Positions 1 to 64,000 of a stretch of 64,000 nt of DNA are shown here, in pieces (position 1 is the first letter of the stretch; each line of letters opens with the position of its first letter). A program made the translations under genes and the position numbers. The DNA lies in contig NZ_CANMAX010000003.1 of assembly GCF_947495995.1 (NCBI RefSeq), positions 62,001-126,000 on the forward strand, read 5' to 3'. Source of the stretch: an uncultured Tenacibaculum sp. Lineage in GTDB: Bacteria; Bacteroidota; Bacteroidia; Flavobacteriales; Flavobacteriaceae. Below the pieces are notes generated by a model. That model saw nothing but the letters and a program-made list of their open reading frames with translations. It was not told the origin of the DNA and did no database searches.

Positions 1-617
1 GATTTGTAGTTGAAATTAAACAAGATCTTTCAAGCTGGAAAATGGGAATCGCAATCAATTATGCTTACGAAGGTGGATTTAATGCTAACGGAGAATTAGC
101 TTACACAATTATTCATGAGTTTGGTCATGTGTTAACATTAAACGATACACAGTTAAATTCAAGTCAAACAAATTGTACTACATACAATCCAGGAGAAGGA
201 TGCGCGAAACCAAACGCATACATTAATGAATTATATCAAAACTATTGGGCAGATATTTGGAGTGCTTATCAAACTGCTTCTAATCAAGGAGAAGATGCAT
301 TAAATAGTTTTTACCAAACCAACAGAGATCGATTTGTTACCAATTATGCGGCAACAAATCCAGCAGAAGATATTGCAGAAGTTTTTGCTACGTATGTAAC
401 TAAAAAAGATATTCCTGCAGGAAATACAGTAGCAGAAAAGAAGATTCTTTTAATGAATAATAGAAGTGAGTTAATAGAATTTAGAAATCATATACGAACA
501 AATTTAAACTTACGAAGTAGAGGAAAAAATACCGGTTTTATTTTACCTGAACCAGGACAATGGAAGCAAGCAAGTAAGATTGGAAAATCATGTAGAAGAC
601 ATCATTTTAAGAGATAA
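1..617 (+). CDS. Zinc metallopeptidase, 5' end cut off by window edge
   Basis: The reading frame is open from the first bases of the window, so the true start lies upstream; the ATG at 42 is probably internal. The visible part carries an HEFGH zinc-binding motif (about residues 27-31 counted from that ATG), preceded by a predicted helix, and a later AEDIAEVFATYV segment whose acidic residues could supply the third metal ligand. This matches the secreted putative zinc-binding metallopeptidases common in Bacteroidota. The C-terminal 25 residues are basic and end without a T9SS tail. The next gene begins 5 nt after the stop, suggesting co-transcription. Substrate unknown. Confidence 0.75.
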   Translation, partial: FVVEIKQDLSSWKMGIAINYAYEGGFNANGELAYTIIHEFGHVLTLNDTQLNSSQTNCTTYNPGEGCAKPNAYINELYQNYWADIWSAYQTASNQGEDALNSFYQTNRDRFVTNYAATNPAEDIAEVFATYVTKKDIPAGNTVAEKKILLMNNRSELIEFRNHIRTNLNLRSRGKNTGFILPEPGQWKQASKIGKSCRRHHFKR

Positions 618-622
618 GAAGT

Positions 623-1015
623 ATGAAATATGTGTATTTATTTATTATAGCAACTCTATTGAGTTGCTCATCGTCTAAGCAATTTGCTACTGATGTAATT
701 CACTATAGAAAATCGAGATGTTTAGGGAAATGTCCAGTATTCGATTTATATGTTTACGATAACGGAAAAGTTATATTCAAAGGCGTAGATCATGTAAAAG
801 TGAAGGGAGAAGCTGAATATCAAATATCAGAGCAAAAAGTAAAACTTTTAAAAGGAGAATTAACAAGATTATCGTCTGTTAATCCTAAAACTCAAAAAGG
901 AAGAGATCTTCCAAAAACAATTGTGAGTTTTGAAAATAGAACATTGACTTTCAATGGAAATAAAGACTTAACTGTTTTTAATATTTTATTGAAAGAACTA
1001 GATGTTGTTAACTAA
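623..1015 (+). CDS. DUF6438-type lipoprotein
   Basis: A 130-residue protein with a lipoprotein signal (hydrophobic stretch ending LLSCSS, predicted lipidated Cys at about residue 15). The mature part begins with a CLGKCPVFDLYVYDNG segment, which resembles the conserved LGxCPxY/F start of DUF6438 proteins, small beta-rich envelope proteins of unknown function. It follows the metallopeptidase gene by 5 nt and is followed by a good intrinsic terminator, so the two probably form the end of one operon. The family assignment is from the motif and size only. Confidence 0.7.
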   Translation: MKYVYLFIIATLLSCSSSKQFATDVIHYRKSRCLGKCPVFDLYVYDNGKVIFKGVDHVKVKGEAEYQISEQKVKLLKGELTRLSSVNPKTQKGRDLPKTIVSFENRTLTFNGNKDLTVFNILLKELDVVN

Positions 1016-1040
1016 GAATTCCTAAACATAGTTAATTAAA

Positions 1041-1064
1041 AACACCTTATTTAAGGTGTTTTTT
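1041..1064 (+). terminator. Intrinsic terminator after the DUF6438 gene
   Basis: AACACCTT (1041-1048) pairs with AAGGTGTT (1053-1060) around a short loop and is followed by a T run. It lies 25 nt after the stop codon. Confidence 0.85.
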
Positions 1065-1152
1065 CATGTAAATACCCTTCTGATAATCTTGAATAAATAA
1101 GATAACAATTCGTTAACTATAACTTTATTGAAGATTAATTCTTTTGCTGATA

Positions 1153-2685
1153 ATGAAGATTGAAGTCAATTTTATTCTCAGTTTAAGTGTAAGTTTTTGG
1201 GTATTAATCGCTAATAGTACTAATTCGTTTTCTGATATTGATAACGAAAAGTTTGTCAGTAAAAACGATAAAAGATACAATCACTTTTCTAAAGGTTCTT
1301 TTTATGCCAAAAATGGATTAAACACAGAGGCTATAAAAGAGTTAAACAAAGCATTACAGGAAACAATTACAAGCGATATACTTTCGGTTCGTATTAAAAA
1401 TCAAGTCGGAAACGTATATTTTATCATGAAAAGCTTTGTAACGGCTGAAGAATATTTTCGGAAAGCTTTACAAGAATCGAAAGATTTAAAATACAAAAAA
1501 GGAGAAGCTAATTCATTAGCAAATATTGGAAGTGTTTATGAGAAAAAATCAGATTATTTAAAAGCATTAGAATATCAAGAAAAGAGTTTAAAAGTATTTT
1601 CAATAACTAAAGATAATCACGGAGTTGCTTCTGTAAAACTCAATATTGGTAGTATTTACGAAGATTTAAATCAGTTTGATAAAGCTTATGAATATTTTTT
1701 TGAAGCGTATCAGTTACTCGAGAATGAGAATTCTTATCAAGAAGTTGATGTTTTAAACAATCTAGGTGACGTTTTTCGAAAAAGAGGAAAAGTATTAGAA
1801 GCTATAGAGTTTTACAATAAAGGTTTGGTTTTAGCTATTCAATTAGATAATAGTGAGTTGTTAGAATCAGCATATAAAGATCTCTCAAAATCATTTTCTG
1901 AAATAGAAAACTTTGAAAAAGCTTATGCTTACCGAGTAAAATCCGAAGAATATAAAGAAATCACATTAACAAAACAGAAATCGAATCAGCTTAATATTTT
2001 ACAAACAATTTACGAATCAGACCGAAAAGAAGCAGAAATAAAATTATTAAAAGAAACAAATAAAGTAAGTGAATCGAATCAAAAGCTACTCTTGGTAACA
2101 CTTTTAAGTTCAGTGTTATTATTGAGTTTTTTCTTGTTTTTTTATTTAAAACGACAAAAATCTAAACAGAAATTACATGAATACAAACAAAGAGTTTTAC
2201 AAGCTGAATTAGATAACAAAAGAATGATGGAAAAATCATTAAAAGACGATATTCAACTAAAAACAGCATCACTATCCAAATACAGTTTACAATTATCTGA
2301 GAAGAATAAAATGTTATCAGATGTTTCTTCTAATTTAAAGAAAATTACAAAAAGAGAGCACTTAGATTTTAAAAGGAATTTACAAACGTTAGCTAAAGAA
2401 ATTGATTTTAGATTAAAACAAGAAGATGAGTGGTTAGACTTTAATAATCTGTTTTCAGAAATACATCCAAACTTCAGCAAAAAAATAACAGAAATAGCCA
2501 CGAATAAATTATCATCTTCAGAAATAAAATTGGCGATGTTATTACGCTTAAATATTTCCTCAAAAGAGATTGCAACAATTCTAAGAGTAACTCCAGATAG
2601 TGTTCGAGTAGCAAGACATCGGTTACGTAAAAAATTACCTATTCAATCGAAAGAAGATTTAGTAAATTTCATGTTATCTGTGTAG
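1153..2685 (+). CDS. TPR-repeat membrane protein with C-terminal HTH (regulator)
   Basis: An open frame begins at a TTG at 1144, but the ATG at 1153 is the likelier start because it opens directly into an N-terminal signal or anchor segment. From about residue 40 to 280 there are tetratricopeptide repeats (motifs such as KKGEANSLANIGSVYEKK and EVDVLNNLGDVFRKRG). A single transmembrane helix (LLLVTLLSSVLLLSFFLFFYL) follows, then a coiled coil, and a C-terminal LuxR/GerE-like helix-turn-helix (SSKEIATILRVTPDSVRVARHRLRKKL). This architecture is a common Bacteroidota regulator type. Its position 142 nt upstream of the TonB receptor suggests that it controls receptor and phytase, but no operator is recognisable. 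Confidence 0.8.
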   Translation: MKIEVNFILSLSVSFWVLIANSTNSFSDIDNEKFVSKNDKRYNHFSKGSFYAKNGLNTEAIKELNKALQETITSDILSVRIKNQVGNVYFIMKSFVTAEEYFRKALQESKDLKYKKGEANSLANIGSVYEKKSDYLKALEYQEKSLKVFSITKDNHGVASVKLNIGSIYEDLNQFDKAYEYFFEAYQLLENENSYQEVDVLNNLGDVFRKRGKVLEAIEFYNKGLVLAIQLDNSELLESAYKDLSKSFSEIENFEKAYAYRVKSEEYKEITLTKQKSNQLNILQTIYESDRKEAEIKLLKETNKVSESNQKLLLVTLLSSVLLLSFFLFFYLKRQKSKQKLHEYKQRVLQAELDNKRMMEKSLKDDIQLKTASLSKYSLQLSEKNKMLSDVSSNLKKITKREHLDFKRNLQTLAKEIDFRLKQEDEWLDFNNLFSEIHPNFSKKITEIATNKLSSSEIKLAMLLRLNISSKEIATILRVTPDSVRVARHRLRKKLPIQSKEDLVNFMLSV

Positions 2686-2797
2686 ATATTTCCATAATAT
2701 TTCCCAAGTGTAAATTTAACCTTAATGTTGCCTGTTTGTTTCCTGTGTTTTTACAGTTTGTTGCCTTAAAAAAAACGATAAAAAATCAATAAACATC

Positions 2798-2805
2798 TAG
2801 TTTTG
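2798..2805 (+). promoter_or_regulatory. Candidate -7 box for the TonB receptor gene
   Basis: TAGTTTTG matches the Bacteroidota -7 consensus TAnnTTTG and lies 22 nt before the receptor ATG. No convincing TTG -33 element sits at the expected distance, so this is tentative. Confidence 0.3.
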
Positions 2806-2827
2806 AGCGGAACAAAACTATATAAAA

Positions 2828-5668
2828 ATGAAACAGTCGAACTTTATTAAACTACTATTTGTAACGCTTGTTTGTATGCTATTTCATGCTAAAATGCATG
2901 CACAAGCTGGAACTGTAAATGGGATAATTACAGATGAAAATGGTATTTATGTTCCTGGGGCAAATATTTACATTGAAAACACAAAAAAAGGAGCTGTATC
3001 TGATTTTGATGGTCGTTTTACTTTGCTAAATGTTCCTTCAGGAGAACAAAAATTAATCGTTACTTTTTTAAGTTATCAAAAGATTGAAAAAGCGATTAAA
3101 ATTACACCAAATCAAACCACGTTTGTAAAAATTAAAATGACTCCAAACACAACGGTTTTAGATGAGGTAACAATTTCTACAGCTATCGGAGGAGAAGCCA
3201 AAGCAATTAACAAACAAAAGTCGAATATTAATATTACGAATGTAATTTCTACAGATCAAATCGGTAAGTTTCCTGATACAAATATTGGAGATGCAATAAA
3301 AAGAGTGCCAGGAATTACGATGCAAGTAGATCAAGGTGAAGCAAGAAATATTATTGTTAGAGGTTTATCTCCACAATTAAACTCGGTTACTTTAAACGGA
3401 AGTAGAATTCCTTCGGCAGAAGGTGATAACAGAAATATTCAAATGGATTTAATTCCATCGGATATGATTCAAACTATTGAAGTTAACAAAGCCGTTACAC
3501 CAGATATGGACGGAGATGCTTTAGGTGGTTCGGTAAATTTAGTAACGAGAACTGCACCGCAAAACTTTAGATTATCGGCTACTGCAGGTTCTGGAATTAA
3601 TTTCATTAACAACAAGAGAATTTTAAATGGTTCTTTTTTAGTTGGTGATAGAACAGCAGATAAAAAGTTTGGATGGATGGTTTCTGCTTCTGTCAACGAT
3701 ACAGATTTTGCGTCTCATAATGTTGAAGCAGAATGGGACAACGAGTTCGAATATGATGCTGGAGAAGTTGATGTTAATCCGTATACAAAAGAAACCCAAA
3801 TAAGAACATATTTAGTACAAAGAATTAGAAGAAGTATTGCTGCTAATCTCGATTTTCAATTAGATAATGAAAATAGTTTATACTTCAAGTCGATGTACAA
3901 TTGGAGAGACGATCGTGAAAATCGTTTACGTTTAAAACAAGAAATTTTAGATGGAGACGATATAAGTGCAGGACAGTTTGTAGTTACGCCAAACAACGAT
4001 TTAGTACAATTTCCAGTAGAAGTTTCTAGAGAAACTAAAGGAGGAATTGATAATAATAGAAATCAAAACAGACGTTTAGAAGATCAACGTATGCAAAATT
4101 ACTCTTTAGGAGGAAATCATTTATTAGGAAACATAAAAGCAGATTGGTTGTTTTCTTATGCTGAAGCTTCTGAAGAACGTTTGAATGAAAGGTATGCAAG
4201 TTTTCAAAGTGAATACATAATTACTAATGATAATTCTAATCCGAGATTTCCAATTTTTACTCCAGTAAATTCAGCTGATGCGAACAATTTAAGCAATTTC
4301 GAATACGACGAAATCACAGAAGAAAATCAATTTACAAACGAACAAGACTTCAATATGTTTGTGAATTTTGAAATGCCTTTGCATCTTTTTAATAGTGATG
4401 ACGGAACATTTAAATTCGGAGCTAGAACTCGTTTAAAAGAAAAGAAAAGAGATAACGACTTTTTTGAGTACGATTTAGAAGGAATTTTCCCAACATTAAG
4501 TTTAGCTCCAGTAAAAGATTATACAAACTCAGATTTTTTAGCAGGTAGCCAGTATCAAGCAGGGAATTATGCTTCAGAAGTTTGGTTAGGAAATTTAGAT
4601 TTAAATCCCAGCGATGGAGAATTGGTTTTTGATGAGTTTTTAGGTGAGAATTTTAATGTAAGAGAAGATGTGTATGCAGCTTACGCGATGACACAGCAAA
4701 AGTTTTTAGATAAGTTTACGGTGTTAGCAGGAGTTAGAGTTGAACATACAAAAACAAACGCAACTGGAAATATCGTGAATTTTGATACAGATGGTGATTT
4801 TGAAAGTTTTCAGCCTGTAACAGATGCTGGATCGTACACAAACTTTTTACCAGCGGTTCATCTTAAATACAATTTCAATCCAAATGCAGTAATCAGATTT
4901 GCGTATACAAATACAATTGCTCGTCCGAATTATGTAGAGTTGGTTCCTTTCAGAAATATTATTCGTGAAGATGATGCAATTCAATTAGGAAATCCAGATT
5001 TAGAGCCAGCAAAATCAATGAATTTAGATTTAACTGCTGAGTATTACTTTACCAACATCGGATTAATTTCTGTTGGTGCGTTTTATAAAGATATCGAAGA
5101 TTTCTCTTACGTTTCTTTTTCTGAAGCTACCGATAATAGTTTAGGGGCAAATACTCAAGGTTTCACAGTTTTTACTCCAAGAAACGGAGATAATGCTACT
5201 GTTCTAGGAGCTGAAGTAGCTGTTCAAAAAAAGTTAAACTTCTTACCTGGTTTTGCAAGAAACTTTAGCGTGTATGCAAACTATACATTCTTAACTTCTA
5301 AAGCAAACGGAGTAAACGATAGAAGCGATGATTTAGAGTTGCCAAATACAGCACCAAATATGTTTAACGGATCTTTAGGTTACGATGATGGTAAATTAAC
5401 AGCTCGTATTTCCGCTAATTTTTCAGATGCTTATGTAGATGAATTTGGAGGTAATGAATTCGAAGACAGATATTATGATCAACAGTTCTTTTTAGATTTT
5501 AATATCGGATATGCAATAACGAAAAATCTTCGTTTGTATGCAGATTTTACCAACTTAACAGATCAGCCATTACGTTTTTATCAAGGTGCAGTAGATAGAA
5601 CAATGCAAGTAGAATTTTATGGTAGACGTTTAACTTTTGGATTAAAATATGATGTATTTAAAAAATAA
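2828..5668 (+). CDS. TonB-dependent outer-membrane receptor
   Basis: A 946-residue outer-membrane transporter. A signal peptide (cleavage near HAKMHAQA) precedes a carboxypeptidase-regulatory-like beta-sandwich (about residues 29-110, GTVNGIITDENG onward), then a plug domain (IGDAIKRVPGITMQVDQGEARNI-type sequence, split here for length; about residues 130-240) and a 22-strand barrel ending in an aromatic-rich C-terminus. The pattern best fits the TIGR01782-like TonB-receptor group. The 3' end overlaps the phytase gene by 20 nt, so the two are translationally linked; import of a phosphorylated inositol or another phosphate ester is a reasonable inference, not proven. Confidence 0.9.
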   Translation: MKQSNFIKLLFVTLVCMLFHAKMHAQAGTVNGIITDENGIYVPGANIYIENTKKGAVSDFDGRFTLLNVPSGEQKLIVTFLSYQKIEKAIKITPNQTTFVKIKMTPNTTVLDEVTISTAIGGEAKAINKQKSNINITNVISTDQIGKFPDTNIGDAIKRVPGITMQVDQGEARNIIVRGLSPQLNSVTLNGSRIPSAEGDNRNIQMDLIPSDMIQTIEVNKAVTPDMDGDALGGSVNLVTRTAPQNFRLSATAGSGINFINNKRILNGSFLVGDRTADKKFGWMVSASVNDTDFASHNVEAEWDNEFEYDAGEVDVNPYTKETQIRTYLVQRIRRSIAANLDFQLDNENSLYFKSMYNWRDDRENRLRLKQEILDGDDISAGQFVVTPNNDLVQFPVEVSRETKGGIDNNRNQNRRLEDQRMQNYSLGGNHLLGNIKADWLFSYAEASEERLNERYASFQSEYIITNDNSNPRFPIFTPVNSADANNLSNFEYDEITEENQFTNEQDFNMFVNFEMPLHLFNSDDGTFKFGARTRLKEKKRDNDFFEYDLEGIFPTLSLAPVKDYTNSDFLAGSQYQAGNYASEVWLGNLDLNPSDGELVFDEFLGENFNVREDVYAAYAMTQQKFLDKFTVLAGVRVEHTKTNATGNIVNFDTDGDFESFQPVTDAGSYTNFLPAVHLKYNFNPNAVIRFAYTNTIARPNYVELVPFRNIIREDDAIQLGNPDLEPAKSMNLDLTAEYYFTNIGLISVGAFYKDIEDFSYVSFSEATDNSLGANTQGFTVFTPRNGDNATVLGAEVAVQKKLNFLPGFARNFSVYANYTFLTSKANGVNDRSDDLELPNTAPNMFNGSLGYDDGKLTARISANFSDAYVDEFGGNEFEDRYYDQQFFLDFNIGYAITKNLRLYADFTNLTDQPLRFYQGAVDRTMQVEFYGRRLTFGLKYDVFKK

Positions 5669-6701
5669 AAACAATCTTATAAATAATATGATTTTTTTCT
5701 TCGCAGGATTTCTTTTGATTTCCTGTGAAGTTAACAACAAGATTGAAAAAATAACTCCAGACATTATTACAGAGAAAACTGCAAATGATGCAGATGATCC
5801 AGCAATTTGGATTAACAAAAATGATCCATCAAAAAGTATTGTTTTTGGAACAGATAAAGCATCAGAAGGAGCAGTTTATGCCTTCAATTTAGAAGGAAAG
5901 ATTATAAAAGAGAAGTCAATATTTAATATCGCAAGACCTAATAATGTTGATATTTCTTACGATTTTGTATTAAGTGATAGTACAAAAACAGATATTATAG
6001 TTTTTACTGAACGTGAAAAAGAGCAAATCCGTTTATTTTCTGTGCCAGATATGAAACCCTTAGATAATGGCGGATTTAAAGTTTTTGAAGATGAAAAAGA
6101 ACAATCGCTAAGATTACCAATGGGAATTGCATTATACAAATCGTCAATTTCTAATAAAACATATGCTATCGTTGGTAGAAAATCTGGACCAAAACAAAAG
6201 TATTTATATCAATATGAATTGATTTCCGATAGTACTACAGTTAAGGCTAAATTAGTTCGAAAGTTTGGTGATTTTAGTGGAAAAAAAGAAATAGAAGCTA
6301 TAGCTGTTGATGCCGAATTAGGATATGTGTATTATTCTGATGAACAGCATTGTATTAGAAAATATTACGCAGATCCTGAAAAAGGAGATAAAGAAATTTC
6401 TTGTTTTGGAGGTGATTATTTCAAAGAAGATATTGAAGGAATAGCAATTGCTAGAACTCAAGGATACCAAGGGTTTATTATTGTTTCCGATCAGCAAAGA
6501 GGAACGTTTAATGTTTTCGATAGAAATACAAATGATTTTATAAAAGCCGTTAATCTTTCTACTTTAGAAACTGATGGTTGTGAGGTAACTACTGTTTCGT
6601 TGGGAAGTAAGTATCCGAATGGATTATTTGTAGCCATGAATGATGAAAGTAACTTTTTCTTTTACGACTTAAGTAGGCTTTCGTTATCTAATGTAGAGTA
6701 A
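5649..6701 (+). CDS. Beta-propeller phytase lipoprotein
   Basis: A 350-residue protein of the beta-propeller 3-phytase family, which releases phosphate from phytate with bound calcium. The diagnostic NDADDPAIWINKNDPS segment lies near residue 45, followed by repeated propeller blades with acidic calcium-site residues (EGAVYAFNLEGK, RPNNVDISYDF, KEIEAIAVDAELGYVYYSDE). A lipobox (FLLISC) places it at the membrane, probably the cell surface. Two adjacent ATGs (5649 and 5652) can start it; a third in-frame ATG at 5688 would leave almost no basic n-region and is less likely. The start overlaps the TonB receptor gene, indicating an operon for capture of phytate phosphate. Confidence 0.85.
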   Translation: MMYLKNKNNLINNMIFFFAGFLLISCEVNNKIEKITPDIITEKTANDADDPAIWINKNDPSKSIVFGTDKASEGAVYAFNLEGKIIKEKSIFNIARPNNVDISYDFVLSDSTKTDIIVFTEREKEQIRLFSVPDMKPLDNGGFKVFEDEKEQSLRLPMGIALYKSSISNKTYAIVGRKSGPKQKYLYQYELISDSTTVKAKLVRKFGDFSGKKEIEAIAVDAELGYVYYSDEQHCIRKYYADPEKGDKEISCFGGDYFKEDIEGIAIARTQGYQGFIIVSDQQRGTFNVFDRNTNDFIKAVNLSTLETDGCEVTTVSLGSKYPNGLFVAMNDESNFFFYDLSRLSLSNVE

Positions 6702-7027
6702 TGATTTTGAATCTTTTTTGAAGAATACTAATGTCTTACATTTCTTAAAAATGACCAATATATTTTGTTTTGTTTAATTTTTTTATAAATTTGCTAAACA
6801 GAATGGTTTATATAAGAAAAAATAATTAACATATTGTTTAAATCAATCGAAAAATATGTGTATATGTCAAAGATATATATACATTTGTTGCCCCAAGTTT
6901 CTTTATCAGAAAAATAATGTCCTTTTTTTGAAAGATTCCATTCGTAAAAACGACAGAAATTTGGAGACGATTTATTTATTCAAACCGCATATGTAGTTTG
7001 ACAGAACATTATAATTATTGAATAGTT
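6702..7027 (+). other. Intergenic stretch, no gene seen
   Basis: 326 nt of very AT-rich DNA between the phytase gene and the small protein gene. No coding frame, tRNA or clear terminator is visible. The only signal I can support is the weak promoter-like pair listed at 6857-6887. Confidence 0.5.
6857..6887 (+). promoter_or_regulatory. Weak candidate promoter
   Basis: TACATTTG (6880-6887) fits the TAnnTTTG -7 consensus, and TGTG (6857-6860) stands 19 nt upstream in the -33 position, one mismatch from TTTG. It would give a leader of about 130 nt before the gene at 7028. Confidence 0.3.
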
Positions 7028-7252
7028 ATGACATTAATAGAAAAAGCATTAGAGTTTGAGAACCGAAAATTTAAATTCGTAACTACCAGCGATAGAATTT
7101 TAGCTTCAAGAGAAGCAAAAGCTCTTATTTTAGAAATAAATGAAGAGTACAAGAAAAGTAAAGATGGTGAGCTAATGGATTTAATGAAAAGGTTAACCGT
7201 TGTTAAGCAAAGAATTGAAAAAAGGCTTAAAGGGAAACCTCTAACTGCATAA
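7028..7252 (+). CDS. Small hypothetical helical protein
   Basis: A 74-residue, lysine- and glutamate-rich, probably all-helical cytosolic protein without signal peptide or membrane segment. I do not recognise the family. The gene is followed within 15 nt by an intrinsic terminator, so it is probably transcribed alone, and codon use resembles the neighbours. Confidence 0.65.
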   Translation: MTLIEKALEFENRKFKFVTTSDRILASREAKALILEINEEYKKSKDGELMDLMKRLTVVKQRIEKRLKGKPLTA

Positions 7253-7264
7253 GAATTTAAATGA

Positions 7265-7297
7265 AAAGCTGTTGATAATAATTAACAGCTTTTTTTA
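7265..7297 (+). terminator. Intrinsic terminator
   Basis: AAAGCTGTT (7265-7273) and AACAGCTTT (7284-7292) form a 9-bp stem followed by a T run, directly downstream of the 74-residue protein gene. Confidence 0.85.
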
Positions 7298-7321
7298 TAC
7301 ACAAAATTTACGTTTTTATAT

Positions 7322-7789
7322 ATGAAAATTTATCGTCTTCACAAGAAACAAAACTTACCAATTAGTATAGATAAGGCATGGGAGTTCTTATCGAGCCCTA
7401 AAAACTTAAAAATAATTACTCCAGATTATATGTGGTTTAATATTTTATCTGGTGCAGATCGACCTATGTATCCAGGACAAATTATCCAGTATATTGTTAC
7501 TCCGATCTTAGGAATTAAAACAAAATGGGTAACTGAAATTACACATGTTCAAGACAAGAAATATTTTGTCGATGAACAACGTTTTGGTCCTTATGCATTA
7601 TGGCATCATAAACACTTTATTCATGAAATTGAAGGTGGAGTAGAGATGGAAGATATTATAGATTATAAAATTCCATTAGGAATTTTAGGTCAAATGGTTC
7701 ATCCGTTTTTAGTGAAACCTAAATTAGAAGAGATTTTTAGTTATCGTCAGAAAAAATTAATTGAACTTTTTGGAGAGTATAATGGATAG
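7322..7789 (+). CDS. SRPBCC (START-like) ligand-binding family protein
   Basis: A 155-residue cytosolic protein of the SRPBCC / polyketide-cyclase fold. The start (YRLHKKQNLPISIDKAWEFLSSPKNL) shows the typical first strand and the helix that begins 'AWEFLS-P-NL', and the segment VDEQRFGPYALWHHKHF is typical of the subgroup often found beside photolyase and SDR genes in bacteria. Ligand unknown. Its last 8 nt overlap the start of the photolyase gene, so the two are translationally coupled. Confidence 0.8.
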   Translation: MKIYRLHKKQNLPISIDKAWEFLSSPKNLKIITPDYMWFNILSGADRPMYPGQIIQYIVTPILGIKTKWVTEITHVQDKKYFVDEQRFGPYALWHHKHFIHEIEGGVEMEDIIDYKIPLGILGQMVHPFLVKPKLEEIFSYRQKKLIELFGEYNG

Positions 7790-9089
7790 TATTTCAATTT
7801 TTTGGTTTAGAAGAGATTTAAGACTAGATGATAATAAAGGTTTTTTCGAAGCTCTGAATAGTGGAAATAAAGTTGTACCAATATTTATTTTTGATAAAAA
7901 TATTTTAGATAAACTTCCGAAGAAAGATACTCGGTTAGATTTTATTCATTCGAGAATTACTCACATTCATCATAAACTTCAAGAAAAAGGAGGAAATCTA
8001 CTAACTTTTTATAGTACACCAGAAGAGGCCTTTGAAAAATTAAGTCAGCAATTTGAAATAGATACGGTTTTTACAAATAAAGATTATGAACCGTATGCAA
8101 GAGAACGTGATCGTAATATTGAAGCTTTTTTATCATCAAAGAATATAGGGTTTAAATCATTTAAAGATCATGTGATTTTTGAAGAGAAAGAAGTTGTTAA
8201 AGATGATGGAAATCCATATAAAGTATACACACCATATTCTAAAAAATGGTTAGCGAAATTTTCAACCATTGATTTTAATTTTTACCCATCTGAAGCACAT
8301 TTAGATCAAATATTTACTTCAGAAAGTAAAGCTATTCATTCAATGTCTGATTTAGGTTTTGAACCTTCAGGAATTGAAATTCCTGATTACGATGTAAGTC
8401 AGCAAATTATAGATGAATACGAAGCAAAACGAAATTTTCCAGCTGTAAAAGGAACTTCAAAATTAGGATTACATCTGCGATTCGGAAGTTATTCAACAAG
8501 AAAAGCTGTACAAGAAGCTCGCAAGAGCGATAATATTACGTTTCTAAAAGAATTAATTTGGCGAGAGTTTTTCATCCAAATTCTTTGGCATTATCCGCAT
8601 ACAGTAGATCAAGCATTCAAACCTCAATACGATAGAATTGAGTGGAGAAATAATGAAGATGATTTTAAACGTTGGTGTGAAGGAAAAACAGGATATCCAT
8701 TAGTTGATGCTGGTATGCGTGAATTGAACGCTACAGGTTTTATGCATAATAGAGTGCGTATGTTGGTGGGTAGTTTTTTATGTAAACATTTACTAATTGA
8801 TTGGAGATGGGGAGAAGCTTATTTTGCAGAAAAACTTCTAGATTTTGAGCTAGCAAGTAATGTTGGAAATTGGCAATGGGTTGCAGGTTGTGGAGTAGAT
8901 GCAGCGCCATATTTCAGAATTTTTAATCCAACGACGCAGATTAAAAAGTTCGATAAAGATTTGCAGTACATCAAAAAATGGGTTCCAGAATTTCAAGAAT
9001 TGACTTACGCTAAAGAAATAGTAGATCATAAATTTGCAAGAGAACGTTGTTTAACAACTTATAAAAGTGCGTTAGCCGTTGATTCTTAA
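7782..9089 (+). CDS. phrB: Deoxyribodipyrimidine photolyase / cryptochrome
   Basis: A 435-residue photolyase that repairs UV pyrimidine dimers using blue light and FAD. I take the ATG at 7782 rather than the TTG at 7761, because it gives the normal N-terminus (SISIFWFRRDLRLDDN) and overlaps the stop of the SRPBCC gene. The N-terminal alpha/beta antenna domain covers about residues 1-130. The helical FAD-binding domain includes LHLRFGSYSTRKA, ELIWREFF, GYPLVDAGMRELNATGFMHN and SNVGNWQWVAGCGVDAAPYF, the last holding part of the electron-transfer tryptophans. Class I CPD photolyase is most likely; a cryptochrome-like role cannot be excluded. Confidence 0.9.
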   Translation: MDSISIFWFRRDLRLDDNKGFFEALNSGNKVVPIFIFDKNILDKLPKKDTRLDFIHSRITHIHHKLQEKGGNLLTFYSTPEEAFEKLSQQFEIDTVFTNKDYEPYARERDRNIEAFLSSKNIGFKSFKDHVIFEEKEVVKDDGNPYKVYTPYSKKWLAKFSTIDFNFYPSEAHLDQIFTSESKAIHSMSDLGFEPSGIEIPDYDVSQQIIDEYEAKRNFPAVKGTSKLGLHLRFGSYSTRKAVQEARKSDNITFLKELIWREFFIQILWHYPHTVDQAFKPQYDRIEWRNNEDDFKRWCEGKTGYPLVDAGMRELNATGFMHNRVRMLVGSFLCKHLLIDWRWGEAYFAEKLLDFELASNVGNWQWVAGCGVDAAPYFRIFNPTTQIKKFDKDLQYIKKWVPEFQELTYAKEIVDHKFARERCLTTYKSALAVDS

Positions 9090-9158
9090 CGAGTAATTAA
9101 TAATTAGTGCGCTTGTTTTGTGTAACTTTAAAGCAATTAACAAGTAAATTAAATTATT

Positions 9159-9521
9159 ATGACCACACAAGAAGTTGCAAATCAATGGGCACAAATGTGC
9201 AGAGAAGGAAAGAACCTAGAATGCATTACTGAATTATATGCAGAAAATGTAGTAAGCAAAGAAATGCCAGGAGTACCATACGGAGAAGTTGTTTCTGGAA
9301 AACAAGAAGTTTTTGAAAAGAGCAAACAATGGTTAGATAACGTTGTTGAATTCCATTCTTCTGAAATTTCTGATCCAGTAGTAGCACATAATCATTTCAC
9401 TTCAAAAATGGCTTTCGATGTTACTTTTAAAGATCGAGGAAGACAACAAATGGAAGAGGTTTGTGTATTTGAAGTACAAGAAGGAAAAATTACAAACGAA
9501 CAGTTTTTCTACTCGATGTAA
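9159..9521 (+). CDS. NTF2 / SnoaL-like protein
   Basis: A 120-residue cytosolic protein with the length and order of an NTF2-like cone fold: an N-terminal helix pair (VANQWAQMCREGKNLECITELYAENVVSKE), then strands ending in EVCVFEVQEGKITNEQFFYSM, the usual SnoaL-like C-terminus. These proteins bind or isomerise small molecules, but the ligand cannot be read from sequence. A strong terminator follows. The frame starts with a normal ATG, and a TAACTTTA near-match to the -7 box lies at 9123-9130. Confidence 0.75.
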   Translation: MTTQEVANQWAQMCREGKNLECITELYAENVVSKEMPGVPYGEVVSGKQEVFEKSKQWLDNVVEFHSSEISDPVVAHNHFTSKMAFDVTFKDRGRQQMEEVCVFEVQEGKITNEQFFYSM

Positions 9522-9823
9522 TCATCAAAATAAATAAAATAATAAAAAGGTATTGTATGTTTTTACAATGCCTTTTTTGTTAAAAAAATCTTTCTTATTT
9601 AAAAGTTGTTTGAAATCTAACTATCAGTAAATTAACTTTTAAGAATTCATTAGAAGTTTCGCTTTTTTTCTATATTAAGCATTGTAAGGTAATTAGTTAA
9701 TGTTTTTCCTCCTATGTCAAATATTATCTAACAGCTGCTATTCTTCTTGCAGTAACTCCCAGAAAAGGATAATAAGTATACTCTTTTCTTAACCTAAAGT
9801 AATTAACTAAAAAACCCTATAAA
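9522..9823 (+). other. Intergenic stretch with a terminator
   Basis: 302 nt between the NTF2-like gene and the M28 peptidase gene. It holds the terminator at 9545-9578 and otherwise no coding frame or recognisable RNA. The long leader before the peptidase gene (about 240 nt) shows no consensus -7 box that I can find. Confidence 0.5.
9545..9578 (+). terminator. Intrinsic terminator
   Basis: A 13-bp stem with one G-T pair (9545-9557 with 9564-9576; arms AAAAGGTATTGTA and TACAATGCCTTTT), ending in a T run. Confidence 0.9.
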
Positions 9824-12373
9824 ATGAAAACAATCCGAACAATTTGTCTCGCTGTATTATTATGCAGTACACTTTTGGTATCTCATGTTTTTTATGCACA
9901 AGAAACCAATGAAATGTTTTATGCAACTATGCAAACTCGAGACGCACAAGGATTAAAAATTAACCATCCTAAAGAAATTAAGATTATACATTCTCTTAAT
10001 GGTTTTAGTGCAGTATTGTTAAGTCATAATGCTGCTGAAGAATTACATCATAAAGTTTTAGTTCATGGTCCAGGTTTTATTTTTGAACCTTCAAGAGAAA
10101 GTGCTTTAGCAGCAATCAATTCAGCAAATAAAATTGCATCTAAAGTTTCTTCAAATAACAGTTTAGTTTCTTTTTCTATTACTCAAGAGCCTTTAGTAAG
10201 GCAGAGTTTAGATTTAGTCAATAACTTAAACATAGCAAACCATATTCAAGAATTAGAAGCTTATGGAACTAGGTATCACACAACGAATAGTGCAACTCAA
10301 TCTGTTTTAGATTTAAAAACAAAATGGGAAAATATGGCTTCTGGTAGAAGTGATGTATCTGTAAGAATTGTAAATCATACAAGTACGAATATGCCTTCTG
10401 TAGTTATGACTATCACAGGAACTGAAGCTCCTGAAGAATTTGTAATTATTGGTGGACATATAGATTCTACAGCAAGAGGAAATAATAATAATGCTCCTGG
10501 TGCCGATGATAATGCTTCTGGAATTGCAACATTTACTGAAGCAGCGAGAGTATTATTTGAAATGAATTTTAAACCAAAAAGAACGATTGAGTTTATGGCT
10601 TTTGCTGCTGAAGAAGTTGGGCTAAGAGGTTCTAGAGAAATTGCTGAAGATTACAGACAGCGTAATGTAAACGTAGTAAGTTATATGCAACTGGATATGA
10701 CTAATTATAAAGGTTCTACTAATGATATTTATATTTCTACAGATTCTTATAACGATGATACGCTGAATAATTTCCTAATTCAACTTATGGATTTTTATAA
10801 TGCATCTGGAACACATAAATTAACTTATGGAACTTCACAATGTAACTACGGATGTTCAGATCACTACAGTTGGGCACAAGAAGGTTATAATGTGGCTTTT
10901 CCTTTTGAAGCTAGTTTTAATCAAAGTAATCCTAATATTCATACTTCTCAAGATACTTTTGATAGATCTCCTACGCCTAATGCTACACATGCAGCTAAGT
11001 TTGCTAAGTTGGCTTTAGAGTATTTAATTGAAATTTCAAACGGAATAAATTCATCTCCACCTGTAGGATGTTCACAAACTGTAAATTCTTTTCCTTATGA
11101 AGAAGGTTTTGAAAATTCTTTAGGTTTTTGGACAGATGATACAAACGATAATTTAAACTTCACAAGAAATTCTGGAGGAACACCGTCTAATAATACTGGA
11201 CCTACTGGAGCTGCATCAGGGAATTTTTATGTTTATGTTGAAGCTTCAGGTAACGGAACTGGTTTTCCTGATAAGAAAGCAATTTTAAATTCACCTTGTT
11301 TTGATTTTAGTCAGTTAAGTACACCACAACTAAGTTTTCAATATCATATGTTAGGAAGTGCAATAGCTTCTTTAGAGGTTGAAGCAAAATTGAATAGCGA
11401 AACTACTTGGAATACAATTTTTATTAAAAATGGAGCTCAAGGAAACAACTGGGAAACAGCAACAGTGGATTTAGGAACTTATGCAAATACTGCAGATGTT
11501 CAAATTCGTTATGTTATTGCTACTGGTTCAGGAAATGAAGGTTGGCAAAGTGATATTGCTATCGATGAAATTTCAATTGCAAATAATACAACACCACCAC
11601 CGCCTGCTTGTGAACCGTTAAGTTTTAATGATTACACAATAACTTCTTTTTCAAACCAAGATTCTGACGGTACATTTAGTGTCACCAATGCAGGAAATTC
11701 ATTAAGCTTAACGAATAACACTTGGAAATATATTGATTATAATTATACTGTTACAGCTAATACGGTTATTGAATTTGAGTTTAGCAGTTCTTCACAAGGA
11801 GAGATTCACGGAATTGGTTTTGAAGATGATAATAGTTTAACATCAACAAGGTATTTTAAAGTTCACGGAACTCAAAATTATGGTGTTACAAATTATGATA
11901 ATTATGGAAGTGGAACTCAAACTTATGTTATTCCAGTAGGAAGTTTTTATACAGGAAATATGGATCGATTAGTATTTGTAAATGATAACGATGCAGGATC
12001 TGGAAATACTTCTGTATTTAGTAATGTGAAAATTTACGAAGGTTCATGTAACAATTCTACTGTAAATCGAGTTTCTTCAGCTTCAATAGCACCAGTAATT
12101 GGAACCGATAAAGAAGGAATTTTACATTCAGTAGTAGTGAGTCCTAATCCAAGTACAAATTTTTTCTTTATCAATACTCAAAAAAGTTCAGTTGCTTACG
12201 AAATCTATGCATCTATGTACGATATAACAGGTAAGGTGGTAACTAAAATGAAATTAAGTACAGGTGAAAATAAAATATCAGTAAAGAAACATAAATTAAA
12301 TACAGGAGTATATTTAATAAAAATAGAAACAGAAGGAGAAGACCAAGTAATTAAAAAAATTATTATTAATTAA
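9824..12373 (+). CDS. T9SS-exported M28 family zinc aminopeptidase
   Basis: An 849-residue secreted peptidase. After a signal peptide (cleavage near FYAQ) and a pro-region, the M28 catalytic domain (about residues 150-405) shows the di-zinc ligands in order: GGHIDS, ADDNASG, AAEEVG, LDMT and the final His in NIHTSQDTFD. A MAM-like beta-sandwich follows (FPYEEGFENSLGFWTDD to IAIDEISI), then a second beta domain, and finally a type A Por/T9SS tail (VVVSPNPSTNFF to IKKIIIN). The protein would be carried across the outer membrane by T9SS and act outside the cell on peptides. Gene stands alone, with a terminator behind it. Confidence 0.92.
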   Translation: MKTIRTICLAVLLCSTLLVSHVFYAQETNEMFYATMQTRDAQGLKINHPKEIKIIHSLNGFSAVLLSHNAAEELHHKVLVHGPGFIFEPSRESALAAINSANKIASKVSSNNSLVSFSITQEPLVRQSLDLVNNLNIANHIQELEAYGTRYHTTNSATQSVLDLKTKWENMASGRSDVSVRIVNHTSTNMPSVVMTITGTEAPEEFVIIGGHIDSTARGNNNNAPGADDNASGIATFTEAARVLFEMNFKPKRTIEFMAFAAEEVGLRGSREIAEDYRQRNVNVVSYMQLDMTNYKGSTNDIYISTDSYNDDTLNNFLIQLMDFYNASGTHKLTYGTSQCNYGCSDHYSWAQEGYNVAFPFEASFNQSNPNIHTSQDTFDRSPTPNATHAAKFAKLALEYLIEISNGINSSPPVGCSQTVNSFPYEEGFENSLGFWTDDTNDNLNFTRNSGGTPSNNTGPTGAASGNFYVYVEASGNGTGFPDKKAILNSPCFDFSQLSTPQLSFQYHMLGSAIASLEVEAKLNSETTWNTIFIKNGAQGNNWETATVDLGTYANTADVQIRYVIATGSGNEGWQSDIAIDEISIANNTTPPPPACEPLSFNDYTITSFSNQDSDGTFSVTNAGNSLSLTNNTWKYIDYNYTVTANTVIEFEFSSSSQGEIHGIGFEDDNSLTSTRYFKVHGTQNYGVTNYDNYGSGTQTYVIPVGSFYTGNMDRLVFVNDNDAGSGNTSVFSNVKIYEGSCNNSTVNRVSSASIAPVIGTDKEGILHSVVVSPNPSTNFFFINTQKSSVAYEIYASMYDITGKVVTKMKLSTGENKISVKKHKLNTGVYLIKIETEGEDQVIKKIIIN

Positions 12374-12401
12374 TATTTCAAACTTAGTTGATCTTCAGTA
12401 T

Positions 12402-12431
12402 AAGAGGCTATTGATTTAGCCTCTTTTTTTA
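12402..12431 (+). terminator. Intrinsic terminator
   Basis: AAGAGGCTA (12402-12410) pairs with TAGCCTCTT (12417-12425), followed by T7. It ends the M28 peptidase transcript and separates it from the tRNA gene. Confidence 0.9.
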
Positions 12432-12451
12432 TATTTGTTTTAGAATTAATT

Positions 12452-12526
12452 CGGGATGTAGCTTAGTCCGGTTAAAGTGCTGGTCTGGGGGACCAGAGAT
12501 CGAAGGTTCGAATCCTTTCATCCCGA
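12452..12526 (+). tRNA. tRNA-Pro (anticodon GGG)
   Basis: A cloverleaf is visible. The acceptor stem CGGGATG (12452-12458) pairs with CATCCCG (12519-12525). The anticodon stem CTGGT/ACCAG encloses the loop CTGGGGG with anticodon GGG, and the T arm contains GGTTCGAATCC. CCA is not encoded. The C1-G72 pair is typical of bacterial tRNA-Pro. Confidence 0.95.
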
Positions 12527-12586
12527 TTTTAATTGCTACTTCTGTAAAATAATTAGTAATTTACTATCAATAAATTTTGAATTGTT

Positions 12587-13183
12587 ATGCGCTTTCTTAA
12601 ATACATTGCTGTTTTTTTATTAGGTTTTTTAATCGCCAAATTGTGGTACGATAGGAAAGAACAAAAACATCAGAAAGAAGAAATTAAAGTGATGTTAGCT
12701 GGAGTTAAAAATCTAAGCAAGTTAGTGGTTTCTGAAGGAACATATTCTGAGATGTATAGCTTTTCGGATACTAAAAAGTACTTTTTTGATTATGTTGAAT
12801 TTCAGAAAAAAGCAATGTTATCTGTAAATGCAAAAGTCGAAGTAGGTTACGATTTATCGAAATTAGATATACAAATAGATAGTGTTGCCAAACAGATTGT
12901 AATTAATAAAATTCCTCAAGAAGAGATTAATATTTCACCAGATATTAAATATTTCGATTTACAACAAAGTAAGTTTAATACATTTTCAAACGAGGAACTA
13001 AATAAACTGAGTGATAAAGCTGTAGCAATGATAAAAGAAACCATTGAGTTTACTACACAAAAAAAAGAGGCTAAAACACGCTTATTTGAAGAATTATCTA
13101 AAATCTATCAGTTGTCAAGAATATACAATTGGGCTGTAGTTGATAACACAAATACGTTTAAAGAAATACCGTTGTTAGATTGA
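12587..13183 (+). CDS. DUF4230 membrane-anchored protein
   Basis: A 198-residue protein with one N-terminal transmembrane helix (FLKYIAVFLLGFLIAKLWY), followed by a soluble domain that matches DUF4230 (LVVSEGTYSEMYSF and later VEVGYDLSKLDIQIDS, then a C-terminal helix pair). The function of DUF4230 is unknown; the topology puts the bulk of the protein in the periplasm. It is transcribed towards the convergent waaA gene, with only 44 nt between them. Confidence 0.8.
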   Translation: MRFLKYIAVFLLGFLIAKLWYDRKEQKHQKEEIKVMLAGVKNLSKLVVSEGTYSEMYSFSDTKKYFFDYVEFQKKAMLSVNAKVEVGYDLSKLDIQIDSVAKQIVINKIPQEEINISPDIKYFDLQQSKFNTFSNEELNKLSDKAVAMIKETIEFTTQKKEAKTRLFEELSKIYQLSRIYNWAVVDNTNTFKEIPLLD

Positions 13184-13227
13184 TTTTCTTTTTGATCATT
13201 TTTCTGAAATAAAAAAAAAGATAAAAT

Positions 13228-14472
13228 TCAGGAATTAATATTCTTTTCAATAAAGTCAAGTATTTTACTTGTTGCGCCAATATTATTTTGAATGTATTCG
13301 TTATTGATGTTCCCCATGGTTACACGAACATTTATATCATTTTTCAATTGACTAAAGATATTGGAGAAATCAGTTTTGTTAAGTATCGTTTTTGCTCCAC
13401 CTAATGCTATTAAATCCTTAGCTTCTTGAAATTTTTCATGTTTAATTCCTCCAAAAATCACAGGAATACCAAATGTAGCAGGTTCTAAAATATTATGAAG
13501 TCCTGTTGCTAAACCACCACCAACATAAGCAGCATTTGCATACGAATATATTTTAGTGAGCAATCCTATATTATCAATAATAAGAACTTTGTAATCTGTT
13601 AAATTCACATTATTTCTTTCAGAATACAGAATAGTTTTCTCTAGAATGCTATTTCGTAATTCTTCTATTTTATTTTTATTGATGTTATGCGGAGCAATAA
13701 TAAATTTCTCTTCCTTATTTGAGTTGTTATTAATGTAATTAACAATACATTCTTCATCCTCTTTCCAAGTACTTCCAGTGACAACAGTATAGGTGTTGTT
13801 TTTAAATACTTCTATGGGTTCTATAGTGTTATTTTGTTTTAAAATTTCAGAAACGCGATCGAATCTCGTATCACCAGAAATAATAACATTATCTAATTTA
13901 ATACTGTTTAGTAAGTTTTTAGAAATTTCATTTTGAACAAAAAAGAATGAGAATGTTTGTAAGAATTTACGCATCCACTGTCCGTAAGATTTAAAAAATA
14001 GTTGATCTTTTCTAAAAATTCCAGAGACTAGTATCGTTTTGGTGTTAGACTTATTTAATGCGCCAAGTAAGTTTGGCCAAAACTCATATTTTACAATAAT
14101 TGCTAATTCTGGATGAACTAATTTTATAAATCGATTTACATTTTTTTTCGTATCGAAAGGTAAATAACAAACAACATCTGCAAGATCATAGTTTTTTCGA
14201 ATTTCATATCCTGAAGGGGAGAAGAAAGTAACTACAATTTTATGATTTGGATAATTAATTTTTAGCTTTTCAATTATTGGTCTCGCTTGTTCAAACTCAC
14301 CTAAAGAAGCTGCATGAATCCAGAACACACGATCACTAGATGAAATCGCAGTTAGTTTTTTAAAAGTTTCTTTGCGCCCACTAACAAAAAACTCTAGTTT
14401 TTTATTGAAAAGGCTTATAACCTGTATTATAAAATACGCAATATGTATTAGGATATTATAAAAGAAACTCAT
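13228..14472 (-). CDS. waaA: 3-deoxy-D-manno-octulosonic acid (Kdo) transferase
   Basis: A 414-residue GT-B glycosyltransferase that adds Kdo to lipid A on the cytosolic face of the inner membrane. An N-terminal membrane anchor (IAYFIIQVISLF) precedes the donor-fold signatures: FWIHAASLGEFEQARPIIE with the catalytic Glu of the GEF motif, VKYEFWPN, and AYVGGGLATGLHNILEPATFG, which is the nucleotide-sugar motif. Length is normal. A TATTTTTG -7-like box ends only 4 nt before the ATG, inside the T-tract of the upstream terminator, so the transcript may be almost leaderless. Confidence 0.93.
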   Translation of the reverse strand: MSFFYNILIHIAYFIIQVISLFNKKLEFFVSGRKETFKKLTAISSSDRVFWIHAASLGEFEQARPIIEKLKINYPNHKIVVTFFSPSGYEIRKNYDLADVVCYLPFDTKKNVNRFIKLVHPELAIIVKYEFWPNLLGALNKSNTKTILVSGIFRKDQLFFKSYGQWMRKFLQTFSFFFVQNEISKNLLNSIKLDNVIISGDTRFDRVSEILKQNNTIEPIEVFKNNTYTVVTGSTWKEDEECIVNYINNNSNKEEKFIIAPHNINKNKIEELRNSILEKTILYSERNNVNLTDYKVLIIDNIGLLTKIYSYANAAYVGGGLATGLHNILEPATFGIPVIFGGIKHEKFQEAKDLIALGGAKTILNKTDFSNIFSQLKNDINVRVTMGNINNEYIQNNIGATSKILDFIEKNINS

Positions 14473-14476
14473 GCAT

Positions 14477-14484
14477 CAAAAATA
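14477..14484 (-). promoter_or_regulatory. Candidate -7 box just before waaA
   Basis: Read on the minus strand, TATTTTTG matches TAnnTTTG, but it overlaps the T-tract of the preceding terminator and lies 4 nt from the ATG. It may be chance in this T-rich sequence. Confidence 0.22.
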
Positions 14485-14486
14485 TA

Positions 14487-14512
14487 AAAAGGCTAATTAT
14501 AATTAGCCTTTT
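14487..14512 (-). terminator. Terminator after the DUF2911 gene
   Basis: A perfect inverted repeat (AAAAGGCTAATT with AATTAGCCTTTT around AT) followed on the minus strand by a T-rich tract. It lies 25 nt after the DUF2911 stop codon. Confidence 0.85.
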
Positions 14513-14537
14513 AACACGTCAAAAAATATTTCTTGAG

Positions 14538-15389
14538 TTATTTTATAGCTTTTAAAAGCAAAGAACATTTCGCAATGTAGCCATAATCTGAGCTCTTACT
14601 ATTTTTAGCAGCTTTTAAACATTTTTCTGCTCCAGCTTTAGCGATATCTTTTTGATTCAATTTTAAAGCTAATTCCGACTTATAATACGTGTACCAAAAT
14701 GCTTGAGGTCTTAATTCTTCTGCTTTTGCAAACCAAGCTAAGGCTTGTTTTAAATCTTTGTTTTTTTGATAGTAAAATTGAGCAGCATCGAAATATGTTT
14801 GCGGACTCACTTTACCTTCAGCATTAGTTATTTTAGAAGTAATTTGTTCTTCTATAATACGATCTGAATTTACTGTAACTGGGATTTTAATGATAGTATA
14901 TTCCCATGCGATTACCATAGTTGCACCATCAATTGTAAAATCTTCAAAGCTTATAGCAAGAGTTTCTCGTAATTGCTTTGAAGTTGTTACAGGTATTTTA
15001 AAATGAATAACATCATTTTCTTTGTTATATCCTGCACTTCCCCATAAGTTACTTTTATTATTGAATATGATTGTCCATTCTTTCTTTCCCGGAATAGAGT
15101 ATAAACCATAAGTCCCAGCAGGAAGTTTTAAACCATTAATGGTAATTTCTTGATCTGTCGTGAATTTTGTTGAAGCATTAGCACCAGTTCTCCATAATCT
15201 ATTATACGGAATTAAAGAACCAAAAATTGTTCTTCCTTTCACACTTGGTTGACCATATTGTAAATCAATAGTTGCTAATCCTACTTTTTGTTTTGAGGTA
15301 ATTTTCGGACTTAAACTTGGTTGAGCAATTTGAGCCGTTACCGCTACAATACTTAACAAAAATAGAAGTATGGTTGTTTTGATTTTCAT
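14538..15389 (-). CDS. DUF2911 secreted protein with TPR-like tail
   Basis: A 283-residue protein with a signal peptide (cleavage after VTAQ). The DUF2911 domain covers about residues 25-165 with its usual motifs (YGQPSVKGRTIFG, PYNRLWRTGANAST, LPAGTYGLYSIPGKKEW). A C-terminal helical region (TYFDAAQFYYQKNKDLKQAL, then WFAKAEELRPQAFWY) resembles one or two TPR units. Function unknown; predicted periplasmic. Terminators on both sides indicate a single-gene transcript. Confidence 0.88.
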   Translation of the reverse strand: MKIKTTILLFLLSIVAVTAQIAQPSLSPKITSKQKVGLATIDLQYGQPSVKGRTIFGSLIPYNRLWRTGANASTKFTTDQEITINGLKLPAGTYGLYSIPGKKEWTIIFNNKSNLWGSAGYNKENDVIHFKIPVTTSKQLRETLAISFEDFTIDGATMVIAWEYTIIKIPVTVNSDRIIEEQITSKITNAEGKVSPQTYFDAAQFYYQKNKDLKQALAWFAKAEELRPQAFWYTYYKSELALKLNQKDIAKAGAEKCLKAAKNSKSSDYGYIAKCSLLLKAIK

Positions 15390-15455
15390 AAGATAAGTTT
15401 GTTTTATAATGAAGTAGACGAGAAAACTAGAATTAATTACAAATAGCCATAAATA

Positions 15456-15485
15456 AAAAAGACTGCCTATTTAGACAGTCTTTTT
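15456..15485 (-). terminator. Terminator after accC
   Basis: GACTG (15461-15465) pairs with CAGTC (15476-15480), flanked by A5 and T5 that extend the stem. On the minus strand it follows the accC stop by 5 nt. Confidence 0.8.
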
Positions 15486-15489
15486 GAGT

Positions 15490-16827
15490 TTATTTAATTT
15501 CGAAATCTTCCATGAATTTCGTAGTGTAATTACCAGCTACGTAATCTGGATGATCCATTAATTGTCTGTGGAAAGGAATAGTAGTTTTAATTCCTTCGAT
15601 GATATACTCATCTAAAGCACGCTTCATTTTGTTAATTGCCTCTTCACGAGTTTGTGCAGTTACAATTAATTTAGCGATCATAGAATCATAGTTTGGCGGA
15701 ATTGTATATCCAGCATAAGCATGCGTATCAATACGAACTCCGTGTCCACCTGGCTCATGGTAAGAAGTGATCTTTCCAGGAGAAGGTCTAAAGTTCTTGT
15801 GAGGATCTTCAGCGTTAATTCTACATTCTATAGAGTGTAATTGAGGTGTATAGTTTTTACCAGAAATTGGCACACCAGCAGCCACTAAGATTTGCTCACG
15901 AATTAAATCATAATCAACAACTTCTTCAGTAATTGGATGCTCTACCTGAATACGAGTATTCATCTCCATAAAGTAGAAGTTACGGTGCTTATCTACTAAG
16001 AATTCAACCGTACCAGCTCCTTCGTATTTAATATACTCAGCAGCTTTAACAGCAGCTTCTCCCATTGCATCTCTTAATTCATCAGTCATGAATGGAGAAG
16101 GAGTTTCTTCTGTTAATTTTTGGTGACGACGTTGTACTGAACAATCTCTTTCAGATAAGTGACAAGCTTTACCAAATGAATCACCAACAATTTGAATTTC
16201 AATGTGTCTTGGTTCTTCAATTAATTTTTCCATGTACATTCCGTCGTTTCCGAAAGAAGCTTTTGCTTCCATACGAGCAGAATCCCAAGCTGGTTTTAAA
16301 TCTTCTTTGTTCCAAACAGCGCGCATACCTTTTCCACCACCACCGGCAGTAGCTTTAAGCATTACAGGGAATCCCATGTCAACTGCTATTTTCTCAGCTT
16401 CTTCGTAAGAATCTAAAATTCCTTCAGAACCTGGAATACAAGGTACACCAGCAGCAATCATCGTTGCTTTAGCTGTTGCTTTATCTCCCATTTTAGAGAT
16501 CATTTCTTCAGAAGCACCGATAAATTTAATATCATGTTCTTCACAAAGTTTAGAAAACTTCGCATTTTCAGAAAGGAATCCATATCCTGGGTGTATTGCA
16601 TCTGCATTAGTGATTTCAGCAGCAGCAATAATTCTATCCATTTTTAAGTAAGATTCGTTACTTGGTGCAGGACCAATACAAACTGCTTCATCAGCAAATC
16701 TTACGTGTAAACTCTCTGCATCTGCTTTAGAGTATACAGCAACGGTTTTTATGCCCATTTCTTTACAGGTACGAATTACACGTAGTGCAATTTCACCTCT
16801 ATTGGCAATTAATATCTTTTTAAACAT
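15490..16827 (-). CDS. accC: Acetyl-CoA carboxylase, biotin carboxylase subunit
   Basis: A 445-residue ATP-grasp enzyme that carboxylates the biotin on AccB, the first step of fatty-acid synthesis. The N-terminal Rossmann part starts [18 protein letters not shown]. The glycine-rich ATP loop ([14 protein letters not shown]), the [17 protein letters not shown] segment and the [17 protein letters not shown] active-site motif are intact, and the C-terminal biotin-carboxylase domain is complete. It follows accB by 48 nt on the same strand and ends at a terminator, giving an accB-accC pair downstream of fabH. Confidence 0.97.
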
Positions 16828-16875
16828 AATTGTAATAGTTTATAAATAGCTCAATCGATTAAGCTATACGATAAA

Positions 16876-17367
16876 TTAAGATGGGTCAACTAAGAATAAA
16901 GGTTGATCGAATTCAACAGGAGTTGAATCATCTACTAATACTTTTACGATTTTTCCTGAAATCTCAGATTCAATCTCGTTGAAAAGTTTCATTGCTTCAA
17001 TGATACAAACAGTATCTCCGGCTTTAATCTCATCACCAACTTCAACAAAAACAGGCTTGTCTGGAGATGGTTTACGGTATAAAGTACCAATGATTGGTGA
17101 TTTTATAGCTACGTATTTAGAATCGTCATCTGATTTAGCAGGAGCAGCCGGTGTAGCAGCTTCAGCAACTTGTTGTTGTACTACTGGAGGTGCAGCAACA
17201 ACTTGTGGTGCAGCAGCAATAGGGGCAGCAGCTTGAATAATTTTTGTTTCTGGTGCATCTGATCCAGTCTTGATAGTGATTTTTACATCATCCATCTCTA
17301 GTTTTACTTCACTAGCACCAGATTTCGCTACGAACTTAATAAGATTTTGAATTTCTTTAATGTCCAT
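16876..17367 (-). CDS. accB: Biotin carboxyl carrier protein of acetyl-CoA carboxylase
   Basis: A 163-residue biotin carrier protein. An N-terminal helix-rich segment (about residues 1-35) is joined by an Ala/Pro/Gln-rich linker (about 45-80) to the C-terminal biotinyl domain with the EAMKLFN motif; Lys127 is the biotinylation site. The protein presents biotin to AccC and to the carboxyltransferase. The gene starts 25 nt after the fabH stop and precedes accC, so these three fatty-acid genes are probably co-transcribed. Confidence 0.96.
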   Translation of the reverse strand: MDIKEIQNLIKFVAKSGASEVKLEMDDVKITIKTGSDAPETKIIQAAAPIAAAPQVVAAPPVVQQQVAEAATPAAPAKSDDDSKYVAIKSPIIGTLYRKPSPDKPVFVEVGDEIKAGDTVCIIEAMKLFNEIESEISGKIVKVLVDDSTPVEFDQPLFLVDPS

Positions 17368-17392
17368 TGTCTATAATTTTAGTTGATTGTGT

Positions 17393-18388
17393 CTATTTAT
17401 TATACGCCCATTTTAGGTAAATGGCTCCCCAAGTGAAACCACCACCAAATGCAGCAAAAATTAAATTATCACCTTTTTTAAGTTCTTTTTCATAGTCTGC
17501 AAGTAATAATGGTAAAGTTGCAGATGTAGTGTTACCATATCTGTGAATATTCATCATTACTTTTTCTTCAGCTAAACCAATTCTGTTGGCTGTAGCTTCA
17601 ATAATTCTTTTATTAGCTTGATGAGGTACTAACCAGTTTACTGTTTCTTTAGTAAGGTTATTACGCTCTAATATTTTTTCTGAAACATCTGCCATGTTAG
17701 AAACTGCAAATTTGAATACAGTTCTTCCTTCTTGATGTACATAATGTTGTCTGTTCTTAATTGTATCTTCAGAAGTTGGTAAGATAGAACCTCCAGCATC
17801 AATCTTTAAGAATTCTCTTCCTATTCCATCACTTCTTAAATACTCATCTTGAAAACCTAAACCTTCTTCATTTGGTTCGAATAAAGCTGCACCAGCTCCA
17901 TCACCAAAAATAATACAAGTAGCCCTGTCTGTATAATCAATAATTGAAGACATTTTATCTGCACCTATTAATAATACCTTTTTATAACGTCCAGATTCTA
18001 TATAACTAGAAGCTGTAGACATACCATATAAAAAGCTAGAACATGCTGCTTGTAAATCGTAAGCAAATGCATTAACAGCACCAATCTTAGTAGCAGTGTA
18101 AACAGCTGTAGAAGCAACTAACATATCTGGTGTAGCTGTAGCTACAATAACTAAGTCAATTTCTTTTGGATTGATATTGTTTCGGGTAATTAAATCTTCA
18201 GCAGCTTTAATGGCTAAGTAAGAAGTACCTTCGCCTTCTTCTTTTAAGATTCTTCGTTCTTTGATACCAGTTCTACTAGTTATCCATTCATCGTTGGTCT
18301 CTACCATTGTTTCTAACTCTTGGTTGGTTAGAATATAGTCAGGAACATATTTTCCTACTGCTGTAATTGCTGCAGTTATTTTAGCCAT
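17393..18388 (-). CDS. fabH: 3-oxoacyl-ACP synthase III (KAS III)
   Basis: A 331-residue condensing enzyme that starts fatty-acid chains from acyl-CoA and malonyl-ACP. The thiolase-fold catalytic triad is complete: Cys116 (LQAACSSF), His256 (VPHQANKR) and Asn286 (YGNTTSAT). The N-terminal TSRTGIKERR segment, typical of CoA binding in FabH, is present. The upstream terminator of rpmF and a TACTTTTG -7 box at 18417-18424 suggest that it begins its own transcript, with accB and accC downstream. Confidence 0.96.
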   Translation of the reverse strand: MAKITAAITAVGKYVPDYILTNQELETMVETNDEWITSRTGIKERRILKEEGEGTSYLAIKAAEDLITRNNINPKEIDLVIVATATPDMLVASTAVYTATKIGAVNAFAYDLQAACSSFLYGMSTASSYIESGRYKKVLLIGADKMSSIIDYTDRATCIIFGDGAGAALFEPNEEGLGFQDEYLRSDGIGREFLKIDAGGSILPTSEDTIKNRQHYVHQEGRTVFKFAVSNMADVSEKILERNNLTKETVNWLVPHQANKRIIEATANRIGLAEEKVMMNIHRYGNTTSATLPLLLADYEKELKKGDNLIFAAFGGGFTWGAIYLKWAYNK

Positions 18389-18416
18389 GTTTGTTACTTC
18401 TAGTAAATTTAGTTTT

Positions 18417-18424
18417 CAAAAGTA
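18417..18424 (-). promoter_or_regulatory. Candidate -7 box for fabH-accB-accC
   Basis: Minus-strand TACTTTTG fits TAnnTTTG and lies 28 nt before the fabH ATG, just after the rpmF terminator. A clear -33 TTG is not seen. Confidence 0.4.
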
Positions 18425-18448
18425 GTGATTTTTTTTTCACTTGAAAAC

Positions 18449-18482
18449 GAAAAAAACGTCAAAAACTTTCGTTTTTGACGTT
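18449..18482 (-). terminator. Terminator after rpmF
   Basis: AACGTCAAAAAC (18455-18466) and GTTTTTGACGTT (18471-18482) form a 12-bp stem with a 4-nt loop. On the minus strand T6 follows. This separates the DUF177-rpmF transcript from fabH. Confidence 0.9.
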
Positions 18483-18524
18483 AAATATGTTAAACTACAT
18501 AAACTTCTAAGAAGTTATAATGTA

Positions 18525-18719
18525 TTAAGCTTCAGCTTCAGTACTATCAATTACTACTTGACCACGGTAATATAACTTACCTTCGTGCCAGTGAGCTCTG
18601 TGATATAAATGTGCTTCTCCAGTAGTAGGATCAACAGCTATCTGAGGCATAGTAGCTTTATAGTGAGTTCTTCTCTTATCTCTTCTAGTTTTTGATATTT
18701 TTCTCTTAGGATGTGCCAT
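18525..18719 (-). CDS. rpmF: 50S ribosomal protein L32
   Basis: A 64-residue basic ribosomal protein with the standard start [17 protein letters not shown] and a length normal for L32. The four zinc-ribbon cysteines found in some L32 proteins are absent, as in the zinc-independent form. It begins 2 nt after the DUF177 gene stop; the DUF177-rpmF-(fabH) order is conserved in many bacteria. Confidence 0.97.
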
Positions 18720-18721
18720 TT

Positions 18722-19264
18722 CTATGTGTTTTTTCCTGTTAGTAAATCTTTTAACTTATCCCACCTCGGGTCGGTTGCTTCATCTTCAACCGATTTTTCT
18801 TTATTAATTTCTAATTCCTTTAACTTCTCTAAAGTTTCAGATTTCATTGTTCCGTTAAGTACATCTGGATGCACTCTTTTTTTAGGAACAGATAGAATGA
18901 TTAATTCGTAAATGTATTGTGCAATGTTTAATTGGTATTCTTCAAAAGGAATTATTAAAATTTCTTCATTGTCATCATTAAATTCTTGACCGAACTTAAC
19001 AATTAACTTGAACTCTCCTTCAATTTCTTGGTCAAATGGTTCGCTTGTAAGATCACAAGGAACATTTACATGTCCATTAACAGAGAATAAAATTTCGAAT
19101 AATGTACTTTTTTTTACAAACTCAACATCAACTTTTACATTAGTTGCATTAAATTCTTCGTACTGAAATTCTTCAAAGAACGTGTTTTCAATTTGGTATT
19201 GAAATTGGTGGCTGCCTTCCTTAAGTCCGACAAAAGGAATAGTATATTGTTTTAAACCTTTCAT
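18722..19264 (-). CDS. DUF177 / YceD-family protein
   Basis: A 180-residue cytosolic protein of the DUF177 (YceD) family, linked to 23S rRNA metabolism and ribosome assembly and nearly always encoded just upstream of rpmF, as here. Visible family features are a beta-rich N-terminal half, the [16 protein letters not shown] segment and a C-terminal [11 protein letters not shown] motif. The two genes are separated by 2 nt and must be co-transcribed. Confidence 0.9.
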
Positions 19265-19286
19265 TTACAATATCAATTTGAGGGCG

Positions 19287-19294
19287 CAAATATA
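19287..19294 (-). promoter_or_regulatory. Candidate -7 box for DUF177-rpmF
   Basis: Minus-strand TATATTTG, followed by C, is an exact TAnnTTTG match 22 nt before the DUF177 start. The -33 position is A/T-rich without a TTG. Confidence 0.45.
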
Positions 19295-19327
19295 ATAAAA
19301 TATTTTTTTAAAAAAGAAGAATTAATA

Positions 19328-20362
19328 CTATTTTGATTTTAATGTATTAGACTCTAATTCAATATTTTCTTTTCTGTTTCGATAAATTTTCAAAGAACTA
19401 AATAAAGCTTCTTTGAAAGATTCAACGTTTGCTTTGTTTTTTCCTGCGATATCAAAGCCTGTTCCGTGGTCTGGTGATGTTCTAATTTTATCAAGTCCAG
19501 CAGTGAAATTTACACCGTTTCCAAAAGAAAGTGCTTTAAACGGAGCTAAACCTTGGTCGTGATACATTGCTAAAACACCATCGAATTGCTCATAAGTCTT
19601 AGATCCGAAGAAACCATCAGCAGCGTAAGGTCCGAAAACTAACTTACCTGTTTCTTTAATTTCTGCTACTGTAGGCCTAATAATTTCATCATCTTCTTTA
19701 CCCATTACACCTTTATCACCACAATGAGGATTTAATCCTAAAACTGCAATCTTAGGTTTATTAATGTTAAAATCTCTTTTAAGTGATTTATGCATTATCT
19801 CAACCTTCTTCTTAATTAGTTCTGGAGTGATAAGTTCTGAAATTTGTGATACTGGTACATGACCAGTAATAAGTCCTATCCTTAAATCACCACACATTAG
19901 TATCATTAAACTTTCACCTTCGAGTTCATTTTCTAAAAATTCTGTGTGTCCAGGGAAATTAAATTCTTTAGACTGTATATTTTCTTTATTGATAGGAGCT
20001 GTTAACAATACATTAATATCTTCATTTTTTAAAGCTTTTACAGCTTCCGCTAAAGATTTTAATGCATATTTACCTCCGTCTGGTGTTGTTTTACCGATGT
20101 CAACTTTTACATCTTCTTTCCAAATGTTTAGTAAATTAATTTTACCGTGAACTATTTTATCGAAAGATTGAATACCGTGGATGCTGTTGTTTAAGTTTAA
20201 AGCTTTCTTATGAAAAGAAATTACTTTATTAGAACCAAAAATTACAGGAGTACAAAATTCTAACATTCTCTTATCCTCAAATGTTTTAAGAATGATTTCT
20301 ATACCGATACTGTTAATATCTCCAATAGATATACCAACAATAATTTTATTTGTTTTTTCCAT
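19328..20362 (-). CDS. pdxA: 4-hydroxythreonine-4-phosphate dehydrogenase
   Basis: A 344-residue NAD-dependent enzyme of pyridoxal-phosphate synthesis. PdxA signatures are clear: VGISIGDINSIGIEI at the start, NFPGHTEFLE, metal-binding GLNPHCGDKG and MYHDQGLAPFK, and the C-terminal TSPDHGTGFDIAGKNKA segment. Size and order are normal. It is transcribed divergently from ribE with a 57-nt shared upstream region. Confidence 0.96.
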   Translation of the reverse strand: MEKTNKIIVGISIGDINSIGIEIILKTFEDKRMLEFCTPVIFGSNKVISFHKKALNLNNSIHGIQSFDKIVHGKINLLNIWKEDVKVDIGKTTPDGGKYALKSLAEAVKALKNEDINVLLTAPINKENIQSKEFNFPGHTEFLENELEGESLMILMCGDLRIGLITGHVPVSQISELITPELIKKKVEIMHKSLKRDFNINKPKIAVLGLNPHCGDKGVMGKEDDEIIRPTVAEIKETGKLVFGPYAADGFFGSKTYEQFDGVLAMYHDQGLAPFKALSFGNGVNFTAGLDKIRTSPDHGTGFDIAGKNKANVESFKEALFSSLKIYRNRKENIELESNTLKSK

Positions 20363-20396
20363 ATTTAGAATCCGGATGTTGTATTTTTGATATCAA

Positions 20397-20404
20397 CAAA
20401 AGTA
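20397..20404 (-). promoter_or_regulatory. Candidate -7 box for pdxA
   Basis: Minus-strand TACTTTTG (TAnnTTTG) lies 34 nt before the pdxA start, in the short region shared with the divergent ribE. No obvious -33 element. Confidence 0.33.
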
Positions 20405-20419
20405 ACTAAATTTTAAGGA

Positions 20420-21010
20420 ATGTTTACAGGTATAATAGAAACACTTGGTAGTGTTACAGAATTGGTAAAAGAGCAAGAAAATATACACTTAACTTTAAAA
20501 AGTACGATTACTGGAGAGTTAAAAATCGATCAAAGTGTTGCGCATAATGGAGTTTGTTTAACTGTAGTTGCTATTGATAATGATGAATATGTAGTTACAG
20601 CAATTAAAGAAACTATAGATAAGAGTAATATAGGAGATTTAAAAATTGGTGATGAAGTTAATCTTGAACGTGCCATGAAATTGGGAGATAGATTAGATGG
20701 ACATATAGTTCAAGGTCATGTTGATCAAACAGGTGTTTGTACAAATATTCAAGATCAAGAAGGAAGTACTTTATTTACTTTTAAGTACGATACTGAAATG
20801 AATAATATTACTATTGAAAAAGGTTCGGTAACTGTAAACGGAGTAAGTTTAACTGTAGTGAATTCAAAAGAAAATGAATTTAGCGTGGCTATTATTCCTT
20901 ATACACTAGAGCATACAGTTTTTAAACACTTTGAAGTTGGAACAAAAGTAAATTTAGAGTTTGATGTAATTGGTAAATATGTAACAAGATTACAGAGTTT
21001 ACACAAATAA
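20420..21010 (+). CDS. ribE: Riboflavin synthase, alpha subunit
   Basis: A 196-residue enzyme that converts two 6,7-dimethyl-8-ribityllumazine molecules to riboflavin. It has the diagnostic start MFTGIIETLG and two homologous lumazine-binding barrels; the second begins near DGHIVQGHVDQTG (about residue 93), and each has a NGVxLTV motif (HNGVCLTVV and VNGVSLTVV). It is a single gene ending in a strong terminator and is divergent from pdxA. No FMN riboswitch is visible in the 57-nt leader. Confidence 0.96.
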   Translation: MFTGIIETLGSVTELVKEQENIHLTLKSTITGELKIDQSVAHNGVCLTVVAIDNDEYVVTAIKETIDKSNIGDLKIGDEVNLERAMKLGDRLDGHIVQGHVDQTGVCTNIQDQEGSTLFTFKYDTEMNNITIEKGSVTVNGVSLTVVNSKENEFSVAIIPYTLEHTVFKHFEVGTKVNLEFDVIGKYVTRLQSLHK

Positions 21011-21020
21011 AAAAACTAAT

Positions 21021-21050
21021 AAATAAAGGCTACTTACTAGCCTTTATTTG
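21021..21050. terminator. Bidirectional terminator after ribE
   Basis: AAATAAAGGCTA (21021-21032) pairs perfectly with TAGCCTTTATTT (21038-21049). It ends ribE on the plus strand and overlaps the stop of the decayed precursor on the minus strand. Confidence 0.85.
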
Positions 21051-21242
21051 TTTTATAAATTGTGATAACAAGCGATCTGCCAAATCTGTGTAAGCAAAAA
21101 CCCATCCACAAGGTCCATAATCCCATGCACCTTTTACTTCTTTTAATTGCTTTTTGTTTAATACTTTTCCTAAGTCTGCAAATAATTGAACTTTAATAAT
21201 AAATAGTAATAGTAGAAAAACAAAAAAGAGCAATGTAAACAT
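21030..21242 (-). pseudogene. Decayed precursor peptide gene
   Basis: The frame contains LGKVLNKKQLKEVKG, clearly the second half of the cluster's leader, followed by a core with a single cysteine (AWDYGPCGWVFAYTDL). The normal MKKSILN start is replaced by IIKVQLFAD and has no start codon. The only upstream ATG lies within the preceding terminator hairpin, and the apparent hydrophobic N-terminus (FTLLFFVFLLLLF) is simply translated T-tract. The copy sits after the array terminator and runs into the ribE terminator. I read it as a dead precursor at the array edge; a non-ATG start (ATT) cannot be excluded. Confidence 0.6.
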
Positions 21243-21250
21243 TGCCCTTT
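21222..21250 (-). terminator. Terminator at the end of the precursor array
   Basis: On the minus strand AAAGGGCAATG (21250-21240) pairs with CATTGCTCTTT (21235-21225), followed by a run of T. It lies about 50 nt after the last intact precursor gene. Confidence 0.85.
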
Positions 21251-21302
21251 AGTACTACATGAGTTGTTTTATTTCATAGAAATAAACAACTTATTTATTA
21301 TT

Positions 21303-21479
21303 TTAGAATGGATTTGTATTATATACGCAGTAGTTTCCATTTAGAGCTGGAGTCCAATCTACGCACAAACATGCTGTCCCATCAAAAGAAATAGCTTCTC
21401 TACAACCTAGACCTCCGTTTATTTGTCTTTGTTGTTGCTTGTCTAAAGCAATGCCGATATTTGAAATTGATTTTTTCAT
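21303..21479 (-). CDS. Precursor peptide, 4-Cys core (58 residues)
   Basis: Translated by hand. The leader MKKSISNIGIALDKQQQRQINGG is 23 residues (given here as positions 1-23, ending in Gly-Gly), followed by a 35-residue core with four cysteines (GCREAI, ACLCVDW and NYCVYN contexts). It is the last intact precursor of the array and is followed by the array terminator. Export with removal of the leader after Gly23 by the C39 exporter is inferred. Confidence 0.85.
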   Translation of the reverse strand: MKKSISNIGIALDKQQQRQINGGLGCREAISFDGTACLCVDWTPALNGNYCVYNTNPF

Positions 21480-21511
21480 AATAATTAAGATTTTAATTGA
21501 TTAATTTTTAT

Positions 21512-21727
21512 TTAGATTCCGAAACAAGTAACGCTTACTAAAACTCTAGATTTACAAGCATTAGGTAAAGCGTTATATTGTTCACAAGTTCCGCAAGAAA
21601 AATTAAAAGGACCTTGAAAAGCACCATAACAAATAGGAGTAGAAGGGCAATTTGCATTTCCACCATGAATATTTTTTTGTTCTGATTTACTTAGGTTTTT
21701 TCCAATATTTAAGATTGATTTTTTCAT
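21512..21727 (-). CDS. Precursor peptide, 6-Cys scaffold A
   Basis: 71 residues: a 23-residue leader (MKKSILNIGKNLSK..., ending HGG) and a 48-residue core with cysteines spaced C-x5-C-x11-C-x2-C-x9-C-x9-C. It is a close paralogue of the next two upstream genes; they share CGTC, a Y-x-x-LP segment and a C-terminal R-V-x-V-x-V-x-C strand. No cysteine in the leader. Confidence 0.88.
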   Translation of the reverse strand: MKKSILNIGKNLSKSEQKNIHGGNANCPSTPICYGAFQGPFNFSCGTCEQYNALPNACKSRVLVSVTCFGI

Positions 21728-21745
21728 GATTTTGAGTTTTTAATT

Positions 21746-21964
21746 TTAAATAGGGAAGCAAAAAACGCTCACTTTAACACGTATCCTACATTCATAAGGT
21801 AGGTCATGATATTGCGCGCAAGTTCCACAACTAGAGCTATCAATTCCGTCAAAATACCCAAAACAAGTTGGTGTAGGGAAACAACGAACATCGCTACCTC
21901 CATTAATATTTTTTTGAGTGTTTTTATCTAGGCTTTTACCTAAGTTTAAAATTGTTTTTTTCAT
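21746..21964 (-). CDS. Precursor peptide, 6-Cys scaffold A
   Basis: 72 residues: a 23-residue leader (MKKTILNLGKSLDK..., ending NGG) and a 49-residue core with C-x5-C-x11-C-x2-C-x9-C-x9-C. The CGTCAQYHDLPYEC and RVKVSVFCF segments make it a recent tandem duplicate of its neighbours on both sides. Confidence 0.88.
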   Translation of the reverse strand: MKKTILNLGKSLDKNTQKNINGGSDVRCFPTPTCFGYFDGIDSSSCGTCAQYHDLPYECRIRVKVSVFCFPI

Positions 21965-21987
21965 AATAAAGATTTAATTAAAGTTTT

Positions 21988-22200
21988 CTATTGTTGGAAA
22001 CAACTTACACCTACTTTAACTCTCATTTTACATTCTTGAGGTAAAAGGTGGTATTGTTCGCAAGTTCCACATGGAGTAGGTACTCCTGAAACCCCATAAC
22101 ATGTTGGAGAAGACGGACAATTTGAAAACATACCTCCATTAATGTTTTTTTGAGTTTTCTTATTTAAAGATTTTCCTAGAAATAAAATTGATTTTTTCAT
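21988..22200 (-). CDS. Precursor peptide, 6-Cys scaffold A
   Basis: 70 residues: a 23-residue leader (MKKSILFLGKSLNK..., ending NGG) and a 47-residue core with C-x5-C-x9-C-x2-C-x9-C-x9-C (CGTCEQYHLLPQEC, then RVKVGVSCF). It is the third member of a tandem triplet. Differences are concentrated in the loop between Cys2 and Cys3, while the ends are conserved. Confidence 0.88.
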   Translation of the reverse strand: MKKSILFLGKSLNKKTQKNINGGMFSNCPSSPTCYGVSGVPTPCGTCEQYHLLPQECKMRVKVGVSCFQQ

Positions 22201-22212
22201 GTTTTTTAATTT

Positions 22213-22419
22213 TTAGAAAGGAAAGTTTCCACTACGACAAGAACCATAATTTTCGCAACGATACATTGGATCGTTTCCTAAAAATGGATAGTTACTTAAC
22301 CAAAATCCTTGAGTTCTAGTGCAACAGAACTGGTATGGTGTAGGAATAAATCCTCCATGAACTTCTTTTTGTTGAGCCTTATTTAAAGTTACTCCTAATT
22401 TTAAGATTGAATTTTTCAT
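22213..22419 (-). CDS. Precursor peptide, CC-type 4-Cys core
   Basis: The frame is open further upstream, but the leader ATG at 22419 (MKNSILKLGVTLNK...) is the start by analogy; the upstream part overlaps the previous gene. 68 residues: a 23-residue leader ending HGG and a 45-residue core with adjacent cysteines (QFCCTR), then C-x5-C near the end. It is a diverged relative of the two genes just upstream. Confidence 0.85.
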   Translation of the reverse strand: MKNSILKLGVTLNKAQQKEVHGGFIPTPYQFCCTRTQGFWLSNYPFLGNDPMYRCENYGSCRSGNFPF

Positions 22420-22442
22420 AATTTTTAAAGTTTTTAGATTTT

Positions 22443-22655
22443 TTAATACACAATTCCTCCACCGTTTGGAGTACAAGAAACATCTTCACAATCCCATCTT
22501 GGTCTAAAACCATATTCGGCTATCCAAGCACTTACGGGTATTGGTAAACAACAAAAATTATATTCAGTAGGAGCTGGAAAGCCACCACTTCCTTTAACTT
22601 CTTTTTGAGCTTTTTTATTTAAAACTGTACCTAAGTTTAAGATTGATTTCTTCAT
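22443..22655 (-). CDS. Precursor peptide, CC-type 4-Cys core
   Basis: 70 residues. The leader ends KGSGG, so cleavage may follow Gly-Ser (residue 23) or Gly-Gly (25). The core has CC-x19-C-x4-C, with FPAPTEYNFCCLPIPVSAW and IAEYGFRPRWDC segments nearly identical to the neighbouring gene at 22667-22882. A recent tandem duplicate. Confidence 0.87.
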   Translation of the reverse strand: MKKSILNLGTVLNKKAQKEVKGSGGFPAPTEYNFCCLPIPVSAWIAEYGFRPRWDCEDVSCTPNGGGIVY

Positions 22656-22666
22656 GTTTTTAAGTT

Positions 22667-22882
22667 TTAGTAAACAATATCTCCAGCTGGTTCACATACA
22701 TATCCTTCACAGGTATAATTAGGTCTGTAGCCATATTCAGCTATCCAAGCACTAACAGGAAATGGAAGACAACAGAAATTATATTCTGTTGGCGCAGGAA
22801 ATAATCTTATCCTCCCGCCTAAAATTTCTTTTTGAGATTGTTTGTTTAATGCTTTTCCAATATTTAAGATTGATTTTTTCAT
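22667..22882 (-). CDS. Precursor peptide, CC-type 4-Cys core
   Basis: 71 residues: a 23-residue leader (MKKSILNIGKALNK..., ending LGG) and a 48-residue core with CC-x19-C-x4-C. It shares PAPTEYNFCCLP-PVSAW and IAEYG-RP with the downstream gene, and both end IVY. Confidence 0.88.
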   Translation of the reverse strand: MKKSILNIGKALNKQSQKEILGGRIRLFPAPTEYNFCCLPFPVSAWIAEYGYRPNYTCEGYVCEPAGDIVY

Positions 22883-22902
22883 AATTTTTTGTGTTTTAAT
22901 AA

Positions 22903-23109
22903 TTAGTCATAAAAGCATCCGAAGTCTATTTGAGGACAAGTCTCTGCTCCAGGATAATTATGTAATTGATTGCAAGGAATACATAAAGGATCGTTGTCGG
23001 CAAAGCAAAAATTTTGGTTTGCATAATAATAACAATTGTCGCCACCTTTAATAAACTGTTGTTGATTTTTGTTTAATTGTTTTCCTAAGTTTAAGATTGA
23101 TTTTTTCAT
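22903..23109 (-). CDS. Precursor peptide, 6-Cys scaffold B
   Basis: 68 residues: a 23-residue leader (MKKSILNLGKQLNK..., ending KGG) and a 45-residue core with C-x8-C-x7-C-x2-C-x11-C-x6-C. The pattern (aromatic after Cys2, then CIPC) matches the distant gene at 27331-27564 and is a variant of scaffold A. Confidence 0.87.
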   Translation of the reverse strand: MKKSILNLGKQLNKNQQQFIKGGDNCYYYANQNFCFADNDPLCIPCNQLHNYPGAETCPQIDFGCFYD

Positions 23110-23167
23110 TTGTATAGTTTAACAAAGAGGAGTTATAAAACTCCTCATTTGTTTGTTGAATATTGTA

Positions 23168-23359
23168 TTAATAGTTTACCCAACCACCGCGTCCATCGCA
23201 TACACCAGGACAGTGTGGAGGTCCGCATTTTATTGTTGTAGTTGCTGTTGGGCAGGCTTCAGCGCAAGTTCTTATTCTAATTAAGTCAATTCCCCCATTA
23301 ACTTTTGTTTGCTCAGCTTTATTTAAAGCTTTACCGATGTTTAAGATTGATTTTTTCAT
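23168..23359 (-). CDS. Precursor peptide, 5-Cys core
   Basis: 63 residues: a 23-residue leader (MKKSILNIGKALNK..., ending NGG) and a 40-residue core with five cysteines (RTCAEAC, IKCGPPHC, GVC). It is the only intact precursor with an odd number. It is the first gene of the block led by pseudoknot copy 1. A free thiol or dimerisation is possible. Confidence 0.85.
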   Translation of the reverse strand: MKKSILNIGKALNKAEQTKVNGGIDLIRIRTCAEACPTATTTIKCGPPHCPGVCDGRGGWVNY

Positions 23360-23382
23360 AATCTAAAGATTTAAAAATTGAT

Positions 23383-23450
23383 TAAATCCTTGAACATTTA
23401 AAGACACTCAAGGTTTGTGTCTGATCTTCGCGAAAAAATTGTTCAAAAAA
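23383..23450 (-). promoter_or_regulatory. Conserved pseudoknot-like leader element, copy 1
   Basis: On the minus strand GACAC (23421-23417) pairs with GTGTC (23407-23403). The loop segment CCTTGA can pair with the downstream TCAAGG (23393-23388), giving an H-type pseudoknot. TTCGCGAA precedes it, and GAACA/TGTTC can form an outer stem. The tail ends 28 nt before the next precursor's ATG. Confidence 0.6.
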
Positions 23451-23531
23451 GTCAAGACTTTTAATTAATGAACAATACTGTTGTGTGTTTTAATACAGTT
23501 AAAAGACTGTATCTAAGTTTTTGTAGTTAGA

Positions 23532-23738
23532 TTAACTACAAGGAATTTCGAAATAAATTCCACGAACACATATGTTATCTGAGTTACAGATGTATCCATA
23601 AGACAAGTTACTTGGAAATGTTAAAAAACAGTCGCAATCGCTACTGCATCGGTTTACAGATAAACCACCACTTCCTTTAATCTCTTTTTGCTCAGTTTTA
23701 GCTAAAACTTTACCAAGTTCTAAGATTGATTTTTTCAT
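23532..23738 (-). CDS. Precursor peptide, 6-Cys core
   Basis: 68 residues. The leader (MKKSILELGKVLAK...) ends KGSGG. The core has six cysteines (RCSSDCDC, YICNSDNIC, EIPC) in a pattern not shared with the other members. It is the only gene in its block, with pseudoknot copies on either side. Confidence 0.87.
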   Translation of the reverse strand: MKKSILELGKVLAKTEQKEIKGSGGLSVNRCSSDCDCFLTFPSNLSYGYICNSDNICVRGIYFEIPCS

Positions 23739-23762
23739 AATAATGAAAGATTTAAAAAATGA

Positions 23763-23831
23763 TTAAATCCTTGAACATTTAAAGACACTCAAGGTGTATG
23801 TCTATTCTTTGCGAGAGAATTGTTCAAAAAA
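23763..23831 (-). promoter_or_regulatory. Conserved pseudoknot-like leader element, copy 2
   Basis: GACAT pairs with GTGTC through a terminal G-T wobble; the loop CCTTGA pairs with TCAAGG (forward 23769-23774). Outer GAACA/TGTTC pairing is also possible. The tail ends 30 nt before the ATG of the gene at 23532-23738. Confidence 0.6.
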
Positions 23832-23865
23832 GCAATTGCTTTACGAACGATATTTTGATTAAAGC

Positions 23866-24078
23866 TTAAAAACAAGCACATAAATCTGTAGTACCGTATT
23901 GACCAGGATAAGTATTAGCAATTATACCTCCGGTTTCACCACAATGTTGTGGAGTACAACAGATACGATCTCCAGTGTTTACTAAACATCTAAATTTAAT
24001 TAGAGTTCTTCCACCAGTGATTTCTTGTTGTGTTGTTTTATGTAAAGCCTTACCTAAACTTAAAATTGATTTTTTCAT
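23866..24078 (-). CDS. Precursor peptide, 6-Cys core
   Basis: The start is the leader ATG at 24078 (MKKSILSLGKALHK...), not the more upstream ATG of the open frame, which lies inside the previous gene. 70 residues: a 23-residue leader ending TGG and a 47-residue core with CC (RICCTPQHC) and a terminal CAC. Related in its CC pattern to the next two upstream genes. Confidence 0.86.
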   Translation of the reverse strand: MKKSILSLGKALHKTTQQEITGGRTLIKFRCLVNTGDRICCTPQHCGETGGIIANTYPGQYGTTDLCACF

Positions 24079-24098
24079 GATATTTAATTCTTTAAATA

Positions 24099-24290
24099 TT
24101 AAAATTGACAAGCTCCATGAGTAGGTAAAACACACATAAAGTTACAGCAGATATGATCTGGTACTCCACAGAAGAATCCAAATCTTGTTCTACATAATCC
24201 ATATTCATCAGGATCGTTAAAACTACCTGTGATATTTTTTAATTCGTTACTTGAAAGTTTTTTACCTAAGTTTAAGATTGATTTTTTCAT
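24099..24290 (-). CDS. Precursor peptide, 6-Cys core
   Basis: 63 residues. The leader (MKKSILNLGKKLSS...) ends TGS, so the processing site is Gly-Ser. The 40-residue core has six cysteines, including HICCNFMC. The two residues after NKA/SS differ from the usual leader helix. Confidence 0.86.
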   Translation of the reverse strand: MKKSILNLGKKLSSNELKNITGSFNDPDEYGLCRTRFGFFCGVPDHICCNFMCVLPTHGACQF

Positions 24291-24310
24291 GATAATTTTT
24301 GTTTAAATAT

Positions 24311-24484
24311 TTAGATACACACTGGTCTTGAAGAAAAACTATAACGGCAGTTTCTTGTTCCGCCTGGTCTACAACAATGTAATGCAGGGTCGCAACAAAT
24401 AATTAATGATAATCTACCACCATTGATTTCTCTTTGTTCGGTTTTATTTAAAGCCTTACCAACGTTTAAAATTGATTTCTTCAT
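24311..24484 (-). CDS. Precursor peptide, 6-Cys core (57 residues)
   Basis: Translated by hand. The leader (MKKSILNVGKALNK..., ending NGG at 23) is followed by a 34-residue core with six cysteines, including two CC pairs (IICCDP and LHCCRP), and ends RPVCI. It is the first gene after a 261-nt gap with no pseudoknot copy that I can recognise. Confidence 0.85.
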   Translation of the reverse strand: MKKSILNVGKALNKTEQREINGGRLSLIICCDPALHCCRPGGTRNCRYSFSSRPVCI

Positions 24485-24704
24485 AATGTTTTGATTTTAA
24501 AAGGTTAATTAAAAAGTGTAGTGTTTTAACTTTAAAACAGTAATAGTTGAAAAGCTAAATTTCTTCATTTACGAATTGCATCAAATAGTCGAGTGACTCA
24601 AATTTTATAAATATGAGGTATACGAAAATTTAAAAGCAATTTTAACAACAGTATAGACAGTAAGTTCTCTAAAAAAGACGTTGAATAGTTACTTTTTTAA
24701 GTAA

Positions 24705-24726
24705 GGGATATACTCTAGTATATCCT
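24705..24726 (-). terminator. Hairpin after a single-gene precursor block
   Basis: GGATATAC (24706-24713) pairs with GTATATCC (24718-24725) around TCTA, preceded by a second small hairpin. The T-tract is poor, so termination is uncertain. The 24485-24745 gap otherwise holds no gene I can see. Confidence 0.45.
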
Positions 24727-24745
24727 GTATTTTAAAACAAAGTGT

Positions 24746-24910
24746 TTAACAAACACTAGAACAATTGTCGAAGCAAATACCGAGTTCCATTCTATCTCTA
24801 GAATTGGCTACGCAATTGTCGTAACATTCATAACATGATGTTCCACCATGAATTCTTTTTTGTTGAATTTTGGAAATAGGAGTGCCAAAATTTAGGATCG
24901 ATTTTGTCAT
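24746..24910 (-). CDS. Precursor peptide, 6-Cys core (54 residues)
   Basis: Translated by hand. It is the shortest and most diverged leader (MTKSILNFGTPISK..., ending HGG at 23), with a 31-residue core holding six cysteines in the order C-x2-C-x3-C, a central spacer, then C-x3-C-x3-C at the C-terminus. The spacing resembles a helical hairpin stapled by disulfides. It follows pseudoknot copy 3. Confidence 0.83.
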   Translation of the reverse strand: MTKSILNFGTPISKIQQKRIHGGTSCYECYDNCVANSRDRMELGICFDNCSSVC

Positions 24911-24930
24911 AATCGAAAGATTTAAGGTTA

Positions 24931-24986
24931 ATTAAATCCTTGTTTGTTTTAAGACATCAAGGTTTATGTCTATTCTTCGCGAAAAT
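24931..24986 (-). promoter_or_regulatory. Conserved pseudoknot-like leader element, copy 3
   Basis: GACAT pairs with ATGTC (24970-24953 side), a compensated change from GACAC/GTGTC. The loop CCTTG pairs with CAAGG (forward 24938-24942). It abuts the hlyD stop codon and ends 27 nt before the next precursor ATG. The outer GAACA stem is missing here. Confidence 0.6.
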
Positions 24987-26276
24987 TTATTTTATAGCTT
25001 TTTTAAGTTGATAAAAGAATCGTTCTATCAACCTAAGATCTTCAGTAATTATATCTGCACTACCTTGCATTTCTTGTCTAAATTCCAATTGTTTTTGGTA
25101 TGTAGTTTTTAAGTTTTCAGGTAGTTCAACATCAATTATATAATTTCCTTCTTGATCTGGTACAAATGATATGTGTTTTACTTTTCCATTAAGTTCACCA
25201 AATTCATCTGAAGGATAATTTAATAACTTGATTTGTACTTTTTGTCCTAATTTTATTTTACCAGAATTGGCAATCGGAGCTTTAATTTTTCCGATAAAAT
25301 CTTTTGAGTTCTCTGGTATAATTGTAAATATTAAATCACCTGCTTTTACAGTTTGATTTTCACTCCAAAAAGAAAGGAAAGAAACTTTTCCACTCATAGA
25401 AGTTGTTAAAGCATAACTGTTTTCCCAATCACTTATTGCTTTCTTTAATAATAAGAAAGATTGTTTAGCTCTTTTTTGAAGCCCTCTATCGTTTTGAGTT
25501 TGTTTTATAGTGGTGTCGTCTAAATTTTGAGATGAACTATTAATTAATTCTCTAATCTGTAAAATAGATGCTTCCATCGATTTGTCGTTTCTTACAGCTT
25601 GTATATATTGAATCTCTCTTTGTTCCATCTCTTTAGCAGAGATTACACCTTTTTCAAAAACTTTCTTACTTCGTTCAAAATCTGTTTTTTTATACTCAAG
25701 TTCTTTCTCACTTAATTTTTTTTGATAAAGCATATTTTGTAGCCTTCTGCGAGCTTCAATTACACTCATCTTATTTGCCATCACTTGAGATTGAAATGGT
25801 GCTAGTTCTTTGTTTAATTGGTAGCTTTGATAGTCATTTTCAAATTGAGAATAGCTTGAGTTTATGTCACCCAAGATTAATGGAGGAATATCATCTATAG
25901 GAAAAGTGAATTCTTCATTGTTAATCGTAATTGTATCAACTATACTCTTTAAAAAAAGTACATTTTTATACGATGCACTGTTTTCTATTACAGCAATAAT
26001 TTCATCTTTTTCTACTTCACTTCCTTCGTTTGCTAATAATACCTCAAACTGACCAGAAGCTTTTGCATAAATTTTTTCTGGTGGAATTGCTGTAGTAACC
26101 ATTACTTGAGTGGTAATTACATCTGGGTATTTAACGAACCAAGAAATAAAAAGTAATATTAAAATTAATACTAAGATTAACATATTACCATACCTAATCA
26201 TCCAACTTGGAACTTTGTTAAGTATTTCTTGAACTTCTTCGCTTCTAATCTCTATGTCTTGACTATTCTGTGGCAT
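24987..26276 (-). CDS. HlyD-family membrane fusion protein of the peptide exporter
   Basis: A 429-residue periplasmic adaptor. One transmembrane helix near residues 30-48 (MLILVLILILLFISWF) follows a cytosolic N-terminus. The periplasmic part has a split lipoyl/barrel-sandwich domain (KIYAKASGQFEVLLANEG and later YALTTSMSGKVSFLSFW), a long coiled coil between, and a beta-barrel C-terminus (KLGQKVQIKLLNYPSDEFG). It would link the ABC exporter to an outer-membrane duct that is not encoded here. A strong hairpin lies 12-30 nt before the ATG. Confidence 0.9.
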   Translation of the reverse strand: MPQNSQDIEIRSEEVQEILNKVPSWMIRYGNMLILVLILILLFISWFVKYPDVITTQVMVTTAIPPEKIYAKASGQFEVLLANEGSEVEKDEIIAVIENSASYKNVLFLKSIVDTITINNEEFTFPIDDIPPLILGDINSSYSQFENDYQSYQLNKELAPFQSQVMANKMSVIEARRRLQNMLYQKKLSEKELEYKKTDFERSKKVFEKGVISAKEMEQREIQYIQAVRNDKSMEASILQIRELINSSSQNLDDTTIKQTQNDRGLQKRAKQSFLLLKKAISDWENSYALTTSMSGKVSFLSFWSENQTVKAGDLIFTIIPENSKDFIGKIKAPIANSGKIKLGQKVQIKLLNYPSDEFGELNGKVKHISFVPDQEGNYIIDVELPENLKTTYQKQLEFRQEMQGSADIITEDLRLIERFFYQLKKAIK

Positions 26277-26287
26277 CTATTTGAAAA

Positions 26288-26310
26288 AGTAAGGGGAAAT
26301 GTTTCCCCTC
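26288..26310 (-). terminator. Hairpin (attenuator) between a precursor block and hlyD
   Basis: AGGGGAAA (26292-26299) pairs with TTTCCCCT (26302-26309). On the minus strand it is followed by TTACTTTTTC and, within about 15 nt, by the hlyD start. It probably lowers hlyD expression relative to the precursors upstream. Confidence 0.65.
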
Positions 26311-26391
26311 ACTATTTTTATGAGTTAATTTTAAATATAAATAAAGAAAATTCATAGCTTTTTATGTCGAATGAATGTTTCTTTATTTTGT

Positions 26392-26634
26392 TTACAATAC
26401 TGATCCTACTCTAACTTTAAAACCAGATTCTCCAGATTCTGTTATGCAAGAAACACAACGACCATCATTAGGGTTGGCTCCATATCCTAAAACAGAACTA
26501 AGTGCAGCTAAACAAGAACTTTGTTCAGCGTAACATCTGCTTTCTAAAAAGCTCCCTGTTACAGAAGAACCTTTTATGTTCAAAAGTTCTTTTTTGTTAA
26601 GAACTTTACCTATGTTTAAAATAGAATTTTTCAT
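26392..26634 (-). CDS. Precursor peptide, 4-Cys core
   Basis: 80 residues. The leader (MKNSILNIGKVLNK...) ends KGS, followed by a 57-residue core with four cysteines (SRCYAEQSSC and DGRCVSC) and no aromatic cluster. It is the last precursor before hlyD. Confidence 0.86.
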   Translation of the reverse strand: MKNSILNIGKVLNKKELLNIKGSSVTGSFLESRCYAEQSSCLAALSSVLGYGANPNDGRCVSCITESGESGFKVRVGSVL

Positions 26635-26643
26635 AATGTTTTA

Positions 26644-26838
26644 TTAGTAAGCTTGAACACAACAATTTCTGAAACAGAAAGTTGGGCCGTTAGGTATAAT
26701 TGTGTTTACACATTGGTTACAAGAGCTAACTGGGTATTGTGCAAATCCAGAACAAGTAGATCCAAAACCTCCACCGTTAATATTTTGTTGTGCTTTTCTA
26801 TCTAAAGCTTTTCCTATGTTTAAAATTGATTTTTTCAT
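26644..26838 (-). CDS. Precursor peptide, 6-Cys core
   Basis: 64 residues. The leader (MKKSILNIGKALDR...) ends NGGG; the core (about 41 residues) has six cysteines (STCSG, SSCNQC, TFCFRNCC). The central CNQC recalls the CxxC of scaffolds A and B. Confidence 0.87.
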   Translation of the reverse strand: MKKSILNIGKALDRKAQQNINGGGFGSTCSGFAQYPVSSCNQCVNTIIPNGPTFCFRNCCVQAY

Positions 26839-26868
26839 GTTTTTTTAATTAAAATAATTGATGTTGTC

Positions 26869-27120
26869 CTAGCACAAAGGATGTGTAGGGTTTAGTAAGC
26901 AAAAAGAAGTTAAATCTATTGGAGGTCCAATCGGTGAAGGACCAATAGGATTTTCAATTTCAATTTCTCTACAATCGAAGTTTCCACATATTGGATGACT
27001 CCATCTACCAGTACTGTAATTACATGTACAAGCTGGTAATTGTATATCGCTACTACCTTTTATATTAATTTGTTCTTGTTTATTAAGAACTTTACCTAAA
27101 TCTATAATTGATTTTTTCAT
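26869..27120 (-). CDS. Precursor peptide, 6-Cys core with proline-rich tail
   Basis: 83 residues. The leader (MKKSIIDLGKVLNK...) ends KGS. The core has six cysteines (ACTCNY, PICGNFDC, SFC and a C-terminal LC) and a Pro/Gly/Ile-rich stretch (NPIGPSPIGPP). One of the longest cores. Confidence 0.86.
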   Translation of the reverse strand: MKKSIIDLGKVLNKQEQINIKGSSDIQLPACTCNYSTGRWSHPICGNFDCREIEIENPIGPSPIGPPIDLTSFCLLNPTHPLC

Positions 27121-27129
27121 TCTATCTGA

Positions 27130-27318
27130 TTAACAGTTTCCGATACAGATGTTAAATACACAAGTGTAACAAATTACAGAGCCTACTGGGCAACCTGTAT
27201 TTTCACAACTTGGACAATCTGAATCAACGTTACAAGAGCTTATACCAACCCCACCACTTATTTTTTTCTGCTGAGATTTGTTTATTGCTTTTCCTAGATT
27301 TAAAATTGATTTTCTCAT
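27130..27318 (-). CDS. Precursor peptide, 8-Cys core
   Basis: 62 residues. The leader (MRKSILNLGKAINK...) ends SGG. The 39-residue core has eight cysteines, about one residue in five (SSCNVDSDCPSC, TGCPVG, VICYTC, NICIGNC). It is the most cysteine-dense member and a likely compact knotted fold. Confidence 0.87.
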   Translation of the reverse strand: MRKSILNLGKAINKSQQKKISGGVGISSCNVDSDCPSCENTGCPVGSVICYTCVFNICIGNC

Positions 27319-27330
27319 GATTTGGATATT

Positions 27331-27564
27331 TTAGAATCCTCCTGAGAATCCTCCTCCGTCTTCACAGCTAACATGAGTAAATAAACCACATTCTCTAGCG
27401 TTTACATAGTCATCAATACGACCGCATGGTTGACATCCTGGAAGAGGTCCAAAACAAAGATTGTATTGACGATAATATGCACATTGGAAAGGTTCTCCAC
27501 CTGTAACCTTTTTTTGTTCAGCTTTGTTTAAAGCTTTACCTACATTTAAGATTGATTTTTTCAT
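27331..27564 (-). CDS. Precursor peptide, 6-Cys scaffold B
   Basis: The start is the leader ATG at 27564 (MKKSILNVGKALNK...), not the upstream ATG, which falls inside the pseudoknot leader. 77 residues; the core has C-x8-C-x6-C-x2-C-x11-C-x7-C and a Gly-rich tail. Same scaffold as 22903-23109, although the two lie 4.4 kb apart. First gene of the block before hlyD. Confidence 0.87.
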   Translation of the reverse strand: MKKSILNVGKALNKAEQKKVTGGEPFQCAYYRQYNLCFGPLPGCQPCGRIDDYVNARECGLFTHVSCEDGGGFSGGF

Positions 27565-27587
27565 AATTATATAGATTTTAAAAAAAT

Positions 27588-27647
27588 AAATCCCTGAACA
27601 TTTAAAGACACTCAAGGTTTGTGTCTATCTTCGCGATAATATTGTTA
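27588..27647 (-). promoter_or_regulatory. Conserved pseudoknot-like leader element, copy 4
   Basis: GACAC (27625-27621) pairs with GTGTC (27611-27607); the loop CCTTGA pairs with TCAGGG with one wobble (forward CCCTGA, 27592-27597). It sits between the exporter stop and the next precursor, ending 27 nt before the ATG. Confidence 0.6.
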
Positions 27648-27652
27648 TATGT

Positions 27653-29839
27653 TTAGTTCCCTAGTTCAAGTTGATTCTTAACTAGGTGATAATAACTTCC
27701 TTTTAATTTAATAAGTTCTTCATGATTTCCTTGCTCTACAACTTTACCTTGATCTAGAACAACAATTTGATGAGCATTTTTTACTGTACTTAAACGGTGT
27801 GCGATTACAACCGCAGTTTTATCAGCAAAAAAGTTATTTAAATTCTCCATGATTACTTTTTCATTATTTGCATCTAAAGCAGATGTTGCTTCATCAAAAA
27901 ATAAGAATTTCGGGTCTTTATATACAGATCTAGCAATTAACATACGTTGCTTTTGTCCTGTACTTAAACCATTTCCTTCGCTACCAATTTTAGTGTTGTA
28001 TCCTAAAGGTAATGCTTCGATGTAATCAGAAATATTGGCAACATTAATAGCATGACTTAATTTTTCTTTATCTACATAATCTTCTCCAACGGCAATGTTT
28101 TTAGCAATACTGTCATTAAAAATATAACCTTCTTGCATTACCACACCACAATTCCTTCTCCATTCTTTTTGTGAAATATTTTTTAAGTTGAAATTACCTA
28201 CCATAATTTCTCCTTTTTCTATTTGATAGAAACCAAGTAAAAGTTTCATTAAAGTAGTTTTACCACTACCACTTACTCCAACAATTGCTGTGGTTTTATT
28301 TGCTGGAATTTCTAACGATAAGTCTTTGATAACAGGTTCTAATCCTCCGGTATATCTAAACGAAACATTTTTTAGTTGTATAGCTTTGTTTACCGGGATA
28401 TTTACAACTTTTTCGTCGCCAGGTTTTTCTTCATCCTCCATGTTGTGAATTTCACCTAAACGATCTAAAGATATTTGAGCATCTTGAACGTCTCTCATGA
28501 AATTGATCAGTTGCATAATCGGACCATTTAATTGTCCAACAATGTAACTAATGGCCATCATCATACCTAAAGTGATATCTCCATCAATAACAAGCTTAGC
28601 AGATAAAATAGTAATGAACATGTTTTTAAGCTCATTGATAAAATTAGAACCTACACTTTGTGTTTGTTCTAAAGCTAAGCTCTTTGTAGCAACTTTAAAT
28701 AATCGTGCTTGAACATATTCCCAGTTCCATCGCATGCGACGCTCAGCATTATGCAATTTAATTTCTTGCATTCCATTAATAAGCTCAATAACCTTACTTT
28801 GTTCTTGACTTACCTCTGAGAATCTTTTATAATCGAGTTCTTTTCTTTTCTTGAAGAAGAATAGTACCCAAGTAAAGTAAAGTACACTTCCTAATACGAA
28901 AACACCAAAGATCTGTAAGCTGTAAAAACCTAAAACGAAACTGAATATAATTAAGTTTATAAATGAGAATAGAACAGTTAAAGACGATGTCGTTAAAATT
29001 CTCTCGATTCTTTTATGATCGTTAATTCTTTGTAATAAATCTCCTGTCATTCTTACATCGAAGTAAGAAATAGGAAGTTTCATTAATTTAATAAAGAAAT
29101 CAGAGATTAATGAGATGTTTATTCTCGTACTTAAGTGAAGTAAAATCCAGCTTCTAATAATTTCAAGAGATGCTTTTCCGAAGAAAAGAAACAATTGAGC
29201 AAATAGAATAAGATATACGAAATTTAAATCCTGATTCTTAATACCAACATCAACTACACTTTGCGTTAAAAAAGGTAATATCAGTTGCAGTAAACTTCCA
29301 GCTAATAATCCAATAATTAACTGTGCAATGAATTTTTTGTATTTGATTAGATATCTAAAGATGAAAGAAAACCCAAACTTTTCATCTTCTTCAAATTCTT
29401 GAGAGTAAAATGCAGCAGTAGGTTCTACTAGTAAAGCAATACCTTCTTCTGTGTTTTCATCAGCATTGTTTCCAATCCAATGCTTTATAAATTCTTCTTT
29501 GGTTAGTGTAATTAAACCGTGAGCTGGATCTGAAATATAAACACTGTTCTTTTTGATTTTATAAAGAACTACGTAGTGGTTTTTGTTCCAGTGTACAATA
29601 CAAGGTAACGGAGCTTCTTTTAATTTTTCAAAAGCTAATTTGATACCAAGAGATTTGAATCCCATAGATTCAACAGCATCACTTAAACCAAGTAAACTAC
29701 TTCCTTCTCGTGTTGTTTCACTTAATTCTCTTAGCTGTTGCGTGTTTATAGTTTTACCATAATGTTTAGCTATAATTTTTATACAAGTAGGTCCGCAATC
29801 CTTTGCTTCAGTTTGTTTATAATGTGGAAATTTTCTCAA
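27653..29839 (-). CDS. Peptidase-containing ABC exporter (C39 PCAT)
   Basis: A 728-residue transporter that cleaves double-glycine leaders and exports the cores. The N-terminal C39 cysteine peptidase has Cys15 (KDCGPTC), His88 (NKNHYVVLY) and Asp104 (SDPAHG), all intact. A six-helix ABC membrane domain covers about residues 165-450. The ATPase (490-728) has Walker A (GVSGSGKTT, 521-529), LSTGQ (625-629), Walker B (FLFFDE, 645-650) and His681. The start codon is TTG at 29839, chosen because it gives the canonical RKFPHYKQTEAKDCGPTC start and no ATG fits. Two precursors precede it and five follow. Confidence 0.95.
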   Translation of the reverse strand: MRKFPHYKQTEAKDCGPTCIKIIAKHYGKTINTQQLRELSETTREGSSLLGLSDAVESMGFKSLGIKLAFEKLKEAPLPCIVHWNKNHYVVLYKIKKNSVYISDPAHGLITLTKEEFIKHWIGNNADENTEEGIALLVEPTAAFYSQEFEEDEKFGFSFIFRYLIKYKKFIAQLIIGLLAGSLLQLILPFLTQSVVDVGIKNQDLNFVYLILFAQLFLFFGKASLEIIRSWILLHLSTRINISLISDFFIKLMKLPISYFDVRMTGDLLQRINDHKRIERILTTSSLTVLFSFINLIIFSFVLGFYSLQIFGVFVLGSVLYFTWVLFFFKKRKELDYKRFSEVSQEQSKVIELINGMQEIKLHNAERRMRWNWEYVQARLFKVATKSLALEQTQSVGSNFINELKNMFITILSAKLVIDGDITLGMMMAISYIVGQLNGPIMQLINFMRDVQDAQISLDRLGEIHNMEDEEKPGDEKVVNIPVNKAIQLKNVSFRYTGGLEPVIKDLSLEIPANKTTAIVGVSGSGKTTLMKLLLGFYQIEKGEIMVGNFNLKNISQKEWRRNCGVVMQEGYIFNDSIAKNIAVGEDYVDKEKLSHAINVANISDYIEALPLGYNTKIGSEGNGLSTGQKQRMLIARSVYKDPKFLFFDEATSALDANNEKVIMENLNNFFADKTAVVIAHRLSTVKNAHQIVVLDQGKVVEQGNHEELIKLKGSYYHLVKNQLELGN

Positions 29840-29855
29840 GTAATTTATTTAAAAT

Positions 29856-29880
29856 ACTGGAGAACATAAAGCTCTCCAGT
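29856..29880 (-). terminator. Hairpin between precursors and the ABC exporter
   Basis: ACTGGAGA (29856-29863) pairs with TCTCCAGT (29873-29880). It ends 17 nt before the exporter's TTG start, a similar arrangement to the hlyD hairpin. The T-tract (TATTTTAAAT) is weak, so partial attenuation is more likely than full termination. Confidence 0.5.
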
Positions 29881-29923
29881 TTGGTTGATTAATACAATAT
29901 CTAATTTTAAAAAATGAAATATT

Positions 29924-30193
29924 CTAAGCCATTGGACCGTCTATTGGTCCGTCTCCTCCGCCGTTTGATGGACGACAAACAGGATGATTATATACGAAAT
30001 AAGGAAGTTCTAGATAGCAACTTTGTGATTGTCCTCCGTCTAAACTTGCTCTACCAGATCCAATCATTAAGGTACATGAATATTTACACCATGTTCCAGA
30101 TCCAGTTCTTCTGTGAAAAAAAAGTCCCCCTTTAACTTCTTTTAATTGTTTTTTGTTTAAAGCTTTTCCTAAGTTTAAAATGTGTTTCTTCAT
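29924..30193 (-). CDS. Precursor peptide, 4-Cys core with Gly-rich tail
   Basis: The start is the leader ATG at 30193 (MKKHILNLGKALNK...), not the upstream ATG at 30244, which overlaps the previous gene. 89 residues, the longest precursor. The 66-residue core has four cysteines (GTWCKYSC, QSCYLEL, HPVCRPS) and ends in a Gly/Pro/Asp-rich tail. Confidence 0.86.
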   Translation of the reverse strand: MKKHILNLGKALNKKQLKEVKGGLFFHRRTGSGTWCKYSCTLMIGSGRASLDGGQSQSCYLELPYFVYNHPVCRPSNGGGDGPIDGPMA

Positions 30194-30218
30194 AATTAAA
30201 AAATAAAAGGTTATTGGT

Positions 30219-30473
30219 TTAGATACAACATGTATCAAATTCATCTACACAGAAGTGAGTTGGTAATGTACATCCAATTCCACCACCGTTTCCGCCGCCA
30301 TTTCCTCCTCCATTATCAGAGTTGTCTTCGTAACATAAGTGGTTATCACAATAACTTCCTTGAGGGCATTCTCCATTAGCATCACAAAATGCTATGAATC
30401 TTCTGCCTCCATTAATTTCTTTTAATTTTTGCTTGTCTAAAGCCTTTCCTAAGTTTAAAATTAATTTTTTCAT
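30219..30473 (-). CDS. Precursor peptide, 8-Cys core with GGGN linker
   Basis: 84 residues. The leader (MKKLILNLGKALDK...) ends NGG. The core has two four-cysteine modules (AFCDANGEC, SYCDNHLC and GCTLPTHFC, DTCCI) joined by a flexible NGGGNGGGNGGG linker, so two small disulfide domains are likely. First precursor of the whole array. Confidence 0.87.
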   Translation of the reverse strand: MKKLILNLGKALDKQKLKEINGGRRFIAFCDANGECPQGSYCDNHLCYEDNSDNGGGNGGGNGGGIGCTLPTHFCVDEFDTCCI

Positions 30474-30504
30474 AATAATTAAAATTTTAAAACTACATTT
30501 GTGG

Positions 30505-30561
30505 CGAACATTTTAAGACACTCACCGAGTGTGTCTATTCTTCGCGAGAGAATATTGTTCA
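30505..30561 (-). promoter_or_regulatory. Conserved pseudoknot-like leader element, copy 5
   Basis: GACAC pairs with GTGTC as in copies 1 and 4. In the loop-to-tail helix, GGTGA now pairs with TCGCC (forward 30503-30507), two compensated base pairs relative to CCTTGA/TCAAGG. The element follows the oxidase terminator directly and ends 29 nt before the first precursor. Confidence 0.6.
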
Positions 30562-30592
30562 AAAAAGCAAAGTCGTGAAAACGACTTTGCTT
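30561..30592 (-). terminator. Terminator after the VKOR-thioredoxin gene
   Basis: GCAAAGTCGT (30567-30576) and ACGACTTTGC (30581-30590) form a perfect 10-bp stem. On the minus strand T6 follows. The oxidase is therefore largely transcribed separately from the precursors. Confidence 0.88.
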
Positions 30593-30597
30593 ATATT

Positions 30598-32208
30598 TTA
30601 TAGTTCTGTATGTTGTGGGATGTTACTACAACTTTCTTCTAAATCTTCAATAAAGAAAATTAAGTCAGGTCTGTTGTACTCTTTCGGATAAGATTTACCG
30701 TTAATAAGAATTTCTGGAGTAAAGTTTATTCCATTAGCAACGCACCAATCTTTCTCAGATTTTAAAACTTCAATTGGATTCGTAGTGTGGTCGTTTTTGT
30801 TCCATTTTTCTAGCCATTTTTCGTGATTTTTTCCGCTGTATATTTCGTCTAAAGCAATTTTACAATCTTCAATTTGCCCTCTGTTGTATAAGTCTATTAA
30901 AGTAGTTGTTACTTTAACTCCAGGGTTTTCAAGATCATCTATACCAACATTAAATCGAATAACGATTTTAACAAGGTCGTTGTATTTTTTTAATATTTCA
31001 TCTACGATTTCATGCACTCCTTTACAGTGTCCGCAAAAAGGATTTGTTACCGTAATGATTTCAAGAGCAGCATCTTTGTTTCCAAAAATAATTTCATTCG
31101 GAGAATCTATTGCAGTATTTAAACTTGGTGATTTTACAAGTAAGCTGTTAAATAAGTTGAAATTTCGTTTAAACTTTACAAAATCTATTTTCTCTTTTTG
31201 TAATTCACTCAATTCTTTAGCTCTAGGTTTAGTAAAACTCCATGCTAAATATGTAGCAACAAAAGAAAGTACTGTTACGGCGATTGTTGTAACATCTATA
31301 CTATTGAATAAAGTAACAGGATTGTTACCAATAAAAGCTAACGAAGCTTGTAGCCATAAAACTCCAACAATTGTTAAACATAATAAACACCAAGATTTAA
31401 CAACTTTGTATTGGTAGTAAATTGAGTATACCGTGATTGGTAATGAAGCTAAGCTGATTAAATATAATGTGCTTAGGTTTCCTGATAGGAGAGAAGTTAA
31501 CAAGACACTTGAAAAATAAATGATACTTAAATCACTTAATTTATGTCCTTTAATTATTTCAGCTCCTTTCGAGTTTAATACTGCATCACAATCTTTTTTC
31601 TCATCAGTACCAGAACAAAAAGCATTTCCAATAGCTGTACTTTCACCTAATTCTTGTTTTAAAATACTGTAACTAGTTATAACTCCTAGAATAGAAAGGA
31701 TCGTATAAGCAAAAGAAGTAATACTGGTTTCTCTATTAATAAGTAAAAATATTACAATGGCAGAAGCAATAGCTGCGAGAGCAATACTCTTGACTTTGCT
31801 TTCTTCTTTAGTTGTTGTAATATCATCAGTTTTTTCAACAGCAACAATAATACCTGTAAACTGAGTTAAAAATTCACCTTCAGATAATTTCTTTTCTTTA
31901 TTATCTTCTCCGCTAACTAATGTGTAAATAGCGTTTTTAGGATTTCTTTTAACGGTAACAAGATCGTTTCCTTTGTCTGTTGAAACTTGAGCAATAAAAC
32001 TATCTGGTAGTTGTTGTAGCGTTTGACTGTCAGTTGGAACTTCAGCAGCAATATTTTCAATATTGAAATGATCTAAAACTCCTGTAATTGCGTGTAAACT
32101 TGGATAAGAAGGATGACTTTGAATTTGAAAGGCTAATTCTTTCTTATCATAAACAATTCCGTTATAAGATAGTAACTTTTGTACTATCAGAGATAATGCA
32201 TTTTTCAT
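30598..32208 (-). CDS. C39-like / VKOR / thioredoxin fusion, disulfide-forming oxidase
   Basis: A 536-residue inner-membrane protein. Residues 1-125 resemble a C39-like fold without the catalytic cysteine (SHPSYPSLHAITGVLDHF). About 145-330 form a VKOR membrane domain with loop cysteines Cys198 and Cys207 and the active WCLLC pair (274, 277). From 365 a periplasmic thioredoxin domain carries CGHC (392-395). Such fusions oxidise thiols and pass electrons to quinone; here the obvious substrates are the exported cysteine-rich cores. The frame opens at a TTG (32229), but the ATG at 32208 is the better start. Two inverted repeats lie just upstream. Confidence 0.88.
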   Translation of the reverse strand: MKNALSLIVQKLLSYNGIVYDKKELAFQIQSHPSYPSLHAITGVLDHFNIENIAAEVPTDSQTLQQLPDSFIAQVSTDKGNDLVTVKRNPKNAIYTLVSGEDNKEKKLSEGEFLTQFTGIIVAVEKTDDITTTKEESKVKSIALAAIASAIVIFLLINRETSITSFAYTILSILGVITSYSILKQELGESTAIGNAFCSGTDEKKDCDAVLNSKGAEIIKGHKLSDLSIIYFSSVLLTSLLSGNLSTLYLISLASLPITVYSIYYQYKVVKSWCLLCLTIVGVLWLQASLAFIGNNPVTLFNSIDVTTIAVTVLSFVATYLAWSFTKPRAKELSELQKEKIDFVKFKRNFNLFNSLLVKSPSLNTAIDSPNEIIFGNKDAALEIITVTNPFCGHCKGVHEIVDEILKKYNDLVKIVIRFNVGIDDLENPGVKVTTTLIDLYNRGQIEDCKIALDEIYSGKNHEKWLEKWNKNDHTTNPIEVLKSEKDWCVANGINFTPEILINGKSYPKEYNRPDLIFFIEDLEESCSNIPQHTEL

Positions 32209-32219
32209 AGGGAGGCAAC

Positions 32220-32270
32220 GGTATTTCAACTTAGAAATACCAATTTAATTTATTGGTTGATGCCAATAAA
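32220..32270 (-). promoter_or_regulatory. Two 8-6-8 inverted repeats upstream of the VKOR gene
   Basis: GGTATTTC (32220-32227) with GAAATACC (32234-32241), and TTTATTGG (32249-32256) with CCAATAAA (32263-32270). Each repeat has perfect 8-nt arms and a 6-nt spacer. They could be operators for a dimeric regulator or leader hairpins of the oxidase mRNA. Confidence 0.5.
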
Positions 32271-32458
32271 GTTACAATTTTTTTTAAATAACCAATTTCT
32301 TGTTGTTAAATTTAACATTTTTTTCTTTTTAATAAGATTGTGTTTTTTATCTTGAAAAGGTAATTTAAAAGTTAAAAAATTATTGATTTTCAAAAAAGTA
32401 GAAGGGATTCGTTGAAAATTATTTTACTTATTAAATTAGCAAACGTTAAGAATATTAA

Positions 32459-33214
32459 ATGAAGGGAGAAATTTTAAAAAAGCATATAGAGGAACTTCAC
32501 AACTCTAATGTTATAGATAAAAACGATCTTAACTCGTTTTTAGAAAAGTATAAAGTATTAGGTGATATAGGTATTAATTCAAACTCGTTATTCTATATTT
32601 TGAATTTAAATACAATGAAGTATGAATATGTTAATAATGCTTGTTACAGTTTTACAGGTTATAATACTTCTGATTTCTATGATTTAGGAATGGCTATTTT
32701 ACCTAAAATAATGCTCGAAAAAGATTTTGAATTACTATCAAATGATTTATTTCCTAAAATGAATGAGTTTTCAAAAAACTTAAACGTTACTCAGCAAGGA
32801 AAAATTGTATTTGAAATTTATTATAAGGTAAAGCATAAATCTACAGGAAAGATTGTTCAGCTAGTAGAGTTTAGTTCGTACACGAAGTTTGATGTTAATA
32901 ATGTGCCCATTTTATCTACAGGTTTATGCTATGAATCTAGTCAGGAATTAAATGGAGTAAAAGGAATTGTACGTTTAAATGAAAACGAAAAGCAAACCAC
33001 TTTGTTTGAAGAAAAACTAAGTTACAAAAATGTGAAGTTAACCAAAACTGAAAACATAATTTCTCAATTACTAATTAGTGGTTTGTCAAGAAAAGAAATT
33101 GCATTAAAACAAAATACTTCTCTACATACAGTAAATACACATATAAAGAATATGTATAAAAAACTGAATGTAAATAAGGTCTCTGAACTTATAAAAATTA
33201 TAGGAGAGCGATAG
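32459..33214 (+). CDS. PAS-like / LuxR-type transcription regulator
   Basis: A 251-residue cytosolic regulator. About residues 35-165 look like a PAS-type sensor (NSLFYILNLNTMKYEYVNNA, FTGYNTSDFYDLG). The C-terminus (about 185-250) is a clear LuxR/GerE helix-turn-helix (LTKTENIISQLLISGLSRKE, then LHTVNTHIKNMYKKLNVNKV). It is divergent from the VKOR gene with 250 nt between, making it the best local candidate to control the peptide cluster. No terminator is obvious behind it. Confidence 0.85.
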   Translation: MKGEILKKHIEELHNSNVIDKNDLNSFLEKYKVLGDIGINSNSLFYILNLNTMKYEYVNNACYSFTGYNTSDFYDLGMAILPKIMLEKDFELLSNDLFPKMNEFSKNLNVTQQGKIVFEIYYKVKHKSTGKIVQLVEFSSYTKFDVNNVPILSTGLCYESSQELNGVKGIVRLNENEKQTTLFEEKLSYKNVKLTKTENIISQLLISGLSRKEIALKQNTSLHTVNTHIKNMYKKLNVNKVSELIKIIGER

Positions 33215-33321
33215 TTTTCTGATTGCTAACAGTATAAAAACAAAAATTAATAATTTTAAAGCATTACTTTTTTTATGTCAAATTTATCTTAGATGTTGGG
33301 CGTAAGGCAAATATAAAGGTA

Positions 33322-33373
33322 ATGACCGAATAGTCATTAATATTTTTACTCTAAAAAATGACCTTGCTGTCAT
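33322..33373 (+). promoter_or_regulatory. Paired ATGAC-N6-GTCAT operators of the XRE controller
   Basis: Two palindromes, ATGAC-CGAATA-GTCAT (33322-33337) and ATGAC-CTTGCT-GTCAT (33358-33373), have centres 36 nt apart. The second overlaps the ATG of the controller gene, so binding would repress the gene's own expression. The layout is like that of restriction-modification C-protein boxes. Confidence 0.65.
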
Positions 33374-33593
33374 GGATAATAAAGAAGAAAAGGCTATCCT
33401 AACTTCGTTAGCCAAGAGAGTAAAAGAATTAAGAAATCAAAAAGGAGTAACTCAGGAACAAGCCTATAACGATACAGGAATTCATTTTGGGAGAATAGAG
33501 CAAGGAAAAAGAGACGCATCTTTTATAACATTGAATAAAATTTGTTCTTATTTTGAAGTCAGCTTACATGAATTTTTTAAAAAAGGTTTTTGA
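33372..33593 (+). CDS. XRE-family controller protein
   Basis: A 73-residue helix-turn-helix protein (LAKRVKELRNQKGVTQEQAY, then FGRIEQGKRDASFITLNKI) with size and layout like the C proteins that time restriction-modification gene expression. It stands 164 nt upstream of the methyltransferase on the same strand, and its promoter region holds two identical palindromes. Its direct targets are presumably its own gene and the operon behind it. Confidence 0.85.
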   Translation: MDNKEEKAILTSLAKRVKELRNQKGVTQEQAYNDTGIHFGRIEQGKRDASFITLNKICSYFEVSLHEFFKKGF

Positions 33594-33757
33594 TGTATTA
33601 AACAAAGACCCTCTATTATGCATAGGTATTTTTACCAGTTTTGAGTTGTTTTTTTAACAAACTAATTTAACTAGTAGAGTATTATAGGAAAAATGAAAAT
33701 CTTGTACCGTAGCAATAATATGGTTATATTTCGAGGTTTATAAAGTTATATAGGAGA

Positions 33758-35353
33758 TTGAGTAAGAAACTGAAATATATTGAACTTTTTTCTGGATGTG
33801 GAGGAATGAGTTTGGGATTAGAAAATGCAGGTTTTGATTTAGTATTTGCAAATGAATTATCCCCAATGGCAGGAGAAACGTATGCTTATAATTTGTTAAG
33901 TAATAGTTTGTCAGATAATGAATCTGACAAGGTTTTATGGTTAGGGAGTAATTATAATAGAAATAATATTGAGTCTAGACTCAGAGAAAATCCATTTGAA
34001 GCTGAAAAAGGAGGATTTTCTGATATGGAGTTATTTAATATTGAAGACAAAAAACTCTTAATAGGGAATGTGGACTTATTATTGGAAAAAATTACTAACA
34101 ATGAGAAAATTCAAAAATCTTTAGTAGAATTAGATGTTGATTTAATTTCAGGAGGACCACCATGTCAAAGTTTTAGCTTAGCAGGTAAGAGAATTAAGAA
34201 TGATTCGAAAAATTTATTGCCTTTATCTTTTGCTAGATTAACAGGTCTAATAAGACCAAAGGCAGTTCTTTTAGAAAATGTTAAGGGTATAACATCACCA
34301 TTTAAAGAAGAAGGAAATAAATACTATGCTTGGTTAGAAGTTTCTAAAGCTTTTTCTTTAGAGGGTTATGTGCCAGTGTGCATGATGTTAAACTCTAAAT
34401 ATTTTGGAGTGCCTCAAAATAGACCTAGGTTTATTCTTCAAGCTTTTAGAGAAGATATTTTTGATAGGATATTTAAAACCGAGGTGAATAAAACTATTTT
34501 AAAAAAATCAAGAACATTTTACAATTTAGTAAATAGTAATAGAGAAGAATTAGAGAATGTTACTATCAAAGATTTTAAATATTATGATATAGAAAATGAG
34601 CCAGAGTGTTTTGATGGAACTTTATTGCCTAAAATAAGTCACTTTGAAAAGAGTTTTATAGGTGTAAATGAGGCTATAGGGGATATTAGAAGAACTGATA
34701 TTGACTACATATTAGAAGATATGAAAGGTAGTTATATTGAGTCTCTTAATGAAAGTTTTAAGAATAAAAATGAAAATAATGTTCTAAAAAATCATGAACC
34801 TAGAACCCATAGTTTTACAATCAAATCAAGGTTTAGGTTTTATCAAGTTATATCAGAATTTAGAAATGGTTTAAAGAAGAGTGCAACTGAGTTGTTTACA
34901 GGAAAGAAAGTTTCTGATGAAGATAAAGAAAAGCTGATTAAAGAGTTTTCGAATTATAACTTATTATTCAGAGATTCAAGAAAAGAAGAGTATTATAAAA
35001 AGCCAAAGACAATTAAAGAGGTAGAAAAATTAATAGATTCTATACCAACAAAAAAACATTCACAAAGAGCTCTCAAAGAATTTGAACCTGCTCCAGCTCA
35101 GTTAACAATTCCAGATGATATATGTCATTATCATATTGAGCAGCCTAGAACTCTAACGGTTCGAGAAATGGCAAGAATTCAATCATTTCCCGATTGGTTT
35201 GAGTTCAAGTCAAAGGTGACAACTGGAGGTAAGATGAGGAAATTTGAAGTGCCTCAATATACACAAGTCGGTAATGCTGTTCCTCCTTTGTTAGCACTAT
35301 CTTTAGGTAAAAATATTAGAGCTATATTAAGAAAAATAGAAAAAAATGGCTAA
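33758..35353 (+). CDS. DNA (cytosine-5) methyltransferase
   Basis: A 531-residue C5 methyltransferase. In order: AdoMet motif I (ELFSGCGGMSLGLENAGF, about 9-26), catalytic PPCQ (Cys136), motif VI ENV (173-175), motif VIII QNRPR (220-224), motif IX (LTVREMARIQSFPDWF) and motif X (QVGNAVPPLLALSLG). A roughly 60-residue insert stands between motifs I and IV. The target sequence cannot be predicted. The start is TTG at 33758, because motif I follows closely and no ATG fits. Its 3' end overlaps the GHKL gene by 8 nt. No nuclease gene lies beside it. Confidence 0.93.
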   Translation: MSKKLKYIELFSGCGGMSLGLENAGFDLVFANELSPMAGETYAYNLLSNSLSDNESDKVLWLGSNYNRNNIESRLRENPFEAEKGGFSDMELFNIEDKKLLIGNVDLLLEKITNNEKIQKSLVELDVDLISGGPPCQSFSLAGKRIKNDSKNLLPLSFARLTGLIRPKAVLLENVKGITSPFKEEGNKYYAWLEVSKAFSLEGYVPVCMMLNSKYFGVPQNRPRFILQAFREDIFDRIFKTEVNKTILKKSRTFYNLVNSNREELENVTIKDFKYYDIENEPECFDGTLLPKISHFEKSFIGVNEAIGDIRRTDIDYILEDMKGSYIESLNESFKNKNENNVLKNHEPRTHSFTIKSRFRFYQVISEFRNGLKKSATELFTGKKVSDEDKEKLIKEFSNYNLLFRDSRKEEYYKKPKTIKEVEKLIDSIPTKKHSQRALKEFEPAPAQLTIPDDICHYHIEQPRTLTVREMARIQSFPDWFEFKSKVTTGGKMRKFEVPQYTQVGNAVPPLLALSLGKNIRAILRKIEKNG

Positions 35354-38168
35354 GTATAAAAGAGTAAAAGGAGGAGAAAAAAATAATCTTTCAGGAAAAA
35401 CATTTACGAGAGATGAATTAGAGAGGGTATATGAATTGTATGTAGAGTTAGAAGGAAAAGGGATACATGAGAACAACCCTAAAATACATGCTTTATCTTC
35501 TGAATTAGGGAGGACTATTAGGTCGGTAGAAAATCAACTTTTAGGTTTTAGAGCGGTTGATACCAAAAAGACGGGAAGAGCTAATTATAATAAATTGATT
35601 CCTAAAATATGGAATGAGAAAAAAAATGAGTTAGAAAACTTAGAAAAAGAAAAAGAAAAAAAATTAGAAGAGAAGAGAAAAGCTAGAGGAGATTTTGAAG
35701 ATTTTAAATTTAGAATTAGCTCCAAATTAAAAAATATAATAGGAAAAGACTTAATTACTGATGAATTTATTGCAGTTTTTGAATTGGTTAAGAACTCCTT
35801 TGATGCCCATTCCAAAAAAGTAGAAATAGTTTTTCTAGAAGATAAAATTATAATAAAAGACTCTGGAAAAGGTATGAATAAGCATGACCTAATTAATAAA
35901 TGGTTGTTTGTAGCTTATTCTGCAAAAAATGAAGGAAAAGAAGATGAAGAATTATTAAAGAGTAATAATTCTAGTTACAGAGATAAATTACTTTTAAGGA
36001 ATAATTATGCAGGAGCTAAAGGTGTTGGTAGGTTTTCCACAGATAGATTAGGAGCTAAACTGAAGTTAATAACGAAAAAAGTTACTAAAAGCTCAAAATT
36101 ATGGCAACTAGAGTTCAGTTGGGATGATTTCGAGTTCGATGCTGAAGAAGAGTTTCAAAATATTGATATAAAATATAATAACCCTAGTTCTATTGAATAT
36201 AAAAACTTTGAAAATGGTTTAATTTTAGAAATATCAGAATTAAGGTCAGTTTGGGATAGAAAAAGAATACTACAGTTAAAGAAGTCGTTAGAAAAATTAA
36301 TTAATCCATTTGCTTCTTTTAGTGGTAGGAGTTCAGATTTTGATATTGAGATAATTTGTGAAAGAGAAAGAGAGAGAGATAAAGAAGTAAGGGAAAAAGA
36401 TGGGTTTAGTAATAGAGATGTTGTTAATGGGAAGGTTGAGAATTTTGTTTTTGAGACACTTAACTTAAAAACTACGAGTATAAAATCTTACATTAGTGAT
36501 GATGAAGATTATATTATTACCGAGTTAAATGATAGAGGTAATTTAATATATGAAATTAAAGAAGAGAATCCCTATTTACATATCCCTTCAGGTTCTAGAA
36601 TAAATTTATTTTACCTCAATACATCTGCTAAAATTAACTTTAAACATTTAATGGGGGTGTCTTCTAGAGGATTTGGTTCTGTTTTTCTTTTTAATAATGG
36701 TTTTAGGATTTTCCCTGTTGGTGAACCAGGAGATGATACTTTTGGAATAGATTCAAGAAAATCTCAGGGTTATGCTAGATATATTGGAACAAGAGATTTA
36801 ATTGGAGATATTGAAATTTGGGGAAAAACAGAGGGGTTTAGGGAAACTTCAAGTAGAGACGGGGGGCTTATCGAAACTAGTGGGACTAAAGAGTTGGAAA
36901 CTTTTTTAAGGTTGACTCTAATAAAGTTAGAGAATTTTGTTACTCCGATTTTGTGGAAAATTAAAAAAAGAACTAAAAAAGATGACCAAAAGTTAGATTT
37001 TGATTCTTATGAACAAATTGTTGATTTAGTAGGTGATTTAGTAGAAAAAGATAATGTTAGAGTTTTAAAGTATCACGATAATTTTTTATCATTAATTGAT
37101 GATAAAATAGATGCAGTTTCTCCTCAATCATTTTTGAAGTTAAAATTAATAGCTTCAGAAACAAAGGATGAAAAGTTATTAAAAGATGTTGTAAAAAGTG
37201 AGCAAGACTATTATAAAATATTAGAAGAGAAAGAAGAAGAAGAAAGGAAGAGGAAAGAGGAAGAGGAAAGAAGAAAAAAAGCCGAGAAAAAAAGAAGAGA
37301 GGAAGAAGAGAGAAGAAAAGAAGCAGAGAGAAAAGCAAAAGAAGAAGAAGAGAAAAGAAAAGTAGCAGAAAGAAAGGCAGAAGAAGAAGAGTATAAAGCT
37401 TTGAAAGCTCAAGAGGAAGCAAGAAGGGAAAGAGCAAGAAGAGTTGAGGAAGAGCAAAGAAGGAGGCAGAAGGAAAGTCAAGTACGGTTTTTAGAGTCTG
37501 TTAATTCATTAGATATTGAAGATGTTTTAAATTTACATCATCAGATAGGAATTGATTCTAATACTATTGATACTTTATTGGCAAACATTAAAAGAAAAAT
37601 TGATAGAGGAGAAGAAATAACGAATGATAAGGTTCGTGATTTTATAGAACGTGTCTCTTTGGCTAATAAAAAGATATTAGCAGTTAGTAAGTTTACTACT
37701 AAGAATAATTTCATGGCTGCTGCTAGGGTTACAGAAGATGATTTAATAAGTTTTTTGAAAAATTATATACTCAATATTTATAAATATCATTTAGGTCAAG
37801 AAATAAATATTAAAATTATAGAGCATGAGGATATTGGCTATGTAACTAGATTTAAGCCCATTGAGTTGACTATAATAGTTGATAATTTAATTAATAACTC
37901 AAAGAAAATGAATGCTAAAAATTTAATTTTTGAGTTTGAAAGTGTTGATGATAAAAATACTTTAATAATGAATTATTATGATGATGGAAAGGGGTTTGAT
38001 GCTAAAATTGATGATTTAAATCAAATTTTTGATAGAGGATATACAACCACTAGAGGTTCTGGATTAGGGCTTTACCATGTGAAAAAAATAATAGGTGAAA
38101 TGAAAGGAGAAGTAAAAGCCGAAAGATTAGATAAAGGAATAAAACTAACTTTTAAATTTAAAAAATAA
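35346..38168 (+). CDS. Dual GHKL ATPase (MORC-like plus histidine-kinase-like)
   Basis: 940 residues. Residues 18-80 form a small domain with a GRTIRSVENQLLGF motif, as in the DNA-binding N-termini of some nucleases. The first GHKL ATPase (about 120-330) has E146LVKNSFD153, DSGKG (172-176) and GAKGVGRFSTDRLG (223-236). A charged coiled coil of Glu/Arg/Lys spans 625-712. The second module has an H-box-like NLHHQIG (His731/732), N-box DNLINNS (846-852), DDGKG (879-883) and GSGLGL (904-909), as in sensor kinases. It may sense DNA or phage and pass phosphate to the next protein. Membrane segments are absent. Confidence 0.85.
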   Translation: MAKYKRVKGGEKNNLSGKTFTRDELERVYELYVELEGKGIHENNPKIHALSSELGRTIRSVENQLLGFRAVDTKKTGRANYNKLIPKIWNEKKNELENLEKEKEKKLEEKRKARGDFEDFKFRISSKLKNIIGKDLITDEFIAVFELVKNSFDAHSKKVEIVFLEDKIIIKDSGKGMNKHDLINKWLFVAYSAKNEGKEDEELLKSNNSSYRDKLLLRNNYAGAKGVGRFSTDRLGAKLKLITKKVTKSSKLWQLEFSWDDFEFDAEEEFQNIDIKYNNPSSIEYKNFENGLILEISELRSVWDRKRILQLKKSLEKLINPFASFSGRSSDFDIEIICERERERDKEVREKDGFSNRDVVNGKVENFVFETLNLKTTSIKSYISDDEDYIITELNDRGNLIYEIKEENPYLHIPSGSRINLFYLNTSAKINFKHLMGVSSRGFGSVFLFNNGFRIFPVGEPGDDTFGIDSRKSQGYARYIGTRDLIGDIEIWGKTEGFRETSSRDGGLIETSGTKELETFLRLTLIKLENFVTPILWKIKKRTKKDDQKLDFDSYEQIVDLVGDLVEKDNVRVLKYHDNFLSLIDDKIDAVSPQSFLKLKLIASETKDEKLLKDVVKSEQDYYKILEEKEEEERKRKEEEERRKKAEKKRREEEERRKEAERKAKEEEEKRKVAERKAEEEEYKALKAQEEARRERARRVEEEQRRRQKESQVRFLESVNSLDIEDVLNLHHQIGIDSNTIDTLLANIKRKIDRGEEITNDKVRDFIERVSLANKKILAVSKFTTKNNFMAAARVTEDDLISFLKNYILNIYKYHLGQEINIKIIEHEDIGYVTRFKPIELTIIVDNLINNSKKMNAKNLIFEFESVDDKNTLIMNYYDDGKGFDAKIDDLNQIFDRGYTTTRGSGLGLYHVKKIIGEMKGEVKAERLDKGIKLTFKFKK

Positions 38169-39092
38169 ATGAGATTGAATTACAAAATTCTATGGATAGA
38201 AAATGAAACAGAATGGTTAGAATCAGCGATTGAGTTCCCTAAGGAAGTAGTTGAAGATGCTGGTTTTGAGTTTGTATATGAAAGAATATCAAGAGAGCAG
38301 GAAATTGATGAATTATTAAGTCAGCCTGAACCTTTAAAAGATTTTGATTTAATATTGGTTGATTTCAATTTGGATAGTGGAGATAGGGGAAATGTTATTA
38401 TAAATAAAATAAGGGATCATGATATTTATACGGATGTGATTTTTTATTCTCAAGATATAGAAGGGATAAGGAACGTGCTTAAGGCTGAATGGATTGATGG
38501 AGTTTATCATACTAGTAGAAATAGGGGCGATTTTGAAGATAAATTTGAAAAAGTTTTTTTATCAACAATAAAAAAAATACAACATATAAGTGCTATTAGA
38601 GGGCTGGTTTTATCTAGTACTAGTGAGTTAGATAATGTTATAGATGATATTACGGAAGCTTTTTGTGATAAAAATAAAGATGAAGGAAAGGACTTAATTA
38701 AATATCTGGTTAAAAAGATTAAGGATTCAGCAAAAGGAAATAATAACAAGGCTGGAGGGCTTAATTATGATACTTTATCAATTGTAGAGTTAAATAAGTT
38801 AAGAATTTATGATGCTGATAAAAGAAAGCTTGCTATAGGAAAGATTTTAGAATTCTTAGGTGATGAAAAATTGGGTACAAAAGAAAAGTTTAATACAAGT
38901 TATAAGGAAGAAGTACTTGATGTAAGAAATGAATTAGCTCATTCAAAAGAAATAGAAGTTGAAGGAAAACCTGTTTTAAGAACTAATAACGGAGGTAAAA
39001 ACTTTGATGAAGCTTCATGTGTCGAAATTAGAAAAAACCTTAAGAAACACCTTAAAAACCTAAATGAGGTTAAAGTGTATTTGAATAATTGA
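38169..39092 (+). CDS. Degenerate receiver domain with C-terminal HEPN-like motif
   Basis: 307 residues. About 1-130 form a response-regulator receiver fold (YKILWIENE, then FDLILVDFNLDSGDRG) with Asp65 as the possible phosphate acceptor. One acidic residue pair is E/E instead of D/D, and the conserved Lys before the last helix is missing. No DNA-binding domain follows. Instead a helical C-terminus contains RNELAH (253-258), the R-N-x3-H signature of HEPN ribonucleases. I infer a phosphorylation- or contact-controlled RNase effector. The gene starts immediately after the GHKL stop (TAA-ATG), so the pair is co-translated. Confidence 0.75.
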   Translation: MRLNYKILWIENETEWLESAIEFPKEVVEDAGFEFVYERISREQEIDELLSQPEPLKDFDLILVDFNLDSGDRGNVIINKIRDHDIYTDVIFYSQDIEGIRNVLKAEWIDGVYHTSRNRGDFEDKFEKVFLSTIKKIQHISAIRGLVLSSTSELDNVIDDITEAFCDKNKDEGKDLIKYLVKKIKDSAKGNNNKAGGLNYDTLSIVELNKLRIYDADKRKLAIGKILEFLGDEKLGTKEKFNTSYKEEVLDVRNELAHSKEIEVEGKPVLRTNNGGKNFDEASCVEIRKNLKKHLKNLNEVKVYLNN

Positions 39093-39112
39093 TTTAATGT
39101 GTGTGATGACTA

Positions 39113-39151
39113 ACCCCCTTCATGTTTTACGGGGGTGGTATTTGTTTTTTT
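39113..39151 (+). terminator. Terminator of the defence operon
   Basis: ACCCCC (39113-39118) pairs with GGGGGT (39131-39136), followed by a T-rich tract. The same G run can instead pair with CCCCCGT at 39159-39165, giving two mutually exclusive hairpins. Confidence 0.6.
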
Positions 39152-39282
39152 GGGTAGCCCCCCGTCTTAAATATTTAAGTTTAGAATTATATAATATTAA
39201 TTTTTAAAGATAAGAGTTTTTATTAGTTAAAATGAGGAAATCTTTTATTGTTGTAACAAATGTTGTTACGTTATAAAACACG

Positions 39283-39325
39283 AAATCCATAACTACTTAA
39301 TTAAAAGTGTGTTATGGATTTTTTG
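39283..39325. terminator. Hairpin between the island and the tRNA gene
   Basis: AAATCCATAAC (39283-39293) pairs with GTTATGGATTT (39311-39321) with a 17-nt loop and Ts on the plus side. It may end the tRNA transcript on the minus strand. A smaller palindrome (GTAACAA-ATG-TTGTTAC) lies at 39253-39269. Confidence 0.55.
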
Positions 39326-39327
39326 TG

Positions 39328-39401
39328 TGGTCCCACATGGGCTCGAACCATGGACCCCCTGATTATGAGTCAGGTGCTCTAACCAACTGAGCTATAGGAC
39401 C
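39328..39401 (-). tRNA. tRNA with CAT anticodon (elongator Met or Ile2)
   Basis: On the minus strand the acceptor GGTCCTA pairs with TGGGACC, the D arm is AGCTCAGTTGGTTAGAGC, the anticodon stem CCTGA/TCAGG encloses CTCATAA (anticodon CAT), and the T arm has GGTTCGAGCC. The paired G1-C72 end excludes initiator tRNA. Elongator Met and lysidine-modified Ile2 cannot be told apart by eye. Its 3' end faces the defence island. Confidence 0.93.
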
Positions 39402-39453
39402 AGTAAAATGGATTGCAAAAATAAAAACTTTTTTGAAATTAAAAAGCCTTTTT

Positions 39454-40425
39454 CTACACTTTTCTTACCATTAAATTTTTTCCGAAATTAATTAAACTTT
39501 CTCTTGCTGATTCTGAGATGTTTAGTCGTTTTAAATTTTCGAAAGATTTATTCGTGTAATCTTTAATTAAGTCTTGAATAAGGTTTGGAATATCGTTTTG
39601 TTCAAAGATTCGAGTCACTTCAGTTATCTTTGTTCCGTTATCTTCAAGTTTTTGATTGAAGAAAAATTTAAGTTTTTCCTGATCATTCTCATTGGCAACT
39701 TCTAAACACTTTAAATAAAGGAAAGTCTTTTTGTTTTCTATAATATCACCTCCGATTTGTTTTCCAAAAGTTTCTGGGTTTCCAAAAGTATCTAAGAAAT
39801 CATCTTGTAATTGAAATGCAATACCAAGATTTACTCCAAAAGCATAAAGTTCATCAGCTTGATCATCTGAAGCTTCTGCAACTATAGCTCCCATTTTTAA
39901 AGCAGCACCAACTAAAACAGAAGTTTTTAAAGTAATCATTTTAATATACTCATCGATAGTAACATCATTACGAGTTTCAAAATCAACATCAAGTTGTTGT
40001 CCATCACAAACTTCAATAGCAGTTTTACTAAATAACTTGGCAAGTTTTTGGAAAATTACTGGTTCATAATTCTCAAAATATTGATACGCTAAGATCAACA
40101 TAGCATCACCAGAAAGAATTCCAGTATTAATATCCCACTTTTGGTGTACAGTTTCCTTTCCTCTTCGTAACGGAGCTTCATCCATAATATCATCATGTAC
40201 TAAAGTAAAGTTATGGAAAGTTTCCACAGCCATAGCAGCTGGCAAAGCTTGCTCAAAAGAACCTGAAATAATATCAGAAGCAATTAAAGTAAGAATAGGT
40301 CTTAATCGCTTTCCGCCCAATTGTAAAATATAGTCTACTGGAGCATAAAGATTTTTAGGTTCTCTGTTAAAATCTTGATTATTAAGATAGTTTAAAAATG
40401 ATTGTTGGTATTTAGATAATTCCAA
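39454..40425 (-). CDS. Polyprenyl (all-trans) diphosphate synthase
   Basis: A 323-residue cytosolic prenyltransferase that lengthens isoprenoid diphosphates. The first aspartate-rich motif is DDIMD (78-82, within NFTLVHDDIMDEAPLRRG) and the second is DDFLD (208-212, within FQLQDDFLDTFG). The GGKRLRP substrate-binding segment is at 38-44. Product length cannot be fixed from this; IspA/GGPPS-type or a longer-chain synthase are both possible. A -7-like box lies at 40443-40450. Confidence 0.93.
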   Translation of the reverse strand: MELSKYQQSFLNYLNNQDFNREPKNLYAPVDYILQLGGKRLRPILTLIASDIISGSFEQALPAAMAVETFHNFTLVHDDIMDEAPLRRGKETVHQKWDINTGILSGDAMLILAYQYFENYEPVIFQKLAKLFSKTAIEVCDGQQLDVDFETRNDVTIDEYIKMITLKTSVLVGAALKMGAIVAEASDDQADELYAFGVNLGIAFQLQDDFLDTFGNPETFGKQIGGDIIENKKTFLYLKCLEVANENDQEKLKFFFNQKLEDNGTKITEVTRIFEQNDIPNLIQDLIKDYTNKSFENLKRLNISESARESLINFGKNLMVRKV

Positions 40426-40442
40426 AAGTAAAGTTTTTGTTA

Positions 40443-40450
40443 CAAAAATA
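40443..40450 (-). promoter_or_regulatory. Candidate -7 box for the prenyl synthase gene
   Basis: Minus-strand TATTTTTG fits TAnnTTTG, 17 nt before the ATG. No clear -33 TTG. Confidence 0.33.
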
Positions 40451-40512
40451 AGTCAATTATGAGAACTGAGTAAGGCTAATGTTAAAAAATGATTAAAACT
40501 TAGGAAACTTTT

Positions 40513-40543
40513 TTTGTTTCTTAAGTTTCCTTGTGTAACTTTG
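40513..40543 (+). promoter_or_regulatory. Promoter of the TetR-efflux operon
   Basis: TTTG (40513-40516) and TAACTTTG (40536-40543) are exact matches to the Bacteroidota -33 and -7 elements with a 19-nt spacer. The -7 box ends 9 nt before the TetR ATG at 40553, so the mRNA leader is only a few nucleotides. Confidence 0.6.
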
Positions 40544-40552
40544 CACCGTATT

Positions 40553-41161
40553 ATGGAAGATAAAATTATAAACAAAGCAGGAGAAATGTTTTTAACCTTA
40601 GGGTTTAAAAGCGTTACTATGGATGATATTTCTAGTGAGTTAGGAGTATCTAAAAAGACCTTATATAAATATTTTTCTAATAAAGCCTCTTTAGTAAGTG
40701 CATCTTGTGCAACGATTCATAAGTCTATTGAAGGAACAATAGATTTAATTAAAAGTCAAAATCATAATGCAATAGAAGAAGAATTTGCTATCAAGGCAAT
40801 TTTTAAAGAAATGTTTAAGAATGCTAAAGCATCTCCTATGTTTCAGCTTAGGAAGTTCTACCCAGAAACTTATGCAAAGTTAATGGAAAGAGAAGTATGC
40901 ATGTTTAAAGATTACAATAGTGATAATTTAAAAAAGGGAATTGAACAAGGTTTATACAGAGCAGATATAGAACAGCCTTTAATTACAGATTTCTATTTCA
41001 CTTTGATATTCGGTTTTTTTGAAAGCGACATGTACGGACAAAATATTCAAGAATTAGTGAAAATAGAATATAAGATATTAGAATATCATATAAGAGCCAT
41101 TGCGACAGAAAAAGGATTGGTAGAATTAGAAAAACAACTAAAAATAATTAATCAAAATTAG
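40553..41161 (+). CDS. TetR/AcrR-family repressor
   Basis: A 202-residue regulator. I place the start at the ATG at 40553, not at the TTG at 40514, because the latter lies within the promoter -33 region. The N-terminal HTH is clear (AGEMFLTLGFKSVTMDDISS, then ELGVSKKTLYKYFSNK), followed by the helical ligand and dimer domain. The gene is 5 nt ahead of the TolC gene and leads the RND efflux operon, so it most likely represses its own operon in response to an exported compound. Confidence 0.92.
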   Translation: MEDKIINKAGEMFLTLGFKSVTMDDISSELGVSKKTLYKYFSNKASLVSASCATIHKSIEGTIDLIKSQNHNAIEEEFAIKAIFKEMFKNAKASPMFQLRKFYPETYAKLMEREVCMFKDYNSDNLKKGIEQGLYRADIEQPLITDFYFTLIFGFFESDMYGQNIQELVKIEYKILEYHIRAIATEKGLVELEKQLKIINQN

Positions 41162-41166
41162 AACTA

Positions 41167-42576
41167 ATGAAGAAATACATAACAAGTGTATTTGTTTTAT
41201 TTTTTGTGAGCATTGTAGTGAATGCTCAAGAAAAAGTATTGCACTTATCAATGCAAGATGCTATTGATTATGCAATCAAAAATAACTACGATAATAAAGT
41301 TGCAGCTAAAAATATAGATGCAGCTAAGGAAAGAAAGTGGGAAACAACGACTATAGGTTTACCACAAATTAACGCCAAAGTAGATTATCAATATTGGCTT
41401 AAGCAACAAGTATCATTGTTGCCTGCAGCAGCTTTTGATAATAGACAATCTGTTATTCAAACTGTAGAAGATTTCTTCGGTTTAACGGCAAACGGTTCAC
41501 CAGTTCCACCAGAAGGCTTTATTCCTTTAGTATTCGGAACCAAGCAAAATGTAAATGCGGCAGTAACCTTAAGTCAGTTAATTTTCGATGGTTCTTACTT
41601 AGTAGGATTACAATCTGCAAAAACGTATTTAAAAATCTCAGAACAAGCTAAAGAGAAAACAGAATTATCTACTAGAGAAGCTGTTGTAAATGCTTACGGA
41701 AATGTTCTTGTAGCAGAAAAAACGTTAGAAATTCTTGAGCGAAACAAACAAGTTTTATCTAAAAACTTAAATGAAACACAAAAGATTTTTGATAATGGTT
41801 TAACTGAAGAAGAAAACGTTGAGCAATTACAAATTACTTTAGGAAACTTAGAAAGCAATATCAATAACACAAAAAGGTTAAAAAAGATTGCTTATCAAAT
41901 GTTAAACATTGCTTTAGGAATCAATATTGAAAAGCAAGTTGCACTATCTGATAACTTAGAAAACTTGGTAGTTAAGAATACTGATTTAGAATTGTTATCA
42001 AAGACTTTCAGTTTAGAAAATCATATCGATTACAGAATAGCTGAAAATAACAAAAGAGCTAACGAACTTTTAGTAAAGTTAGAAAAAAGTAAAGCTTTAC
42101 CATCGTTAAGTGCATTTGTAAACTACGGAGCTAACGCAAATTCAGATACGTTTTCATTTTTCGATAGGGAGCAACAATGGTTTGATTATTCTTTATTAGG
42201 AGTTTCATTAAATATTCCGATTTTCAGTAGCTTCGGAAGAAGATCAAGAACTGCACAAGCAAAAATCGAATTAGAAAATACTGAGATTAGATTACAAGAG
42301 ATTGAACAAAAATTAGACTTACAAGCACAAACAGCTAGAAGTCAATATCAATTAAGTATTGAGAATTTCGATACAGCAAAGAAAAATTTAAGATTGGCAG
42401 AGCGAATTGAGAAGAAACAACAAGTAAAGTTTTTCGAAGGATTATCATCAAGTTTTGATTTATCTCAAGCGCAAAATCAATTATATAGTCAGCAAACAAA
42501 TTACGTGCAATCAATGTTAAACGTAATTGCTAAAAAAGCACAATTAGAAACAGCATTAAATATACCTATAAAATAA
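41167..42576 (+). CDS. TolC-family outer-membrane efflux protein
   Basis: A 469-residue outer-membrane duct. A signal peptide (cleavage near VVNAQ) precedes two homologous repeats of long helices and short barrel strands typical of OEP/TolC (LHLSMQDAIDYAIKNNYDNK at the start, YSLLGVSLNIPIFSSFGRRS in the second half). It forms the exit of the tripartite RND pump encoded by the next two genes; the next gene begins 8 nt later. It might also serve the peptide exporter, which lacks its own duct. Confidence 0.94.
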   Translation: MKKYITSVFVLFFVSIVVNAQEKVLHLSMQDAIDYAIKNNYDNKVAAKNIDAAKERKWETTTIGLPQINAKVDYQYWLKQQVSLLPAAAFDNRQSVIQTVEDFFGLTANGSPVPPEGFIPLVFGTKQNVNAAVTLSQLIFDGSYLVGLQSAKTYLKISEQAKEKTELSTREAVVNAYGNVLVAEKTLEILERNKQVLSKNLNETQKIFDNGLTEEENVEQLQITLGNLESNINNTKRLKKIAYQMLNIALGINIEKQVALSDNLENLVVKNTDLELLSKTFSLENHIDYRIAENNKRANELLVKLEKSKALPSLSAFVNYGANANSDTFSFFDREQQWFDYSLLGVSLNIPIFSSFGRRSRTAQAKIELENTEIRLQEIEQKLDLQAQTARSQYQLSIENFDTAKKNLRLAERIEKKQQVKFFEGLSSSFDLSQAQNQLYSQQTNYVQSMLNVIAKKAQLETALNIPIK

Positions 42577-42584
42577 CCAACTCA

Positions 42585-43757
42585 ATGAGAAAGATATTCA
42601 TACTAACAATAGCTACAGTTCTTTTAGCTTCATGCGGAAAAAAAGGACAATCAGTAGACGCTGTAATTGCATCAGGTGATTTGAAGCAAATTAGAGTCAA
42701 GAAAGACGAATTAAGCACAAAGAGTCAAGAGTTATTAAGTCAACTTAAACAACTTGACGGAGCAATCGCAAAATTAGATACGAATAAAAAGATCCCTTTA
42801 ATAACAACGATAAATGCAAATTCTTCTGAGTTTATCCATTACTTAGAGTTACAAGGAAATGTACAAACAAAGAAAAACGTATTAGTATATCCTGAAGTAC
42901 CAGGACAATTAGTAAGTGTTTTTGTAAAAGAAGGACAAAAAGTTGCTAAAGGACAATCTTTAGCTAGAATAGATGATGGTGGAATGACTAATCAATTAGC
43001 GCAATTAGAGGCTAATGCTGCTTTAGCAGAAACAACTTACCAACGTCAAAAGCGTTTATGGGAACAAAAAATAGGATCTGAGATTCAGTTTTTACAAGCT
43101 AAAACAAATTACGAAGCGCAAAAAAATGCAGTAACAAACTTACGTAAAACTATAGCAAAGTATACAATTAAAGCTCCTTTCACAGGAATTATTGATGACG
43201 TAATTAAAGAGCAAGGAACAGTTGTAGCTCCAGGACCAGGTGCTGAAATTTTCAGAATTGTAAACTTAGGGGACATGTATATCGAAACAGATGTTCCAGA
43301 AAGTTATATCAGTTCAGTTCAAAAAGGAAAAGATGTTGAAGTTGATTTCCCAATCTTAGGAAAGAAAATCGATTCTAAAGTTCGTCAGGCAGGAAACTTT
43401 ATCAATCCTGCAAACAGAACATTTAAGGTAGAAATAGGAGTTCCTAATAAAGATAGAAGTATCAAGCCAAACCTAACAGCTAAACTTAAGATTAACGATT
43501 ACACGAATCCAAATGCAATCTTAATTCCACAAAGTATTATTTCAGAAAACGCAAAAGGACAACAATATGTTTATGTAGTAAATACAAAAGACGGAAAGTC
43601 GATTGCGAAACAAGTAATTATTAAAACTGGTAAAACTCAAGGAGATGTAATTGAGGTGCTTGAAGGAATTAAAAGTGGTATGAAGATTATCAACGACGGT
43701 GCAAGAAGTGTAAAAGATAGTCAGGAAGTAAAAGTATTACAACTAGCCAAAAAATAA
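42585..43757 (+). CDS. RND efflux periplasmic adaptor, lipoprotein
   Basis: A 390-residue membrane fusion protein. A lipobox (LLASCGKKG) anchors it. It has an N-terminal helix, split barrel-sandwich halves (VYPEVPGQLVSVFVKEGQKV and IKAPFTGIIDDVIKEQGTVV) with a helical hairpin between (NQLAQLEANAALAETTYQRQ), and beta-barrel and membrane-proximal domains (IVNLGDMYIETDVPESYISS). It links the inner-membrane RND pump to the TolC duct. Spacing: 8 nt after TolC, 12 nt before the pump. Confidence 0.94.
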   Translation: MRKIFILTIATVLLASCGKKGQSVDAVIASGDLKQIRVKKDELSTKSQELLSQLKQLDGAIAKLDTNKKIPLITTINANSSEFIHYLELQGNVQTKKNVLVYPEVPGQLVSVFVKEGQKVAKGQSLARIDDGGMTNQLAQLEANAALAETTYQRQKRLWEQKIGSEIQFLQAKTNYEAQKNAVTNLRKTIAKYTIKAPFTGIIDDVIKEQGTVVAPGPGAEIFRIVNLGDMYIETDVPESYISSVQKGKDVEVDFPILGKKIDSKVRQAGNFINPANRTFKVEIGVPNKDRSIKPNLTAKLKINDYTNPNAILIPQSIISENAKGQQYVYVVNTKDGKSIAKQVIIKTGKTQGDVIEVLEGIKSGMKIINDGARSVKDSQEVKVLQLAKK

Positions 43758-43769
43758 AAAAACATTCTG

Positions 43770-46700
43770 ATGACAGAACAACAAAAAAAAGTAGATAAAG
43801 AGTTTGGTTTATCTTCTTGGTCAATAAACAATAAAACTACTATTTATGTATTAATGGTAATTATATTGTTCTCTGGAATCTCAGCATTTATTAACATGCC
43901 GAGAGAGAATTTCCCAGAAATCAAGGAAACCAAAATTTACGTAAGCTCTGTTTTCCCAGGAAACACAGCTGAAGATATAGAAAAGCTTATTACAGATCCT
44001 TTAGAAGAAAAGTTAAAAACAGTAAGTAATGTTACTAAGATTAATTCTACTTCTCAAGAGAATGTATCGATGATCACGATCGAATTTAACGAGAGTGTCA
44101 CCGTTGATGAAGCAAAGCAGAAAGTTAAAGATGAAATTGATGAAGAAGTTTCAGGTGAAGATTGGCCAACCTTTAACGGAGCAAAAGTTGAACCTAATGT
44201 TTTCGAATTAAACATAGCTGAAGAAACACCTATTTTAAATATTAATATTTCTGGTGATTATACTGTAGAACAACTTAAAGAGTATGCAGAATACCTTCAA
44301 GATGAAATTGAAGATTTAAAAGAGATTAAGAAAGCAGACATTCGTGGAGCTGAAGAAAAGGAAGTTGAAGTTGCTGTAGATATCTATAAAATGATGGCTG
44401 CTCAAGTTAGTTTTAACGATGTGCTTCAAGCTATTGGAAATGGAAATGCTACAATTTCTGCGGGTAATATTATTTCAAGCGGACAAAGAAGAACGATTAG
44501 AGTTTTAGGAGAAATTACGCAACCAGATGAGTTAGATAATTTCGTAGTTAAAACTGAAAGAGGAAATGCAATCTATTTAAAAGATATTGCAAAGGTTACT
44601 TTTAAAGACAAAGACAAAACTACTTACGCTCGTGAAAATGGTGAGTCTGTAGTAATGCTTGATGTAAAAAAACGTTCTGGAGAGAACATGGTTGAGGCTA
44701 CAGATAAAATTAGAGATATTGTAAAAGAGGCTCAAGAATCTGAAGCATTACCAAAGAATTTACAAGTAACATTAGCGAACGATCAATCATCTAAAACCGT
44801 TGGTCAAGTAGATGATTTAGTAAATAATATCATTTTCGGAGTTATTCTGGTAGTAACAGTTTTAATGTTCTTCTTAGGATTAAAAAATGCGCTATTCGTA
44901 GGTTTTGCAATTCCAATGTCGATGTTTATGTCGTTAATGATTCTAAACATGATGGGTTACACAATGAATACCATGATCCTATTCGGATTAATTATGGGAC
45001 TGGGAATGCTGGTAGATAACGGTATTGTTGTTGTAGAAAACGTGTATCGTTTGATGGATGAAGAAGGAATGTCTCGTTTAGAAGCAGCAAAGAAAGGTAT
45101 TGGAGAAATTGCTTTCCCAATTATTATTTCAACAGCAACAACTGTAGCAGCATTTATTCCTTTAGGAATGTGGCCAGGAGTAATGGGACAATTCATGATC
45201 TATTTCCCAATTACATTATCTGTAGTATTAGGATCTTCATTATTCGTAGCAATTTTCTTCAACTCAGTATTAGTATCTCAATTCATGAGTACAGAAGATA
45301 AAAATATGCCATTAAAAAAGATTATTCGTTTAACAATAATCTTAGGAGTTTTAGGATTGCTTTTCGTGATTTTTGGAGGAGCGATTAGGCCATTAGGAAC
45401 ATTGTTAATTTTTGCTGCAGCAAACTTTTGGATTTACAGATTTATTATGCGTCCAGCTGCAAACGGATTCCAAGCAAGAGCATTACCAAGATGGGAACGT
45501 TTTTACGAAAGAATGATTAGTGGTGTATTAAAGGGTTGGAAACCTCAAGTAATTACAATAATTACTTTTGTAATGTTGATTGTTGCTTTCATGGGATTCG
45601 GAAATTCTGTTCAAAGTAAAAGAACTAAAGTAGAATTCTTCCCAGATAATACTCCAAATCAGATTATTGTATATGTAGAATATCCTCAAGGAACGGATAT
45701 TGAGAAAACAAACGCAATAATGAAAGATATTGAACAGCGTGTTACTAAGGTGATCAATTCTTCAGATTATTTAGATGGAGAGTATAATTTCTTAGTAGAA
45801 AGTTCAGTTACTCAAGTAGGAGCAGGTTCAGGAAATCCACAAACAGATGGAGGTTCAACAGCAGAAATGCCACACAGAGGAAAAGTTGTAGCATCGATGC
45901 GTGAATATAAGTACAGAAAAGGTGCTGATAGTAAAGTGTTGAAAAAAGCAATTACAGATGATTTAAAAGGAATTTATCCTGGATTATCAATTTCTGTTGA
46001 GAAAGATCCTGTTGGCCCACCTGCTGGTTATCCAATTAATATTGAATTAGAAGGAAAAGATTACGTACAGTTAATTAATGTAGCTGAAAAAATGCGTGAT
46101 TTTATCAATACGAAATCTATTCCAGGAATCGCAGAGCTTAAGATCGATGTAAATAAATCTAAGCCAACAATGTTAGTTGATGTTGATAGAAAGAAAGCAG
46201 GAGAGTTAGGTGTTAGTGCTGCACAAGTAGGAACACAATTACGAAATTCTATATTTGGAGCGAAAGCTGGAGTATATAAAGAAGATGGTGAAGATTATGA
46301 TATTTATGTAAGATTTAATGAAGAGAATAGATATAATACAAGTGCTATTTTCAATCAAAATATTACATTCAGAGATCCTTCAAATGGTCAAGTAAAATCT
46401 ATTCCAGTTTCTGCTTTAGCAACACAAAAGAATACTTCTGGTTTTAGTGCAATTAAGCACAAACAAGGAAAAAGAGTAGTTACGGTTTACTCTGCTTTAG
46501 CGCCAGGTTTTACAGATGCAGGAGCAATTGTAGCTAAAATTCAGAATGAAATGAAAACCTTTACAGATTTGCCTGCTACAATTAAAGTAGATTATACAGG
46601 TCAGATTGAAGAGCAAAATAAGCAAATGGCTTTCTTAATGGGGGCATTCTTCTCTGGTTTAGGTTTAATTTTCTTAATCTTAATTTATCAGTTTAACTCA

Positions 46701-47282
46701 GTGTCTAAGCCTGCAATTATCATGTTGGCAATATTCTTAAGTTTAATTGGAGTATTTGGAGGTATTGTAATTTCTGGTTCTTCTTTCGTAATTATGATGA
46801 CAATGATGGGAATTATTTCTCTCGCCGGAATTGTAGTAAACAATGGTGTGGTACTACTCGATTATACCCAGTTATTAATTGATAGGAGAAAAGTCGCTTT
46901 AGGTTTAGATGAAGATGAGTTTGTGAGTATAGAAGACTTAAAAGAGAGTATTATAAAAGGAGGTAAAGCAAGATTACGTCCAGTATTATTAACGGCTATA
47001 ACAACAATTTTAGGTTTAATTCCGTTAGCTACTGGATTGAATATTAACTTTTACACTTTAGTATCAGAATTAAATCCGCATATCTATGTCGGAGGAGATA
47101 ACGTAATTTTCTGGGGACCATTAGCTTGGACAGTTATTTATGGTTTAATTGTAGCTACTTTCTTAACGTTAATTGTAGTGCCAATTTTATTTTATCTGAT
47201 CACGAAATTTAAAATGTGGATCAAAAACAGAAATAGTGTAACAGAAGAATCTTTTGATGAAATTGCTGAGATCGGAAATTAA
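43770..47282 (+). CDS. RND-family efflux pump (AcrB-like)
   Basis: A 1170-residue inner-membrane proton-driven pump, a little longer than AcrB. It has TM1 near residue 27, two large periplasmic loops and the two halves of six helices. The TM4-TM6 region contains GLIMGLGMLVDNGIVVVENV, with the Asp used in proton relay. The second half repeats the pattern (MMGIISLAGIVVNNGVVLLD). The inserted loop after the first half (SVQSKRTKVEFFPDNTPNQI) is typical of the HAE1/CusA-like Bacteroidota group. Substrates unknown. Ends the operon. Confidence 0.94.
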   Translation: MTEQQKKVDKEFGLSSWSINNKTTIYVLMVIILFSGISAFINMPRENFPEIKETKIYVSSVFPGNTAEDIEKLITDPLEEKLKTVSNVTKINSTSQENVSMITIEFNESVTVDEAKQKVKDEIDEEVSGEDWPTFNGAKVEPNVFELNIAEETPILNINISGDYTVEQLKEYAEYLQDEIEDLKEIKKADIRGAEEKEVEVAVDIYKMMAAQVSFNDVLQAIGNGNATISAGNIISSGQRRTIRVLGEITQPDELDNFVVKTERGNAIYLKDIAKVTFKDKDKTTYARENGESVVMLDVKKRSGENMVEATDKIRDIVKEAQESEALPKNLQVTLANDQSSKTVGQVDDLVNNIIFGVILVVTVLMFFLGLKNALFVGFAIPMSMFMSLMILNMMGYTMNTMILFGLIMGLGMLVDNGIVVVENVYRLMDEEGMSRLEAAKKGIGEIAFPIIISTATTVAAFIPLGMWPGVMGQFMIYFPITLSVVLGSSLFVAIFFNSVLVSQFMSTEDKNMPLKKIIRLTIILGVLGLLFVIFGGAIRPLGTLLIFAAANFWIYRFIMRPAANGFQARALPRWERFYERMISGVLKGWKPQVITIITFVMLIVAFMGFGNSVQSKRTKVEFFPDNTPNQIIVYVEYPQGTDIEKTNAIMKDIEQRVTKVINSSDYLDGEYNFLVESSVTQVGAGSGNPQTDGGSTAEMPHRGKVVASMREYKYRKGADSKVLKKAITDDLKGIYPGLSISVEKDPVGPPAGYPINIELEGKDYVQLINVAEKMRDFINTKSIPGIAELKIDVNKSKPTMLVDVDRKKAGELGVSAAQVGTQLRNSIFGAKAGVYKEDGEDYDIYVRFNEENRYNTSAIFNQNITFRDPSNGQVKSIPVSALATQKNTSGFSAIKHKQGKRVVTVYSALAPGFTDAGAIVAKIQNEMKTFTDLPATIKVDYTGQIEEQNKQMAFLMGAFFSGLGLIFLILIYQFNSVSKPAIIMLAIFLSLIGVFGGIVISGSSFVIMMTMMGIISLAGIVVNNGVVLLDYTQLLIDRRKVALGLDEDEFVSIEDLKESIIKGGKARLRPVLLTAITTILGLIPLATGLNINFYTLVSELNPHIYVGGDNVIFWGPLAWTVIYGLIVATFLTLIVVPILFYLITKFKMWIKNRNSVTEESFDEIAEIGN

Positions 47283-47302
47283 AAGATAATTATGTTTGTA
47301 TT

Positions 47303-47346
47303 AAAAAGAGTTAGTAGTTGTTTCTTACTAACTCTTTTTGTTTTTT
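47303..47346 (+). terminator. Terminator of the efflux operon
   Basis: AAAAAGAGTTAGTA (47303-47316) pairs with TACTAACTCTTTTT (47326-47339), followed by further Ts. recX begins only a few bases behind it. Confidence 0.88.
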
Positions 47347-47352
47347 TGAGGT

Positions 47353-47841
47353 ATGATTAAAAAGAGTGTGTTAACGGTAGATGAGGTAAAGAGAAAACTT
47401 GAACGTTATTGCGTTTATCAAGATCGTTGCCATAAAGAAGTTGAAGAAAAATTAAGAGGTTATCATTTAATTCCAGAAGCTAGAGCATTTATCTTATTGC
47501 ATCTTTTAGAACATAATTTCTTAAATGAAGAACGCTTTGCTAAAAGTTTTGCTCGAGGTAAGTTTAGGATTAAAAATTGGGGTAAAGTTCGAATTACTAG
47601 AGAACTAAAATATAGAGATATTTCTGCTTATAACATCAAACATGCACTTTTAGAAATTGATGAAGAAGAATACATTGCTAAACTCAATAATTTAGCTGAA
47701 AAAAAGTGTGATTCAGTAAATGAAACAGATGTATTTAAAAAGCGAAAAAAAGTATTCGATTATCTAAATTACAGAGGCTACGAAATTAGTTTGATTAATG
47801 AAGTTTTGAATATTACTATAAATAAAAAAGAGTCTAATTAG
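47353..47841 (+). CDS. recX: RecX, regulator of RecA
   Basis: A 162-residue helical protein with the three-helix repeat layout of RecX, which binds and dampens RecA filaments. Recognisable pieces are CVYQDRCHKEVEEKLRGYHL, FLNEERFAKSFARGKFRI and WGKVRITRELKYRDIS. The length is normal for Bacteroidota. The start lies just after the efflux terminator, so read-through from the pump operon or a promoter hidden there is required. Confidence 0.9.
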   Translation: MIKKSVLTVDEVKRKLERYCVYQDRCHKEVEEKLRGYHLIPEARAFILLHLLEHNFLNEERFAKSFARGKFRIKNWGKVRITRELKYRDISAYNIKHALLEIDEEEYIAKLNNLAEKKCDSVNETDVFKKRKKVFDYLNYRGYEISLINEVLNITINKKESN

Positions 47842-47852
47842 GCTCTTTTTTA
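47824..47852. terminator. Bidirectional terminator between recX and the BNR protein
   Basis: AAAAAAGAG (47824-47832) pairs with CTCTTTTTT (47843-47851) with CTAATTAG between. It serves recX on the plus strand and the convergent BNR gene on the minus strand. Confidence 0.82.
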
Positions 47853-47873
47853 TTTATAGTAATTAATGTTTCT

Positions 47874-50800
47874 TTATTTTAAAATTAGTTTTTGTGTTGA
47901 TGTTTTCCCTTCTGAAGACATGTTTAAAATATAAATACCTTTAGCATAATTCCCTAAGTCTATAGAGATGTTTAAATTTTTATCATTTTTTCTAGTGAAA
48001 ACTTCTTTACCAGATAGATCAAAAACTTTTATATCAAGGTCTTCGTTGGTGTTTCTGGAGATATTAAATATGTTTTCTGAAGGATTAGGGTATAATGTGA
48101 TCCCTGTAAGAGCTGTAGTTTCATCGTTTATAGATAATACTCCTCCTATTACTAGATTATCAATTATTACACCTTCTTCATTAGTGTTTTGATCGCTAAA
48201 AAACTTAAATCTAAAAATAATATTAGTTTCGCTAGCAAGTGCAGAAAGATCGTGACTATACTCTTTAATAGTTGCATTAGTTAAACCATCAACAGGATTA
48301 GTGCTTTCGCCTACACCAGTCCACTGTTTGCCAGGTAAACCATTGTCTGTTGTATTACTATTATACCAATTAGGATCTGTTGAGTTTCCTAAAATAGACC
48401 ACGATTGTCCGCGATCATTAGAATATTCAACAACCAAATAATCGTAATCAGCTTCAATATCAAATCCCATATCAAATTTTAAAACTGGATTTGTAATTTG
48501 GGAAAGATTATAGCAAGAAGTATATAAATACCCAATAGATCGATCAGCATAATTACCAGCTCCAGTACTATATGCTTTGTTTCCGTCAGGTATATTTAAA
48601 AGAGTTTTGTTGGATGTTATTATAGACCAAATATCAGCATTTGTAGTTTCAGTAAGTAGTTCGTTATTTGTGTTTTCAAAAGTGTTGATAGTTGTAGGCG
48701 TGTCATTGCTGACATTGATAGTAAAGGAAGATGAAAGGCTATTGTTATCAAACGTGTCATTAGTAATATTAACTTCTACATTTAGTTCATGTTCACCTTT
48801 GTTAGAAGTTATTTGAGGTAGTTCAATAGAAGTACTTTCATTTGAAGCTAAACTTCCGTTCCAGTTAAAAGTATTATTGGTTCCTCCGTCTAAATTGTAA
48901 TTAATTATAACATTATTAATTGTTTGATTTCCTTGATTCAAAATAGTGATTTCAGGAGTTACTTGGTCGCCACAGGAAATTAAATTATCTAAATTATTGA
49001 TTGAAATTAATCTTACATCATTGTCAGGTAATTGCCTAGGTATATCAGTTGAAAAAATTCCTCTACCATAAGTAGCAGCATATAGTTTGGAATCTTCTTC
49101 GTTTATATCTAAATCTGTTATTTGCGTATTAGGTAAATTGTTGTCAAAACTTTGCCATTCCATCAAGTTATCATTAATGAAATATACACCTAAATTTGTT
49201 CCTAAATATACAGTGTTATTTCCACTTCTTTCATGGTGTTTTATGATTAATTTGTTTTCTGATGGTAGATTGTTTGTAATATCAGTAAATGTAATGAAGA
49301 ATCCTGATAGAGCAGTGGTTTTATATACTTTGTTATTAGTAGTTACCCATCCTGTACTAGAATCACCATTGCTTATCTCAATTGAAGTGATTGTTTCTCT
49401 TGAGAATGTAAATATATTTGAAAAGGATTGACCTTTGTCTTGGCTTCTAAATAATGAATTTCCAGTAGTTACATATATTATGTTACTATTATTTGGATCA
49501 ATTTCCATATGTGTAATATCAGATCCAAAAGAATTTGATATCTTTTGCCAATTATTATTGACAAGTTGATACAAATGACTATATCCAGCAAATAATTCTC
49601 CTTCCTTATTCATAGCCATAGGAGTGATCCATTCTCCTCCATCATCGTTAGGGCCTGTTTCATCTGAAGGGGCATCTATAGAAGTTCTACCCCCAAAAGT
49701 AGTACTGTTCCCTTGATTTTCAGTAATACTTAAGCTGCCTCCAAATTGAGTGAAGCCATAAAATTTATTAGGATTATTTACATCAACAATTCCTTCCATA
49801 CCATCACCTCCATGATAATTCTTCCAATCATTACCATTAAAACCAAATCCTCCATTGTCTTGTAGTCCACCAGCTATTACATTCAATTTTTTCTGTGATA
49901 CAGAAAGTCTATAAAATTGACTAATCGCAAGATTTTTAGTTAAGTCCGTGAACAAATCGCCATTATTTGTAGATAAATATATTCCGCCATCAGTACCAGC
50001 AAAGAATTTACCATTAAAGTACCTTAGGAAATGTATGTCGGCATGAGTGTAAGAGGGTTCATTAGGATTAAACCAATTATTAATTTTCGTAAAAGAATCT
50101 CCTCCATCTAGTGATCTCCATAAATCTAATACTCCTACAAAGATCATATTTTCATTAGTATCTGAAACTGTTAATGCTAAATCAAACCATGCTTGTGTAC
50201 TTCCAAATATATCTGATGTTTCAGTTGTTTTAGAGAAAGTGCTTCCACTGTTAGTAGATTTATAAACACCGTTGAAAGCGTAATTAGATGCTCTGGTAGC
50301 TGCACTAACAAAATAAACATAATTAGGGTTAGCGGGAGTAACATCCATAGTTATTCTCCCTGAGTTTGTTAATTCAGGTATAGAGATAGCTGTAAAGGAT
50401 TCACCACCATCAGTAGACTTATAAAATGTATCATCACTAGTTGCATACCATGTCATTGAGTCACCAGGTTTCATTTTTAAATCATCTATATTAGCTGGCA
50501 ATGTATTAACCCATGTTGCTCCTCCATCGGTGGTTTTTTGAACTCCTCTGTTTGTAGCTAACAGTAAAGTTTGGGTGTTATTAGGGTTAAAATAAATTTC
50601 ATTCATTTTAGTCGGATTAGCTTGTAGGCTTCCTGTAGTATTCCATGTTACTCCACCATCTTCAGATTTCCAAACCCCAGCTGTAAATGAATCGTTAGCA
50701 TCATCATCACCAGTTGCTATGTAGATTATATTTGAGTTATCTGGGTTAATAGCTATACCAGAAACACCTATATGAGGTAAAAAATCAGTTAAAGGTGTCC

Positions 50801-51299
50801 AGTTTAATCCTGCGTCTGTTGATTTCCAAATACCTCCAGCAGGAGCTCCAATGTAAAAAGTGTTAGAGTTGTTAGGGTCTACGATTATAGCGTTAATTCG
50901 TCCTTGTCCAGATTGTTTAAAACTATTCGAACTATATGTGTTAGAGTTCGAATAAGGGCCTAATGGCTTCCATTCACTGGTGTTGTTGTTAGATCGAGAT
51001 CTTAGTTCTTTCTTCTCTAACCATGAGTTCTTCAAATCATTGAAAGTCTTGAATGAACCATCAGGTTTGAGATAATGCGACCAATGATTTTCCCATCTTT
51101 TAAAAGGTTTAAAACCACTACCTTTTTTGTTTCTATCTACTGTTTTGAAGTATTCTTCAGCTCTTTTAGAAACTTTTTCAAGAGTTTCTTTTTCTCCTCT
51201 TTTTTGAATATTATTTTTATTCCAGGGTGCGTTATGTTGAATTTGTCCAAATCCCAAAAATGTAACGCAAAAAAATGCGATAACGTAAATCTGCTTCAT
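47874..51299 (-). CDS. T9SS-exported BNR-repeat (VPS10/sialidase-like propeller) protein
   Basis: A 1141-residue secreted protein. A signal peptide (near FLGFGQ) precedes an N-terminal helical segment, then propeller blades with BNR/Asp-box motifs (GGIWKSTDAGLNWT, AGVWKSEDGGVTWN, DTFYKSTDGGESF, RSLDGGDSF), a CARDB-like beta domain (VRLISINNLDNLISCGDQVT), a MAM-like domain and a type A T9SS tail (TLYPNPSENIFNISR to QKLILK). Such proteins bind or cut glycans or proteins outside the cell; no catalytic residue set is identifiable. A TAAATTTG -7 box precedes it. Confidence 0.9.
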   Translation of the reverse strand: MKQIYVIAFFCVTFLGFGQIQHNAPWNKNNIQKRGEKETLEKVSKRAEEYFKTVDRNKKGSGFKPFKRWENHWSHYLKPDGSFKTFNDLKNSWLEKKELRSRSNNNTSEWKPLGPYSNSNTYSSNSFKQSGQGRINAIIVDPNNSNTFYIGAPAGGIWKSTDAGLNWTPLTDFLPHIGVSGIAINPDNSNIIYIATGDDDANDSFTAGVWKSEDGGVTWNTTGSLQANPTKMNEIYFNPNNTQTLLLATNRGVQKTTDGGATWVNTLPANIDDLKMKPGDSMTWYATSDDTFYKSTDGGESFTAISIPELTNSGRITMDVTPANPNYVYFVSAATRASNYAFNGVYKSTNSGSTFSKTTETSDIFGSTQAWFDLALTVSDTNENMIFVGVLDLWRSLDGGDSFTKINNWFNPNEPSYTHADIHFLRYFNGKFFAGTDGGIYLSTNNGDLFTDLTKNLAISQFYRLSVSQKKLNVIAGGLQDNGGFGFNGNDWKNYHGGDGMEGIVDVNNPNKFYGFTQFGGSLSITENQGNSTTFGGRTSIDAPSDETGPNDDGGEWITPMAMNKEGELFAGYSHLYQLVNNNWQKISNSFGSDITHMEIDPNNSNIIYVTTGNSLFRSQDKGQSFSNIFTFSRETITSIEISNGDSSTGWVTTNNKVYKTTALSGFFITFTDITNNLPSENKLIIKHHERSGNNTVYLGTNLGVYFINDNLMEWQSFDNNLPNTQITDLDINEEDSKLYAATYGRGIFSTDIPRQLPDNDVRLISINNLDNLISCGDQVTPEITILNQGNQTINNVIINYNLDGGTNNTFNWNGSLASNESTSIELPQITSNKGEHELNVEVNITNDTFDNNSLSSSFTINVSNDTPTTINTFENTNNELLTETTNADIWSIITSNKTLLNIPDGNKAYSTGAGNYADRSIGYLYTSCYNLSQITNPVLKFDMGFDIEADYDYLVVEYSNDRGQSWSILGNSTDPNWYNSNTTDNGLPGKQWTGVGESTNPVDGLTNATIKEYSHDLSALASETNIIFRFKFFSDQNTNEEGVIIDNLVIGGVLSINDETTALTGITLYPNPSENIFNISRNTNEDLDIKVFDLSGKEVFTRKNDKNLNISIDLGNYAKGIYILNMSSEGKTSTQKLILK

Positions 51300-51330
51300 A
51301 AGGAAATTTATATAATTAAATTAAGGATAG

Positions 51331-51338
51331 CAAATTTA
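51331..51338 (-). promoter_or_regulatory. Candidate -7 box for the BNR protein gene
   Basis: Minus-strand TAAATTTG (followed by C) fits TAnnTTTG, 31 nt before the ATG. The upstream A/T-rich region lacks a TTG at the usual spacing. Confidence 0.42.
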
Positions 51339-51422
51339 CATAATGTTTTGTTAAATAATATAATTTTTAACACTCATGAAGTGTTTTAATTATCTATAAT
51401 TCAATTTTTTTCTAAAAAAAAC

Positions 51423-51917
51423 TTATTTAATTGCTTCTTTATCCTTTTTCAAAGGAATGACATCATTAACAATTTCGTTAGGTATAGTTATAGATAATAC
51501 ATAATGTTTAATTACAAATTTATTGCCAATTTGTTTTAAAACTCCTGAACCTCTACAAACGCCCATCCATGTATCTAAAATTTCATCAAACCAAATGAAG
51601 TTTGTTCCTTTTTCGGTGTAAATATTACGTTCAATTTTTTTAAAAGACCAAGCTTTCCCTTTATCAAAAAAAGGTTTGCTAAAATCTTGAAATTGCTTTT
51701 TAGACCATACTTCACTAGCATCTGTTCCTACAAAAACAGAGACTTTGTCCATAGCATCAAAATAATTATTATAGTTTGCTTCTGAAGCTGCTTTATGCCA
51801 ATTGTCAAGAAATTGATTTACATTTTCTTTGTTGAAAGCAATTGTGTTTTGTTTTACAGTTTGACAAGAGCTAAGAAGAATTTGTAATGTTATCAGTAGG
51901 AAGATTAAATTTCTCAT
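51423..51917 (-). CDS. NTF2-like lipoprotein
   Basis: 164 residues with a lipobox (ILLSSCQTV). The mature part fits an NTF2/SnoaL-like fold: a helical start (VNQFLDNWHKAASEANYNNY), FDAMDKVSVFVGTDASEVWS, and strands with WMGVCRGSGVLKQIGNKFVI. Related proteins are often annotated DUF4440-like or as nuclear-transport-factor-2 family lipoproteins. It overlaps the upstream lipoprotein gene by 4 nt (ATGA), so they are translationally coupled. Ligand unknown. Confidence 0.78.
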   Translation of the reverse strand: MRNLIFLLITLQILLSSCQTVKQNTIAFNKENVNQFLDNWHKAASEANYNNYFDAMDKVSVFVGTDASEVWSKKQFQDFSKPFFDKGKAWSFKKIERNIYTEKGTNFIWFDEILDTWMGVCRGSGVLKQIGNKFVIKHYVLSITIPNEIVNDVIPLKKDKEAIK

Positions 51918-52483
51918 TCTTTCTTAGGTATAGTTTTAGTCTTGGTTTCAGTTTCAGTATCTAGCTTAAAAAAATCATCTAAATTAATTTCTTCATCAAA
52001 CTCTTTTTTACTGTAAATTGTATTCACTTTAGCATTGTAACTACCAAAAATTAATAGAATTTTATCGATTTGTTCATTTACTTCTTTTGCTTTGATTGCA
52101 GGAATCATTGTCATGTCATTCAATCGTAACACTTCATTTTCCAAAACATTTGTTCTTGCTTTAAGCGCGTTTGTTTTTAAAGTTTCAATTTTCAAACTAT
52201 CGTTTAAATTCTTGGCTAATGTTGTTAATTCATTTGCCATTTGTAATGCTTGATTGGGTGAAATTGAAGAAAATCGATCTAGAAAATCGTTAATTTCATT
52301 GTATTCTGTCCAATCTTGGATTTTCGACTTAGCTAAATCAGATAAATTAGAAGGCTTACTGTGTTTGCTAACTACACTCATGTCAGAGGTAACAGTTTCT
52401 TCTACCACAGTTTTTTGTTCTCCTTTACAAGACAAAAGAAAAAGACTAATTAAGAACAACGTAAGACTAAAATATCGATACAT
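51914..52483 (-). CDS. Hypothetical lipoprotein
   Basis: 189 residues with a lipobox (LFLLSCKGEQ), a Ser/Thr/Val-rich linker and a helical domain (EINDFLDRFSSISPNQALQM, LKARTNVLENEVLRL) that looks like a coiled coil. I do not recognise the family. It is the first gene of a two-gene lipoprotein operon with the NTF2-like protein and has a TATTTTTG -7 box 20 nt ahead. Confidence 0.7.
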   Translation of the reverse strand: MYRYFSLTLFLISLFLLSCKGEQKTVVEETVTSDMSVVSKHSKPSNLSDLAKSKIQDWTEYNEINDFLDRFSSISPNQALQMANELTTLAKNLNDSLKIETLKTNALKARTNVLENEVLRLNDMTMIPAIKAKEVNEQIDKILLIFGSYNAKVNTIYSKKEFDEEINLDDFFKLDTETETKTKTIPKKE

Positions 52484-52503
52484 TACAAATCTGTTATTTT
52501 GTC

Positions 52504-52511
52504 CAAAAATA
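52504..52511 (-). promoter_or_regulatory. Candidate -7 box of the lipoprotein pair
   Basis: Minus-strand TATTTTTG (TAnnTTTG) ends 20 nt before the ATG at 52483. No good -33 match. Confidence 0.4.
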
Positions 52512-52631
52512 CATTATTTAATTTCGTTTTTTCTAAAACTAAACTTAAAGCTTAATTATCAGTTTTTTAAATTTTTGTTTTTATTGATAGTTAAAAAATA
52601 ACAAATAAATATTACGAATATTTAAATTCAT

Positions 52632-52639
52632 TAACTTTG
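52632..52639 (+). promoter_or_regulatory. Candidate -7 box for threonine dehydrogenase
   Basis: TAACTTTG, identical to the TetR -7 box, ends 27 nt before the ATG. The -33 region is A/T-only. Confidence 0.42.
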
Positions 52640-52666
52640 TAGAGCATTAAAAATAGATTTTTGTAA

Positions 52667-53635
52667 ATGAGTGATACCATTTTAATCCTTGGAGCTTGTG
52701 GTCAAATAGGTACAGAATTAACCCAAAGACTACGTGAGATTTATGGAAGTGAGCAAGTAATTGCTTCAGATATTAGAGAGGGAGATGCAGCATTTTTAAA
52801 TTCTGGTCCGTTTGAAATCATTAATGTATTAGATCGGGATAGAATATTAGAAGTAATACAAAAATACAAAGTTACTCAGGTGTATTTAATGGCTGCAATG
52901 TTGTCTGCAACAGGAGAAAAAATGCCTTTAAAAGCTTGGGACTTAAATATGCAATCGCTTTTGCATGTATTAGAATTAGCAAAAGACAAACATATTCAAA
53001 AAGTATATTGGCCAAGTTCAATTGCTGTTTTTGGAAGTACTTCACCAAAAATTAATACACCTCAACAAACAGTTATGGAACCTTCTACCGTGTATGGTAT
53101 TAGTAAAGTTTCTGGAGAACATTGGTGTAATTATTATCATAGTAAATATGGTGTAGATGTTAGAAGTTTACGTTATCCAGGAATTATTAGTTGGAAAACT
53201 AAACCAGGAGGAGGAACTACAGATTATGCAGTAGATATCTATTTTAAAGCTAAAGAAGAAGGTACTTATGAGTGTTTTTTAAGTAAAGACACAAAGTTGC
53301 CAATGATGTATATGAATGATGCTATAGAAGCAACTATTCAAATTATGCAGGCTAAAAAAGAAGATATCAAAATGAGAACTTCTTACAATTTGGCTGCAAT
53401 GAGTTTTACTCCTGAAGAAATTACGGAAGAAATTCAAAAGCATATTCCTGAATTTACAATTTCATATTATCCAGATTTCAGACAAGAAATTGCTGATAGC
53501 TGGCCACAAATTATTGATGATAGTGCTGCTAGAGCTGATTGGAATTGGAATAATAAGTTCGATTTAGAACTAATGACTAAGGAAATGTTAAGCAATATTG
53601 GAACTAAAAATAACGAACTTTTAACGGCGTTGTAA
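52667..53635 (+). CDS. NAD-dependent L-threonine 3-dehydrogenase (SDR type)
   Basis: A 322-residue extended short-chain dehydrogenase. It has a Rossmann start (ILILGACGQIGTELTQRL), a catalytic Tyr-x3-Lys (VYGISKVSGEHW), the LRYPGIISWKTKPGGGTTDYA segment and an ITEEIQKHIPEF tail. This fits the SDR-type threonine dehydrogenase known from animals and Flavobacterium rather than the zinc-dependent MDR enzyme. It would oxidise L-threonine to 2-amino-3-ketobutyrate. A generic NAD-sugar epimerase is the main alternative, but the GGGTTDYA loop argues for threonine dehydrogenase. Confidence 0.82.
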   Translation: MSDTILILGACGQIGTELTQRLREIYGSEQVIASDIREGDAAFLNSGPFEIINVLDRDRILEVIQKYKVTQVYLMAAMLSATGEKMPLKAWDLNMQSLLHVLELAKDKHIQKVYWPSSIAVFGSTSPKINTPQQTVMEPSTVYGISKVSGEHWCNYYHSKYGVDVRSLRYPGIISWKTKPGGGTTDYAVDIYFKAKEEGTYECFLSKDTKLPMMYMNDAIEATIQIMQAKKEDIKMRTSYNLAAMSFTPEEITEEIQKHIPEFTISYYPDFRQEIADSWPQIIDDSAARADWNWNNKFDLELMTKEMLSNIGTKNNELLTAL

Positions 53636-53682
53636 GTTTATCAAATTACTCACGTCATAATCATTGTAAAATGGTTTAAAAC

Positions 53683-54276
53683 ATGAAAGAAGTTATAGAA
53701 AAGAGCCTTGAAAGCGCACTAACATATTCAGAATATAGAACATTAGTATCAGATTTATTAGAAGAGAATAAATCAACAGGAGAAAATCAATCTGAAGCAT
53801 TATACAATTATAGTTTTTTAAACGATAGACGTATGAAGCGTTTAGATAAAACATCTAAGTTAACTGAAGATACTTTAACTAAAATTAAAGATGTTGAAGA
53901 AAAGCAAACTTGGATTGTTTTAACAGAAGGTTGGTGTGGAGATGCTGCTCACAACATTCCTGTATTAAATAAAATGGCAGAAGAGAATCCGAATATCGAT
54001 CTTCAATTGGTGTTAAGAGATGAAAACTTAGATTTAATGGATAATTTCTTAACGAATGGCGGTAGATCTATTCCGAAGTTAATTGCTGTTGATCAAAATA
54101 AAGAAGTATTATTTACTTGGGGACCAAGACCTACGGTAGCAACTAAAATGATTGCTGATTATAAAGCTGAGCATGGAGTTGTAGATGCTGATGTTAAAAA
54201 GGATTTACAAGTATGGTATAACAAAAACAAAGGAACTAATGTTCAAGAAGATATATTAGATCTTTTAGAGAAGTAG
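53683..54276 (+). CDS. Thioredoxin-like protein with a single active-site Cys
   Basis: A 197-residue cytosolic protein. After a helical N-terminus, a thioredoxin-like domain has LTEGWCGDAAHNIPVLNKMA, in which the second cysteine of CxxC is replaced by Ala, and the cis-Pro segment SIPKLIAVD. Proteins of this group are widespread in Bacteroidota; a role in thiol transfer or as a non-oxidising scaffold is inferred. It follows threonine dehydrogenase by 47 nt and is followed by a long hairpin. Confidence 0.82.
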   Translation: MKEVIEKSLESALTYSEYRTLVSDLLEENKSTGENQSEALYNYSFLNDRRMKRLDKTSKLTEDTLTKIKDVEEKQTWIVLTEGWCGDAAHNIPVLNKMAEENPNIDLQLVLRDENLDLMDNFLTNGGRSIPKLIAVDQNKEVLFTWGPRPTVATKMIADYKAEHGVVDADVKKDLQVWYNKNKGTNVQEDILDLLEK

Positions 54277-54303
54277 AATTTAAATTGATTCGTTTAAATA
54301 TTT

Positions 54304-54340
54304 ATAAAGCCTCATGATATATTTGTCATGGGGCTTTATT
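54304..54340 (+). terminator. Terminator after the thioredoxin-like gene
   Basis: ATAAAGCCTCATGA (54304-54317) pairs with TCATGGGGCTTTAT (54326-54339), 14 bp with one G-T pair. The T-tract is weak (TTATTTATATTTG). The following TATATTTG (54341-54348) is a -7-like match only 6 nt before the next ATG. Confidence 0.65.
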
Positions 54341-54354
54341 TATATTTGTAGCCT

Positions 54355-54831
54355 ATGATTGTACAATTTAAAGATTTATCAGAAGAGGCGAAAATTTGGA
54401 TATATCCATCAAGTAGAAAGTTTTATCCGCAAGAGGTTGAGCCAATAAAAAATAAAATAGAAGATTTTTTAAATTCTTGGATTGCTGATAAAGAAGCAGA
54501 AGTTGCTTTCACTTTACTTTATAATCGATTTATTGTGTTTTCTGTTGAAGAAGGCGTCGTTATTTCAAATCAAGATTTAGATAAACAGGTTATGTTTATT
54601 CTAGAATTACAAAAAGAATACGAGATAGAATTACTGGATAAAATGAATGTATGTTTTAAACAAGGAGAATTCGTTCAGTACAAAGAAGTAAAAGAGTTTA
54701 AAAAATTATTGAAGAACAAATCAGTGAATAGTAAAACTGTAGTTTTTGATAATTTGGTGCAAACAAAATATGACTTTGATAACTTCTGGGAAGTACCAAT
54801 AACAGAGAGTTGGTATAATCGATTTTTGTAG
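54355..54831 (+). CDS. Conserved Bacteroidota protein of unknown function
   Basis: A 158-residue cytosolic protein starting MIVQFKDLSEEAKIWIYPSS and containing SWIADKEAEVAFTLLYNRF near residue 40. Homologues in flavobacteria have often been labelled 'ABC transporter ATPase', but no Walker A or B motif is present here, so that name is not supported. It is transcribed between two unrelated genes and may be monocistronic. Confidence 0.75.
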   Translation: MIVQFKDLSEEAKIWIYPSSRKFYPQEVEPIKNKIEDFLNSWIADKEAEVAFTLLYNRFIVFSVEEGVVISNQDLDKQVMFILELQKEYEIELLDKMNVCFKQGEFVQYKEVKEFKKLLKNKSVNSKTVVFDNLVQTKYDFDNFWEVPITESWYNRFL

Positions 54832-54907
54832 TAAAAACTTAATTTAAAATTTACATTTATTTTTAGTTTAAGTATTTTCAAATCATAGGTTTTCTTAATT
54901 AATATTC

Positions 54908-54915
54908 TACTTTTG
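54908..54915 (+). promoter_or_regulatory. Candidate -7 box of the SprB-like gene
   Basis: TACTTTTG fits TAnnTTTG and ends 16 nt before the ATG. No TTG stands at the -33 distance. Confidence 0.4.
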
Positions 54916-54931
54916 TAGAAAAATTAATTAT

Positions 54932-57900
54932 ATGAAAAAACTATTACTCCTATTTACAATTTACCTTACCTCTTTATTAAATTCTTATGCTCAAGACGTA
55001 CCGTTTACGCAAAGGTTACTGCCCAATGGTAGTAACGTTAGAGGTGACATTACTTTCGTGTCAAATAATATATTGAATAGAGAAGATAGTTCATTTTCAG
55101 CTAATGATCCATACAATGGAACCGGCTCAAATGGACAATTAAATATTCAATATATAGATGTAGACGACGACCCCACAACATTTTCTTCTTCAAGTGCATT
55201 GTTAAATTTACCATTATGTTCAAGAGTTACATTTGCAGGATTATATTGGTCAGCAGTATATCCTTATGAAACTTGGGAAGGAGAAGCTCCAAGATCTGGT
55301 GATTTTAGAAATATAAAATTTAGATTACCTGGTCAGTCATATCAAGATATTACAAGTGATGAAGTAATATATGATAATGGAATTGCAACACAGCGACCTT
55401 ATTTATGTTTTAAAGATTTAACTTCAGAAGTTAGTAGTTTATCTAGTCCTAATGGAGATTATTTTGCCGCAAACATAAGAGGAACAATAGGTGCTGATCA
55501 AAACAATGGTTTAGGTGGAGCTGCAGGTTGGGTTTTGGTAATTATTTATGAAAACTCAAATGAAACCACAAAAAACATTTCGTTATTTGATGGTTTTTCT
55601 ACAGTGAATGTTTCTAATACTTCTGATGTTTTATTTTCAGGAATTACAACTACACCAACAGGGTCAGTTAGAGCAAAAGCTTTAGTGGCAGCTTTAGAAG
55701 GAGATCAACCTTTTGCAGGAGATCATTTTCAAATAAGAGGTAGTAGCGGATTTTATACAGATGTGTTTAACCAAGTAAATCCTCAAAATAACTTCTTTAA
55801 TAGTTCTATTACTCAATACGATAATTATGTTATCGATAGAACTCCTGCTAGTGAAAACACACTAGGTTTCGATGTAGATTTATTTCAAATTAATAATCCT
55901 GGTAATTCTGTTATAGCCAATAATCAAGCTGACATTCAAGCAAGATTCACTACTGATAGTGATATGTATTGGCCTTTTTTAAGTGCAATTGCGGTAGAGA
56001 TTTCAGAGCCAGATTTAAGAGTAGTCAATACAATAGATGATGGTGCTGGTAATGATTTATCAGGATCAGTATTAAGTTTGGGAAGTGATTTTTGGTATAA
56101 CTTTGAATTTCAAAATATAGGGAACGAAGATGCTACTAATGCAGTAATTAGTTCACGCTTACCTAAAAATATTAGTATAATACCATCTGATGTAATTGTT
56201 CCTTCTGGAGTAAACTTCACATATACTCCACCATCAAATGCAAATGGTTTTAGAGGCGAAGTAACATTTAGTATAAACGATAATTTAGTTCAAGAAAGTA
56301 ATTCGTCACAAAGTATACGTTTTCATGCGCAGTTATCGAGTAATTGTAGTGAATTTACAGAAGCTTGTTCGAATATAATAGAGACGCAAGCATTTTCAAA
56401 TTTTTCTGGAATTAACAGTGGAATTCAAGTTTCTAATAAACCTAGTGTATCAGGTGTAGACGCATGTAATCAAGGTATTGTTGGAGGCACAAGTTTTTTA
56501 GCAGATACATCTTCCTGTGCTGATGTAACAAAAGATGTAGGTTTTTGCGGAGTACCTGTTACTTTAACTGCTGCTGATGGATTTGCTACTTATCAATGGG
56601 AAGACAGTAGTGGAACTGTATTAGGAACTACTCAATCTATAACAGTTAACTCTTTAGGAGTATATAAAGTTGCAAAAGGTAGTGGTGCTGGAGCTCCAGC
56701 AGCTTGTTTACCTCTTACAGAGTCGTTTAATGTAATTTCAGGTTTTTTAGATTTTACTGCGTTTTCAAATGATGCAACATGTACAGGAAATGATGGTGGT
56801 ATCACAGTAAATGTTACTAATGGTCAAGCTCCTTTTACATATACAATAATTCAAGCGACAGGTGTTGGAACTGGTTTTGTAGAAGTAACTGAAGATTCAA
56901 GTTCGTACTCATTTGTTGGTTTAACTGCAGGAGCTTATGAAGTACAGGTTACTGATGCGAACGGATGTACATCTTTATTAACATTAGTATTATCAGAATT
57001 CCCACCTTTAACAGTAACACCATTAACAGTTAGTCAGTTCAATTGTTTTTCTAATAATGTTGCCAACAACGCTAATATTATTATAAACACAGCAACTGAT
57101 ATTACAGGCGGAACTGGAACATATACTTCTATTGAATTATTTAATGAAAACGGAACGCCAGGAAATACTAGTGATGATGTTAAAATCGATGGCGTTGATA
57201 TGGGGTTAGGCTACATGTATGAAATTTCTGATTTTAATGGAGGTAGTTTTTACGCAAGAATAGTAGATAGTAATGGTTGTATAGCTTTCTCACCTGTTGT
57301 GAATATAGATCCTTTAGATGTTTTGCTAGGGTTAACAATTGATCAGGTAGATCCAATCAATTGTTCTAATACAGGAGAAAAAATTAACATTACTTACAAT
57401 TCTAGTTTAGGTTCAATAAATGCTGATATTGTAATATCAGATAGTACTGGAGTAGTTATAGAAACAATTAATAATGTACAAAATAATGTTGCTGTTACTA
57501 ACAACTCACGTTTAACATCAGGAATTTATTCAATAAAAGTAATTAATCCAATTACTGGATGTGAAATAAATGAAGTTTATAGTGTAGATGATGTACAAAA
57601 CTATACAACGAATATTATAAGCTCAACTCCAGGTGCTTGTTTCGGAGATAATAATGCTTCGTTAACTCTTAGCATTGAAGATGCTGGAGGAAATCCATAT
57701 ACTGGAACTTATAATTACGAAGTTTTTACTGATGGAGGTGCTTCTTCAGGGGGTATAAGTGTTGCTACGTCTAATCCATTAACTATTAATGATCTTTCCT
57801 CAGGAGTTTATTTAGTAGAAATTACTATGAATGATTTTCCATTCTGTGTATTAAGAACACAAGAAGTCGTAATTGATGGACCAAATGCTGCTATAGCAAC

Positions 57901-60595
57901 TTCAACAGTTGTTAGTGACGATGTGATTACAGTTGAAGCAACAGGAGGTATTCCACCGTATGAATATGCTTTAGACGGAACAACTTTTACAACGAATAAT
58001 ATTTTTATTGTGCCTAATGCTGGAGAATATAATGTAAGTGTTAGAGATGTAAATGGATGTACTGTAAATACAGTGGTGATAGTTCCGGATTTCGGTAATG
58101 ATCTAATTTTAGCTGATGATGCAGTTGTAACGTTATCAGGTTCGCCATTGATTATTGATATTTTATCGAATGATACAAATATTCCTTCAGTAGGTAGTTT
58201 AACTGTAAATAATCCATCTAATGGTTCTGTAACAATTGATGATTCAGGTACAGTTGATGATTTAAGTGATGATATTATTACATATACACCAGATCAAGAT
58301 TTTGTAGGTTTAGATAGTTTTACTTATACAGTTTGTGATCTTACAACTAACTACTGTGATTCTGCAACAGTATTTGTTACTGTTGATCCAATTTTAACTC
58401 CATTAACAGTAGCTTTTAATTCTACTAATATTAGTTGTTCTGGAGATGACAATGGAATTATTGAAGTTTCAGCTACAGGTGGAATTGAGCCATATTCATA
58501 TGCTTTATCTTCTGAATCATCGGTTATATCGACTAACCCTACAGGTGTGTTCTCAAACTTATTTGCTGCGAATTATAATGTAGAGGTAACAGATAGTGTT
58601 GGTAATAAAGAAAATATAGAGGTTGTAATCACAGAACCTACACAAATATTGGTAGGAATCACATCTTCATCGGTAAATTGTAATGGTGGAAATGATGGAT
58701 TCATATTAGTGGTTTCAACAGGAGGTAGTGGAAATTATACCTACGAAATTAGTTCAGAGCCTGGTGTGTTTAAAACAGGAAACCTTTTCCCAGAACTACC
58801 AGCTGCTGATTACGTTGTCACTGTCAAAGATGATTTTGGTTGTACAGTATCTAGAACTGTAACAATTTCAGAACCAGAAAAATTAGAAATAAATCCAGTT
58901 GTTGATGGAAATACGGTTACTGTTAATGCAATAAATGGTGTACCTCCTTATAAATATGCAATTGATGGAGGTCCAATTACTACAACAAATGTATTTACTA
59001 ATTTGAGTGAAGGAACTCATGAAGTTTCAGTAACGGATTTTGAAGGTTGTTTTAGCTCAATTTCAATTGAGATTAGTAATCAGATGGTAGTTTTAGTTGA
59101 CGATGCTATAGATGTCTTTTCAAATACGCCTTCAATTATTGATGTTTTTGCGAATGATGTAAGTATTCCTACTGAAAGTGATATGATAACTACTACACCA
59201 TTAAATGGTTCGTTAACAATAGATGATTCAGGAACTACAACTGATCCGAGTGATGATGTTATTACATATACACCGAATCAAGATTTTGTTGGAGTAGATA
59301 GTTTTACTTATACCATTTGTGATTTTGGAGGTAATTCTTGTGGTACAGCAACAGTTCTTATTACTGTAAACCCACAAATAACTCCAATATCAGTAGCTTT
59401 AACTTCTTCAGATGTAATTTGTAATGGAGAAAGTAATGGAACAATTCAAGCAGTTGCTAATGGAGGAATTCCACCTTACACTTACAAACTTATAGATTCA
59501 TTCTCAACAACAATTGATAATAATACTAATGGTTTCTTTGTAAATATTGTTGCAGGATATTATACTGTAGAAGTTACAGATAGCACAGGGTCAATAATAA
59601 TCGATAATGTAACTATTTTTGAACCAGAGTTATTACAAGCTACCTTGGTAACAGAAAATGTAAGTTGTAATGGAGAAGGTGACGGAACTATAACAGTAAA
59701 TGCAATTGGAGGTAATGGTAATTATGTTTATGAAATTAGTTCTAATCCAGGTAGATTTCAAACAGAAAATACATTTACAAATTTAATCCCAGGTTTTTAT
59801 AATATTACAGTTTTAGATAGCTCAGGATGTATTAGTGTTATTCCTGCAACTATTGAAGAACCAGAAACCTTATTTATAAGTTCTGTTGATATTAGAGCCA
59901 CAGGAAGATTCCCTAGTGGAAGAATTAAAATAGGAGCCGAAGGAGGAACACCAAGATATAAGTATAGTATTAATGGAGGAACATTTAAAAGATCTAATAG
60001 ATTTTTAGATTTAGAAGATGGATCATATATCATTTTAGTTAAAGATGCGAATGGATGTATTTCAAATCCGTTAACTGTTCGCATTGATAAAATTGAAATT
60101 AATAATACAGTAAATCAAGTTTTAGATATTCTAGAGGCTTCTTACAAAAATGCTGTTTCTTATCAATGGATTAATGTTGATGATAATACAAGAATCCCAG
60201 GAGCAAATCAGGCTGCATATAAACCAACAGAATCTGGTAGATATCAAGTAGAAATGGTAATTAACGAAACGTCTACTAGAATGCAAAATAATACAGTGAT
60301 TAGAAGAGAAAACAATCAAGTAGTATTATCGCCAGTTATAGAGTATAAAGCTGAAGTTTTAAGTGTAGAGGATGTAGAAGAAAAGATTTTAAAAGTATAC
60401 CCTAATCCAACTTCTGAAAGATTAATACTACCAGTAAACTTGATGAATAAGTCTTATAAAATTTATTCAATCATAGGGAAAGAAGTAAAATCTGATGTTA
60501 TTTCTTCTGAAGAAATTCAAGTAAATGAATTAGCTAGAGGAGTGTACTTACTTAAAGTAGATGGTTATCAACCATTACGTTTCATTAAGAAGTAA
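54932..60595 (+). CDS. SprB-repeat surface adhesin with T9SS tail
   Basis: A 1887-residue surface protein. A signal peptide (near LNSYAQ) precedes a large N-terminal beta domain (about 20-480; FAGLYWSAVYPYETW, GGAAGWVLVIIYENS) and then many SprB-like repeats of about 80-90 residues with the pattern 'C-G-DG-I-V-A-GG-PY-Y' (CNGGNDGFILVVSTGGSGNY, CNGEGDGTITVNAIGGNGNY). Two cadherin/Ig-like modules with TYTPDQDFVGLDSFTYTVCD-type sequence are included. The type A T9SS tail is KVYPNPTSERLILPV to LRFIKK. SprB-repeat proteins act as gliding-motility adhesins. A 985-nt internal duplication is visible. Confidence 0.9.
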   Translation: MKKLLLLFTIYLTSLLNSYAQDVPFTQRLLPNGSNVRGDITFVSNNILNREDSSFSANDPYNGTGSNGQLNIQYIDVDDDPTTFSSSSALLNLPLCSRVTFAGLYWSAVYPYETWEGEAPRSGDFRNIKFRLPGQSYQDITSDEVIYDNGIATQRPYLCFKDLTSEVSSLSSPNGDYFAANIRGTIGADQNNGLGGAAGWVLVIIYENSNETTKNISLFDGFSTVNVSNTSDVLFSGITTTPTGSVRAKALVAALEGDQPFAGDHFQIRGSSGFYTDVFNQVNPQNNFFNSSITQYDNYVIDRTPASENTLGFDVDLFQINNPGNSVIANNQADIQARFTTDSDMYWPFLSAIAVEISEPDLRVVNTIDDGAGNDLSGSVLSLGSDFWYNFEFQNIGNEDATNAVISSRLPKNISIIPSDVIVPSGVNFTYTPPSNANGFRGEVTFSINDNLVQESNSSQSIRFHAQLSSNCSEFTEACSNIIETQAFSNFSGINSGIQVSNKPSVSGVDACNQGIVGGTSFLADTSSCADVTKDVGFCGVPVTLTAADGFATYQWEDSSGTVLGTTQSITVNSLGVYKVAKGSGAGAPAACLPLTESFNVISGFLDFTAFSNDATCTGNDGGITVNVTNGQAPFTYTIIQATGVGTGFVEVTEDSSSYSFVGLTAGAYEVQVTDANGCTSLLTLVLSEFPPLTVTPLTVSQFNCFSNNVANNANIIINTATDITGGTGTYTSIELFNENGTPGNTSDDVKIDGVDMGLGYMYEISDFNGGSFYARIVDSNGCIAFSPVVNIDPLDVLLGLTIDQVDPINCSNTGEKINITYNSSLGSINADIVISDSTGVVIETINNVQNNVAVTNNSRLTSGIYSIKVINPITGCEINEVYSVDDVQNYTTNIISSTPGACFGDNNASLTLSIEDAGGNPYTGTYNYEVFTDGGASSGGISVATSNPLTINDLSSGVYLVEITMNDFPFCVLRTQEVVIDGPNAAIATSTVVSDDVITVEATGGIPPYEYALDGTTFTTNNIFIVPNAGEYNVSVRDVNGCTVNTVVIVPDFGNDLILADDAVVTLSGSPLIIDILSNDTNIPSVGSLTVNNPSNGSVTIDDSGTVDDLSDDIITYTPDQDFVGLDSFTYTVCDLTTNYCDSATVFVTVDPILTPLTVAFNSTNISCSGDDNGIIEVSATGGIEPYSYALSSESSVISTNPTGVFSNLFAANYNVEVTDSVGNKENIEVVITEPTQILVGITSSSVNCNGGNDGFILVVSTGGSGNYTYEISSEPGVFKTGNLFPELPAADYVVTVKDDFGCTVSRTVTISEPEKLEINPVVDGNTVTVNAINGVPPYKYAIDGGPITTTNVFTNLSEGTHEVSVTDFEGCFSSISIEISNQMVVLVDDAIDVFSNTPSIIDVFANDVSIPTESDMITTTPLNGSLTIDDSGTTTDPSDDVITYTPNQDFVGVDSFTYTICDFGGNSCGTATVLITVNPQITPISVALTSSDVICNGESNGTIQAVANGGIPPYTYKLIDSFSTTIDNNTNGFFVNIVAGYYTVEVTDSTGSIIIDNVTIFEPELLQATLVTENVSCNGEGDGTITVNAIGGNGNYVYEISSNPGRFQTENTFTNLIPGFYNITVLDSSGCISVIPATIEEPETLFISSVDIRATGRFPSGRIKIGAEGGTPRYKYSINGGTFKRSNRFLDLEDGSYIILVKDANGCISNPLTVRIDKIEINNTVNQVLDILEASYKNAVSYQWINVDDNTRIPGANQAAYKPTESGRYQVEMVINETSTRMQNNTVIRRENNQVVLSPVIEYKAEVLSVEDVEEKILKVYPNPTSERLILPVNLMNKSYKIYSIIGKEVKSDVISSEEIQVNELARGVYLLKVDGYQPLRFIKK
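58108..60087 (+). repeat. Tandem duplication of a ~330-residue module set in the adhesin
   Basis: The unit from about 58108 (ADDAVVTL...) and the unit from about 59093 (VDDAIDVFS...) share the same order of one cadherin/Ig-like module and three SprB repeats. DNA conservation is strongest around GATGATTCAGG and ATTACATATACACC, offset about 985 nt. Protein identity is moderate, so the event is not recent. Confidence 0.75.
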
Positions 60596-60618
60596 GAATT
60601 ATTCCTATACATATAAAA

Positions 60619-60650
60619 GAAAGCGTTTAGTTATCTAAACGCTTTTTTAT
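60619..60650. terminator. Bidirectional terminator
   Basis: AAGCGTTTAG (60621-60630) pairs with CTAAACGCTT (60635-60644) around TTAT, with A and T runs on either side. It separates the adhesin gene from the convergent barrel-protein gene. Confidence 0.88.
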
Positions 60651-60653
60651 GTT

Positions 60654-61190
60654 TTAAAAGAAAGAAAATCCAATTCCTAAGGATATACTATCTAAGTTTC
60701 CGTTTTCAAATTCAGCTATTTTCTTTCTGTGAAAATCTAAACGAATTAAACCATTCCATCGGTTAGAACTAAAGTTCATTAATCCAATTCCAACTTTATA
60801 ATAATTTCCATTGCTAAAACTTTCCGAAGGACGCCACATTCTTCCTAAACTAGCATCAATAAAATAAGCAGAGCTACTTTTTGCAATAAAATTATAACGT
60901 ACAGTACCGAAATAAGGAATAGAGTTTATATCGTATCTAAAATGATGATCGTATCCCATACTAACGCTACTAGACCATCTTTTGTCAAATTGATATCCGA
61001 CTTCAGCTCTTAGTAAGATAGATTTAGGAGTAATAAACGGACCATTACCTTCTTCTGAAAGTCTAAATTGTTGGTTAATACCAAATGTGGTTCCTAAGTT
61101 TCCGATAAAAAATGGCTTTTTCTCTTGTATTTGGGCTTCTGAAGTAAAATAACTGACTGTAATTAAAATAGTAAGTAATAGTTTTTTCAT
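60654..61190 (-). CDS. Small outer-membrane beta-barrel protein
   Basis: 178 residues with a signal peptide (near TSEAQ), alternating amphipathic strands (LRAEVGYQFDKRWSSSVSMG, YFIDASLGRMWRP, KVGIGLMNFSSNRW) and a terminal Phe (LGIGFSFF), the usual sign of a beta-barrel inserted by the Bam complex. Probably an 8-stranded barrel. Specific function unknown. It is convergent with the adhesin gene and followed by the shared terminator. Confidence 0.78.
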   Translation of the reverse strand: MKKLLLTILITVSYFTSEAQIQEKKPFFIGNLGTTFGINQQFRLSEEGNGPFITPKSILLRAEVGYQFDKRWSSSVSMGYDHHFRYDINSIPYFGTVRYNFIAKSSSAYFIDASLGRMWRPSESFSNGNYYKVGIGLMNFSSNRWNGLIRLDFHRKKIAEFENGNLDSISLGIGFSFF

Positions 61191-61284
61191 ATTGGTTTTT
61201 AAGTTTTCATCTACTAATCAATAACTGTTCCATGAAATATTTTTGTAACAAAAAATATTTTGTTCGTCCTATAATAAAAAAGTT

Positions 61285-61788
61285 ATGGGAGGATATGGAA
61301 GCATACAACCTTTGTTGAATAGTAATAAAGATTTACTACGAAAGAAAAGTTTATTTAAGGATAAAGGGAAGAACTTAAAATCGGAAGAAGGAAAATTAGA
61401 GTTTGTAAAACTATCTGAAGAAGAACTAGATGCTCTAAAGAATGAAATAAACAAAAAATCGACTAAAGAACGATTGTTAGGTGTTTTTGGAGTAATCTTT
61501 CTTGTTGTTTTTATAGGTTTTACAGCGAATTATCTTATCCAAGGAAATGAAACTTATAAATCTAGTATAGATTCGAAGAATCATCAAATTAGATTAGATG
61601 AATTCAATGTAAATATGAAAAAAGGAGATGAGTTTTATTACCAAGCTCATTATAAGAATGCTTTATTCTTTTACAATAAGAGTTTAGTGTTATTTCCAGA
61701 GAATACTTTGGTGAAAACTAAAATAAACAATTGTTATCGATTACGTTGTGAAAACGAAAATATAGATTGTAACAAATTAGTTCGTTAA
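61285..61788 (+). CDS. Single-pass membrane protein with TPR-like region
   Basis: 167 residues. A basic cytosolic N-terminus of about 65 residues is followed by one transmembrane helix (LLGVFGVIFLVVFIGFTANYL) and a periplasmic TPR-like pair (KKGDEFYYQAHYKNALFFYN, then KSLVLFPENTLVKTKINNCY). I do not recognise a named family. Its 3' end overlaps the convergent truB gene by 12 nt, so no terminator separates them. Confidence 0.68.
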   Translation: MGGYGSIQPLLNSNKDLLRKKSLFKDKGKNLKSEEGKLEFVKLSEEELDALKNEINKKSTKERLLGVFGVIFLVVFIGFTANYLIQGNETYKSSIDSKNHQIRLDEFNVNMKKGDEFYYQAHYKNALFFYNKSLVLFPENTLVKTKINNCYRLRCENENIDCNKLVR

Positions 61789-62469
61789 GCTTTCAATAAA
61801 ACCATCTATACTTTGTGCATTGTCAACTGAAAAATTACCAATTTTAGTGCGTCGTAAAACCGATAAATGAGCTCCAGAACTTAATTCTTGACCGAAATCG
61901 TGAGCTAAAGATCTAATGTATGTTCCTTTGCTACAAACAACTCTAAATTCAACATTATTTGAGTTGATAGCTGTAATTTCAAATTCGAAAACTTCTATTT
62001 CTCGAGATTTAATTTCAGTTGTTTTTCCCTGGCGTGCTAATTCATACAAACGTTTGCCATCTTTCTTAATAGCAGAGAAAATAGGTGGTTTTTGTTGAAT
62101 TTTACCTATAAATTTTTCAGTTGTTTTATGAATTAATTCCGAAGTAATATGTTCTGTAGGAAAAGTTTTATCAATTTCAGTTTCTAAATCGTAACTAGGT
62201 GTAGTGGCCCCCAAAACGATCGTACCTGTATATTCTTTTACTTGTCCTTGATAGGTTTCTATACTTTTAGTTTGTTTTCCGGTACAAATTATTAGTAATC
62301 CTGTAGCTAAAGGATCTAAAGTACCAGCATGACCAACCTTTATTTTCTTAATATCAAAGCGTTTTCTAATATGCCAACGCAGTTTATTTACAACTTGAAA
62401 CGATGTCCATTCTAAAGGTTTATCAATTAATAAAACCTTTCCTTCTTTAAAATCTTCTAAGGTGTTCAT
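61777..62469 (-). CDS. truB: tRNA pseudouridine(55) synthase
   Basis: A 230-residue enzyme that makes pseudouridine 55 in the T loop of tRNAs. The catalytic motif KVGHAGTLDPLATGLLI holds Asp52; KPLEWTSFQVVNKLRW and CSKGTYIRSLAHDFGQ are the other conserved TruB blocks. The C-terminal PUA domain of some TruB proteins is absent, as in other flavobacteria. It begins 2 nt after the uppP stop in a truB-uppP-DUF3098-ftsX group. Confidence 0.95.
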   Translation of the reverse strand: MNTLEDFKEGKVLLIDKPLEWTSFQVVNKLRWHIRKRFDIKKIKVGHAGTLDPLATGLLIICTGKQTKSIETYQGQVKEYTGTIVLGATTPSYDLETEIDKTFPTEHITSELIHKTTEKFIGKIQQKPPIFSAIKKDGKRLYELARQGKTTEIKSREIEVFEFEITAINSNNVEFRVVCSKGTYIRSLAHDFGQELSSGAHLSVLRRTKIGNFSVDNAQSIDGFIESLTN

Positions 62470-62471
62470 TG

Positions 62472-63266
62472 TTATTTAAATAAAGCGTATCCAATAGCGA
62501 TTAAACCTACTATTGCACAGTAAATGGAAAAGTATGAAAGTTTGCTCTTTTTTACTAAAGCTATCATCCATTGACAAGCTAGTAATCCGGTAACAAAAGC
62601 AGCAACAAAACCAGCAGAAATCGGAACAATTTCAGAAGATTGAAAATTAATATCTCCGCCTAAAATATCTTTCGCAATTTTACCAAAAATTAAAGGTACA
62701 ACCATTAAAAATGAAAAACGTGCGGCTTTTGTTCTATCTATTCCTAATAATACAGATGTCGAAATTGTTGCTCCAGACCTAGAAATTCCAGGTAACATTG
62801 CTATTGCTTGAGAAATACCAATAACTAGAGAGTTAGAAAAAGACACATTTTTTTCTGTGTTTTTTGCTTTATCTGCAAACAATAAAAGTAAAGCAGTTAC
62901 TAAAAGCATAAAACCAATTAGTAGTATGTTTTTGCTGAAAAAGGTTTCTAATTGCTCTTCAAACAACAATCCAATAATTACTGCAGGAATCATTGAGATT
63001 ACAATTTTGGCTGAAAATTGAGATTCTTCATTCCATTTAAATTGAAATAAACCTTTGAAAATTTGGGCAACTTCTTTTCTAAAAATTACCAACGTACTTA
63101 AGGCAGTTGCAAAATGCAAAACAACAGTAAAAGTTAAGCTTTCTTTTGGTACAGAATTGTCACCTAAAATAGCTTTTACCAATTCTAAATGTCCACTAGA
63201 TGAAACAGGTAAAAACTCTGTCAATCCTTGAATAATTCCAAGGATAATCGCTTCTAAAATATCCAT
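62472..63266 (-). CDS. uppP: Undecaprenyl-diphosphate phosphatase
   Basis: A 264-residue inner-membrane enzyme that recycles undecaprenyl diphosphate for peptidoglycan synthesis. It shows the UppP motifs QGLTEFLPVSSSGHLEL and MLPGISRSGATIS, with the conserved Glu, Ser/His and Arg residues, and about eight membrane helices. It is separated by 2 nt from the DUF3098 gene and by 2 nt from truB, a tight operon. Confidence 0.95.
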   Translation of the reverse strand: MDILEAIILGIIQGLTEFLPVSSSGHLELVKAILGDNSVPKESLTFTVVLHFATALSTLVIFRKEVAQIFKGLFQFKWNEESQFSAKIVISMIPAVIIGLLFEEQLETFFSKNILLIGFMLLVTALLLLFADKAKNTEKNVSFSNSLVIGISQAIAMLPGISRSGATISTSVLLGIDRTKAARFSFLMVVPLIFGKIAKDILGGDINFQSSEIVPISAGFVAAFVTGLLACQWMIALVKKSKLSYFSIYCAIVGLIAIGYALFK

Positions 63267-63268
63267 AA

Positions 63269-63514
63269 TTACTTTTTAGGATCGGCAAAAATAGCATATA
63301 TTTCAATACCTAAACCAATAATAACAAGAGTAGGCGCTAAACGAATTCTTCTCCAACTATATAGTTCTTCATTAAAAACATTTGGATCATCACTTCCTCC
63401 TCCAGACATTAAAATAAAACCTAGTGCGATTACAGCTAAACCAATTAGCATAATCTTATAATTTCGTTTACCGAATAAAAATTCTGGTTGTTCTGAATTT
63501 TTATTTTTTTCCAT
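63269..63514 (-). CDS. DUF3098 membrane protein
   Basis: 81 residues with two transmembrane helices (YKIMLIGLAVIALGFILM and APTLVIIGLGIEIYAIF) joined by a short loop with GGGSDDPNVFNEELYSWRRI. This matches DUF3098, which is characteristically found between ftsX and uppP in Bacteroidota. Function unknown; the location suggests a link to the cell envelope or division. Confidence 0.9.
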   Translation of the reverse strand: MEKNKNSEQPEFLFGKRNYKIMLIGLAVIALGFILMSGGGSDDPNVFNEELYSWRRIRLAPTLVIIGLGIEIYAIFADPKK

Positions 63515-63517
63515 AGT

Positions 63518-64000
63518 TTAATAATATAAATCGTTGGTTTGTAAGTTTAAGAATCGTTGTGTTGCAAAATAAGTGCTAATCCAAGAAATAAGGAAAGAAG
63601 CAGTTATAATACCACTAGATAAGTAAATTAGTGACATGTAATCTTTCAATAATTCTAAGGCTGGTATGTTTTTATCTATATAATAGATCATTACACCCAA
63701 AGCAATAAGTGCAAGTACAGCACCAATAAAACCTAATCGTATACTTTGCCAAATAAATGGTTTTCTAATAAAACGTTTTGTTGCGCCAACCATTTGCATG
63801 GTTTTAATATTAAAACGTTTTGCATAAATAGAAAGTCGAATAGAACTGTTGATTAAAATCACAGACACAACAGCGAAGAATCCACTTAAAATTAAAAGCC
63901 AAAAACTTATTTTCTTAATGTTTTTGGTAAGTTGTTCGACTAGAGGTTTATCGTAAGAAATGTCTGCAATAAAATCGTTTTTCTCAAACTTAGCTCTAAG
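63518..64000 (-). CDS. ftsX: Cell-division protein FtsX, 5' part beyond window
   Basis: The frame is open to the window edge, so the annotated GTG-like start at 63868 is internal; 161 residues are visible. Three membrane helices can be seen (ISFWLLILSGFFAV, IRLGFIGAVLALIALGVMIYY, LIYLSSGIITASFLISWIS), with the conserved AKRFNIKTMQMVGATKRFI segment of the FtsX/MacB permease fold. FtsX works with FtsE to activate wall hydrolases in division. Confidence 0.9.
   Translation of the reverse strand, partial: LRAKFEKNDFIADISYDKPLVEQLTKNIKKISFWLLILSGFFAVVSVILINSSIRLSIYAKRFNIKTMQMVGATKRFIRKPFIWQSIRLGFIGAVLALIALGVMIYYIDKNIPALELLKDYMSLIYLSSGIITASFLISWISTYFATQRFLNLQTNDLYY

Follow-up and report, generated by a model that had tools for sequence, protein, structure and literature searches.

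A candidate RNA pseudoknot heading blocks of double-glycine-type peptide genes in Flavobacteriaceae

The window considered here is a stretch of 64,000 nucleotides from an uncultured Tenacibaculum sp. Its minus strand carries blocks of short precursor-type genes, genes for their putative export and maturation, and five copies of a small element. Each copy consists of a hairpin (stem S1) whose loop can pair with a downstream tail (helix S2), behind an upstream block (P0). The features are listed below, with scores in bits referring to R1, a covariance model described further on.

21303..23359, minus strand: short precursor-type genes in a block with copy 1 at its head
23388..23422, minus strand: pseudoknot copy 1 (R1 76.3 bits), heading the precursor block that starts at 23359; S1 pairs 23417-23422 with 23402-23407, S2 pairs 23408-23413 with 23388-23393
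23427..23434, no strand assigned: P0 palindrome TTCGCGAA of copy 1, variants of which precede other copies
23769..23803, minus strand: pseudoknot copy 2 (R1 75.0 bits), heading the precursor that starts at 23738
24938..24971, minus strand: pseudoknot copy 3, with five S2 pairs (R1 64.7 bits), heading the precursor that starts at 24910
24987..26276, minus strand: HlyD-family secretion adaptor (PF13437)
26392..27564, minus strand: precursor-type gene block headed by copy 4
27592..27626, minus strand: pseudoknot copy 4, with one U-G in S2 (R1 69.2 bits), heading the precursor that starts at 27564
27653..29839, minus strand: C39-peptidase ABC exporter (PF03412, PF00664, PF00005)
29924..30473, minus strand: two precursor-type genes headed by copy 5
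30503..30536, minus strand: pseudoknot copy 5, S2 GGTGA/TCGCC (R1 59.8 bits), heading the precursor that starts at 30473
30561..30592, minus strand: terminator-like hairpin of 12 bp with a T run behind it, located between copy 5 and the VKOR gene
30598..32229, minus strand: VKOR and thioredoxin fusion (PF07884, PF13462)

The C39-peptidase ABC exporter lies beside peptides with GG leaders, the arrangement of a double-glycine-type export cluster, and would cut off these leaders, while the VKOR-thioredoxin fusion, whose N-terminus is weakly C39-like (PF03412, E 0.00024, under Pfam's cut-off), would form disulfides in Cys-rich peptides. From the exporter, the HlyD adaptor and the fusion as neighbours, we infer that the Cys-rich peptides probably undergo export, cleavage and disulfide bonding. 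Neither NCBIfam (three precursors tested) nor Pfam (two) gave a match; the first precursor of the copy 4 block (27564) was read from the sequence, the leader pattern having missed it. This gene set of peptide, thiol oxidoreductase and ABC transporter resembles that of the bacteroidetocin loci, which comprise a small peptide, a thiol oxidoreductase and a double-glycine-peptidase ABC transporter (PMC6671954); in that text no leader RNA was found, the words 'untranslated' and 'pseudoknot' occurring 0 times. Divergent from the peptide cluster lies a gene for a LuxR-type (GerE) regulator at 32459-33214, a candidate regulator. Positions 33372-39092 hold an XRE-type HTH gene, a C5 cytosine methyltransferase, a 940-aa protein with two GHKL-ATPase domains and a 307-aa protein without Pfam match, and look like a restriction or defence island.

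Read directly from the sequence, the five copies claimed in the earlier note are all real: each lies on the minus strand and can form both helices. The S1 hairpin is AGACAC/GTGTCT in copies 1, 4 and 5, AGACAT/GTGTCT with one U-G in copy 2, and AGACAT/ATGTCT in copy 3. The pairing of loop with tail is CCTTGA/TCAAGG in copies 1 and 2; copy 4 keeps it by a wobble (CCTTGA/TCAGGG, U-G), and copy 5 has GGTGA/TCGCC, in which two C-G pairs have become G-C and one U-A has become U-G. Copy 3 has five S2 pairs only (CCTTG/CAAGG), because the last A of CCTTGA is also the first base of ATGTC. From the end of S2 to the ATG we counted 28, 30, 27, 27 and 29 nucleotides in copies 1 to 5, in agreement with the proposed 27-30. 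The claim that one upstream sequence precedes four of the copies has to be corrected: exact TTCGCGAA is present in copies 1 and 3 only, with variants ATCGCGAA in copy 4, CTCGCGAA in copy 5 and CTCGCAAA in copy 2. The P0 block of copy 3 directly follows the HlyD stop codon, and copy 4 is placed behind the peptidase/ABC exporter gene. In the block starting at 24484, the gap of about 250 nucleotides before it (24490-24740) contains no R1 element, so not every precursor block carries one.

An exact pattern search gave two further loci in the same genome, and R1 was built from the five window copies and two others of this genome, with S1 alone entered as paired. Its best match in another genome of the genus reaches an E-value of 3e-19, and the resemblance among the five copies is therefore not due to chance. 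A covariance-model search of the family, as had been proposed, carries the element far beyond the window. With R1, the genome itself yields 14 matches (E<=0.001). Within the genus, 52 of 166 genomes are hit at E<=0.01, one of them as many as 24 times, and within Flavobacteriaceae the element turns up at E<=0.001 in 46 of 397 genomes, representing 38 of 237 genera, own genus included. A pattern scan of named genomes returned 84 stretches, including ones from Tenacibaculum, Aquimarina, Dokdonia, Polaribacter, Lutibacter, Bizionia, Winogradskyella, Psychroserpens, Gaetbulibacter and Ulvibacterium, and from two MAGs named Cytophagales and Roseivirga. A broader model, R2, matched 9 of 246 genomes of the order and 8 of 395 of the phylum. 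Most of these belong to Flavobacteriaceae, and the element is therefore rare elsewhere. Beyond the family, R2 matches came from two genomes of the order (G628 and G739) and one of the class (G957). The last has a knot before a peptide whose leader ends in FGG, with S1 changed on both sides (AGTCAG/CTGACT). The G739 match (L299) was dismissed, S2 being unable to form in its sequence, and that of G628 (L296) stands before a non-peptide gene. Good R2 matches at L240 (430-489) and L296 (916-975) precede secreted- or envelope-type proteins, and no double-glycine peptide gene was seen behind either; L296, a short contig whose base composition changes abruptly, may be misassigned.

We assembled a collection of 336 copies from 82 genomes (one place, L051:54 = L175:6652, is counted twice). 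The eight weakest or end-cut rows were left out of the counts, as were L021, L022, L036:1233 and the end-cut L045:1; matches inside longer refetched regions were taken from those regions, and duplicates with identical flanks were removed. The layout is that of an H-type pseudoknot, a hairpin loop pairing with a downstream tail, with both helices covarying. S1 has six base pairs and a core conserved in sequence (mostly AGACA/TGTCT); the loop opens with A and its final 5-6 nucleotides form S2, no nucleotide separating S2 from the 3' side of S1. A crossing loop, mostly of 8-9 nucleotides, TTAAATGT-like and with nearly invariant central adenines, precedes the S2 tail. S2 itself (5-6 bp) varies freely in sequence while pairing is kept, its forms including CCTTGA/TCAAGG, CTGTGA/TCACAG, CGGTGA/TCGCCG, CCCTGG/CCGGGG and the flip TCAAGA/TCTTGA. 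Among the 258 copies with full S1 and a 9-nucleotide loop, 254 open the loop with A, and two crossing-loop adenines never vary in the 208 of these in the common register, an invariance that is partly due to selection since R1 favours such fixed bases. The juxtaposition of a fixed S1 and crossing loop with a free S2 may reflect base triples or a binding face.

S1 is fully paired in 295 of the 336 copies. The pairing of S2 is an independent test, because S2 is not among the paired columns of R1; it was scored in the best of seven registers in 328 of the 336 copies, and at least five of the six pairs form in 321 of them. Of the 268 distinct loop-tail combinations, 97.4% reach this level of pairing, whereas tails shuffled and scored alike give 67.6%. 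For the 135 combinations lacking CCTTGA the figures are 94.8% and 48.3%. From the 308 copies with a GG motif and at least five S1 pairs we chose 94 representatives, of which 91 were aligned and three odd ones left out; S1 pairing in this alignment is thus partly a result of selection. Two-sided changes occur at 16 of 18 pairs (4/6 in S1, 6/6 in S2 and 6/6 in P0), and 98.0% of cells are paired in S1 and 89.4% in S2. The covariation score of the whole structure is 0.367 against 0.188 in shuffled alignments (0 of 500 shuffles were equally high), with two-sided change in 172 cells against 46.5 in shuffles; kinship inflates these covariation values, related genomes and copies of the same genome not being independent. 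Versions shifted by 1-3 columns do worse by all measures.

The two strands of a DNA dyad are equivalent, and G-U and A-C mismatches would therefore be about equally frequent in it. In the 91 sequences, S1 shows 38 G-U and 3 A-C on the coding strand, and S2 45 and 20, counts likewise inflated by kinship; counted per genome, U-G occupies the inner S1 position in 46 of 81 genomes and C-A in 3. From this excess of G-U in both helices it follows that the knot behaves as a single-stranded nucleic acid of the sense strand. The structured RNA with two covarying helices put forward in the earlier note is thus strongly supported, both pseudoknot helices covarying strongly in the 336-copy collection, while its upstream TTCGCGAA block finds no support as a component of that fold. 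On the covariation, the element is likely an RNA pseudoknot.

No match to any of the 4227 families of Rfam 15 overlaps the five copies at gathering thresholds; within positions 21000-32500 of the window none overlaps them at E<=5, and in 20 further loci the elements are likewise free of overlap at E<=1. Among the titles and abstract beginnings listed in literature searches, none names this element, which we propose as a candidate new family within a known kind, the structured leader RNA. Compact riboswitches of the preQ1-I type are short H-type pseudoknots close to a start codon, their crossing loop rich in A, and the knot shares all three traits. Unlike in preQ1-I, its S2 stops 24-30 nucleotides before the start codon and the genes are predicted secreted peptides; the preQ1-I model of Rfam shows no overlap with the five copies or the 20 other loci. 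In the leader of T4 gene 32, a pseudoknot tens of nucleotides upstream of the start codon acts in translation. Compared by description only, that leader serves a single autoregulated phage gene, whereas the knot forms a many-copy family of Bacteroidota. The Downstream-peptide motif (RF01704), described as lying in possible 5' UTRs of short peptide genes (PMC2864571), is also a structured RNA ahead of short peptide genes. It is listed for cyanobacteria and marine samples, whereas the knot is associated with double-glycine-type leaders, its copies heading gene blocks, and RF01704 does not overlap the five copies or the 20 other loci (E<=1). Flavo-1 (RF01705) is, like the knot, an RNA motif of Bacteroidetes. 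It has no match within the 11.5 kb around the copies at E<=5 and 0 matches in the whole genome at E<=0.001, a search of little weight by itself since the control genomes likewise gave 0. Flavo-1 is described as occurring sense or antisense to transcribed regions, with a function that is not clear (PMC9723704), whereas the orientation and position of the knot are constant.

Downstream of 314 of the 336 copies lies an ORF (median 63 aa) in which a G followed by G, S or A, a loose version of the double-glycine motif, occurs within residues 11-40. The distance from knot to ATG is 24-30 nucleotides in 288 of 308 copies, and this spacer has 9.5% G+C and 2.0% G. In the last 14 nucleotides before the ATG, G makes up 0.9% in 213 element-bearing precursors, against 6.1% in 97 element-free precursors and 10.8% in 549 long genes; from -28 to -14, a stretch into which S2 extends, the difference is small (7.6% against 9.3% and 12.0%). 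The element is present before 92 of 101 precursors less than 150 nucleotides behind a long gene, 80 of 127 behind a larger gap and only 44 of 242 closely behind another precursor, the block-head share being inflated since loci were fetched for holding the element, and the leader pattern used for this count missing some precursors (216 element-bearing ones were recognised). Copies mostly head precursor blocks, and in the window two lie directly behind the adaptor or exporter gene. The 198 internal precursors without element follow the previous precursor at a median of 18 nucleotides. At L331 (4245-5384), in the same genome, the element precedes a gene for a 379-aa lipoprotein-like protein, and a precursor gene follows 17 nucleotides on.

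Upstream of the knot, 71 of the 231 elements behind a long co-directional gene begin at most 9 nucleotides from its stop, while for 147 copies the gap to the nearest gene found exceeds 100 nucleotides, or no gene was found. The upstream genes often end in an LVKNQLELG-type sequence (as does the window exporter) or an IERFFYQLK-type one (as does the HlyD adaptor). A perfect GC-rich hairpin is present upstream of 59 of the 336 elements (in the window and at loci such as L115-L136), in 43 of them ending 13-18 nucleotides before the element; in other genera these hairpins often run into GAAC, with no T run in the sense direction. The ATG that occurs in the tail of 188 of 308 copies was rejected as the start of an upstream ORF, neither stop nor frame being consistent. 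A readthrough or frameshift stimulator was likewise rejected, the distance to the upstream stop being too variable.

What would a pseudoknot do at such a distance from the start codon? Our preferred reading, held with about evenly balanced confidence, is that the knot would likely set the translation start of each precursor block. Among the roles suggested earlier (translation, processing or attenuation), translation is the best fit, and attenuation by an intrinsic terminator falls on the composition of the spacer. Ribosomes of Bacteroidia do not recognise Shine-Dalgarno sequences (PMC9976891), hence our placing of the knot at the upstream edge of the 30S subunit; the near-constant distance and the G-poor A/U run to the ATG would resemble an element at this edge. 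There the knot would recruit the bound subunit or hold it off, perhaps switched by a protein or small molecule bound at the conserved S1/loop face. Since most internal precursors lack a knot, it is dispensable for translation as such; those without element are near enough to the previous precursor for coupling, and tightly spaced downstream precursors might thus be translated by translational coupling. With many copies per genome, one signal could act on all peptide blocks. A competing helix between flank and tail (GAACA/TGTTC) that would exclude S2 was rejected as a general feature, 0 of 64 TGATC copies having GATCA. It may form in a subset: GAACA and TGTTC are both present in 51 of 328 copies, against 29.4 in shuffles (the highest of 1000 gave 41), and GAACA occurs in 46 of the 158 TGTTC copies.

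Transcript stability or processing would also account for the block pattern. The main rival to translation initiation, possible though on balance rather unlikely, is a processing or stabilising element: the long mRNA would be cut near P0 and the new 5' end protected, so that the precursors outlast the exporter mRNA. The 71 elements at most 9 nucleotides past a long-gene stop leave little space for a promoter outside that gene, 92 of the 101 precursors just behind a long gene carry the element, the recurrent LVKNQLELG- and IERFFYQLK-type gene ends are in keeping with it, and the GC-rich upstream hairpins (59 of 336, 43 of them at 13-18 nucleotides) are like a guard at the 3' end of the upstream piece. 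It leaves unexplained the spacing of 24-30 nucleotides to the ATG and the G-poor spacer, and the 147 copies far from any gene found do not suit it.

The near-invariant loop adenines and the fixed S1 beside a free S2 suggest a recognition face, as would be expected if the knot were the binding domain of a riboswitch or of a protein-responsive leader acting on transcription elongation. We consider this improbable, as a spacer of about 2% G and 9.5% G+C leaves no space for an intrinsic terminator; within such a reading, a Rho-dependent route may be envisaged.

P0 raises the question of a DNA operator or alternative-sigma promoter, with dyads that merely resemble RNA stems. By pair counting, 65.4% of P0 cells are paired in the alignment, with two-sided changes at all six pairs. 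Its status as a third RNA helix is nevertheless unsupported: strand asymmetry is absent (52 G-U, 52 A-C in the 91 sequences) and its halves show no pairing excess (3.41, and 3.37 once the halves are shuffled, by a crude statistic). A perfect palindrome of at least 8 is present in 52.5% of 255 distinct flanks, against 9.5% when shuffled, and in 29.4% of the 85 flanks without CGCG, against 11.6%. P0 often stays perfectly palindromic while its sequence shifts (CGCG, TGCA, CTGCAG and TCGA centres). This pattern would resemble an operator or a self-pairing loop, and P0 may act at the DNA level, as a palindrome. The canonical promoter was also considered. The -7 box of sigma-A is TAnnTTTG (PMC9723704); 14 such boxes lie at -130 to -25 of the 147 free-standing elements, at most 2 per place, and the promoter was rejected. 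For the 92 elements close behind a gene, 6 boxes lie 70-72 nucleotides before S1, within that gene. With no box at a fixed place and conservation upstream of the knot stopping about 22 nucleotides before S1, transcripts probably begin at varied upstream starts. The palindromic, strand-symmetric P0, the absence of a fixed TAnnTTTG box and the nearby LuxR-type gene would all suit an operator for the whole block. Such an operator is nonetheless highly doubtful, since S1 and S2 favour G-U over A-C on one strand and are interleaved rather than nested, and upstream conservation ends so close to S1. A site of recombination or transposition, folded as single-stranded DNA, would account for a multi-copy structured repeat within variable peptide arrays. 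It is most improbable given that a peptide-type ORF follows 314 of the 336 copies in the same orientation, with 24-30 nucleotides in between for 288 of 308.

Returning to translation initiation, a bolder and distinctly tentative proposal is that of a dedicated ribosome-entry switch for bacteria blind to Shine-Dalgarno sequences: the knot would gate 30S loading on every secreted-peptide array through a single factor, and RNA, not a promoter, would define the antibacterial-peptide regulon. As a candidate RNA family, the element covaries clearly, occurs in 38 of the 237 Flavobacteriaceae genera sampled as well as in a few other Bacteroidota, goes mostly with double-glycine-type peptides and, in the window and 20 other loci checked, matches nothing in Rfam 15. 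In Bacteroidia, where start sites are selected without Shine-Dalgarno pairing, a knot 24-30 nucleotides from the start codon offers a testable handle on this selection. The models led to peptide ORFs with several dissimilar leaders, and the element could also be used to search for small peptide genes.
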